DNA of 37,728 bases from Bacteroidaceae bacterium. Its GTDB lineage: Bacteria; Bacteroidota; Bacteroidia; Bacteroidales; Bacteroidaceae. The position numbers and the translations under genes were made by a program. Under the pieces are notes generated by a model, which searched no databases, was not told the origin of the DNA, and saw nothing but the letters and a program-made list of their open reading frames with translations. The first letter of the stretch is position 1, and every line of letters begins with the position of its first letter. Shown here in pieces: positions 1 to 37,728 of the stretch. The DNA is taken from the NCBI GenBank assembly GCA_017429945.1, contig JAFRNY010000076.1, positions 1-37,728 on the forward strand, given 5' to 3'.

Positions 1-246
1 AGCATGCGGAAGAAAATATCGACAAAAAAGAGTAATTTTACAGGAAAATGATTAATTTTGCACCGCCACTAGGATAGACTAGTCAGAAAAGTGAACGGAT
101 ATCCCCGTTTTGGGTGGGTGGATATCGACCGTTTTTTGCAAGTTAGGGGTATTTTTATAAGATTCTGTGAAAATCATAAATATCTAAATCGCTGAGCATC
201 AATATAGTTACGTATCATAGAGTATCATAAAAATCGTTATTTGCGG
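1..246. other. AT-rich noncoding left edge, possible end of an integrated element
   Basis: I see no credible gene here. The stretch is AT-rich. It contains a short hairpin at about 94-109 (arms AACGG and CCGTT, followed by TT) and a repeated GGATATC word at about 98 and 120. It ends abruptly where a tRNA 3' half begins. If the tRNA fragment is an attachment scar, this would be the terminal noncoding part of an element lying mostly left of the window. That is inference. Confidence 0.4.
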
Positions 247-288
247 CTCATAATCTGGAGGTCCTAGGTTCAAGCCCTAGCTGGTCCA
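247..288 (+). tRNA. 3' half of a tRNA with CAU anticodon (truncated, attachment-site-like)
   Basis: The sequence fits a tRNA from the anticodon loop onward: loop CTCATAA with anticodon CAT (249-251), 3' anticodon strand TCTGG, variable loop AGGTC, a perfect T arm (CTAGG, TTCAAGC, CCTAG) and the acceptor strand CTGGTCC with discriminator A288. The 5' half is absent: bases 242-246 do not pair with TCTGG and no GGACCAG acceptor strand lies upstream. No CCA is encoded. CAU fits Met or Ile2. Tyrosine integrases commonly use tRNA 3' halves as attachment sites, so this is probably a displaced tRNA end rather than a working gene. Confidence 0.75.
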
Positions 289-299
289 CGACGAAAATC

Positions 300-332
300 A
301 GCACTTGCGAGGAATTCGCAGGTGCTTTTTTT
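300..332 (+). terminator. Rho-independent terminator after the tRNA fragment
   Basis: A 10-bp stem (AGCACTTGCG with CGCAGGTGCT, one G-T wobble) with a 7-base loop is followed by seven Ts. It lies 11 bases after the tRNA end, where a native tRNA terminator belongs. The tRNA 3' half and its terminator therefore seem to have stayed together, and sequence to the right may be the original flank. Confidence 0.8.
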
Positions 333-395
333 ATTTTACACTTTTCCGAGGCTAAATCCGATTCTCCGCTTGTGTGGGCAGGCCCGGCGGCGTGG

Positions 396-1076
396 TCAAG
401 CAGGTTTCTCTCCATAAGCTGCGGGAGAGTCTTCGGCGGCCATGAGGGGGTCTTCCGCGGGGAGGTCATAGGGCGTGATGCTGCGGTCTTGCAGGTCATC
501 GCCTTGCGCTTGCGTGGAGAGATTGAGCAAGAAAATCTTGTTGAGGGTGTAGGCGAGGGAGTCCAGTGTCGCCGCGCGCAGCTTCGGCCTCAGCTCGCAT
601 TCCCAGATGGTGATGCAGTGCCAGCCCATCGCTGCCAGCTGTCGCTGCACCCTCGCGTCGCGCTCCCGGTTCCGCAGGATCTTTGTCACCCAGAACTCCC
701 GGTTCGTCTTGGGGATTTTGCAGCACTCGGAGCTCTCAATCGCAAACGGCAAATCGTCTAATTGTAAATCCTTAAATTGTAAATTGATATTGTGTCCGTG
801 CCAGAAGCAGCCGTTGACGAAGATGCAGGTGCGGTACTTCCGCATCACTATGTCGGGCTTTCCCGGCAGGCGCGGGTGGTTGAGCCGATAGCGGTAGCCA
901 TTGGCCCACAGCCACCGTCGCACGATTATCTCGGGTTTGGTGTCCTTAGCGTGTATGGCCGCCATGTTGGCCGACCGCCGCGCCCTCTCTTGCTCGTCAG
1001 TGCTGATGCGCGCCTCGTCGGGCCCCGGCTCGTCCGTTGCCTTTTCATGGCGCTGCTGTGGGGTTTGTCTATCCAT
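396..1076 (-). CDS. vsr: Very short patch repair endonuclease Vsr, with an internal insertion
   Basis: Vsr nicks 5' of the T in T:G mismatches, normally those left by deamination of 5-methylcytosine at Dcm sites. The 226-residue protein has the family core: SANMAAIHAKDTKPE (35-49), PGKPDIV with Asp75, the GCFWHGH segment (89-95), PKTNREFW (122-129) and WEC with Cys160. From memory of E. coli Vsr, zinc is held by Cys66, His71, Cys73 and Cys117. The equivalents here would be Cys90 (or a neighbour), His95, Cys118/119 and Cys160. About 20 extra residues (97-117) sit between the His and the second Cys. They are encoded by AT-rich DNA resembling the intergenic repeats nearby, so activity is uncertain. 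A 40-residue acidic tail follows the core. No dcm methylase is visible. The gene overlaps the NUDIX gene by 8 bases and ends the operon. Confidence 0.88.
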   Translation of the reverse strand: MDRQTPQQRHEKATDEPGPDEARISTDEQERARRSANMAAIHAKDTKPEIIVRRWLWANGYRYRLNHPRLPGKPDIVMRKYRTCIFVNGCFWHGHNINLQFKDLQLDDLPFAIESSECCKIPKTNREFWVTKILRNRERDARVQRQLAAMGWHCITIWECELRPKLRAATLDSLAYTLNKIFLLNLSTQAQGDDLQDRSITPYDLPAEDPLMAAEDSPAAYGEKPA

Positions 1077-1467
1077 GATCCGAAAGTTTCTTCAGCTTGC
1101 TCACCAAGTCGCGGTCGGCAGGCAGCCAGCCTACGCTCTCGAGCTCATCTGCTCGGAGCCATCGTGCGGCCTCGTGCTCTTTCAAGAGCAGATGCCCGCT
1201 CTCCACGTGGCAGAGGTAGCAGTGCATGGTTAAGTGGAAGGCTGGATAATCCCATTCTACGGTCTGCACGAGTCGCTCCACCGCGACGCGCGTGTCCAGC
1301 TCCTCCCATATCTCACGCTTCAAGGCCTCCTCGGGCGTCTCGCCCTCCTCCATCTTCCCGCCGGGAAATTCCCACCAGTCCTTCCACTCGCCATATCCCC
1401 GCTGCGTGGCGAAGATGCGCCCTTCGGAATCGCGGATGATTGCCGCTACCACTTCTATTTGTTTCAT
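1069..1467 (-). CDS. NUDIX (deoxy)nucleoside triphosphate pyrophosphohydrolase, MutT-like
   Basis: A 132-residue protein, the normal length for MutT-type enzymes that hydrolyse oxidised or non-canonical (d)NTPs to monophosphates. The NUDIX box (GX5EX7REUXEEXGU) is clear at residues 37-58, starting GGKMEEGE and ending REIWEELDT. The catalytic glutamates are around 52, 55 and 56. The start KQIEVVAAII and the WWEFPGGK segment are typical of the 8-oxo-dGTP diphosphatase branch. It lies 3 bases after the PLD/helicase gene and overlaps vsr by 8 bases, so it is co-transcribed with both. The exact substrate cannot be read from sequence. The local DNA is clearly GC-rich, unlike the helicase genes upstream, so this end of the operon may have a different origin. 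Confidence 0.9.
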   Translation of the reverse strand: MKQIEVVAAIIRDSEGRIFATQRGYGEWKDWWEFPGGKMEEGETPEEALKREIWEELDTRVAVERLVQTVEWDYPAFHLTMHCYLCHVESGHLLLKEHEAARWLRADELESVGWLPADRDLVSKLKKLSDHG

Positions 1468-1470
1468 ATC

Positions 1471-4400
1471 TTATGCAATTTCTTTTATTCTTGCGAAATG
1501 CATCACACTTCCAGGAATAGGTTCTACCATATTCCAGCGGATCTGCATCTGCATTCGCGTACCTAAATTCTTATACTCCCACGAGTTCATAGTGACGCGA
1601 CCTAAATAGACATAACCAAAGGTGCGCGACTTATCCTCCACAAAGTTTTTCTGTTCGCGGACAAACAGCAACATCGTCTGTGTCTGATTGATGTATGCCT
1701 GTCCTTCCTTGGATTCTGGCCTCACGCGGTTTTGAGTGTCCCATTGGAATAGATAAGGCGAAAGGGCCTTGTCATCATAGTCTGTGGTAGAGCCTTCTTC
1801 ACGATTCTTGATGATGTCCACGAACATCGCCTCCACACGCAGGTCTTTGTTTCGTTCTACGCCCTCGCGTGCCGATGATTTGCGGGCTAGAGTCGACGTT
1901 CCTATGGCCACCTGTATCTGCGCCTTTGTATAAACGCCATGCAGCTTCAACGGAAAGTCTGGCAACAGAGAGTTGTCAGCCTTCTCATAGGCCTTGTTTT
2001 CATATAGCAGTAAAGGTAGCGCCTCCTTTAGTTCCTCACACAGGATGGTATCTTTTGACAATTCATCAACCATTTGCTGAAGGTTATCAAACCGGCCGGC
2101 ATTCTCAAACATATCATAGTAGAACATCAACAATCGTTTTTGGTCAATGGCACCCATTTCGCTCACCTTAACCTTAAAATACTGGTCTGCCAACTTTTCA
2201 ATAAAGCTCAAATACGAATACGAATCAGTAGCTAGCCATTTGCGAAACACGGCACGCCTCAATTCATCGTTGTATGCAGATTGCTTTTGCCTCAGTCCTG
2301 CCTCAAAGAGTAACTGATTCCACGTCTTAACTCTATATAGCTTATCCAGGGGCAATTGGTATATCCTGACGAAATTTGCAAGGGTTAGTGGTGCGGAGTG
2401 ATGTCTCTCGAAATTCTGCACTAATGCTATCACCTTACGAGCTGTGAAGCGCTGAATAGCACCTCTTATGTTGCTCATGATATATTCTTTCGCTTTTGGC
2501 TCCAGAATAATCCGGCACCCTAATGGCAAATGAGGGCAGTCGCGTTCCATTTCTTCAACCACACTCATTGAGGTCCGGCCCAACATCACCCGCATACGGT
2601 CGGTATAGTTAAACTCGGCTCGACTATTGCCTACAAAATCAAGGATGTCCACATGCGTTTTACCATCAGCCTTACGTAAGCCACGGCCAAACTGTTGGAT
2701 AAACACGGTAAGGCTCTCTGTTGGGCGAAGGAAGAGTATTGTGTCCACTTCTGGAATGTCAACACCCTCATTGAACATATCCACAACAAACAGGTAATTG
2801 ATATCCTTTCGCTTCAGCCGATTGTACAACACTGTTCGCATCTGCGCATTCTCACTAGTGAGCACATCTGCCTTCAGCCCACAAAGCGTGAATTTTGAAG
2901 TCATGTACTTGGCATGTTGCTGATCCACACAGAAACATAAGGCCCGAACATCACGAATATTGGTTATGTATTTCTGTAGCGATTGAAAAATGACGGCTGT
3001 ACGTGCATCGTTATAGCTATAGATACGCGAAAGTTCCGATGCCACATAATGGCCTTTATCCCAGGTCACTTCGGAATAATCCACTGAGTCGGTAATACCG
3101 TAATAGTAGAACGGAGCCAGTAATCCCTTGTTCAAAGCATCGTCCAGGCGAATCTCAGCTGAGATGACTCCATCAAAGTCTTGGGTAATATCCTCGCCAT
3201 CCATGCGCTCTGGAGTGGCCGTAAGTCCTAACAGCACCTTCGGAGTAAAATAATTGAGAATCTTACGATAAGAAGATGCTGCTACGTGGTGGACTTCGTC
3301 GACTACGATATAGTCGTAATAGTCAGCAGGCAGTCGTAAAGTATCCAAACGATTGTTGAGTGTATCTTTCGAAGCAAACACATATTCATAGCTTGCAGGC
3401 TCTTCTCCGGCATACCATTTCTCACCAAAGTTATAATCGGAGAGCACTTGACGGAATGTGAGCAGGCTCTGACGAAGAATTTCTTCGCGGTGGGCAACAA
3501 ACAGCAGCCTGGCGCGCTCGTGTTTCTCTGCAAATGCTTTATAATCGCTTGCTGCCATGACGGTCTTGCCTGTTCCCGTTGCTGCAACGACCAAGTTGCG
3601 CCAATGTCCTCGCACTTCGCGTTCCACCTGGAGCCGCTCTAAGATTTCCTGTTGATAGTCGAAGGGACGTATCAGACCTTTGAGATTTGTAAAATCAATC
3701 TCGTTGTCAGCCGTTCCGTTAAGGGCTGCCTTAAGCCGCTCATTATCCTCACCGTCCGCAAATGTATCATAGCCTTCTGCCCACCAGGAAGCATCAAACG
3801 CCCCCAGTATGGTATTCATCATCCGTGGTTGCTCCATCTGCGTCACCTTTACATTCCATTCTGCACCAGTATCAAGAGCTTGCTCCGAGATATTCGACGA
3901 ACCGATATATGCCGTATTGAAGCCTGTGTCGCGAAGGAAAATATATGCTTTTGCATGCAGGCGCTCGGAGTTTGTGTCGTAGGTAATCTTGATTTCAGTG
4001 TTCTTCAGAGCCGCCAACTGAGTGACCGCCTCGTAATCAGTAGCCCGCATATAAGTGGTGGTGATAACCTTCAGCATCCCTCCCCTTTGGGTAAACACCT
4101 TTAGCTGTGGTAATATGAGAGCGAGGCCCCGTTTTTTGATGAACGAAACCATCAGTCGGATTTCATCAGCAGAGACAATCTCTTTTTGTAACTCCGTGTA
4201 CAACTTCATCCCCTTGCCCGTAAACAGAGCTCCATTTACCAGCCCTTTTATTGGTCTCATTTCCTCAAGCCGCTTTGCCAAATCGGGATAATCGGACTTT
4301 GTCTTATCGATAACTGCTGTCAAGATTTTAGCTTGAGCCGATACCAAATTTCCAGAATCCAGGTGAAACTCGTCCGCCAACTTTCTGATGATCGTGTTGG

Positions 4401-4638
4401 CTAAGTCCAAACCCTTCTTTACCGAAATGTCCGTCGTCCCATCTTCTTTTTCATCTTCTGCATCTACCACATCAGAAAGCACCTGCTCAAAGATGCTCGT
4501 TAAATACATAGAAAGTAGTTTAGAAACCTCATCCTTTTTGATAAGCCGCTCTCCAACATAGAAACGGTTTTTGTCAATCGAAGAAATTTTCTCATCGAAC
4601 AACTGATTGATTATCTGTTCGTATATTCCAAGTTTCAT
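1471..4638 (-). CDS. PLD-nuclease / SF2 DEAD-DEAH helicase with DUF3427 C-terminus
   Basis: A 1055-residue protein with three parts. Residues about 130-290 form a phospholipase D-like nuclease domain with one HxK motif (His228, Lys230) and the GSSN signature at 247-249. Residues about 320-670 are an SF2 helicase: Walker A ATGTGKT (353-359), DEVH (447-450), LTATPERMDG (472-481) and QQFGRGLRKADG (648-659). The rest matches the DUF3427 region usually attached to this helicase type, including the LSPYLFQWDTQ and YKNLG segments. Such proteins are often annotated as restriction-like helicases in defence islands; the biochemical activity is not established to my knowledge. The start overlaps the recQ stop as ATGA, implying translational coupling, and the NUDIX gene follows after 3 bases. 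DNA or RNA as substrate is open. Confidence 0.9.
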   Translation of the reverse strand: MKLGIYEQIINQLFDEKISSIDKNRFYVGERLIKKDEVSKLLSMYLTSIFEQVLSDVVDAEDEKEDGTTDISVKKGLDLANTIIRKLADEFHLDSGNLVSAQAKILTAVIDKTKSDYPDLAKRLEEMRPIKGLVNGALFTGKGMKLYTELQKEIVSADEIRLMVSFIKKRGLALILPQLKVFTQRGGMLKVITTTYMRATDYEAVTQLAALKNTEIKITYDTNSERLHAKAYIFLRDTGFNTAYIGSSNISEQALDTGAEWNVKVTQMEQPRMMNTILGAFDASWWAEGYDTFADGEDNERLKAALNGTADNEIDFTNLKGLIRPFDYQQEILERLQVEREVRGHWRNLVVAATGTGKTVMAASDYKAFAEKHERARLLFVAHREEILRQSLLTFRQVLSDYNFGEKWYAGEEPASYEYVFASKDTLNNRLDTLRLPADYYDYIVVDEVHHVAASSYRKILNYFTPKVLLGLTATPERMDGEDITQDFDGVISAEIRLDDALNKGLLAPFYYYGITDSVDYSEVTWDKGHYVASELSRIYSYNDARTAVIFQSLQKYITNIRDVRALCFCVDQQHAKYMTSKFTLCGLKADVLTSENAQMRTVLYNRLKRKDINYLFVVDMFNEGVDIPEVDTILFLRPTESLTVFIQQFGRGLRKADGKTHVDILDFVGNSRAEFNYTDRMRVMLGRTSMSVVEEMERDCPHLPLGCRIILEPKAKEYIMSNIRGAIQRFTARKVIALVQNFERHHSAPLTLANFVRIYQLPLDKLYRVKTWNQLLFEAGLRQKQSAYNDELRRAVFRKWLATDSYSYLSFIEKLADQYFKVKVSEMGAIDQKRLLMFYYDMFENAGRFDNLQQMVDELSKDTILCEELKEALPLLLYENKAYEKADNSLLPDFPLKLHGVYTKAQIQVAIGTSTLARKSSAREGVERNKDLRVEAMFVDIIKNREEGSTTDYDDKALSPYLFQWDTQNRVRPESKEGQAYINQTQTMLLFVREQKNFVEDKSRTFGYVYLGRVTMNSWEYKNLGTRMQMQIRWNMVEPIPGSVMHFARIKEIA

Positions 4639-7370
4639 AGATGTATATTTTTATAAATAACCCTGACAATGTTATCTGGAGATGTGAATATGATAGAATT
4701 CATTTCTTCTCGAAGATAACCAATTAAGTGTATGTCTTCCTCCGTATCATGATATATTCGATAACCATGTTCGCTATTAGGCTTTTTAACAAGGATTTCC
4801 CCTTCGTCATATGCGAAACCATGAGCGATGTTGCCCAGTTTTATTAGTTCTTCATTCATCTCAAGAAAGTAGCCAGAAGAGGAAAGAACAACACGACAAT
4901 TACTCGAAAGGAATCGCTTGCTTGTTTTAGTATACTGTACATCATTTTCAATTTGGAATTTTTTAGATCCGTTAGCACTTCCTTTTTGATGCTGGTTTAA
5001 AGCATGCTTCTTCCGTTGCATATCAGCAAGAACCATTTTTATGTCCGAGTATGAAATATCGTCTCCACATGAGGATTTAATTTCCGAGAGCTTTTCAGAT
5101 TGAACTATGCCAATGGCTTCTACGACTATCATATATTTCTCCTGAGATATAAAATCAGAAGCTTTCAAATGACCGTTCCTTATAAGTTCGGCTATGTGGT
5201 CGTATATCGTTGATTCTGTCAGCTTTCGTTTAGCTGCTATTTGTGAAGGCTTTAGTCCAATTTTGATATAGTCGAGCGTCTTTTTTATCGTGTCCGCTAT
5301 CACTGATTTTTCAAGTTCCATTTTTTTGATACGGGAAGCAATGCCCCCTACATTACGCTCCAAGAGTTTTGCGATTTCTCCAGTACTTAGGCCTTGGTAA
5401 TAAAGAGATCTTAACATGTTATCTTCCACTTCGTTCCAACGAACATACGCATTGGCATGAAGTTGCTTTTGCTGTTCCATGTGTGAGAGCGTCTTGGTTG
5501 TTAGCGTTCTTTCAACACTTATTATGGGAACAGGTATATCTTCTTTGTGTGGAGCATATTCTTTTATGACCTCGATGAAATCTGCACCAAAACTGTCGCG
5601 CTTGTGTTCTCCAACGCCAAAGGTATTGCCGAAGGCAGCAAGAGTAGTTGGGCGTTCGATAGCCAAATGATGTAAAGACCGATCAGACAGAACTATGTAT
5701 GCAGGCCACTGATGCTCGTTCGCAATTCGTTTCCTAACTTCTTTTAGTTTATTGAATAGCTCCATGTTTTCGTTCTCGTCAGCATTTTCGAAAGTCTTCA
5801 GACTCTCTTCTTGCAGTCTCCTCCTACGAGCCTTTACGCTAAAGTCCTCACGACTGATGACAGCTAATTGAACGCTTCGTTTACCATATAGCACTTCTTT
5901 TCCCAGCTCTGAAACATGTATATGCCTGTCTTCATTGTATGCAATTTCGATAAACCCCATCTGCAGCATTTGTAACAGATAGTCGTGCCCGTCACGATGG
6001 GTAATCTCGCGACCCGCGGCGAAAGTCTTCAACTGATTATATTGATGCGAGGCCACATCGGGCGACATGTAACCTCGTAGAATATCTATGGTTGTCGTGA
6101 ATCCAACATTCTCTCCTGTCCGCATGATGGCCGATAATGCCTTCTGCACGATGGTTGTGCCATCGAACGTCTGAGGCGGCGTATGACACACATCGCAATT
6201 GCCACAGCCCATGTCGCTCGTCTCGCCGAAATAATTTAGCAGGATACGACGCCGACAAACCTGTGCTTCAGCATACTCCTGCATCCGTTGCAGTTTCTCA
6301 AGGTTAATCTCCTGCTGACCACTCTCATCGGCAAACTTCCGCAAGGTGATGATGTCGCCCAGATTATAGTAAAGTACGGTCTCACAAGGCAGCCCGTCTC
6401 GTCCACCACGTCCAATTTCCTGATAGAAACTCTCGATGCTCTTTGGCAGATTGTAATGCGCCACAAACCGCACATTACTCTTGTCGATGCCCATACCAAA
6501 CGCGATAGTAGCACAAATAACTTGAATCTTATCGGCCACGAAATCGTCCTGCACACGATCACGCTCAGAATTGGGAAGTCCTGCATGATAGACACCCGCC
6601 GATATACCTTCCTTCTTCAACTTCTCTGCAAGCTCTTCTGTTGTTTTTCGTGCAAGACAATAGATAATGCCGCTCTCATTAGGATGCCTTCGGATAAGGT
6701 CGACAATGGAACGCAATTTCTCACGAGCCGAATACCCACGTTTCACATCAAGGCTAAGGTTAGGACGGTCAAACGATCCAATGAATGTTTGAGCATCTTC
6801 TATATTGAGTTGCTTCAGGATGTCTTGTTTCGTTATCTTGTCGGCAGTTGCCGTGAGGGCCATGATTGGGATATTGGGGAATATACGCCTTAAATCTCCC
6901 AACTGGGTGTATTCTGGCCTGAAATCGTGTCCCCAGCTGGAAATGCAATGAGCTTCATCAATCGCAAACAACGATACTTTGGTCTGCATGAACAATTGCA
7001 TCATGCCGCTAAAAAGCCGTTCAGGAGAAATATAAAGTAACTTAACCTGTCCTTGCAGACAACGATTGATAATGTTGCGGTTCAGGTTCTCGTCGTTACT
7101 GCTATTAAGTGCCTCAGCAGGAATCCCATTTGCCTTCAATGCACCTACTTGGTCTTTCATCAAAGAGATAAGGGGGGAGATGATAACCGCCATACCTTCC
7201 ATCACTAAAGCGGAAATCTGGAAACAAAGAGATTTTCCGCCTCCTGTCGGCATAAGCACCAGTGAATCACCGCCCGTAATGGTGTGCTGGATAATTTCCT
7301 CCTGCATAGGGCGGAAAGTATCGTAACCGAAATATGACTTTAGCGTTTTGTATATTATCTCTCTATTCAT
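4635..7370 (-). CDS. recQ: RecQ-family ATP-dependent DNA helicase with long C-terminal tail
   Basis: RecQ unwinds DNA 3' to 5'. I chose the ATG at 7370 (MNREIIYKTL), which gives 911 residues and begins 8 bases after the upstream stop. A longer frame to 7448 would overlap the upstream gene. Visible motifs are FRPMQ (19-23), Walker A PTGGGKS (41-47), DEAH (138-141), SSWGHDFR (144-151) and QEIGRGGRDG (317-326). A RecQ zinc site uses Cys372, Cys389, Cys392 and Cys395. RQC and HRDC-like regions follow, the latter around WPAYIVLSDRSLHHLA. Typical RecQ proteins are 600-730 residues; the extra 200 or so hold two helix-turn-helix-like segments (STGEIAKLLERN, KPSQIAAKRKLTESTIYDHI) and an unrecognised tail. 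It may be an accessory paralogue rather than the housekeeping RecQ. Confidence 0.93.
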   Translation of the reverse strand: MNREIIYKTLKSYFGYDTFRPMQEEIIQHTITGGDSLVLMPTGGGKSLCFQISALVMEGMAVIISPLISLMKDQVGALKANGIPAEALNSSNDENLNRNIINRCLQGQVKLLYISPERLFSGMMQLFMQTKVSLFAIDEAHCISSWGHDFRPEYTQLGDLRRIFPNIPIMALTATADKITKQDILKQLNIEDAQTFIGSFDRPNLSLDVKRGYSAREKLRSIVDLIRRHPNESGIIYCLARKTTEELAEKLKKEGISAGVYHAGLPNSERDRVQDDFVADKIQVICATIAFGMGIDKSNVRFVAHYNLPKSIESFYQEIGRGGRDGLPCETVLYYNLGDIITLRKFADESGQQEINLEKLQRMQEYAEAQVCRRRILLNYFGETSDMGCGNCDVCHTPPQTFDGTTIVQKALSAIMRTGENVGFTTTIDILRGYMSPDVASHQYNQLKTFAAGREITHRDGHDYLLQMLQMGFIEIAYNEDRHIHVSELGKEVLYGKRSVQLAVISREDFSVKARRRRLQEESLKTFENADENENMELFNKLKEVRKRIANEHQWPAYIVLSDRSLHHLAIERPTTLAAFGNTFGVGEHKRDSFGADFIEVIKEYAPHKEDIPVPIISVERTLTTKTLSHMEQQKQLHANAYVRWNEVEDNMLRSLYYQGLSTGEIAKLLERNVGGIASRIKKMELEKSVIADTIKKTLDYIKIGLKPSQIAAKRKLTESTIYDHIAELIRNGHLKASDFISQEKYMIVVEAIGIVQSEKLSEIKSSCGDDISYSDIKMVLADMQRKKHALNQHQKGSANGSKKFQIENDVQYTKTSKRFLSSNCRVVLSSSGYFLEMNEELIKLGNIAHGFAYDEGEILVKKPNSEHGYRIYHDTEEDIHLIGYLREEMNSIIFTSPDNIVRVIYKNIHL

Positions 7371-7378
7371 GTAAATAT

Positions 7379-10300
7379 CTAGTTCTTTGTTAAAATCACA
7401 TTTGCTAAGCAAACAGCATATTCCATTTGAGAGTTCATCGGTTTCCACGCTAAGGTAAAGCTAACCCTCGCTTCCGTAACTTCATAGCTTTTGTCTGTCC
7501 ACACCTTCAGTTTTTCCTTACCCGCTGCTGACAAGGCTGCGATATTAAAACCCTGTTCATTGAGCAAATAACCGTTTTGATAACGAAGGCTGTCACCGCT
7601 ACGGAGTTGAAGCACAATCTCCTTGCGACCTTTAAAGAAATCGAGAATGACATCATGCATGTTCAATGCTATCGAGATGGCGGCATACTCGGCAGGCGGA
7701 TTGGTAATGAGGAAGAGATTTTGCTTGGCACGCGTGAGCCCTACGTAATAGGCTCGCATATCACTGACATCCCGGCTATCGGGCACAGGTGACAGTAGAT
7801 AGACAGTGTCAAACTCTCTGCCCTTTGCCTTGTGGATGGTACTTACAAACACCGACCGATCATCAGCAGTTATGAAGTCCTCTATATTCGACTCAAAGAT
7901 GTATTCTCTCAAGTCGCTGTGATAATAAGTGCGATGAGTCGCTTCGAAGTTGGCAAAGAAATGCTTCATAATGCTCAGGCAGGTGCTTGTGGCGTATGTC
8001 TCGAGGGTACGTCGTTTTGCCTCTTGCCATCGGTCTGCGGGAATAACGGTTCCGTCTTTACTCCCAAGTTGCTTAAGGAAGTATCTCACTTCTGCCAGAT
8101 TACCGAAACGGAAGCCGCCCATCGATTGGGCAACAGTAGCACGTAGCCCGCGACGTTCCAACTCGTAGGCTACCTGCATGGCCTCTTCGTTGGTGCGGGT
8201 CAAAACGGCCGTGCTACCTTGAGCGCTTATCTCTGAACCAAAGAGTGTCTTTAACGTGATTACCCTGCCTTCCGTGCCAGCGGCAGATAGGATAGCCGTA
8301 TGCTTCATACGACCGGGAATGCGTTGTACAAAACGATTGGCACAGTTCACGATGGTACGAGCCGAACGATAGTTGTCGGTCATCTCGTATAGTTTGGCTC
8401 CCTCCTCGCTGACGAGAGACTGCATATAGCGTGAGTCTGAGCCACGGAAAGCATAGATATTCTGGTCGTCATCACCCACAGCGATGACGCGCATCTCCTC
8501 GTTCTGCCGAATCAATGCCCGAACCAGTCGGTAGTCGTCGGCGCCCATGTCCTGTGCCTCGTCGATTACCAGTACGCTCTTGGCTATCTTCGACGGTTCC
8601 ACCTCACCGTGCTCTATCATCCCAGCTGCACGACTCACCACGTCTTTTGCCTCATCCAAGCTGCCCTGCTTGCCAATGAGGTCAAAACTGTAGGAATGGA
8701 AAGTCTTGATGTCCACATAATGCGCAGCATTGCCCACCAAGTCGATGAGTCGCTTTTTAAATTCCGTAGCCGCAGCCCTTGAGAAGGTGAGCATTAATAG
8801 TTGTTCGTGCTTTACATCTTCCAAAAGCAACAGAGAGGCTAACTTGTGTACTAGCACACGCGTCTTTCCGCTGCCTGGTCCTGCCGCTACCACGATATAT
8901 TTCGACTGCTTGTCATTGATGATTTCAAGCTGACGGTGGGAGAGCTCCCCAAAGAGTTGATTGTATTTAGCTGGTGTGATGTTCTGGTCTATCTGCACCC
9001 GTCGCTCCTCTTTGAAGTAATGTTGGATGAACTTGCGAAAGTCCATAGTGAAGTAGTCGTTGACAAATCGCAGTGCAGCATTGTAATCGCTCACCATCAG
9101 ATTGGCGTATTCGCCCACGATATGAATCTGACGGATGCGTTGTTTGTAGAACTCATCCAACAGACGGTATTGTTCCTTGCCATAGCGCGTGCGTCTGTCG
9201 GCCAAACGACCTATCAGCATGGTGTTATAGATGACGATAAAGCCACCTTCAATCTTCATGAGCTCCGTCTTCGTCAGATAAAGCAAGGCCTCTTCGATGT
9301 CGGCAATCGTTGGTTTCTCTAGCCCGTTATGATCAATAAATGTTGACTGCATACTGGCTACATACTGCTGAAGCAGTTCCACCTCCGAGAAGTTGACGAG
9401 TGTCATCTCTTTGCTGCTATCTCGTAGGGCGCTCAGTGTCTCTACTATATATCGGCAGATATTTGTGCGTCTTTCAGAGCGGGCATTTGTTACATCAGCA
9501 GAGGATTGCAGCCGGACACTCACACTGCCTGTAGAGCTGTGCTCCTGTTTGTGGATATAGCCTTTCAGTGACAGGAAATGGAGCAACATCCGCAAGCGCT
9601 TCACGCTCGAATAGGTCAGGCCTGCCTTCTGTGCCTCTTCATTCAATTCCTTATAACTGATTCTATGCGCCTCTCCACCGATTCGCTGCAAGAGGTATTG
9701 CTCCAGCTTCAGTATTAAATCAAGATTACGCAAAGAGGTACTTTTGCTGACCCATGCCTGCATATCACGGCTGTCGGCCAGCAGCCCCTCCTGCCGCATC
9801 AGGTTGATATTCCTTATGACGGTCGCCTTGCTCATGCCCAGGATATCAGTCAGATAGTCCACACGGCTTTCTGCTTCTGCCCCACGACCTTCTGCTGTTG
9901 CCCGCGCGCTGATGAGCGACTTAATGATGCGAGCAGCCTCTTCACGCGACTGTTCGTCAAAGAGTGGCGAGACGGTCAGTTTCCGTCGAGCCTCCCCCAT
10001 AGTCTTCACCGCTATGCCTGTGGCAAAAACGTGCGGTGAGTTGCTGCCTCGGCGAATGAAGCCTGCATCCTCCAAAGCGGCAATGGCAGCTTTCACGCGG
10101 GTTTCTATATCGTCAATGTCATCACCCCATCCAGCTTGTCGGGCAATGTCTAACGGTGAACAGCTCACCTTGTCGCGCTTTGATGTCAGATCTTTGATGG
10201 ATTTCCATACTTGCTGAATCTCGCTGATGCTGAGCTTGGTCTGGTTGAGCAGGATAAAGTGCTTGTCAAGGTCGTTGTCGGCATAGAGCACAAAACATTC

Positions 10301-12076
10301 TGCCTGCATCTGAGGGTCGCGGCCGGCACGCCCTGCCTCCTGGACATAGTTCTCCAGCGAGTCGCTGATGTTATAGTGAACCACCAGTCCTACGTCTTTC
10401 TTGTCAACGCCCATTCCGAATGCCGAGGTAGCCACGATGACCTCAGCCTCACCGCTCATAAAAGCATTTTGATTCTTGACCTTCTCGGCAGCTTCCATCT
10501 TGCCGTTGAAGGGTAACGCTCGTATACCGTCACTGACTAAGTGGTCAGCCAGTTGGCGGGTGCGTTTGGTTCGTGATACGTAGACAATTGTCGGACAGTT
10601 GTGGCCGAGTATCAGCGACCGTAGCAGATTGTATTTCTCGTCGGCGGTATCGGCATGGAGCACCGAATAGCGTAGGTTCTTTCGCTCAGCATTTGCTGCG
10701 AAGACTTTCAGCTCCAGGCCTAACTTCATCCTAAAATAATCGCAAATGTCGCTGATCACTTTCTGCTTGGCGGTTGCCGTAAAGCATGAAACGGCAATGG
10801 GCTTCTGCAGTTGTTTCTTATCCTGCAATTGCCGTATGAAATCACCTATGTATAGGTAATCCACTCGGAAATCGTGGCCCCAAGCAGAGAAACAGTGTGC
10901 CTCGTCAATCACGAAGCGGACAACATCTCTGCCTAACAGCAAACGCTCAATGGTTTTCGAACGTAGCATTTCAGGGGCGATATACAATAGATTCGCTGTT
11001 CCGTCAGCCACCTGCCCGATGGCAGTGGCTCGCTCTATGGGGTCGAGCAGCCCGTTGATGGTCACAGCTTCGCTAATGCCACGGGCAGCGAGATTGTCCA
11101 CCTGGTCTTTCATCAGCGACTGCAGAGGCGAAATAACCACTGTCAACCCGTGAGTGTTTCGCCCTGCCATCAATGCCGGCAATTGGAAGGTCAATGATTT
11201 GCCGCCACCAGTAGGGAATATCGTCAGCAGCGATTCGCCACGAATGGCAGACTCCACGGCTTGTTGCTGCATTGGAACGCCATCAAATGTACGGAACTCC
11301 TCATAACCAAAAAACTCCTTCAGCCCAGAATGGGCATCCAATCGCTGATGGCAGTATTCACAATCGCCACATGAAGTGTTGCAAAGCAGATTCATCACGT
11401 TGACCACCTGTGGATAGTTGCGTATAACCCACGCTGGAGTGATAGAAAAGACATCGTCGGCACCAATCACAGCCAGGCAATAAGCCAGTTCTATGGGGTA
11501 TTGTTTGACAAGCATGTCAAAGTCTGCATGACTGCATACCTTTCCTTCAAATTCCTTTGGTATAAGTTTTATCCAGTCCGGTCGCGTATTCAATATCCTA
11601 CCAAGAAATGATTGCTGTATAGCGGAAACGTATTGTATGAATTTGAAGAACCCTCTAAACTCCGTCGAACCATGCAGTAGCTGGTAGTAAATTTCCTTTC
11701 TGGTGGGAGTCAACTCGTTCCAAGCCGCAATCTCATCGCTCAGCAGGTCGCGAGCTTTCATTGAGTCGTTCACAGGATTGTTCAGTTCGTCCACCTGCAG
11801 TTTGTCGTCCTTTACAAGATGATGATACGGTCGCTTGGGAAATAGCAGAGGCGATAGAAACAAAGTGTCAACAATCGTGGGATTCCCCCGTAGTGCTGTA
11901 TATTTTAAATCATGACGAATAATATTGTGCCCACATACGGTGTCGCATCCCGATACAAAGGCATGGAAGTCGGCCTTAGAGTGGGTGTGCATAACTGCGC
12001 CGTCCTCCCTTACCGCTCCGTAATCTGCCACTCTGTTCGTCTGCGGACTAACCTCTGTATCAATGAATACTATCAT
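7379..12076 (-). CDS. DnaQ-like exonuclease / RecQ helicase / UvrD-type helicase triple fusion
   Basis: A 1565-residue fusion. Residues 1-120 are a DEDD exonuclease: FIDTE (Asp6, Glu8), GHNIIRHD (His50, Asp56) and NPVNDS (Asp104). A four-cysteine cluster at 232-242 (CNTSCGDCEYC) follows. Residues 255-600 are a RecQ core: PTGGGKS (288-294), DEAH (391-394), FSAWGHDFR (396-404) and QEAGRAGRD (579-587). Residues about 640-870 look like winged-helix segments. Residues 1040-1460 are an SF1A UvrD/Rep helicase: AGPGSGKT (1065-1072), IDEAQD (1171-1176), GDDDQNIYAFRG (1201-1212) and YVGLTRAKQNLF (1444-1455). All catalytic motifs look intact. It is the first gene after the strong promoter at 12290-12320, followed by recQ 8 bases later. 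The function of the whole is not known to me; processing of foreign or damaged DNA ends is an inference. Confidence 0.9.
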   Translation of the reverse strand: MIVFIDTEVSPQTNRVADYGAVREDGAVMHTHSKADFHAFVSGCDTVCGHNIIRHDLKYTALRGNPTIVDTLFLSPLLFPKRPYHHLVKDDKLQVDELNNPVNDSMKARDLLSDEIAAWNELTPTRKEIYYQLLHGSTEFRGFFKFIQYVSAIQQSFLGRILNTRPDWIKLIPKEFEGKVCSHADFDMLVKQYPIELAYCLAVIGADDVFSITPAWVIRNYPQVVNVMNLLCNTSCGDCEYCHQRLDAHSGLKEFFGYEEFRTFDGVPMQQQAVESAIRGESLLTIFPTGGGKSLTFQLPALMAGRNTHGLTVVISPLQSLMKDQVDNLAARGISEAVTINGLLDPIERATAIGQVADGTANLLYIAPEMLRSKTIERLLLGRDVVRFVIDEAHCFSAWGHDFRVDYLYIGDFIRQLQDKKQLQKPIAVSCFTATAKQKVISDICDYFRMKLGLELKVFAANAERKNLRYSVLHADTADEKYNLLRSLILGHNCPTIVYVSRTKRTRQLADHLVSDGIRALPFNGKMEAAEKVKNQNAFMSGEAEVIVATSAFGMGVDKKDVGLVVHYNISDSLENYVQEAGRAGRDPQMQAECFVLYADNDLDKHFILLNQTKLSISEIQQVWKSIKDLTSKRDKVSCSPLDIARQAGWGDDIDDIETRVKAAIAALEDAGFIRRGSNSPHVFATGIAVKTMGEARRKLTVSPLFDEQSREEAARIIKSLISARATAEGRGAEAESRVDYLTDILGMSKATVIRNINLMRQEGLLADSRDMQAWVSKSTSLRNLDLILKLEQYLLQRIGGEAHRISYKELNEEAQKAGLTYSSVKRLRMLLHFLSLKGYIHKQEHSSTGSVSVRLQSSADVTNARSERRTNICRYIVETLSALRDSSKEMTLVNFSEVELLQQYVASMQSTFIDHNGLEKPTIADIEEALLYLTKTELMKIEGGFIVIYNTMLIGRLADRRTRYGKEQYRLLDEFYKQRIRQIHIVGEYANLMVSDYNAALRFVNDYFTMDFRKFIQHYFKEERRVQIDQNITPAKYNQLFGELSHRQLEIINDKQSKYIVVAAGPGSGKTRVLVHKLASLLLLEDVKHEQLLMLTFSRAAATEFKKRLIDLVGNAAHYVDIKTFHSYSFDLIGKQGSLDEAKDVVSRAAGMIEHGEVEPSKIAKSVLVIDEAQDMGADDYRLVRALIRQNEEMRVIAVGDDDQNIYAFRGSDSRYMQSLVSEEGAKLYEMTDNYRSARTIVNCANRFVQRIPGRMKHTAILSAAGTEGRVITLKTLFGSEISAQGSTAVLTRTNEEAMQVAYELERRGLRATVAQSMGGFRFGNLAEVRYFLKQLGSKDGTVIPADRWQEAKRRTLETYATSTCLSIMKHFFANFEATHRTYYHSDLREYIFESNIEDFITADDRSVFVSTIHKAKGREFDTVYLLSPVPDSRDVSDMRAYYVGLTRAKQNLFLITNPPAEYAAISIALNMHDVILDFFKGRKEIVLQLRSGDSLRYQNGYLLNEQGFNIAALSAAGKEKLKVWTDKSYEVTEARVSFTLAWKPMNSQMEYAVCLANVILTKN

Positions 12077-12116
12077 ACTCCCATTTTTGCCTAATATTAT
12101 TGTCTTTTGAAAAACA

Positions 12117-12239
12117 TCAGATAGTTGAAACCTTTTTGTACAGCACCATAGATGACCAGACTACACAAGGTTTCAGTCTTATCCAAATAAAATAGAACCA
12201 AGGATCGGGCTCGCCATTGTAGTTAGTGAGCGTGGACAT
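12117..12239 (-). CDS. Possible 40-codon leader peptide in the operon 5' leader
   Basis: An ATG at 12239 opens a 40-codon frame starting MSTLTNYNGE and ending KKVSTI, with a TGA at 12117-12119. It lies inside the roughly 200-base leader between the predicted transcription start (near 12283) and the fusion gene start at 12076. I recognise no homologue. It is rich in Trp, Tyr and Phe. It could be a regulatory leader peptide, a tiny protein, or chance. Confidence 0.25.
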   Translation of the reverse strand: MSTLTNYNGEPDPWFYFIWIRLKPCVVWSSMVLYKKVSTI

Positions 12240-12289
12240 CCGACGCACTGTCCGGGCGATACTCGATATTTCATTTAGTTATTTGGCCA

Positions 12290-12320
12290 CAAAGATAATG
12301 ATTAAGTTGTAAGTAATCAA
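12290..12320 (-). promoter_or_regulatory. Bacteroidetes-type promoter of the helicase operon
   Basis: Read on the minus strand, TTG (12318-12320) is followed after exactly 20 bases by TATCTTTG (12290-12297). This matches the Bacteroidetes -33/-7 pattern TTG-N19-21-TAnnTTTG. Transcription would start near 12283, leaving a leader of about 207 bases before the first large gene. That is long enough to hold a regulatory element. Confidence 0.7.
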
Positions 12321-12560
12321 AAAAATCAGGGAAAAACGATGTTGAGGTTTATTTCTGAAATTGCGGCAGGCGGTGAAAGGGACGGTTTAGGATTTACAGC
12401 TAACCACGTATCCGTTTTCACGAGCTATGCATTCCAATGTAGACTATGACGCTTCGCCATTACATCTATTCCAACGCCGCCACTGGATTTTGTGCCAACT
12501 ATATCTATATTATGGCGATACTTCTGGAATGATGTAGATGTTGTTTTGAAAAAAAGTTTA

Positions 12561-12840
12561 TTTTCACCTTCACCGTCACTTTTCCTTGCAATGCATTGAG
12601 CTATAACGTTTTATATGCAGTGTAGGTGAATCTTAACCTACACTCACATTTGACCAATAGATTTGAAGTAAAACAATGTTTTACTTTGATTTAACCAAGG
12701 GTTTTGCTCAATACTCCTTGCTGTGTAGGCAGACACTCCTGCCTGAGGATGAAAGGAGTGAAGGTGAAATTTCACCTACACTGCACTTAACGTGCTTATC
12801 TATCGAGAGTTACACGGAAAAGTGAAGGTGACGGTGAAAA
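12561..12840. repeat. 280-base imperfect palindrome with nested inverted repeats
   Basis: Outer 25-base arms at 12561-12585 and 12816-12840 match at 23 of 25 positions as inverted copies (left arm starts TTTTCACCTTCACCG). Inner 15-base arms at 12616-12630 and 12771-12785 (TGCAGTGTAGGTGAA) are a perfect inverted pair. Between outer and inner arms an ACGTT word is also inverted-repeated, with small shifts. Further hairpins sit inside: 12667-12685 (AGTAAAAC, loop AAT, GTTTTACT), GTGTAGGT/ACCTACAC near 12620-12645, and GGTGAAATTTCACC near 12763. There is no gene inside and no clear target duplication. A MITE-like element or a structured RNA are both possible. Confidence 0.65.
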
Positions 12841-13008
12841 TCAAAATATTTATGGATACTATATAGAATTAGGACGCAAAGATTAAAATTAGCAGCCGAT
12901 CATGGTCACTCATTTTATGCTTTAATAAGATTCTTTCTTAGAGAGTTACCGGGGAAGTTGATAATAATTTTGTCAAGTTGTTTCGTGTTTTTAATAATAT
13001 TCCACCGA

Positions 13009-13215
13009 CTATTGGATATCACGTTGTAACACCCAAATGAATTCTATTACGCATGTACATAAACCACCTGCACTTACAATGAGCTGAAAGATTACTCTCC
13101 CTATATTATCTGATGGTTGATGTACTTTTTCGTTTTGGATGTCTGTCGTCGATATTATCGATGACCTTATATCATCTACAAGGTTATATAATCCTTGATA
13201 TACCCCGCCAAACAA
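13009..13215 (-). CDS. Doubtful small membrane protein or gene remnant
   Basis: A 68-codon frame with a possible TTG start; the frame stays open a few codons further upstream to a stop. The protein has a mixed N-terminal half (QGLYNLVDDIRSS) and a hydrophobic stretch near the C-terminus (VIFQLIVSAGGLCTCVIEFI) that could span a membrane. No family is recognised and there is no clear promoter or ribosome site. It may be a decayed end of a larger gene in the intergenic region. Confidence 0.22.
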   Translation of the reverse strand: MFGGVYQGLYNLVDDIRSSIISTTDIQNEKVHQPSDNIGRVIFQLIVSAGGLCTCVIEFIWVLQRDIQ

Positions 13216-13379
13216 GATGATTAGCCTTTCACGTTGTAATCAATTTTGAAAATCCAGCTTTACCCCCCTACTTAAAATACAAATCTGCATATACACGAGG
13301 AGATTGAATAACTAGGTGCTTATGTTTTGCAAATGCTGCGTCAACCTCTGCAGGTGGGGTGTCCAGGATGATTGAAGAA

Positions 13380-13420
13380 GGGGCGGCAGAACAGATTACT
13401 ATAGCCTGTCCTGTCGCCCC
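13380..13420 (-). terminator. Stem-loop downstream of gyrB
   Basis: A 15-bp stem with two mismatches or wobbles (13380-13394 with 13406-13420; arms GGGGCGGCAGAACAG and CTGTCCTGTCGCCCC) lies 36 bases past the gyrB stop. In the gyrB direction only a weak T-rich tail (TTCTTC) follows. A run of six Ts sits on the other side. Termination is likely but not textbook. Confidence 0.45.
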
Positions 13421-13455
13421 TCCGGGTCTTTTTTCTGGCCGAACGTTGTCGGCTG

Positions 13456-15507
<2,052 letters not shown>

Positions 15508-15544
15508 TTAACTTTTCTCGCGCGCGCGTGCGAGAGGAGGGGGA

Positions 15545-15582
15545 GGACCCGGCGGAGAAACGCCGGGAACGGTAAACTTTCA
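15545..15582. repeat. Dispersed GC-rich palindromic repeat, copy 1
   Basis: A 38-base unit beginning GGACCCGGCGGAGAAACGCC and ending GGTAAACTTTCA. It contains a perfect 7-bp stem CCCGGCG / CGCCGGG with loop GAGAAA. The same unit occurs at 22217-22254 and, shortened, at 22257-22288. A decayed half copy follows at about 15585-15602. It resembles REP-type intergenic palindromes. Confidence 0.8.
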
Positions 15583-15620
15583 GGAGACGGCGGAGAAGCG
15601 CCAACGGCGCAAGCAAACTG

Positions 15621-15818
15621 CGGTGGAAGAAGCGGCGGAAGAAGCGGCGGAAGAAGCGGCGGAAGAAGCGGGGGAAGAAGCGGCGGAAGAAGCGGCGGAA
15701 GAAGCGGCGGAAGAAGCGGCGGAAGAAGCGGGGGAAGAAGCGGCGGAAGAAGCGGGGGAAGAAGCGGCGGAAGAAGCGGCGGAAGAAGCGGGGAAAGAAG
15801 CGGCGGAAAGAAGCGGGG
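15621..15818. repeat. 12-base tandem repeat, about 16 copies
   Basis: Unit GCGGCGGAAGAA, with GCGGGGGAAGAA variants, repeated about 16 times between gyrB and rpsT. Because 12 is a multiple of three and the unit lacks stops, it creates long open frames in several phases (GGRS, AEEA, RRFF, LLPP and similar repeats). I read it as noncoding and probably length-variable. Confidence 0.85.
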
Positions 15819-15843
15819 AGGGATGAGGGCCGCTGTACAGCGG

Positions 15844-16004
15844 CACACCCAACCAACAGCGCAGCCAGCCAAAGGCGCAGCCAGCCAAAGGCAAAGCCAA
15901 CCAAAGGCAAAGCCAACCAACAGCACAGCCAGCCAAAGGCGCAGCCAGCCAAAGGCACAGCCAACCAAAGGCACGGCCAACCAAAGGCGCAGCCAACCGA
16001 AGGC
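15844..16004. repeat. 16-base tandem repeat, about 10 copies
   Basis: Unit CCARCCAAAGGCRMAG repeated about ten times with substitutions, directly after the 12-base array and before the rpsT terminator. The variants alternate (CAAAGGC / CAACAGC), so copies have diverged more than in the 12-base array. No gene is supported here. Confidence 0.85.
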
Positions 16005-16007
16005 AAT

Positions 16008-16043
16008 AAAAAAGAGCAACGAACCTCACGGTCTGTTGCTCTT
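16008..16043 (-). terminator. rpsT: Rho-independent terminator of rpsT
   Basis: Read on the minus strand: AAGAGCAAC, a loop of about 14 bases, GTTGCTCTT, then a run of Ts (six As at 16008-16013 on the plus strand). It lies about 60 bases past the rpsT stop, before the repeat arrays. Confidence 0.85.
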
Positions 16044-16105
16044 GGATGAAAACTATTTGTAATTGCTATGGACGAATTCCAAAAAAATGCCAGAGGCTTG
16101 GGCGC

Positions 16106-16360
16106 TTAGCCAAGCTTCTGGATGTAGCGTGTGAGCTTCGACTTCAGATTTGAAGCCTTGTTCTTGTGGATGATGTTGACCTTAGCGAGCTTGTCGAGCA
16201 TCTTCTGTACGGAAGGATACATTGTCTCGGCCTCGGCCTTGTCAGTTGTTGCACGCAGTTTACGCACAGCAGCACGCATAGCCTTCGCGTAGTAGCGGTT
16301 GTGGAGGCGGCGCTTCTGCTCCTGGCGGATTCTCTTGAGTGATGACTTATGATTTGCCAT
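16106..16360 (-). CDS. rpsT: 30S ribosomal protein S20 (bS20)
   Basis: An 84-residue, highly basic protein beginning [20 protein letters not shown] and ending [14 protein letters not shown], with the S20 three-helix pattern and the [12 protein letters not shown] segment near the C-terminus. It binds 16S rRNA in the body of the small subunit. The tRNA-Glu gene lies 36 bases upstream on the same strand under one good promoter (16520-16550), so the two are likely co-transcribed and then separated by tRNA processing. The terminator at 16008-16043 ends the unit. Confidence 0.97.
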
Positions 16361-16395
16361 TTCTTCTTTTTCTATATTTTTTCGTTTAACTTAAG

Positions 16396-16467
16396 TAGTC
16401 CATAGCAGAGTCGAACTGCTCTTTAGAGAATGAAAATCTCTCGTCCTAACCGATAGACGAATGGACC
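16396..16467 (-). tRNA. tRNA-Glu (UUC anticodon)
   Basis: On the minus strand this folds as a full cloverleaf. The acceptor is GGTCCAT with ATGGACT, discriminator A. The anticodon stem is AGAGA/TCTCT with loop TTTTCAT (anticodon TTC). The T arm has GTTCGACTC. CCA is not encoded. Length is 72 bases. Confidence 0.95.
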
Positions 16468-16519
16468 AAACCGATGCTTGAATCAGCAACCTTGTGGTTA
16501 TGGGTCTGATTTGCGGGTG

Positions 16520-16550
16520 CAAAGGTAGTGCAAAATATGATACGCGCCAA
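16520..16550 (-). promoter_or_regulatory. Promoter of tRNA-Glu and rpsT
   Basis: Minus strand: TTG (16548-16550), 20-base spacer, TACCTTTG (16520-16527). Predicted transcription start is near 16513, about 46 bases before the tRNA. Confidence 0.7.
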
Positions 16551-16634
16551 ATATTTCGAGGAAAAATATTTATTTTGAGTCTATTTTATGGCAAAGGGCT
16601 CGCTGTTTGTATGTTTTTTGCTACTTTTGCGGCT

Positions 16635-17357
16635 ATGAACCGAACGCGAGGCATAGTGCTGCGGTCGCTGCGCTACGGCGACGACAAGATTATCACGAGC
16701 ATCTTCACCGAGACGGCCGGCACGGTGGACTTCATCGTTCGCCGCACGGGCGGCCCGCGCTCGGCGGTGCGGGCGAGCACGTGGGCTCCGCTGACGCTTG
16801 TGGAGGTGGCGTGGGAGCCGCGCGCCTCTGCGGGCCTGCAGAAGCCGCGCGAGCTGGAGGTGTGGCGCCCTTGGCACGATTTCCCGTTCCACCCTCACAA
16901 GGCTGCCATCGCTATTTTCCTGGGCGATATTCTGGGCCACGCGCTGCGCTCGGAGCAGACTAACGCGGAGCTGTTTGCCTTCGCCTTGAGCAGTCTGGAA
17001 TGGTTCGACGAGACGGAGAACCATTTCGCTAATTTCCACGTTGTGTTCCTGATGAAGCTGAGCCGTTTTCTCGGTTTCATGCCCAATGTCGACGACTGGC
17101 ACGAGGGTGCGCTCTTCGACCTTCAGTCGGCGACGTTTGTCGATACCGCGCCTTCGCATAGGTATTACCTGAACGCGGAGGAGTCGGCTCTGGTGCCTAA
17201 GTTCCTGCGCATGAATATCCGCTCGATGCAGGCGGTGGGGCTCAACGGCGCCATGCGCCGCCGTGCGCTGGAGATCGTGGTGCTGTTCTACCGCCTCCAT
17301 ATCCCCGAGCTGCCAGAGCTGAAGAGCCTGGCGGTGCTTGGGGAGGTGTTTGCGTGA
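16635..17357 (+). CDS. recO: DNA repair protein RecO
   Basis: RecO works with RecR and RecF to load RecA on SSB-coated DNA. I start at ATG 16635 (MNRTRGIVLRSLRYGDDKII), giving 240 residues, the family size. An upstream extension to 16494 would run into the tRNA promoter region and has no family match. The N-terminus is the OB-fold (GIVLRSLRYGDDKIITSIFTETAG). The C-terminal helical part includes FLMKLSRFLGFMPN. There is no cysteine in the protein, so the zinc finger found in many RecO proteins is missing. A TACTTTTG box lies only 5 bases before the ATG, so either the transcript is almost leaderless or the true promoter is elsewhere. It is the only plus-strand gene between 396 and 27850. Confidence 0.9.
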   Translation: MNRTRGIVLRSLRYGDDKIITSIFTETAGTVDFIVRRTGGPRSAVRASTWAPLTLVEVAWEPRASAGLQKPRELEVWRPWHDFPFHPHKAAIAIFLGDILGHALRSEQTNAELFAFALSSLEWFDETENHFANFHVVFLMKLSRFLGFMPNVDDWHEGALFDLQSATFVDTAPSHRYYLNAEESALVPKFLRMNIRSMQAVGLNGAMRRRALEIVVLFYRLHIPELPELKSLAVLGEVFA

Positions 17358-17368
17358 GGGGGAGGATT

Positions 17369-17387
17369 GTTGCGATGGAATCGCAAC
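17369..17387. terminator. Perfect hairpin between convergent recO and lyase genes
   Basis: GTTGCGAT, loop GGA, ATCGCAAC: an 8-bp perfect stem in the 53-base gap between two convergent genes. No T tract follows on either strand, so it is only a probable bidirectional transcript end. Confidence 0.45.
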
Positions 17388-17410
17388 GTAAGAAACGGGA
17401 CGGAGGGGGA

Positions 17411-20400
17411 TTATTTTACGAGCACTTTGCGGTTGCCTACTACGTAGACTTGCCCGCGGCGCGTGGCGTTGGTGCGGCGGCCGTCGATGGTGTAGCGGTC
17501 GGCGGCTGAGGTGGCGGCGGGCACGGCGGCGATGCCTACGGGCACTGTCTTGGTGACGCGCAGGATGCCTTTGGCGATGTCGGTGGCGTCCCAGTAGAGC
17601 CCTTGCGCTGCGTCGACGATGTAGGATTCTTCATCGAGGACGGGCGTTCCGGAGACTGACGTGACGTCGGCCCAGAGGCGCACCTCGTCGCCTTCCTTGA
17701 TGTTCTCGACGAAGGTGGACGAGTAGTGAAGCTTGACGGTGGCATTGATTGTGAGCTTGCCGATATTCTGGAGGCTTGTGCCGCCGGTGGCCGTCTCTGT
17801 GGCGGCTCGGTTGATGCCGACTTCGAGGATGGAGTTCTTGGCCATGGTGACGTTCTTGCCTCCGAAGTCGATGAGGCCTACGGTGGCTGTGGCGCTTGTG
17901 CCTACGGCGAGTGTGCCGCCGGCGTTGATGGTGACGGTGCTGTTAACGAGAGGCACTGCGGCGGTCGTGACGCCCGAGAGCTTGGCTCCGTTGGCCACGG
18001 TGAGGGCGCCCGTTCCGAGCTGTCCGCCGCTCTTGACGCAGAGCTCGCCGGCGTTGACTTTCGTGGTGCCTGTGTGGTCGTTCTTACCTCCGAGCGTGAC
18101 CTTGCCCTCCCCTACTTTCACGAGGCTTGAGTTGGCTGTGACGATTCCGCTCCACGTCCAGTTGCCGTCGTAGCCGATCTGCCAGGTGTTGGCGCCGGTC
18201 TTGCCGTCGTTGGCGAATGAGGCATAGCCTCCGAGCTTACCTTTGTCGCCTGTGACTCTGCCTATGGCGAAGGTCTTGCCGGTGTTCTGCACGGTGAGCC
18301 CGTCGGCGATGTTGAGCGTGGCCTTTGGCATACCGTTGGTGGTGTTGAGCGTCCATCGTGCTCCGCTGTCGTCGGTGCGGCCAGTGGCCTTGATGGTTCC
18401 CTCGAACTGGCGGAAGTCGAGCCCGAGCTGTGTGCGCGTGGCAAACCATGAGCTGCCTTTCTCTTCCTCGCAATAGATGGTGAGTGTGCCTTCGCCGGTG
18501 ACTTTGTTGGAATAGGATGCGCGGTTGGCGGTGTTCCAGAAGCCTGTCTTGCCCTTGGCCACGTGGAGAGTGAAGCTGCTGCCGGTGTTCTCGGTGTAGG
18601 TTCCGCCCTCGAACTCCACGGTGTTGGCCACCTTGTTGGCATTATAACACTGCACTGTTCCGGCCTGGAGGACGAGGCGCTGGAGTGTGCTAGCGGTGTT
18701 CATCTTCATCCATCCGTTGCCTTTCTTTGTGAGGAGGGTTCCAGTCATGGGTTTGTTGACGATGAAGTCGGCCGAGTTGTTGATCACGCCGCCTTCGTCG
18801 GTGAGCATCTGCATGGGCGAGCCCTGCGTCACGGCCGCTGTGGAGCGGAGCTCGGCGCCGTTCTCGATGATGAACTTTGTGGCCACGGTGGTGACGCCTC
18901 CGAGGTTGCCTACGGCTTGGTTCTCGTTGGAGAGCGACTTCACCGAGAGCACGCCGCCGCTGATGCGTGTGCCTCCGGTGTAGGTGTTGTCGTTGCCTAT
19001 GGTGAGCATGCCCGTTCCGCGCTTCTCGAGTGCTGATGTGCCCACGATGGCTCCTGTGCCGCCGAAGGTGTAGTTCTTCGAGGCGTCCACGATGACGGTC
19101 TTGGCCTCGACGTCGCCCTTGAGGCTCACGGAGAACTTGGTGGCGTCGTCGGTGAAGCGCACGACGTCGCCCGTGATGAAGCTCTCGTGGGAAGCGGGGT
19201 CGTTGGCGAGGGCGAAGTTCTCGTCGCCGCCGAACTGCCAGGTGGTGCTCTCGGCGCCCGTCCATACGATGTCGCCGGCCTGGCGCACGGTGCTGACTTT
19301 GAGGTAGATCTTATCGCCCTGCTGCTCGAGCTCGGCCTTGATGCTGGTGCCGAGGCCTTCGATGATGACGTCGTCGAGCTTGCCGCCCTTGACTTCCTCG
19401 AGGCCTTCGAAGAGGAGGTAGCTGCCGGCGGCGAGGTCGGTGCCTGCGGTGTGTGGCACGAGCTCGATGACGGGAGCGAGGTATTTGGGCCCGTAGGTGA
19501 GCCAGCTGCCTGTGAGCTTGGTCTCGATATTGAGCACGCGGGCTTTGATGACATCGGAGGCTGCGCCGTCGCTATAGACGTCCATCTGCAGGCGCGAGCC
19601 GAAGCCGAGGAGGAGCGAGTCGGTGGTGAGTGAGCCCTTGGCGTCGGCGCCGCCGGGGCGGAGCACTGAGGCGTAGTCCATCTTTATGCGACGGAACTGT
19701 CCGCCGTTGGAGTTGAGCTCCGCGAAGCGGTTGAGCCATAGGCTGCTGCTGAGCAGTTTGCCGTCGAAGTTGAGCGTGCCGGCCCAGACGTCGGTGTTGC
19801 CGGTGTTGGTGAAGTCGGCTGCGGGCAGGGTGAGGATTCCGTCGCCCTGCTTGACGATGCGCGTCGTGCCGGAGAAGGCTCCTGAGGCTACGGTGCAGAC
19901 ATAGACTTCGGTGTTGACCTTTGCCGTGCCGTTGAGTATCGAGCTATTGGTGCCCTGCACCCATGTGGGAACGTAGAATGTGGCCACTGCGGGCTCTGCG
20001 CCTGCGGCGATGGTGACCGACGTGTTGGCCGTCTCGCCAAGGAGCACGTGCTGTCCGTTGTTGGCGGCGGTGATAGTGGCTCCGTCGGCGAGGAGCGTGC
20101 GTCCGGTGGTGGTGAGCGGCGGCGGGGCTATGGTTATGCCCTCGAGCTGTCCGAGGAAGTAGCTCTTGTGGGGCGGCTGGTTGTAGCCCACACACTGCCA
20201 CACCATGGCGTTGCGGTACTGATGGTCGTGCCAGAGGGTGTAGATGCGGAATGTTGTGGGAATGGCCGTGGTGTAGATTCGTATGGCTGCGCTGTTGTTG
20301 GCACGCACGACGATTTCCTCGCGCCAGTCGCCGAAGATGTCGGCCAGTGCGCAGGGGTTGTTCTTCGAGTCGTTGTTCATCTGGCAGCCGCTGGAGGTGA

Positions 20401-22018
20401 ACAGGCGTCCGCCGCCGGGCTTGTAGACGGCTGCCTCACGCATAGTGCCGGGGCTGTCGAGGACCTCGTCGCAGAGGTCGCCGTCCCAGAAGATGCGTGC
20501 GTTGAGGTGGCTCCAGAAGAGTGCGTCGTTGGAGTCGCCGGTGGCAGGTCCGCCCTCCACTACCTTATCTGCCACGGTGCTGACGAGCCCCGACTGGGTG
20601 GTGCGTCCCATGGAACCGGGGAAGGCGTTTGAGAAGTTTGCGCAGAGGGCGCGGCCGTCGTCACTGCCCGACTGGAGTCGGTAGTAGATCTTGCCCGTGG
20701 TGGCGTTCCAGTAGGTGCATGCGGGCTCGTCCTCGTTGCAGTTGAACTGCTCCTGTCCGTGGCGGTAGGGGTCGAAGTCGGCGCAGTGCTGCGCGTCGCC
20801 GTGGCCGAGGCCTGTGGTGCAGAGTCCCTTGCCGTTGTCGTCGATGATCATTGAGCCGAAGACGATCTCGTCGCGGCCGTCCCAGTCGACGTCGGCAATG
20901 GCGAAGTTGTGGAATCCGTTGCCGAACCATGGGTCGTTCCAGCCGTTGTTGTTGGCCCATCGCCAGCGGATGCTGAGTTCGTGCGTTGCGGGGTCTACGT
21001 CGAGGGCGCACATCTTATGGCGCGTGTAGCAGCCGCGGCCGAGGAAGATGCTGGCGTGGCGTCCGTCGAGGAAGGGTGCTCCGAAGTAGTGCTTGCTGGA
21101 GCGGTGGCCGGTGTCGTTCTCCCACCACGCCGTCTTGTAGTCGCTCTCGCCGGTCTCGAAGCGCGGCAGGGGGTAGGTCATCGGCGTGAACTTGTCGGTG
21201 GCGCCGTCCCATCCGTAGGGCTCGCCGGTGGCTCCGTTGAGGTAGAGCAAGTATTCGGCTCCGTTGCGCGTGTATTCGTCGCGCGGAGCTACATAACTCA
21301 TGTTGCCGATCTTGATCTCGCGGCCGGTGGCGGTGTGGATGATCATATTGTCGGCGCCGCGCATAACGCACTCAGCGCGGCCGTCCTCGTCCCAGTCGAA
21401 GGCCACGAGGTCCCACTGCTCATCGGGGCCGGCCATCATATTGGGGCCGAGGTCGATCCACCAGAGGCGCTCGCCGGCGAGCGTGTAGCACTCGTAGTGG
21501 TGGAAGCGTGTGGTGTTGGCTGAGTTACGGATGTCGCCCGAGTAGTTGCGCTTGACGATGAACTCCGGGATGCCGTCGCCCGTGACGTCACCCAACGAGA
21601 TGTCGTTGAGGAAATATTCGCTGGTGGCATCGGCGCCGGCGCGGTCGGCGACCTTGGCCACGGGGATATCGAGGTAGCCGCTGTTCCAGCGCGTGACCTC
21701 GGCCGACTTCTCTTGCTCCACGCCATTGACCACGGCTGCCACCTGGTACTTCGTCGTGGCATTACCGCCGGTGTGGCTGAAGCAGCCAACCTTGAGGCCT
21801 CCCTTTACGAGGGAGCCGTTGGCGTAGAGGTTGTAGGTGACGTCGTAGTATTCCTCACCGAAAATCTTCCAGCTTACGAAGTTGCCACTGCCGCTGCCGC
21901 CGTTGACATTGGCGGGCACGGCCACCAGAGCGCGGTCGAGGCGGTCGGTCTTGCGCTGAGCGAAGCTTGCCGTGGTCACGAGTGCAAGCGCCGCAATCAA
22001 TAGGAGTCTTGATTTCAT
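17411..22018 (-). CDS. Secreted PL11 rhamnogalacturonan lyase fused to autotransporter-type beta repeats
   Basis: A 1535-residue secreted protein. Signal peptide: residues 1-20 (KSRLLLIAALALVTTASFAQ). Residues about 22-630 match family PL11 rhamnogalacturonan lyases, which cleave the RG-I pectin backbone by beta-elimination. Clear segments are LDRALVAV, GNFVSWKIFGEEYYDVTYNLY, the acidic, probably Ca-binding loops DVTGDGIPEF and DWDEDGRAE, and FGDWREEIVVR. Residues about 690-1450 hold passenger-type beta repeats such as GDGILTLPAADFTNTGNTDV (near 729), GTGMLTIGNDNTYTGGTRIS (near 1003) and GEGKVTLGGKNDHTGTTKVN (near 1306). The end, DRYTIDGRRTNATRRGQVYV, resembles the C-terminal tail common on Prevotella exported proteins. 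Typical PL11 enzymes are about 600-750 residues, so this is twice the usual size. It stands alone, convergent with recO. Confidence 0.88.
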   Translation of the reverse strand: MKSRLLLIAALALVTTASFAQRKTDRLDRALVAVPANVNGGSGSGNFVSWKIFGEEYYDVTYNLYANGSLVKGGLKVGCFSHTGGNATTKYQVAAVVNGVEQEKSAEVTRWNSGYLDIPVAKVADRAGADATSEYFLNDISLGDVTGDGIPEFIVKRNYSGDIRNSANTTRFHHYECYTLAGERLWWIDLGPNMMAGPDEQWDLVAFDWDEDGRAECVMRGADNMIIHTATGREIKIGNMSYVAPRDEYTRNGAEYLLYLNGATGEPYGWDGATDKFTPMTYPLPRFETGESDYKTAWWENDTGHRSSKHYFGAPFLDGRHASIFLGRGCYTRHKMCALDVDPATHELSIRWRWANNNGWNDPWFGNGFHNFAIADVDWDGRDEIVFGSMIIDDNGKGLCTTGLGHGDAQHCADFDPYRHGQEQFNCNEDEPACTYWNATTGKIYYRLQSGSDDGRALCANFSNAFPGSMGRTTQSGLVSTVADKVVEGGPATGDSNDALFWSHLNARIFWDGDLCDEVLDSPGTMREAAVYKPGGGRLFTSSGCQMNNDSKNNPCALADIFGDWREEIVVRANNSAAIRIYTTAIPTTFRIYTLWHDHQYRNAMVWQCVGYNQPPHKSYFLGQLEGITIAPPPLTTTGRTLLADGATITAANNGQHVLLGETANTSVTIAAGAEPAVATFYVPTWVQGTNSSILNGTAKVNTEVYVCTVASGAFSGTTRIVKQGDGILTLPAADFTNTGNTDVWAGTLNFDGKLLSSSLWLNRFAELNSNGGQFRRIKMDYASVLRPGGADAKGSLTTDSLLLGFGSRLQMDVYSDGAASDVIKARVLNIETKLTGSWLTYGPKYLAPVIELVPHTAGTDLAAGSYLLFEGLEEVKGGKLDDVIIEGLGTSIKAELEQQGDKIYLKVSTVRQAGDIVWTGAESTTWQFGGDENFALANDPASHESFITGDVVRFTDDATKFSVSLKGDVEAKTVIVDASKNYTFGGTGAIVGTSALEKRGTGMLTIGNDNTYTGGTRISGGVLSVKSLSNENQAVGNLGGVTTVATKFIIENGAELRSTAAVTQGSPMQMLTDEGGVINNSADFIVNKPMTGTLLTKKGNGWMKMNTASTLQRLVLQAGTVQCYNANKVANTVEFEGGTYTENTGSSFTLHVAKGKTGFWNTANRASYSNKVTGEGTLTIYCEEEKGSSWFATRTQLGLDFRQFEGTIKATGRTDDSGARWTLNTTNGMPKATLNIADGLTVQNTGKTFAIGRVTGDKGKLGGYASFANDGKTGANTWQIGYDGNWTWSGIVTANSSLVKVGEGKVTLGGKNDHTGTTKVNAGELCVKSGGQLGTGALTVANGAKLSGVTTAAVPLVNSTVTINAGGTLAVGTSATATVGLIDFGGKNVTMAKNSILEVGINRAATETATGGTSLQNIGKLTINATVKLHYSSTFVENIKEGDEVRLWADVTSVSGTPVLDEESYIVDAAQGLYWDATDIAKGILRVTKTVPVGIAAVPAATSAADRYTIDGRRTNATRRGQVYVVGNRKVLVK

Positions 22019-22073
22019 TATAGTGTCGATAGTTAGTTTACGCGTGCGTGAATAAATAAAGTGTCATTGGGTG

Positions 22074-22081
22074 CAAAAATA
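22074..22081 (-). promoter_or_regulatory. Possible -7 box for the PL11 lyase gene
   Basis: On the minus strand TATTTTTG fits TAnnTTTG, 55 bases upstream of the ATG at 22018. No clear -33 TTG at the right distance. Confidence 0.35.
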
Positions 22082-22216
22082 ACACTTTTATCGGATGTCA
22101 GCGACATAAATCAGCACTTTTAACCTTTGTTTAGCTTACTTTCTTGGTTTTCACGGTAAAAAAATTGCCACTTTCTGCAGAAAGGCGGGGGAAAGGGGCG
22201 CGGCAAAGACGACAAA

Positions 22217-22288
22217 GGACCCGGCGGAGAAACGCCGGGAACGGTAAACTTTCAAAGGACCCGGCGGAGAAGCGCCGGGAACGGTAAA
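22217..22288. repeat. Dispersed GC-rich palindromic repeat, copies 2 and 3 in tandem
   Basis: 22217-22254 repeats the 38-base unit seen at 15545-15582 essentially base for base. 22257-22288 is a second, slightly shorter copy with AGCGCC in place of AACGCC. Each carries the CCCGGCG/CGCCGGG stem. They lie right after the NigD-like gene, where they could also act as transcription ends on the minus strand (stem followed by TCCTTT). Confidence 0.8.
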
Positions 22289-22303
22289 GCGCGTAGGTTT
22301 GCT

Positions 22304-22933
22304 TCAGCGATGCAGGATGAATGTGACGGTGCGGGGGCCGTCGAAGGTGGCAACGGTGAGCTCGAGCAAGTCGGTGGAGTCGGGCTCGCTGGCGATACTG
22401 TCGAAGGGTATGCTGACATACGTATCGGCGCTGTAGGCCAAGGGGTCGGAGCCTTGGCGGTGGAAGAGCGAGAGGCAATATGTGGTGCCGCCGAGGCTGT
22501 TGGCGTAGACGCTGTCGCGCACATAGCCCCAGGTGTGTGTGCCGCCCTTGGTCTTCGGCGTCAGATGGAGATTTGCGAAGCCGCCGCCCGTCCAACCGCT
22601 GACGAAGCCTACGGGGTCGCGCACGACGGCGGCGTTGTGCGTGCTGTCGCGCGGCACGACGACGCCCTCGAGCGAATATACCGTAGCGCGGCCGTCGGTC
22701 TCCTCTACAAATCCCACGAGGAAGCGCCACAGCGCGCGCGGCGTCACTCCGGTGTAAGGCGACACGAGCGTGAAGCTGCGCCCTGCGTCGGTGGTGAAAC
22801 TGCGAATGACGCCCGATGCATCGGACTCCATGACGGCCATCTCCGTGACCATAGGCGGATATTTCTCTTTTTTCTCCTCGCTGCAGCCTGCGAGGCTAAG
22901 GGCGAGGATTGTCAGCAGCAATAGCTTTTTCAT
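22304..22933 (-). CDS. NigD-like lipoprotein
   Basis: I start at ATG 22933 (MKKLLLLTILALSLAGC), giving 209 residues; the frame extends 7 codons further but without a signal. The lipobox LSLAGC puts the lipid on the Cys after the 16-residue signal. The mature start KYPPMVTEMAVMESDASG, the GGGFANLHLTPKTKGG segment and the FHRQGSDPLAYSADTYVSIP segment match NigD-like proteins, outer-membrane lipoproteins of Bacteroidetes with unclear function. The gene overlaps the acyltransferase end by 38 bases in another frame, so it is the last gene of that operon. Confidence 0.85.
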   Translation of the reverse strand: MKKLLLLTILALSLAGCSEEKKEKYPPMVTEMAVMESDASGVIRSFTTDAGRSFTLVSPYTGVTPRALWRFLVGFVEETDGRATVYSLEGVVVPRDSTHNAAVVRDPVGFVSGWTGGGFANLHLTPKTKGGTHTWGYVRDSVYANSLGGTTYCLSLFHRQGSDPLAYSADTYVSIPFDSIASEPDSTDLLELTVATFDGPRTVTFILHR

Positions 22934-24107
22934 AGTTGAATACGGGGTTAGCATACATTATGATAATACGTTCGCGCAGGAACGCCTCGTCGGGCTCTAC
23001 ACCGGCGGCCTTCACGCGCTCACCGGCCTTGGCCACGCGCTCGTCGAGGTAGTCGTCGAAGGCCTTGCGGGCGCTGTCGGAGTAGCGCGGATGGCGCTCG
23101 GCTTCGGCTGAGAGCATGTCGGCAGCCACGAGGTTCGGGGCGTAAAGGCGGTAGCTGCTATGAATGGCGCGGTCGATGTGCTGCGCCACAAGGGGGAAGA
23201 GCTCCGTCTTGGGCAGCGACGGGTCGAGCCCGGCGAGCCAGCCGTCGAGGCAGGGCGTGGCCTGGAAATGTACGTGACCCTTGCGCCCGAAGATGCCCGT
23301 GCGCATATTGTCGAGGTCGTCCTGCTTGCTCTTCTTGAAGCCTTTGACGTCGCGCTTGAGCTGAAACTCCGAGGCCTTGAGGTAGTCGCAGGGGTCGTAC
23401 TCGTAGCTGAGGGCCAGTGGCACGAGGTGCATGTGTTGCAGGCGCTCCACGGCGGAGCCTTCGCCGCCCAGCACCATCATCTTCAGCACGGAGTCCTGCG
23501 TGCGGTCGTCGCTGTCCTTGGCTCGTCCTTCGCGCTGCGCGATCCAAATATTCTCGTGCTTCTCGTTGACAACAAAATGCATGTATCGGCTCATGGTCTG
23601 CGAGGCGTTCAGCATCTCGCGCATCGACAGCGAGCGCTGTACGATGAACGTCTTGTTCAGCCGCACCAGCGTGCGGATCCATGGGTAAATGAGCAGGTTG
23701 TCGCCAATGGCGATCTCCACGGTCGTGGGGAAGCCGGCATCGTGGAGCATAAGGTCGAGTATGGCGCTGTCGAGCACGATATCGCGATGGTTGCTGATGA
23801 ACGTGTAGCGCTCCGCGCCGGGCGCTATGCCGTCGAAGGCAAAGGAATGGCCGGTGGAATAGCGGCGCAGGATATAGCGCACCACGGGCTTCATGAAGCG
23901 CAGCTGAAAGTCGAGCGTAGAGTGGACGCCCGTGCTCGCCAGCCGCAGCAAGCCTCGGCTCCAGCTCACCGGCAGCACGGGCACAAAGCTCTTGAGCAGT
24001 CGGGAGAACTGGCGGTCGTGCAACAGGCTGTCGATGGCGCCGCGCACCTCATCGTCGGCATAAGGACGAATGTCTTTGAACTCTTCTGGAATCTGATTGC
24101 TTTGCAT
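22896..24107 (-). CDS. Glycerolipid acyltransferase family protein (PlsC/PlsB-like)
   Basis: I use ATG 24107 (MQSNQIPEEFKDIRPYADDE), 403 residues. An upstream start at 24218 would only add translated tandem repeats (VTRHSS...). The acyltransferase core begins near residue 100 with FISNHRDIVLDSAIL. His107 is followed by Asp109 and Asp113, not by Asp at the fifth position, so the canonical HX4D does not fit exactly. Later signatures are LLIYPWIRTLVRLNKTFIVQ and NIWIAQREGRAKD, which fit the substrate-binding blocks (EGR). The family acylates glycerol-3-phosphate or lysophosphatidate, or another lipid. It sits downstream of ddl and before the NigD-like lipoprotein, in a cell-envelope operon. Confidence 0.8.
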   Translation of the reverse strand: MQSNQIPEEFKDIRPYADDEVRGAIDSLLHDRQFSRLLKSFVPVLPVSWSRGLLRLASTGVHSTLDFQLRFMKPVVRYILRRYSTGHSFAFDGIAPGAERYTFISNHRDIVLDSAILDLMLHDAGFPTTVEIAIGDNLLIYPWIRTLVRLNKTFIVQRSLSMREMLNASQTMSRYMHFVVNEKHENIWIAQREGRAKDSDDRTQDSVLKMMVLGGEGSAVERLQHMHLVPLALSYEYDPCDYLKASEFQLKRDVKGFKKSKQDDLDNMRTGIFGRKGHVHFQATPCLDGWLAGLDPSLPKTELFPLVAQHIDRAIHSSYRLYAPNLVAADMLSAEAERHPRYSDSARKAFDDYLDERVAKAGERVKAAGVEPDEAFLRERIIIMYANPVFNYEKAIAADNPRP

Positions 24108-24112
24108 AACGG

Positions 24113-24217
24113 AATGACGAGTGACGAGTGACGAATGACGAGTGACGAATGACGAGTGACGAGTGAAGAATGAAGAATGACGAGTGACGAATGACGGAAT
24201 GACGAATGAAGAATTCA
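24113..24217. repeat. 7-base tandem repeat TGACGAR
   Basis: About 14 copies of TGACGAG / TGACGAA, with some TGAAGAA variants, between ddl and the acyltransferase. Three units make 21 bases, so one frame reads as VTRHSSF repeats. Probably noncoding. It is followed by a TTTGTAATTCG-type AT repeat up to 24285. Confidence 0.8.
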
Positions 24218-24286
24218 AACCACCTTCAAACTCTATAGGTAATCCTTATTTGTAATTTGTAATTCGTCATTTGTAATTCGGAATTA

Positions 24287-25297
24287 CTACAGCTTATCCT
24301 CTATAATCTCGGTGAGCACTTCCTTCAGGTCGAGGCCGGCGGCGCGCACCTGCTGTGGTATGAAGCTGGTGGCCGTCATGCCGGGCGTAGTGTTGATCTC
24401 GAGCATATTTATGCGGTCGCGCTCGCTGCCGTCGTCGCCCTTGACCTTCGTGACGATGTAATCCACGCGTATGATGCCCGAGCAGCCGAGGATATCGTAG
24501 ATGGCGCTGGTGAGAGCCTGTACGCGGTCGCGCAGGTCGTCGCTGATGCGCGCGGGGGTTATCTCATCGACCGAGCCGTTGTACTTGGCATCGTAATCGA
24601 AGAACTCGTTGTGCGTCACCACCTCCGTGACGGGGAAGACGTGCGAGCCGGCGGCCGTCTTGTAGCAGCCGCACGTTAGCTCCGTGCCGGGCATGAAAGC
24701 CTCAACCATCACCTCGTCGCTCTCGCCCATGGCCAAGGCTATGGCCGGGCGCAGCTGCTCGAGCGTCTTCACCTTCGTCACGCCGAAGCTCGAGCCGCCG
24801 GCGTTGGGCTTTACGAAGCAGGGCAACCCGATGTGGTTGATGATCTCGTCGTCGGTGACGAGGTCCTCGCTGCCCTTGCGCACCACGAGACTCTCGGAGA
24901 CGCTCACGCCGAAGCCTTTCAGGTACTGGTTCAGCGTGAACTTATTGAAGGTCATGGCCTCTACGAGCACGCCGCTCGTGCTGTAAGGCATGCGGATAAG
25001 GTCGAAATAGCCCTGGAGCGTACCATCCTCGCCCGGGGTGCCATGAATAGTGATATATGCGAAATCGGGGCGCACGGTGCGGCGGCCCACCTTGAACGAG
25101 AAGTCGTCGCGGTTCACCGCAGAGCGCTTGTCGCCCTCGAGGTGTGCCTCCCAGACGAGCCCTTTGAGCTCTACGACATAGACTTCAAAACGCTCCTTGT
25201 CGATGACACTATAGATGCCCTGGGCACTGCGCAGCGAGACGTCGTGCTCCGAGCTGTCGCCACCACAGACGATGGCTATCACATTTTTCTTTTCCAT
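24287..25297 (-). CDS. ddl: D-alanine--D-alanine ligase
   Basis: Ddl joins two D-alanines with ATP for peptidoglycan precursor synthesis in the cytoplasm. I choose ATG 25297 (MEKKNVIAIVCGGDSSEHDV), giving 336 residues, the normal size; an upstream start would overlap rluD. Motifs seen: GGDSSEHDVSLRSA at the N-terminus, IHGTPGEDGTLQGYFDL, the ATP-grasp PCFVKPNAGGSSFGV, and the metal-binding end MLEINTTPGMTATSFIPQQ. It is preceded by rluD and followed by the repeat block and the acyltransferase, all on one strand. Confidence 0.96.
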   Translation of the reverse strand: MEKKNVIAIVCGGDSSEHDVSLRSAQGIYSVIDKERFEVYVVELKGLVWEAHLEGDKRSAVNRDDFSFKVGRRTVRPDFAYITIHGTPGEDGTLQGYFDLIRMPYSTSGVLVEAMTFNKFTLNQYLKGFGVSVSESLVVRKGSEDLVTDDEIINHIGLPCFVKPNAGGSSFGVTKVKTLEQLRPAIALAMGESDEVMVEAFMPGTELTCGCYKTAAGSHVFPVTEVVTHNEFFDYDAKYNGSVDEITPARISDDLRDRVQALTSAIYDILGCSGIIRVDYIVTKVKGDDGSERDRINMLEINTTPGMTATSFIPQQVRAAGLDLKEVLTEIIEDKL

Positions 25298-25347
25298 ATT
25301 CTTATCTTTTGCAAACTTTGTTTGCTGGGAATTAAAGGGAAGTTTTA

Positions 25348-26487
25348 TTATACTAAGGTACGCGCGTAGGCGCGCCACTTGTTGATTAGCTCAGTGAGGT
25401 CCTCGGGCAGAGGGCTCTCGAAGAACAGCTCCTGCCGCGTGCGAGGATGCACGAATCCGAGGGTGCGTGCGTGCAGGGCCTGGCGCGGACATATGGCGAA
25501 GGCGTTCTGCACGAACTGCTTGTACTTGGCCGTGGGCTGTCCGCGCAGGATCTCGCTGCCGCCGTAGCGCTCGTCGGAGAAGAGGGGGTGGCCTATCGAC
25601 TTCATGTGGGCGCGGATCTGATGCGTGCGCCCCGTCTCGAGTACGCACTCCACCAGCGTCACGGGCCCGAAGGCCTCGATCTGTCGCCAATGCGTCACGG
25701 CCGGCTTGCCCTGATCGCTGCCGGGCGGCAGCACCGTCATGCGCTGGCGGTCGCGTGGGTCGCGGGCGATATTTCCCTCTATCGTGCCCTCCTGCGACTC
25801 GAAGCTGCCCCACACCAAGGCGTAGTATTGGCGGCGGGTGGAGTGCACGAAGAACTGGTGGCAGAGGTGGGTCTTGGCCTCTGGCGTCTTGGCCACGACG
25901 AGCAGGCCGCTCGTGTCCTTGTCAATGCGATGCACCAGTCCAACGTTAGGGTCGTTGGGGTTGTACTTGGGATCTTCACGCAAGTGCCAGGCGAGGGCAT
26001 TCACGAGGGTGCCCGTGTAGTTGCCCACGCCCGGATGAACGACCATGCCGGCGGCTTTGTCCACCACGAGCAGGTCGTCGTCCTCATAGACGATGCGCAA
26101 CGGGATGTCTTCGGCCGTGATCTCCGTCTCGAAGCGCGGATGGTCGAGCATAAGTGTGACCACGTCGAAGGGCTTCACGCGGTAGTTGCTCTTGACGGGG
26201 CGGTCGTTGACGTGAATACAACCTGCCTCGGCAGCCCGCTGAATCCGGGCACGACTCGTGTCGCGCAGATGTTCCATCAGGAATTTATCTACGCGCAGAA
26301 GCGTCTGGCCCTTATCAGCGACGACGCGACGGTGCTCATAGAGAGTGCCGTCGGAGGCCACTTCCAGCCCTTCGTCGTCAAGCTCCAGCTCGTCGTCGGG
26401 GAGCTGCAGTCCGCTGTCGGGGAGCTGCAGTTCGCTGTCGGGGAGCTGCAGTCCGCTGTCGGGGGTATGTTCGCCGGGAACGACCAT
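25348..26487 (-). CDS. rluD: RluD-type ribosomal large subunit pseudouridine synthase
   Basis: RluD converts uridines in helix 69 of 23S rRNA (E. coli 1911, 1915, 1917) to pseudouridine. The 379-residue protein has an S4 RNA-binding domain (about 60-115, LLRVDKFLMEHLRDTSRARI). The catalytic domain has LVVDKAAGMVVHPG, the active-site motif GLVHRIDKDTSGLLVV with the catalytic Asp, and LETGRTHQIRAHMKSIGHPL. The first 30 residues are unusual: a heptad repeat LPDSGLQ / LPDSELQ followed by an acidic stretch, encoded by 21-base tandem repeats. The true start could be later, but the next methionine is deep in the S4 region. It begins 4 bases after the PASTA gene. Confidence 0.93.
   Translation of the reverse strand: MVVPGEHTPDSGLQLPDSELQLPDSGLQLPDDELELDDEGLEVASDGTLYEHRRVVADKGQTLLRVDKFLMEHLRDTSRARIQRAAEAGCIHVNDRPVKSNYRVKPFDVVTLMLDHPRFETEITAEDIPLRIVYEDDDLLVVDKAAGMVVHPGVGNYTGTLVNALAWHLREDPKYNPNDPNVGLVHRIDKDTSGLLVVAKTPEAKTHLCHQFFVHSTRRQYYALVWGSFESQEGTIEGNIARDPRDRQRMTVLPPGSDQGKPAVTHWRQIEAFGPVTLVECVLETGRTHQIRAHMKSIGHPLFSDERYGGSEILRGQPTAKYKQFVQNAFAICPRQALHARTLGFVHPRTRQELFFESPLPEDLTELINKWRAYARTLV
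26397..26465. repeat. 21-base tandem repeat inside rluD
   Basis: Three near-identical copies of GGGGAGCTGCAGTYCGCTGTC within the rluD 5' end, encoding LPDSxLQ heptads. The unit keeps the frame, so copy number can change without breaking the gene. Confidence 0.85.
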
Positions 26488-26491
26488 TGCA

Positions 26492-27145
26492 CTAAAGATC
26501 GATTAGGTCGAGGCCATAGTCATCTCCCGAGGGTTCGGCAACGGGGTCGTCGTCGATGACCACGTCGAGGCTGTCGTCCCATTCGTCGAGGTCCTCGTCG
26601 GCAGCGCTATTGCCCACCTGCAGGATGAGCGGTACATCTACGGGCACACGCTCGCCCGGATAGACATTGCGGCCACGGCTCTTGACACCATACACCCAGT
26701 CGCGGTCGCCAGGGATATACTCCACCGGCCCCAGCTTGAAGCCCATGGCCGTGAGCTTGGCCTGCGCCTCGCGCAGCGAACTGTTGTCGGCCACATCAGG
26801 CAGGGGCAGTGTAGGCGTCTGTGCCGAGTTTATAGTGAGATGGATCTCGCGCCCGGCCTTCACCTTGAAGCCTGCCGCAGGCTGCTGGTCGAGTATACTG
26901 CCAGTAGGCTTACGCTTGTTGTAGGCCGAATCCACGACAAGGCCCCTGAGACCAGCGCGCTCGAGCGTATAGAGGGCATCGCTCTCCTGCAGGCCCACAA
27001 GCGACGGCACCGTGACGGTCTCGCCGTGGTTGGTGTACAGAGCCAGACCCTTCCACAGCACAAACACTGCCAGGGCCGCCACTGCGGCCATGGCAAGGAG
27101 ATTGCCCCAGACGTACGTACTGAATATTTTCTTAAAGAATCCCAT
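26492..27145 (-). CDS. PASTA-domain membrane protein
   Basis: A 217-residue protein with a short cytoplasmic N-terminus (GFFKKIFSTYVWG), one transmembrane segment (about 14-33, NLLAMAAVAALAVFVLWKGL) and two PASTA domains: about 44-108 (VTVPSLVGLQESDALYTLE) and about 112-178 (LPDVADNSSLREAQAKLTAM). A strongly acidic tail follows (DEDLDEWDDSLD). PASTA domains bind peptidoglycan stem peptides or beta-lactams in kinases and PBPs; here no kinase or transpeptidase domain is present. First gene of the PASTA-rluD-ddl-acyltransferase-NigD operon, a common order in Bacteroidetes. Confidence 0.9.
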   Translation of the reverse strand: MGFFKKIFSTYVWGNLLAMAAVAALAVFVLWKGLALYTNHGETVTVPSLVGLQESDALYTLERAGLRGLVVDSAYNKRKPTGSILDQQPAAGFKVKAGREIHLTINSAQTPTLPLPDVADNSSLREAQAKLTAMGFKLGPVEYIPGDRDWVYGVKSRGRNVYPGERVPVDVPLILQVGNSAADEDLDEWDDSLDVVIDDDPVAEPSGDDYGLDLIDL

Positions 27146-27161
27146 CGTTTCAGGTTAACAC

Positions 27162-27285
27162 ATTAACGGATTAACGGATTAACGGATTAACAAATTAACG
27201 AATTAACAGATTAACGGATTAACGGATTAACAAATTAACGAATTAACAGATTAACGGATTAACGGATTAACAAGTTAACAAATTA
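27162..27285. repeat. 8-base tandem repeat ATTAACNN with 40-base higher-order period
   Basis: About 14 copies of ATTAACGG / ATTAACAA / ATTAACGA / ATTAACAG. The five-unit series GG, GG, AA, GA, AG occurs twice, giving a 40-base period. It lies directly upstream of the PASTA gene start and holds no gene. Confidence 0.9.
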
Positions 27286-27314
27286 GCCGGTTGGCAGGTC
27301 CTTGAAAACACGAA

Positions 27315-27377
27315 CACGTTAACAGTCTAACAATTAAACAGGCCGTAGGCGCTATTGTTTGTTAGTCTGTTAACGTG
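27315..27377. repeat. Long hairpin, 19-base arms
   Basis: Arms 27315-27333 (CACGTTAACAGTCTAACAA) and 27359-27377 pair at 18 of 19 positions, with a 25-base loop. It is between rpmH and the PASTA gene. No T tract follows in the minus direction, so it is not a classic terminator. The rest of 27146-27467 holds only this hairpin and the tandem array. Confidence 0.75.
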
Positions 27378-27467
27378 CCGAGTCGTTCTATCGAGCTCTG
27401 CTCGACTCTTGAAGCCTCAAGCGTCACCATCCGTGATGCCGAGCGCGCTCAGCGATGGACGTGCAGA

Positions 27468-27623
27468 TTATTTACCGTGGCGCTCGTCCGATACGGTGAG
27501 CTTCTTGCGGCCCTTAGCACGACGTGATGCGAGTACGCGACGGCCATTAGCTGTTAACATACGCTCACGGAAACCGTGCTTGTTCTTTCTTCTGCGATTG
27601 GAGGGTTGGAAAGTTCTTTTCAT
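27468..27623 (-). CDS. rpmH: 50S ribosomal protein L34 (bL34)
   Basis: A 51-residue, very basic protein starting [20 protein letters not shown], with the family segments [21 protein letters not shown], and ending DERHGK before TAA. It is complete and of normal length. A good promoter lies 47 bases upstream (27670-27700). It is divergent from efp. Confidence 0.97.
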
Positions 27624-27669
27624 TGCTATATTTATTTATAATTTGTGCGCTTATGTGCTTATCGGGCTG

Positions 27670-27700
27670 CAAAAGTAGATACTTTTTTTCATTCACGCAA
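27670..27700 (-). promoter_or_regulatory. rpmH: Promoter of rpmH
   Basis: Minus strand: TTG (27698-27700), 20-base spacer, TACTTTTG (27670-27677). Back to back with the efp promoter. Confidence 0.7.
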
Positions 27701-27716
27701 GATTTTCCCAAAACTT

Positions 27717-27748
27717 TTGCTCATTTTCACTAATTTTCATTACCTTTG
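27717..27748 (+). promoter_or_regulatory. efp: Promoter of efp
   Basis: TTG (27717-27719), 21-base spacer, TACCTTTG (27741-27748). Transcription would start near 27755, giving a leader of about 95 bases that includes a TAAATCG-type repeat just before the ATG. Confidence 0.7.
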
Positions 27749-27850
27749 CACCCGATTTAGAGAAGTAAAGGCCTCGCAGCCACCTCACAACGCTTTTTTT
27801 ACAGAGTATCAATAAATAGTAAATCGTAAATCGTAAAATCGTTAATTCGT

Positions 27851-28417
27851 ATGATTAACTCACAAGACATCAAGAAGGGCACCTGCATCCGTATGGATGG
27901 TAAGCTCTATTTCTGCATCGACTTCCTGCACGTGAAGCCTGGCAAGGGCAACACCATCATGCGCACAACCCTGAAGGACGTTGTCAGCGGCAACGTGCTC
28001 GAGCGCCGTTTCAACATCGGCGAGAAGCTCGAGGACGTACGCGTAGAGCGCCGCAGCTACCAGTTCCTTTACATGGAAGGCGAGGACTACATCTTTATGA
28101 ACAATGAGACTTTCGAGCAGATCCCCATCGCTAAGGACCAGATCAACGGCGTGGACTTTATGAAGGAAGGCGAGAACGTAGAAGTGGTCACCGACGCTAG
28201 CACCGAGACCGTCCTTTATGCCGATGTACCCGTCAAGGTGAAGCTCGCCGTGACGTGGACAGAGCCCGGCCTCAAGGGCGACACCGCCACCAACACTCTC
28301 AAGCCCGCAAAGGTAGAAACCGGCGCCGAGGTGCGCGTGCCCCTCTTCATCAACGAGGGCGAGATTATCGAGGTTGACACTCGCGACGGCAGCTATCAGG
28401 GCCGCGTGAAGGCTTAA
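27851..28417 (+). CDS. efp: Translation elongation factor P
   Basis: EF-P relieves ribosome stalling at proline runs. The 188-residue protein has the three-beta-barrel family pattern. The tip loop of domain I reads VKPGKGN with Lys32, the residue that carries the modification in many bacteria. The domain II segment is [14 protein letters not shown]. The conserved domain III segment is [25 protein letters not shown], and the end is [14 protein letters not shown]. It stands alone on the plus strand with its own promoter and a strong terminator at 28467-28509. Confidence 0.97.
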
Positions 28418-28466
28418 GCCCACCGACACAGCAAGGACAACACAGTTCTACACCACTATTACAGAA

Positions 28467-28509
28467 CAAGCCTTGGCCGGACACTTCCCGCCAAGGCTTG
28501 CTCTTTTTT
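28467..28509 (+). terminator. efp: Rho-independent terminator of efp
   Basis: Perfect 11-bp stem CAAGCCTTGGC / GCCAAGGCTTG with a 12-base loop, then CTC and a T run (28504-28509). Confidence 0.9.
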
Positions 28510-28552
28510 AGGCAATAATATAGCTGTTGACACCCGGAGATGAAACTATCAT

Positions 28553-28648
28553 TTTTCACTTTTCATTTTTCACTTTTCATTTTTCACTTTTCATTTTTCA
28601 CTTTTCATTCCTCACTTTTCATTTTTCACTTTTCACTTTTCACTTTTC
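28553..28648. repeat. 7-base tandem repeat TTTTCAY at the operon end
   Basis: About 13 copies of TTTTCAC / TTTTCAT (with some TTCCTCA) between efp and the epimerase, running into the last codons of the epimerase. The reverse-strand version of the same word is found at 37690-37728. Confidence 0.85.
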
Positions 28649-29926
28649 ATTCCTCCTAAGCCTCTCCAAAATCTCCAGACACATACGGCTGTTGTGGTAA
28701 GGACACTTCCAGAAGCCGGCATGGTCGTCGTCGAGGTTCAAGCTGCCATCGGCACGCCGGCTCCAATACCACTCGCCGAGCTCCTCATCGATGAGGTTGG
28801 CCTTGATGTAGCGCCAGCAGCGCTGGGCTATCTCTAAGGCACGGCGGTCGCCAAAATGCTGGTACAGATTCAGGAAGCCCACGACGGTCTCGGCCTGGAC
28901 CCACCAGTGGCGGTCAGCGTCAAACGTCTCATAAATCATAGAGCCATCAGACTGCAGACCCTCCTCGCTCGCCCGCGCCACATCACGCACAACAGGTTCC
29001 ACGCGCCCGAGCAACTCCTTATTGCCGAGCACCAGCGCTGCCTCGTGAATGAGCCAAGAGCACTCAATATCGTGGCCGTAGCTCGAGAGAGAACTCGTGC
29101 GCGTCCAGTCGAGCGCGAAGAAGAGGTCGAGGTGGTGGGTGTGCGGGTTCAGTATCTTCTCGGTGAAGATGTCTATCAGCCTCGTGATGGACACTTTCAG
29201 GCGCTGAACATTCTCGCAGAGGAAGCGATTCCACTCCCCTCCCCCACCGCTTGCAGCCTCGTCGCGACCGATGGCCTCGCGCAACGCCCGCAACAGATTG
29301 GTGTAGGGTTCAAGGATGTGCAGATGGGTATTCTGACTCTTGGGCTGGTTCTCGTCCTTCTCCGACAGCCGCAGGTCGGCAATAGGCTGCCAGTCGCGCC
29401 GGCAAGCCTCGATGTAGCCCCCATACTGCGCGTCCCAGCCATGGTGCTCGATGACATCGTAAAGCCGCAGGGCCGTCCGCAACGGTCCGTCGTCGCCCGT
29501 GGCACGAGCATATTCCGAGAAACCATAGACCATGAAACCGAGAGCGTAGAACTGCTTCTTGGCGTCGGCAGGCTGGCCATCGGCCGTCACGCTCCAAAAG
29601 GCGCCGCCGTATTCACGGTCGAGAAAACAGCGCTCCACATAGTCCTTCGTACGCCGGGCGGCTGCCAAGAGCGCCGCACGGTCGATAGCATCACGCTCCT
29701 CGATCGAGCCCAAAACGCGATAGGCTGCAGAGAATGTCCAAAGCAGGCGGGCATAAAGGACGGCTCCGCGCGTGGCTTCCTTGACCAAGACGCCACGCCC
29801 CGTCATCTGCCCATACCACCCTCCACGCTCGTGGTCCGCCATACGTTCGAGCCAGAACGGCAAGATATTTTCGGTCAGGCACGCGAGGGCCTCAGCCCTC
29901 AGCACCTGTTCATTCGTCTCACTCAT
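28640..29926 (-). CDS. Cellobiose/mannobiose 2-epimerase (AGE family)
   Basis: A 428-residue (alpha/alpha)6-barrel epimerase of the N-acylglucosamine 2-epimerase family. In the mannan pathway it turns beta-1,4-mannobiose into mannosyl-glucose. Typical segments are FWLERMADHERGGWYGQMT near the N-terminus, SYGHDIECSWLIHEA (His285) and HAGFWKCPYHNSRMCLE near the C-terminus. The conserved His residues in the last two are the likely acid/base pair. It is the last gene of the operon and overlaps the symporter by 8 bases. The neighbours GH130 and GH26 make mannobiose the likely substrate; cellobiose activity is probable from family knowledge. It is predicted to be cytoplasmic. Confidence 0.92.
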   Translation of the reverse strand: MSETNEQVLRAEALACLTENILPFWLERMADHERGGWYGQMTGRGVLVKEATRGAVLYARLLWTFSAAYRVLGSIEERDAIDRAALLAAARRTKDYVERCFLDREYGGAFWSVTADGQPADAKKQFYALGFMVYGFSEYARATGDDGPLRTALRLYDVIEHHGWDAQYGGYIEACRRDWQPIADLRLSEKDENQPKSQNTHLHILEPYTNLLRALREAIGRDEAASGGGGEWNRFLCENVQRLKVSITRLIDIFTEKILNPHTHHLDLFFALDWTRTSSLSSYGHDIECSWLIHEAALVLGNKELLGRVEPVVRDVARASEEGLQSDGSMIYETFDADRHWWVQAETVVGFLNLYQHFGDRRALEIAQRCWRYIKANLIDEELGEWYWSRRADGSLNLDDDHAGFWKCPYHNSRMCLEILERLRRNEK

Positions 29927-31343
29927 TTCCTGATTTATTACGCGACAGCTTGAGTTGCCTGTTTATCTCATTGACACGCTCCGTGGTCAGAGGATAGAAA
30001 TAGCAGACCACGATGGCCAGCAGAGCAACGGCAGCCGGGATGAACGACATAAGATAGCGAAGACACAGCAGGGCCGACTCGGGCTGACTGATGACAGCCT
30101 GCGCTGCCACCTGCTCGTCGGTGCGGGGAGTATAGCCACAGGCCGAGAGCAGCCACAGGACGGCAGCGCCGCCAATGGCGCCGCCAAACTTCTGGGCCAT
30201 CGACGAACTCGAGAAGATAAGGCCGGTGGAGGCGGTATGGAAGCGATGCTCGGCATAGTCCGAGACGTCGGCATACATAGACCATACCAGCGGCGACATA
30301 ATACCCGTGAGGATAGAGATAAGCACCTGGAAAAGCAACATCAGCCAAAAGCCTGCGGGCGTGACGGGGATGAAGAAGAAACAGATGCTAAGCACTATCA
30401 GTGCTGCGTTCACGCAGATAAAGAGCGACTTCTTGCCCAGCCTACGGGCCAGGGGCACGGTGATGGCCACGCCGACCATATTGCTGACCTCGCCCACGCT
30501 GAGGAACAGGCCGGCATAGAAGAGGAGTGAGAAATGGAAAGAGAAAAGCGTAGAATCAAGTGTTTTGCCGAAGCCGATTATGTCGGCAAAATAATAGGCG
30601 ACGGTGGCGCCGCGGACTGTGCTGAAGAGGTTGAAGCAGAGGGCTGCGCCGATAAGCAGCCACCACGGGCGGTTGCTCAGCAGAGCCTTGAGGTCGGAGC
30701 CCACACTGACGGTGGAGAGCGTCTTCACGCGCTCGCGCGTCAAGGCGAAGCAAGCTATGAAAAGCACGAAACAAAGGGCCGCTACGACAATCATAGCGTG
30801 CTGCCAAGCCGAAGCGGTGGTCTGTCCCAGACCCTTGAAAGCGTTCACGATAGGTTCCCAGGCTGCCAAGGCTATGAACGAACCGCCGTAAGCAAAGAAC
30901 ATCCGGAAGCTGGAGAACACCGTCTTCTCCTGAGAATCATCGGTCATCACGCCCAGCATGGCGCCGTAAGGCACATTTATACCGGTATAGACGGTCATCA
31001 TGAGGATATAGGTCACGTAGGCGTAGATGAGCTTGGCGCCATACCCCCAGTCGGGCGTGGTGAACAGCAATATTCCCGCTATGCTGAACAACGGAGCCAC
31101 AAACAGGAGGTAAGGACGGTATTTGCCCCAGCGCGTGGAGGTGCGGTCGGCGACGACGCCCATCATAGGGTCGCTGACGGCGTCCCAGATGCGGGTGACA
31201 AGCACTAGCAGGCCGGCATCAACCAGCGTCAGGCCAAAGACGTTGCTATAGAAGAAGGGGAGGTAGTAGGAGAATACCTTCCAGAACATCGACGACGACA
31301 TATCGCCGAAGCCATAGCCAATCTTTTCCGTTAACTTTGCCAT
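29919..31343 (-). CDS. GPH-family sugar:cation symporter (MelB-like)
   Basis: A 474-residue membrane protein with about 12 hydrophobic segments. The N-terminal signature YGFGDMSSSMFWKVFSYYLP and the first cytoplasmic loop WDAVSDPMMGVVADRTSTRW are typical of the glycoside-pentoside-hexuronide:cation symporters. It probably imports mannobiose or other manno-oligosaccharides released by the GH26 enzyme. It overlaps GH130 by 13 bases and the epimerase by 8 bases, so the three are translationally coupled. Confidence 0.92.
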   Translation of the reverse strand: MAKLTEKIGYGFGDMSSSMFWKVFSYYLPFFYSNVFGLTLVDAGLLVLVTRIWDAVSDPMMGVVADRTSTRWGKYRPYLLFVAPLFSIAGILLFTTPDWGYGAKLIYAYVTYILMMTVYTGINVPYGAMLGVMTDDSQEKTVFSSFRMFFAYGGSFIALAAWEPIVNAFKGLGQTTASAWQHAMIVVAALCFVLFIACFALTRERVKTLSTVSVGSDLKALLSNRPWWLLIGAALCFNLFSTVRGATVAYYFADIIGFGKTLDSTLFSFHFSLLFYAGLFLSVGEVSNMVGVAITVPLARRLGKKSLFICVNAALIVLSICFFFIPVTPAGFWLMLLFQVLISILTGIMSPLVWSMYADVSDYAEHRFHTASTGLIFSSSSMAQKFGGAIGGAAVLWLLSACGYTPRTDEQVAAQAVISQPESALLCLRYLMSFIPAAVALLAIVVCYFYPLTTERVNEINRQLKLSRNKSGNE

Positions 31344-32500
31344 TGTTTGTTCTTTTGGATTAGTTGCTTGATAGTTTCTACGCTGGCGGCCGTGGTATAA
31401 CCATCCTCGGGGGTGTTCATGCAGTAGTCCACAAGGCGCTCGACCGACGATACGGCCACGTGCAAGCGCGTGTCGGCCGTAGCGTAATAGATGAGCACAC
31501 GGCCGTCGTCATCCATAATCCAGCCGTTGGAGAAGGCCACGTTCATCACGTCGCCAAGGTACTCCTGACCTTCGGGCACGAGAAAATAGCCTCCGGGCTG
31601 GGCGATTACGCGCGTGGGGTCGTCAAGGGCCGTCATATACATATAGAGCACATAGCGCAGGCCGTCGGCCGTGCCTCGCACGCCATGAGCCAGATGCAAC
31701 CAGCCCTGCGGCGTCTTGAGCGGAGCCGGCCCCTCGCCGTTCTTCACCTCCTGAATGGTGTGGTAATGGCGGGCGTTGATTATCACCTCGTCGGTAACCT
31801 CGGCACGGGTGATATCATCAACCAGCGCCCAACCTATGCCGCCACCGCTGCCAGTGTCGATGAAGCCGTCCTGCGGACGGGTGTAGAAGGCGTAGCGGCC
31901 ATCGACGAACTCGGGGTGAAGCACCACATTGCGCTGCTGGCTCCTGGACTTCAGGTCGGGAAGTCGTTCCCACATTATTAAATCACGCGTGCGCGCGAGA
32001 GCAGCAGTGGCCGTGGCAGCACTGAGGTCGCCGGGGCAGCTGTCGTCGTGGCGCTCGGCGCAAAACACACCATAGATCCAGCCGTCCTCGTGCTGCGTCA
32101 GGCGCATATCATAGATGTTAGTAGCTGGCTCGGCAGCCTCGGGCATCGTGATCGGTTCGGGCCACAAGCGCCAGCGGTCGATGCCGTTTGGCGACTCGGC
32201 TACGGCGAAGAAGCTCTTGCGGTCGGCCCCCTCGACGCGACAGACCAGCAGATAGCGGCCGCCAAGTTTGATGGCGCCGGCATTGAAAACGGCATTTATC
32301 ATGATACGCTGCATCAGGTGGGGGTTGTCCTCGGGCGAGAAGTCGTAGCGCCACTCCAGGGGCATATGCTCAGCCGTGAGAATGGGGTATTTATATTTCT
32401 CGTAAATGCCATTGCCCCATGGCAGTGGTTCGTTGGTGCGCTCGAGCAGCTCTTCGTGGTGTGCCCTCAAGCGATTAAGTTTTTGTTCGAAGTCTGTCAT
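31331..32500 (-). CDS. GH130 4-O-beta-D-mannosyl-D-glucose phosphorylase
   Basis: A 389-residue enzyme. It splits mannosyl-glucose with phosphate into alpha-mannose-1-phosphate and glucose. The GH130 subfamily 1 pattern is clear: PWGNGIYEKYKYPILTAEHM (27-46), AVFNAGA, CRVEGADRKSFFAVAES and NIYDMRLT. Asp131 in YDMRL is at the position I recall as the general acid in the B. fragilis enzyme. Also present are VVLHPEFVDGRYAFYTRPQD and NARHYHTIQEVKNGEGPAP. The ATG overlaps the GH26 stop as ATGA. With the 2-epimerase this is the known mannobiose degradation route; the product enters glycolysis through phosphomannomutase. Confidence 0.94.
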   Translation of the reverse strand: MTDFEQKLNRLRAHHEELLERTNEPLPWGNGIYEKYKYPILTAEHMPLEWRYDFSPEDNPHLMQRIMINAVFNAGAIKLGGRYLLVCRVEGADRKSFFAVAESPNGIDRWRLWPEPITMPEAAEPATNIYDMRLTQHEDGWIYGVFCAERHDDSCPGDLSAATATAALARTRDLIMWERLPDLKSRSQQRNVVLHPEFVDGRYAFYTRPQDGFIDTGSGGGIGWALVDDITRAEVTDEVIINARHYHTIQEVKNGEGPAPLKTPQGWLHLAHGVRGTADGLRYVLYMYMTALDDPTRVIAQPGGYFLVPEGQEYLGDVMNVAFSNGWIMDDDGRVLIYYATADTRLHVAVSSVERLVDYCMNTPEDGYTTAASVETIKQLIQKNKQWQS

Positions 32501-33573
32501 TTTGCAATATCTTTCAACATCATTATTTTCTTGCTCTTTACCATCTCACAGAAGTTCTTGGCATCAGCCGTGCCGGGAGCCGGCGCGAAATATTGACGGC
32601 GGTCGGCGTTGCGCCAGACAAGGAAATAGCTGATGGGGTATTTCTCGATCTGAGGCTGCAGCACGCGCGTCCACCACGTCGGGTCGGGGATATTCTGGAA
32701 GCCGCACTCGGTGAGCGCCACCAGCCGTCGGCCTTCGCGGGCCAGCTGGCACAGCGTGGCGAGGTCCTTGTTCAGCTGCTTGATGAAGGCCTCTTCACCA
32801 TTGCGCTGCTGGTAGGCGTCGAGCCCGATGATGTCCACGCGGTCGTGGCCGGGATAGGTATCGAGCACGTCGGCTTCGAAGCCGTAGTTGGGGCTCCAGC
32901 TCCAGAGGATGTTATAAGGCAGCGTCTGCGCCACAAAATCTTGCGTCATATTCCACAGCGCGCGGTACTCCTGGCTGGAGCACAGGCCGCGCCCCCACCA
33001 GAACCAGCCGCCGCTGTTCTCGTGCCAAGGACGGAAGATGAAGGGAATCGGCCGGCCCTGCTCGTCGGTCAGCGAGGCGAGGAAGGCGGTGAGGCGTCTC
33101 AGCCAGATTTCGAACACGCCATGCGATCTGCCGCCAGGCAGCACCGCAGCCACGGTGTTCTTGCTCCGTTCTTCGCCATTGACCCAGGCGGTGCCTCCCG
33201 TAAGCGGGTTACGGGGATGCCATGAGATGGTGACAATACCGCCGCGCCGGTGCTGCGCAAGAATCTCGCGGCGCATCACCTGGAAAGGCACGCTGTCGAG
33301 GTTCTTCTCATCGCCCAGCTCGATGCCGCCTAATTCGAAGCCCATCACGGCCGGGTAGTCGCCCGTGAGGTCGCGGACGTCGCTACGTCCTTCCTCATAA
33401 CTCCAGCCAAGGCCGTAGAAGGGATCGTCCTGATGCCCGAACATTATGCCTTTCTTCGCCAGGCGCGTCAGACGGGAGCTCAGTTGCTGCGCCGTGGTCT
33501 TGCCATTCTTCTTGGCCTCAAGTCCAAAGCAGATGAAGAGGCAGAGGACTATACATACTATCTTTCTCATCAT
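32497..33573 (-). CDS. GH26 beta-mannanase (endo- or mannobiohydrolase type)
   Basis: A 358-residue secreted enzyme; signal peptide about residues 1-20 (MRKIVCIVLCLFICFGLEA), then KKNGKTTAQQL. GH26 features: GIMFGHQDD (42-50), WHPRNPLTGG, FIFRPWHENSGGWFWWG with acid/base Glu185, and LVALTECGF with nucleophile Glu289. It cuts mannan or mannooligosaccharides to mannobiose. The gene is the first of the tightly coupled block GH26-GH130-symporter-epimerase. Gene order and products match the B. fragilis ManA/MGP/transporter/CE set as I remember it. ATG 33573 and 33570 are both possible starts. Confidence 0.92.
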   Translation of the reverse strand: MMRKIVCIVLCLFICFGLEAKKNGKTTAQQLSSRLTRLAKKGIMFGHQDDPFYGLGWSYEEGRSDVRDLTGDYPAVMGFELGGIELGDEKNLDSVPFQVMRREILAQHRRGGIVTISWHPRNPLTGGTAWVNGEERSKNTVAAVLPGGRSHGVFEIWLRRLTAFLASLTDEQGRPIPFIFRPWHENSGGWFWWGRGLCSSQEYRALWNMTQDFVAQTLPYNILWSWSPNYGFEADVLDTYPGHDRVDIIGLDAYQQRNGEEAFIKQLNKDLATLCQLAREGRRLVALTECGFQNIPDPTWWTRVLQPQIEKYPISYFLVWRNADRRQYFAPAPGTADAKNFCEMVKSKKIMMLKDIAK

Positions 33574-33624
33574 TGTTTACAGCTTTAAGATTATGTGGTT
33601 AATAGGACGATTGATTTCATGCGC

Positions 33625-34701
33625 CTACTTAAACAGACGGGGAGCGAAATCGCGGAGGTCGTAGTGCCACACATGCCAGCTGTGGCCTCCGGGCGTCTCG
33701 CTATATTCGTATTTGATTCCAGCCTCATCGAAGCACTTAAGGGTCTGCTGGCAGCTGGCATAGGCAAAATCCTCCTGCCCACCCATAGTGAAGCGCAGCA
33801 GACGCACCGTCTTTTTCAGCGTAGGAGCGATCTGGCGAAGGCGCTCGGTCTTGGCCTGACGGTCGGTTTCGTTGCTGCGGAACCATCCCGAACTCATCAC
33901 GTTGATGTAGCCGAAGAGGTCGGGGTGCGCCATGAAGGTGTTGAGCGTCTCGAGTCCGCCCATCGAGAGGCCTGCCAGGGCCGTATTTGCTGCTCCCTTC
34001 TTGATATTGTACTGCTCAGCCACACGCGGCATAATAGTGCCTACGAGTTCGTCGACGAACTTCTCTGTGTCCATACCGCCATGGGGCATGACGACAATCA
34101 TCGGAGCGATCTTACCCTCGGCATAGAGGTTGTCGAGGATGAAACCGGCCCTACCGATTGAGGTCCACGAAGCATCGTTGTCGCCAGCGCCATGAATGAG
34201 GTAAAGCACCGGCAGCGGACCTTGGGCTGCCTTGCCGGCAGGGGTCCAGACGCGCATGCTCCGTGTGGTGCCAGTGACCTTTGACTTATAGGATATCTGA
34301 GCCACAGGGCCGTGAGGCACATCACGCTCCGCCCAGAAGACGTCTTCGCCATTGGTGATTGTTGCCACTGGAGTTATCTCTGAAAAGAAACGGTAGCGCG
34401 GGTCGATGACGCGCACTCCGTCAACAATGAAGTGGTAGCGATAGGCGTCGGTATTCACCTTGGGAACGATGGCGGTCCAGATGCCAACATCATCTTTCTG
34501 AAACTGAGCCCTCAAACCGCCCAGGTCTCCGCCCAGTGCCACACTCTCTGCCTTTGGGGCGTAGATCCGGAAGGCCGTGGAGCCGTCCGCAAGACGTTCG
34601 ATAGACTTCAGTGTGTCAGCAGGCGTCATATTTCTGCGCCATTGAGCCTGTGCGCCAAGAACTGTTGCGGCACAGAGCAATGAAAGGATTAAGCGTTTCA
34701 T
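33625..34701 (-). CDS. CE1-like carbohydrate esterase with N-terminal E-set domain
   Basis: A 358-residue secreted protein; signal peptide about 1-19 (KRLILSLLCAATVLGAQAQ). Residues about 38-130 form an immunoglobulin-like E-set/CBM48-type domain (FRIYAPKAESVALGGDLGG). Residues about 140-358 are an esterase-D/CE1 alpha/beta hydrolase: LIHGAGDNDASW, the nucleophile elbow GLSMGG with Ser246, Asp311 in GGQEDF, and His340 in GGHSWHVWHYDL. Such enzymes remove acetyl or feruloyl groups from plant polysaccharides; in this mannan operon acetyl-mannan is the likely target, which is inference. Confidence 0.9.
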   Translation of the reverse strand: MKRLILSLLCAATVLGAQAQWRRNMTPADTLKSIERLADGSTAFRIYAPKAESVALGGDLGGLRAQFQKDDVGIWTAIVPKVNTDAYRYHFIVDGVRVIDPRYRFFSEITPVATITNGEDVFWAERDVPHGPVAQISYKSKVTGTTRSMRVWTPAGKAAQGPLPVLYLIHGAGDNDASWTSIGRAGFILDNLYAEGKIAPMIVVMPHGGMDTEKFVDELVGTIMPRVAEQYNIKKGAANTALAGLSMGGLETLNTFMAHPDLFGYINVMSSGWFRSNETDRQAKTERLRQIAPTLKKTVRLLRFTMGGQEDFAYASCQQTLKCFDEAGIKYEYSETPGGHSWHVWHYDLRDFAPRLFK

Positions 34702-34731
34702 AGTCTTCGTAGTTTATTGTGAGTTGTGTGG

Positions 34732-35520
34732 TCAGAAATAGTTGTTGCGGATTTCCTTCGCGATATAGCGCCCCATGAGCTGCTGACCGGGGCGGTCGGG
34801 GTGAAGGCCGTCGCGCAGGTAGCGCTGGCCGTGGCCGTTCTCCAGCTTCTCCGTGATGCCACACTCCGCCCAGCAGTCGATAACCTGCACGGAGAGAGCG
34901 CGACAGATGTCTTTCAGAATCTGGCACTTGCGCAGGTTGAAGGCGTTGTGGCCCGGGTCGGCAGTCTGGATGGGTGTGCAGACGAAGACGCGGCAGTCGG
35001 GGAAGCGTTCTATGATGGTTTGAATTGCCCAACGCGCGCCACCGGCCATGGTGGTGACGTCCACCTCATCGAGGCTCTTGCCCTTCAGCGCCTCCTCGGC
35101 CGTGCCGAGATTGCCATCGTTCGTTCCCATAGAGAACACGAAAACGTCGGGCGCTGGAAACTGTCCGGCCTCCACCTCGGCGATGAATTTCTGAATATGC
35201 ACCTTCGAACAGTTGTTATGGCGTTTCTGCTGTTCGGCGGCATCATCGGTGGGCAGCCAACCGCCTGATATGCCGGCAAAGCCAGCGCTGCCGTAGTCCT
35301 GTGTGTCGGGGTGGCAGGCCCAGGTGGCAGAGCCTACGGCCACATTGTGGTGAGTGGCAAAACCCAGCTGCTCGACCACCGTCTGCGACCATTGCTGACC
35401 GGCTGTGATGCTGTTGCCGTCGCAGCCAAAGTTCAACTTGGTGAAATCAGGAAAGCCCTGCGCTGCCATCTCAAGCACCGATACGCTTAGCAAGAGAACA
35501 AATAATATATTTCTTTTCAT
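34732..35520 (-). CDS. Secreted SGNH/GDSL hydrolase, probable acetylesterase
   Basis: I use ATG 35520 (MKRNILFVLLLSVSVLEMAA), 262 residues; a TTG two codons earlier is possible. Signal peptide about 1-20. SGNH blocks: CDGNSITAG with Ser37 (Asp of GDS replaced by Asn), a VAVGSATWACH block with the block II Gly, MGTNDGN with Asn134, and RDGLHPDRPG with Asp237 and His240. It likely removes O-acetyl groups from the glycan, in line with the neighbouring CE1 esterase. The gap to the CE1 gene is 30 bases, same strand. Confidence 0.88.
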   Translation of the reverse strand: MKRNILFVLLLSVSVLEMAAQGFPDFTKLNFGCDGNSITAGQQWSQTVVEQLGFATHHNVAVGSATWACHPDTQDYGSAGFAGISGGWLPTDDAAEQQKRHNNCSKVHIQKFIAEVEAGQFPAPDVFVFSMGTNDGNLGTAEEALKGKSLDEVDVTTMAGGARWAIQTIIERFPDCRVFVCTPIQTADPGHNAFNLRKCQILKDICRALSVQVIDCWAECGITEKLENGHGQRYLRDGLHPDRPGQQLMGRYIAKEIRNNYF

Positions 35521-35526
35521 TATCAA

Positions 35527-35561
35527 TTGTCAATTATACATTACCAATTATACATTATACG
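35527..35561. repeat. Short AT-rich repeat between GH59 and SGNH genes
   Basis: The words CAATTATACATT and ACAATTATACATTATACG-like repeats fill the gap. This is the same style of intergenic AT repeat as at 24240-24285 and 27815-27845. Confidence 0.5.
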
Positions 35562-37664
35562 TCATCCAATCGGCGCTATCGTCGGAAGGTTCTGGCTTCC
35601 GCGAGGCTGGGTGTTGCCCACCGGCGCTATACGCAGATTGTCGAAATAGGGCGTTGAGATACTGCGTTCATGCTGTGGAACTATCAGACCAGCCATGCCC
35701 TTGCGATAATGGTCGGACGTGGCTTTGACCACCTCATTGCCATCGACATAACCTGTAATCTGGTCGCCGAGGAAGCGCAGGCGCAGGTTGTGCCACTGGC
35801 AGGCCGCTATGCCCGCCACCTGTGCTTCGACCAAGGTGTATTCGCCGCCGATCTCCACATCCTTGCGCGCCAGAATGGCGGCCTGCTGCTCCTTGTCGCC
35901 GATGAGCTCTTTCTGATCGAGCTTGCCACGCGTGAGGATGAGTGTGCAGCGACCTTGGTCGTCGAGCTTAAGATAGTAGCCTTTGGCCCAGACGCCATAG
36001 CCCGAGCCCACATCGCACAGGCGGCCCATCACGCCAGCCTCATCCTGCGGGTTCAGGTAGACATCGGCACTGACCTCATAGTCGCGCCAGGCGGAGTCAC
36101 CGAGGATAGTGTAGTGGTGCCATTCGGGAGCCCAACTGAGGGTGTGGGCGCCCACAGTCTGACGGATGCATCGCGAGGAATGGCTCTTCGGCGTGGGGTT
36201 CTCCACGAGCTCGAAGCAGCCGATGAGGTCGGCGGTGTAGTGGGGCAGGTAGCCCCAAGCGGCCATATCTTTATATTGTTCGAAGTCGTCGTGATAAGGG
36301 AGGGGGAAAGGTCGCGAGGCCGGCACATCGGCAAAGCCGCCTTTCTGCTGACCAGTCGTCGTGGAGAGCGAATAGACCGTGCCAGGCTTTACGGTGAGGG
36401 CGAACGAGCCCCTCTTGGGCGTGATGTCTTGCTCGCGTACGAACTGGGCGCGGGCATCGCTGGTCCACAGGCATAGCTTGCCTTTCTTCAAGCCGCCAGC
36501 CACTTTAACGTTGATGGTCTGTTCCTGCTTGGCATCCTTGGTCTCAATGATGATACTATAGTCGCCAGTCGAGGGGTCACGCAGCGTGACCATCGAGCCC
36601 CCGCCGTCGAGTTTGACACAACCGCCATCGACATAGCGCCAACCCAGATGGGTGAACTGTCCGTAGTGGGCATAGCCCCAAAGGGCTTCGCGCACAGTAT
36701 AGTTGCCGCTCCACGGTTCGCGCGCCAACAACATGGCGGGGTCGTGGCTGTATGGTTCCAAGGGATAGACACCAGCGATGTCGTACCAGTTGATGATTCG
36801 CGTAGCTCCGCTGACGATATAGTTCTCGTTGAAGCACTTGACGATGCTGATAAGGCAGTCGAAGCCGGGACGGTAGACGTGCTCCTCGCTGTTCCAGACG
36901 GGTTTACCCAGTTGGTCGATGATGGCGCGTTGTTCGGCTGTCATCGGAACTTCGCTGAAAGTGTGGGCACAGACGACGTCGAGGGCATCGGCAAACTCTT
37001 TGTCCTCCTGCATACGCTGGAGGAAATCGAGCTTCGAGCGGCCCCAGTTGCCGAAGCCGTGGAGCTTCACGTCGCCAAAGCCGCGCTCGTCCATCGCACG
37101 ACGCATATTCTTGGCGAACTTGTCGTTCCAGCCTTTCTCATTGTGACAGCCCAGGGCATCGAGCTCCAGCCCATGCACCTCGCGCAGGCCGCGCATCCAG
37201 GCGATGTAGTAGTCCACCATATCGTCCGACCAGAAATTGCCTACCCATGCCGGGGCGCTCCAAGCTGTGGCATCGAGAGCCAGCGCACTGTTGCGAAGCT
37301 TGGCCTCGCGCATCACCCACCACATATAACCGCGCTGGAAATTGGCATCGCCGCGCCAGTGGCTGTGCGAAGGCATACTGCCTTGAGTGGAATTGCCGTC
37401 GCCCGGCACCTCGATAAGCATGGTGCTGACCGAAGCACCGAACATGGGCTTGAACACCAAGTCCATAATCTGCGAGCGCTGCGGCTCGGGATAGTCCTTG
37501 AGCAACACTGAGGTGGCACCGCCGCCGTTGACGGCTCCGATTCCCTCAAAGATGCCGCCTTTGGCTGCGGCACTGATTTGTACGGTCTGAACATCTGCGC
37601 CTCGCACGCTACCTGCCATAATCAGCGTCAGCGCAGAAATTATGAGAAGACTTCTTGTATTCAT
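35562..37664 (-). CDS. GH59 galactosidase (galactocerebrosidase-like), secreted
   Basis: A 700-residue secreted protein; signal peptide about 1-22 (TRSLLIISALTLIMAGSVRG). It matches family GH59: GIFEGIGAVNGGGATSVLL (37-55), YPEPQRSQIMDLVFKP, FGASVSTMLIEVPGDGNSTQG, RGYMWWVMREAKLRN, then CHNEKGW with acid/base Glu176 and VWNSEEHV with nucleophile Glu260. A beta-sandwich domain follows. The C-terminal part (about 470-690, DDFEQYKDMAAWGYLPHYTA onward) is a LamG-like domain as in galactocerebrosidase. Bacterial GH59 proteins cleave terminal beta-galactosides; the real substrate is unknown. It is the first visible gene of this operon; the promoter lies outside the window. Confidence 0.92.
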   Translation of the reverse strand: MNTRSLLIISALTLIMAGSVRGADVQTVQISAAAKGGIFEGIGAVNGGGATSVLLKDYPEPQRSQIMDLVFKPMFGASVSTMLIEVPGDGNSTQGSMPSHSHWRGDANFQRGYMWWVMREAKLRNSALALDATAWSAPAWVGNFWSDDMVDYYIAWMRGLREVHGLELDALGCHNEKGWNDKFAKNMRRAMDERGFGDVKLHGFGNWGRSKLDFLQRMQEDKEFADALDVVCAHTFSEVPMTAEQRAIIDQLGKPVWNSEEHVYRPGFDCLISIVKCFNENYIVSGATRIINWYDIAGVYPLEPYSHDPAMLLAREPWSGNYTVREALWGYAHYGQFTHLGWRYVDGGCVKLDGGGSMVTLRDPSTGDYSIIIETKDAKQEQTINVKVAGGLKKGKLCLWTSDARAQFVREQDITPKRGSFALTVKPGTVYSLSTTTGQQKGGFADVPASRPFPLPYHDDFEQYKDMAAWGYLPHYTADLIGCFELVENPTPKSHSSRCIRQTVGAHTLSWAPEWHHYTILGDSAWRDYEVSADVYLNPQDEAGVMGRLCDVGSGYGVWAKGYYLKLDDQGRCTLILTRGKLDQKELIGDKEQQAAILARKDVEIGGEYTLVEAQVAGIAACQWHNLRLRFLGDQITGYVDGNEVVKATSDHYRKGMAGLIVPQHERSISTPYFDNLRIAPVGNTQPRGSQNLPTIAPIG

Positions 37665-37679
37665 TATGTGCGAGGTTAG

Positions 37680-37728
37680 GAAGAATATTAAAAGTGAAAA
37701 GTGAAAAATGAAAAGTGAAAAATGAAAA
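37680..37728. repeat. Tandem repeat AAAAGTGAAAA at the right edge
   Basis: The words AAAAGTG and AAAAATG repeat to the end of the window upstream of the GH59 gene. They are the reverse-complement form of the TTTTCAY array at 28553-28648. The array continues beyond the window. Confidence 0.75.

Follow-up and report, generated by a model that had tools for sequence, protein, structure and literature searches.

The core of the five-gene operon in the window (the whole analyzed stretch of DNA, 37.7 kb) can be read, with confidence that we put at about even, as a defense module directed at 5-methylcytosine and 5-hydroxymethylcytosine, in which a SauUSI-like type IV restriction enzyme is accompanied by a NUDIX hydrolase that would provide self-protection. 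The core appears akin to an already described class of enzymes that cleave DNA with methylated cytosines, and the NUDIX pairing suggests how the cell may spare its own DNA. Type IV enzymes come without a methyltransferase that would shield the host and depend on the host being free of the modified base. If the proposal is correct, it identifies an enzyme behind self/non-self discrimination in modification-dependent restriction, and the PADLOC candidate PDC-S07, which is included in that resource without a function, gains a testable job.

All five ORFs are encoded on the minus strand, at the coordinates given previously by a sequence-only reading of this DNA. The operon and its boundaries include the following features.

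12321-12290, minus strand: Bacteroidetes-type promoter TTTG-N20-TATCTTTG, located by pattern scan, ~210 bases 5' of the fusion gene
12076-7379, minus strand: exonuclease-RecQ-UvrD fusion, 1565 aa (putative DEDD exonuclease, ~1-240; RecQ-type helicase, ~245-640; UvrD-type helicase, ~1045-1460)
7370-4635 from ATG, minus strand: RecQ with RQC, HRDC, HTH_40 and a C-terminal extension; a GTG start at 7448 is possible
4638-1471, minus strand: PLD-helicase-DUF3427 protein (SauUSI-like, P0003), 1055 aa
1467-1069, minus strand: NUDIX hydrolase (P0002), 132 aa, predicted 5-methyl-/5-hydroxymethyl-dCTP pyrophosphohydrolase
1076-396, minus strand: Vsr-family T:G mismatch endonuclease, 226 aa, with a 25-residue insertion near the N-terminus
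300..326, plus strand: terminator-like hairpin of 12 pairs, past the operon 3' end and adjoining a tRNA-Met remnant

The intergenic distances, from the fusion through RecQ, the DUF3427 gene and NUDIX to Vsr, are 8, -4, 3 and -8 bases, and the five genes, their spacings and the single promoter claimed in the earlier reading are confirmed by the ORF coordinates, these gaps and the pattern scan. The promoter pattern, which we take to be the Bacteroidetes-type consensus, has 3 matches in the window, one of them being the operon promoter; a generic sigma-70 scan of the window yields 20 sites vs 19.8 expected, that is, no excess. The total of the hairpin scan for the window is not above the totals for shuffled sequences. 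Read by eye, the intact tRNA-Met of this genome is followed by a similar hairpin sequence. Pfam domains detected in the operon are Vsr, NUDIX, PLDc_2/ResIII/Helicase_C/DUF3427, the RecQ core with RQC, HRDC and HTH_40, and, in the fusion, DEAD/Helicase_C and UvrD.

The PLD-helicase-DUF3427 protein is, judging by sequence comparison, a SauUSI-like type IV restriction enzyme. In addition to its four Pfam domains, P0003 matches the PADLOC model mREase_IV (E 1.5e-199) and the PDB entry for SauUSI, 7clg (E 8.5e-78); in a profile search started with the C-terminal part, 7clg is the sole PDB match up to E 1 (E 2.7e-8, covering SauUSI residues 597-920). The single chain is predicted to consist of a PLD nuclease, an SF2 ATPase, a coupler and an SRA target domain. 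The SRA-pocket residues F841, D858 and W868, as described in the accessible text on SauUSI (PMC7913695), align with F939, D956 and W966 of P0003, which are conserved in 51, 56 and 58, respectively, of the 59 aligned rows, and the catalytic PLD residues H228 and K230 are kept in all 59 (one row of this alignment is masked and one contig is in it twice). The Glu of the PLD motif HxK(x)4E is replaced by Leu in P0003, and the Tyr831 position of SauUSI has no assignable counterpart in the alignment. SauUSI cleaves m5C and hm5C DNA but not m4C DNA, according to the accessible part of PMC3874153, and by analogy we infer that P0003 would cleave m5C/hm5C DNA in an ATP-dependent manner. No relatives of the protein were found among viral contigs.

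P0002 belongs to the Pfam NUDIX family and matches PDC-S07 with E 1.6e-48. The nearest PDB chain is 3gwy (E 2.2e-29, 44% identity over the whole length), the NUDIX protein Q5LBB1 from Bacteroides fragilis, for which the accessible text of PMC5158307 gives kinetics of 5-methyl- and 5-hydroxymethyl-dCTP hydrolysis. The two 3GWY substrates, as free nucleotides, correspond to the same two bases that SauUSI recognizes in DNA, and P0002 is predicted to be a 5-methyl-/5-hydroxymethyl-dCTP pyrophosphohydrolase. Among NCBIfam models, P0002 barely passes that of the MutT 8-oxo-dGTPase (TIGR00586, 100.2 vs a cut-off of 97.9 bits) and falls below the cut-off of the NudG-like model PRK10546 (75.8 vs 156 bits), so that it is not filed as NudG. 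At the MutT base-binding Asn position, presumably Asn119, all 29 partner NUDIX proteins, including that of the window, contain Asp; in the five PDB relatives shown, this position is Asp in 4 and Asn in the chain named 8-oxoguanine-triphosphatase. The modified-DNA theme put forward in the sequence-only reading is borne out by the type IV enzyme, by a NUDIX protein with a relative that hydrolyzes 5-modified dCTP, and by Vsr, which is associated with deaminated 5-methylcytosine. The description of the operon as an undescribed system had to be given up, given that the DUF3427 protein is SauUSI-like (PMC3874153, PMC7913695) and the NUDIX protein corresponds to PDC-S07 (PMC12813430), as far as the accessible parts of these sources go.

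In the proposed mechanism, the SauUSI-like protein would bind modified cytosine of incoming DNA via the SRA-type domain and would then translocate and shred the bound DNA, as has been shown for SauUSI. Modified nucleotides could originate from the cut foreign DNA or from phage synthesis, and the NUDIX hydrolase, for which self-protection appears the most likely role, would destroy them before the host polymerase places them in the chromosome, where the modified bases would be attacked by the restriction enzyme; with modified dCTP kept out of host DNA, the enzyme would cut foreign DNA only. Judging by its family, Vsr would repair T:G mismatches that result from deamination of 5-methylcytosine, and RecQ and the fusion, which is normally found without the other partners, would be separable helicase modules under the common promoter that may degrade or process broken ends. 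Alternatively, the NUDIX protein could be an offensive arm that destroys phage hydroxymethyl-dCTP, so that modified phages are attacked as both DNA and precursor. The same substrate match between SauUSI and 3GWY is compatible with this possibility, and so is the defense-island setting, where a four-gene cassette including a DUF3584 protein, which we take to be Wadjet-like, adjoins the SauUSI-like gene in three loci (L105, L109 and L125). Nevertheless, we consider it unlikely because, without modified dCTP, the mark required by the restriction enzyme would be lost as well, and because in one genome (G797) the NUDIX gene follows a C5-methyltransferase-Vsr cassette, with no SauUSI-like gene there at E up to 1e-60.

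The self-protection reading is supported by the genomic context of the SauUSI-like genes. Among the 75 loci (window included), 56 had flanks of no less than 900 bases upstream and 500 downstream (55 distinct; L082 and L115 are identical in sequence), and a NUDIX gene is located within 300 bp of the SauUSI-like gene in 22 of these 56, or in 11 of 31 clusters at 80% identity. In all 22 cases the paired NUDIX gene shares the strand of the SauUSI-like gene, with 14 upstream and 8 downstream, mostly with gaps or overlaps of less than 70 bases, and the pairing reaches Firmicutes (Lactiplantibacillus, Latilactobacillus), that is, at least two phyla. The NUDIX search used phmmer with the window protein as query and may miss distant family members, and broken gene copies (e.g., L112, L117, L122) were counted as found, unmended. 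In 99 genomes of Bacteroides, the genus of locus L120, the restriction gene is present in 8, NUDIX in 11 and both in 4, with the two genes adjoining in all 4 (p 0.005 with the center genome, 0.022 without it), a weak figure because the sample was built around a genome already known to hold both genes and three of the four cases represent one lineage (94-100% identical). The NUDIX protein is not strictly needed, being absent beside 34 of the 56 loci, and in the genus sample 4 of the 8 genomes with the restriction gene lack a close NUDIX throughout. The only link between NUDIX and type IV enzymes found in the literature comes from Streptococcus suis, where PDC-S07 co-localizes with type IV restriction-modification genes in 23 of 23 cases; in its accessible part, PMC12813430 reports the co-localization without a substrate or mechanism. 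The pairing as such has been counted in print. In the accessible text of a Streptococcus thermophilus paper (PMC11514479), PDC-S07 is named in a table only.

The five genes could also be ordinary defense-island neighbors, namely a type IV enzyme, two helicases, a MutT-like 8-oxo-dGTPase and an orphan Vsr, without a joint function. This explanation, which appears rather improbable, is compatible with the score of P0002 above the MutT cut-off, with the loci that lack NUDIX and with the fact that the fusion, RecQ and Vsr rarely adjoin the restriction gene elsewhere, but it does not readily account for a NUDIX gene that keeps the same strand at such short distances, whether upstream or downstream, across two or more phyla. 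The fusion provides a contrast: no NUDIX gene lies within 1.5 kb of it in any of the 37 loci found via the fusion. These loci comprise 30 regions from 29 of the 31 matching non-window genomes (G048 and G067 were left out; G357 gave two regions), 6 of 23 plasmid records and one viral contig, the latter with the one fusion relative among viral contigs; with flanks of 0 to 16 kb, the absences carry little weight in the short loci.

The same loci bear on the claim that all five proteins form a single machine that jointly recognizes and degrades or repairs abnormal DNA. The tight, partly overlapping genes and the one promoter would fit such a machine, as would locus L101, located via the SauUSI-like gene and counted apart from the 37, where the fusion adjoins the DUF3427 gene, with a truncated NUDIX gene behind. 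However, L101 has no RecQ between the fusion and the restriction gene and is the only one of 37 DUF3427-found loci with an adjoining fusion; neither the DUF3427 gene nor Vsr adjoins the fusion in any of the 37 fusion-found loci, RecQ does so in 2, and, apart from the fusion, every gene family is limited to at most 3 of 39 fusion loci, window included. Thus, the co-occurrence of the fusion, DUF3427 and NUDIX expected by the sequence-only reading is mostly lacking, the full set is found in the window alone, and the single machine is highly improbable. A conserved five-gene system was rejected from 38 fusion loci (the 37 and L101) and the 75 SauUSI-like loci.

RecQ exceeds the cut-off of TIGR01389 (687 vs 640.2 bits), and its C-terminal part (298 aa), for which no relatives were found among viral contigs, has no match at E up to 1e-30 in any other of 393 genomes, a further point against the single machine. 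As for the fusion, the helicase parts named in the earlier reading are supported by Pfam and NCBIfam models, and the exonuclease part is uncertain: the N-terminal region of the window protein matches no Pfam family, DNA_pol_B_exo1 is detected in 2 of 25 homologs (best E 0.022), and nine weak PDB matches (E 0.057 to 0.75) include no exonuclease. D6, E8, N51, D56 and D104 are invariant in 33 of 33 sequences, a pattern that we take to be DEDD, in which Asn replaces the His typical of DEDDh enzymes, and by this motif conservation the N-terminus is a putative DEDD exonuclease. Among the literature matches listed, judged by title or the start of the abstract, none concerns a RecQ-UvrD-exonuclease defense protein.

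The window Vsr scores 131.1 bits against TIGR00632 (cut-off 97.85), and aligns with three Vsr proteins encoded near NUDIX genes; no relatives of it were found among viral contigs. Vsr lies next to the SauUSI-like-NUDIX pair in the window alone; Vsr and NUDIX recur together elsewhere, once behind a C5-methyltransferase (G797). A search of the host assembly (G000) with PF00145, the C5-methyltransferase family, gives no match, an absence that is uncertain at 82% completeness of the assembly; the same search is positive for 10 of 14 controls. Of 40 carriers of the SauUSI-like gene, 12 contain a C5-methyltransferase, fewer than among the non-carriers (26 of 40). This deficit agrees with the proposed defense module and points indirectly to the predicted cleavage of m5C/hm5C DNA, but it is uncorrected for phylogeny and does not hold in one class-level stratum (2 of 7 vs 7 of 15, p 0.65). 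The carriers were taken from three sets of positives: phylum (28 of 40, window excluded), order (5 of 12) and genus (7 of 8). Of these carriers, 21 come from groups that contribute no non-carriers to the comparison; the non-carriers were hand-picked from non-matching genomes with no written rule, their methyltransferase content being unknown at that point. Against the proposed module, two genomes (G785, G841) contain matches to the restriction gene, NUDIX and C5-methyltransferase alike. A broader proposal, which we advance tentatively and with less confidence than the defense module itself, is that modification-dependent restriction has a second tier at the nucleotide pool, where the linked NUDIX protein would remove 5-methyl- and 5-hydroxymethyl-dCTP, the free counterparts of the base recognized in DNA, and would thereby distinguish self from non-self with no methyltransferase; the same NUDIX family would serve m5C-making systems with Vsr, and the link between PDC-S07 and type IV enzymes would be accounted for.

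Among known systems, the helicase cores of the window RecQ and of the fusion match models of RecQ-, DpdF- and GajB-type helicases, and, with only the helicase cores in common, membership of the fusion in Dpd was rejected and membership in Gabija appears unlikely. Both RecQ (208.7 bits) and the fusion (203.9) miss the DpdF equivalog cut-off of 550 bits, no Dpd or Gabija partners are found among the 15 window ORFs examined with Pfam, and GajA is found neither among the five operon genes by Pfam or PADLOC nor among the other window ORFs by Pfam. Vsr proteins of Dcm-type systems act in very short patch repair; the window Vsr passes the Vsr family model, but the host assembly (82% complete) yielded no C5-methyltransferase. 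In G865, a 98% match to 3GWY fits PDC-S07, as does P0002, and likewise adjoins a type IV-like pair; this pair is McrBC-like and divergently transcribed, and it is missing in the close relative G798. PDC-S07 of S. suis represents the same protein model with the same kind of partner, a type IV restriction gene. The closest counterpart of P0003 is SauUSI, the type IV enzyme of Staphylococcus aureus (PDB 7CLG; accessible text of PMC7913695), with the same one-chain domain set and the three pocket residues kept; P0003 differs in the Leu of the HxK(x)4E motif, in ~100 additional N-terminal residues (the match begins at residue 138 vs 32) and in an operon that also encodes NUDIX and helicases.

We take the five-gene operon to be a type IV restriction core with accessory modules. 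On the minus strand, its genes follow each other in the order exonuclease-RecQ-UvrD fusion, RecQ, PLD-helicase-DUF3427, NUDIX and Vsr, with intergenic distances of 8, -4, 3 and -8 bases. The features at the two ends of the operon are as follows.

12321-12290, minus strand: promoter, TTTG-N20-TATCTTTG, at the start of the five-gene run
247-288, plus strand: 3' half of a tRNA-Met, with 2 mismatches to the intact tRNA-Met on contig C66

A terminator-like hairpin follows the tRNA-Met half; this arrangement at the operon edge resembles the scar that an integrated element leaves at its attachment site. The window spans a complete contig of 37,728 bases from a draft assembly (2.96 Mb, 92 contigs, 82% complete). 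To the right of the operon lie ordinary genes, among them gyrB and those for a rhamnogalacturonan lyase (1535 aa) and D-Ala-D-Ala ligase, as well as tRNA-Glu. Unexpectedly, the second half of the lyase (17411-22018, minus strand) carries PATR (passenger-associated transport) repeats.

The PLD-helicase-DUF3427 protein, P0003, matches the PADLOC type IV model mREase_IV (E = 1.5e-199) and aligns with SauUSI (PDB entry 7clg) over the PLD nuclease and the ATPase (E = 8.5e-78). A profile of the last 366 residues of P0003 and 34 homologues has a single match in PDB at E values up to 1, namely the coupler and target domain of SauUSI (E = 2.7e-8). This target domain is described as an SRA fold, with a modelled pocket lined by Tyr831, Phe841, Ile842 and Trp868 and with Asp858 positioned for bonding the flipped cytosine (PMC7913695). 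In the alignment with 7clg, Phe841, Asp858 and Trp868 correspond to F939, D956 and W966 of P0003, which are kept in 51, 56 and 58 of the 59 aligned rows, respectively. SauUSI is reported to cut m5C and hm5C DNA and not m4C DNA (PMC3874153). Taken together, the SauUSI match, the shared pocket residues and this specificity predict 5-modified cytosine as the target of P0003. The nearest named relatives of P0003 are from Bacteroidales.

At three loci with SauUSI-like genes (L105, L109 and L125), a four-gene cassette adjoins this gene, upstream in two and downstream in one; its large protein in L105 is DUF3584, which we take to be Wadjet JetC-like. Downstream of the SauUSI-like gene, at a distance of some kb, five loci (L104, L105, L113, L114 and L120) have one and the same convergent gene. 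From the start of its sequence in locus L175, read by eye, this gene looks like dnaK, which suggests a shared insertion spot.

The nearest solved relative of the NUDIX hydrolase, P0002, is 3GWY from Bacteroides fragilis (E = 2.2e-29, 44% identity). The reported kcat/Km values of 3GWY are 6.7e6 for 5-Me-CTP, 4.8e6 for 5-Me-dCTP, 4.4e6 for 5-MeOH-dCTP (interpreted as 5-hydroxymethyl) and 8.5e4 for 5-OH-dCTP; activity on canonical NTPs is far lower (PMC5158307). Given the specificity of SauUSI, the two bases attacked in DNA are thus those that the relative of P0002 destroys as triphosphates. P0002 passes the NCBI MutT cut-off, if barely, and falls below the NCBI cut-off of the NudG-like model, both of which count against the 5-modified dCTP reading. 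Genome G865 holds a gene 98% identical to 3GWY, adjoined by a pair of McrB-like (MrcB_N, AAA_5) and McrC-like (DUF2357, PDDEXK_7) genes; this pair is missing in the relative G798.

Flanks are usable at 56 loci that hold a P0003 relative (55 distinct). In 22 of these loci, a NUDIX gene lies within 300 bases, always on the same strand (14 upstream, 8 downstream), and several of these pairs overlap by 4 bases. Pairing is found in 11 of 31 clusters at 80% identity. Because 34 of the 56 loci lack a paired NUDIX, the association is common, not obligatory. Outside Bacteroidota, the pair is present on plasmids of Lactiplantibacillus plantarum and Latilactobacillus curvatus; none was seen on other plasmids carrying the restriction gene (e.g., in Pseudoalteromonas, Peptoclostridium, Paracoccus and Neotabrizicola) or in Fusobacterium or Spiroplasma. 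In contrast to the restriction gene, the fusion has no NUDIX within 1.5 kb in any of the 37 loci found through it. In a sample of 99 genomes from the genus of L120 (Bacteroides timonensis), centred on a genome known beforehand to hold both genes, the restriction gene is present in 8 genomes and a close NUDIX in 11; 4 genomes have both, and there the two invariably adjoin (hypergeometric p = 0.0048, or 0.022 without the known centre genome; three of the four double carriers represent one lineage). P0002 also matches the PADLOC defence candidate PDC-S07, and in Streptococcus suis, PDC-S07 with RM type IV is reported as the only one of 24 pairs that is consistently co-localised (23/23; PMC12813430).

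In locus L101, the NUDIX gene behind the SauUSI-like gene is truncated some 40 codons into its reading frame (13160-13300); the respective genome, G784, keeps two further NUDIX copies, one of which adjoins Vsr. In L198 and L199 (genomes G811 and G813), a P0002-family NUDIX lies directly behind an SLFN-g3 (DUF2075-type) helicase, and in L132, on a Lactiplantibacillus plasmid, the row consists of NUDIX, the SauUSI-like gene, a MazG-like protein and a GIY-YIG/SLFN-g3 helicase.

Vsr is found near NUDIX at four places, namely in the window, G784, G797 and G813. The order in the G797 operon is MutH-like restriction nuclease, C5-methyltransferase, Vsr, P0002-family NUDIX (7612-11992 of locus L197, G797:C31:33000-49000), and this genome yields no SauUSI-like gene at E values up to 1e-60; in G813, it is SLFN-g3 helicase, NUDIX, DUF1016 protein, small ORF, Vsr, with 1.7 kb between NUDIX and Vsr. 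In the genus sample, Vsr lies near 2 of the 7 NUDIX genes that do not adjoin a SauUSI-like gene; by phmmer, it is present at one of the 22 SauUSI-NUDIX loci, that of the window. The window Vsr (396-1076) contains an in-frame 25-residue insertion near the N-terminus that is absent from three relatives. The host assembly, 82% complete, has no match to the C5-methyltransferase family PF00145. Among 80 chosen genomes, this family is rarer in SauUSI-like carriers (12/40) than in non-carriers (26/40; Fisher p = 0.0033, with the sets not corrected for phylogeny). The Bacteroidales and L120-genus part gives 3/12 vs 19/25 (p = 0.0049) and one class-level part 2/7 vs 7/15 (p = 0.65); for the other 21 carriers, of which 7 have a match, the comparison includes no matched non-carriers. 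G785 and G841 are carriers with NUDIX that also have methyltransferase matches.

The fusion gene is present in 32 of the 393 genomes of the order, including that of the window, and more distant versions are found on plasmids of Alphaproteobacteria, Gammaproteobacteria, Campylobacterota and Cyanobacteria. Apart from the fusion itself, every gene family occurs in at most 3 of the 39 fusion loci, window included. The N-terminus contains an invariant D-x-E, N, D, D pattern (33/33 sequences) and is read as a putative DEDD exonuclease; the Asn occupies the position where the catalytic His is expected, and database searches gave no support for exonuclease identity. In L101, which shows 81-84% identity at the DNA level, the restriction gene immediately follows the fusion, with the NUDIX remnant next, so that fusion-restriction-NUDIX may be the older order, with RecQ inserted later, or the reverse. 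The C-terminal part of the window RecQ has no match at E values up to 1e-30 in the other genomes of the 393; in L108, the restriction gene and NUDIX are followed by a RecQ whose helicase part shows 70% identity. In L048 and L063 (two genomes of one genus), the fusion gene has a RecQ gene upstream, at distances of 4 and 7 bases. A 105-kb IMG/VR contig classed as viral (L094) carries a fusion gene 82% identical to that of the window, with a flank partly common to Bacteroides and Phocaeicola plasmids that carry the fusion.

At the level of sequence, the identity of the operon parts, their linkage and its recurrence are established. In the mechanism that we favour, P0003 would shred DNA with 5-modified cytosine and P0002 would destroy 5-modified dCTP, which would thereby be kept out of the chromosome; we infer that the joint purpose of the two enzymes is self-protection. 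Vsr would repair T:G mismatches, and the helicases would process DNA ends. The cleavage by SauUSI and the kinetics of 3GWY are known from these relatives, and both are predicted to apply to P0003 and P0002.
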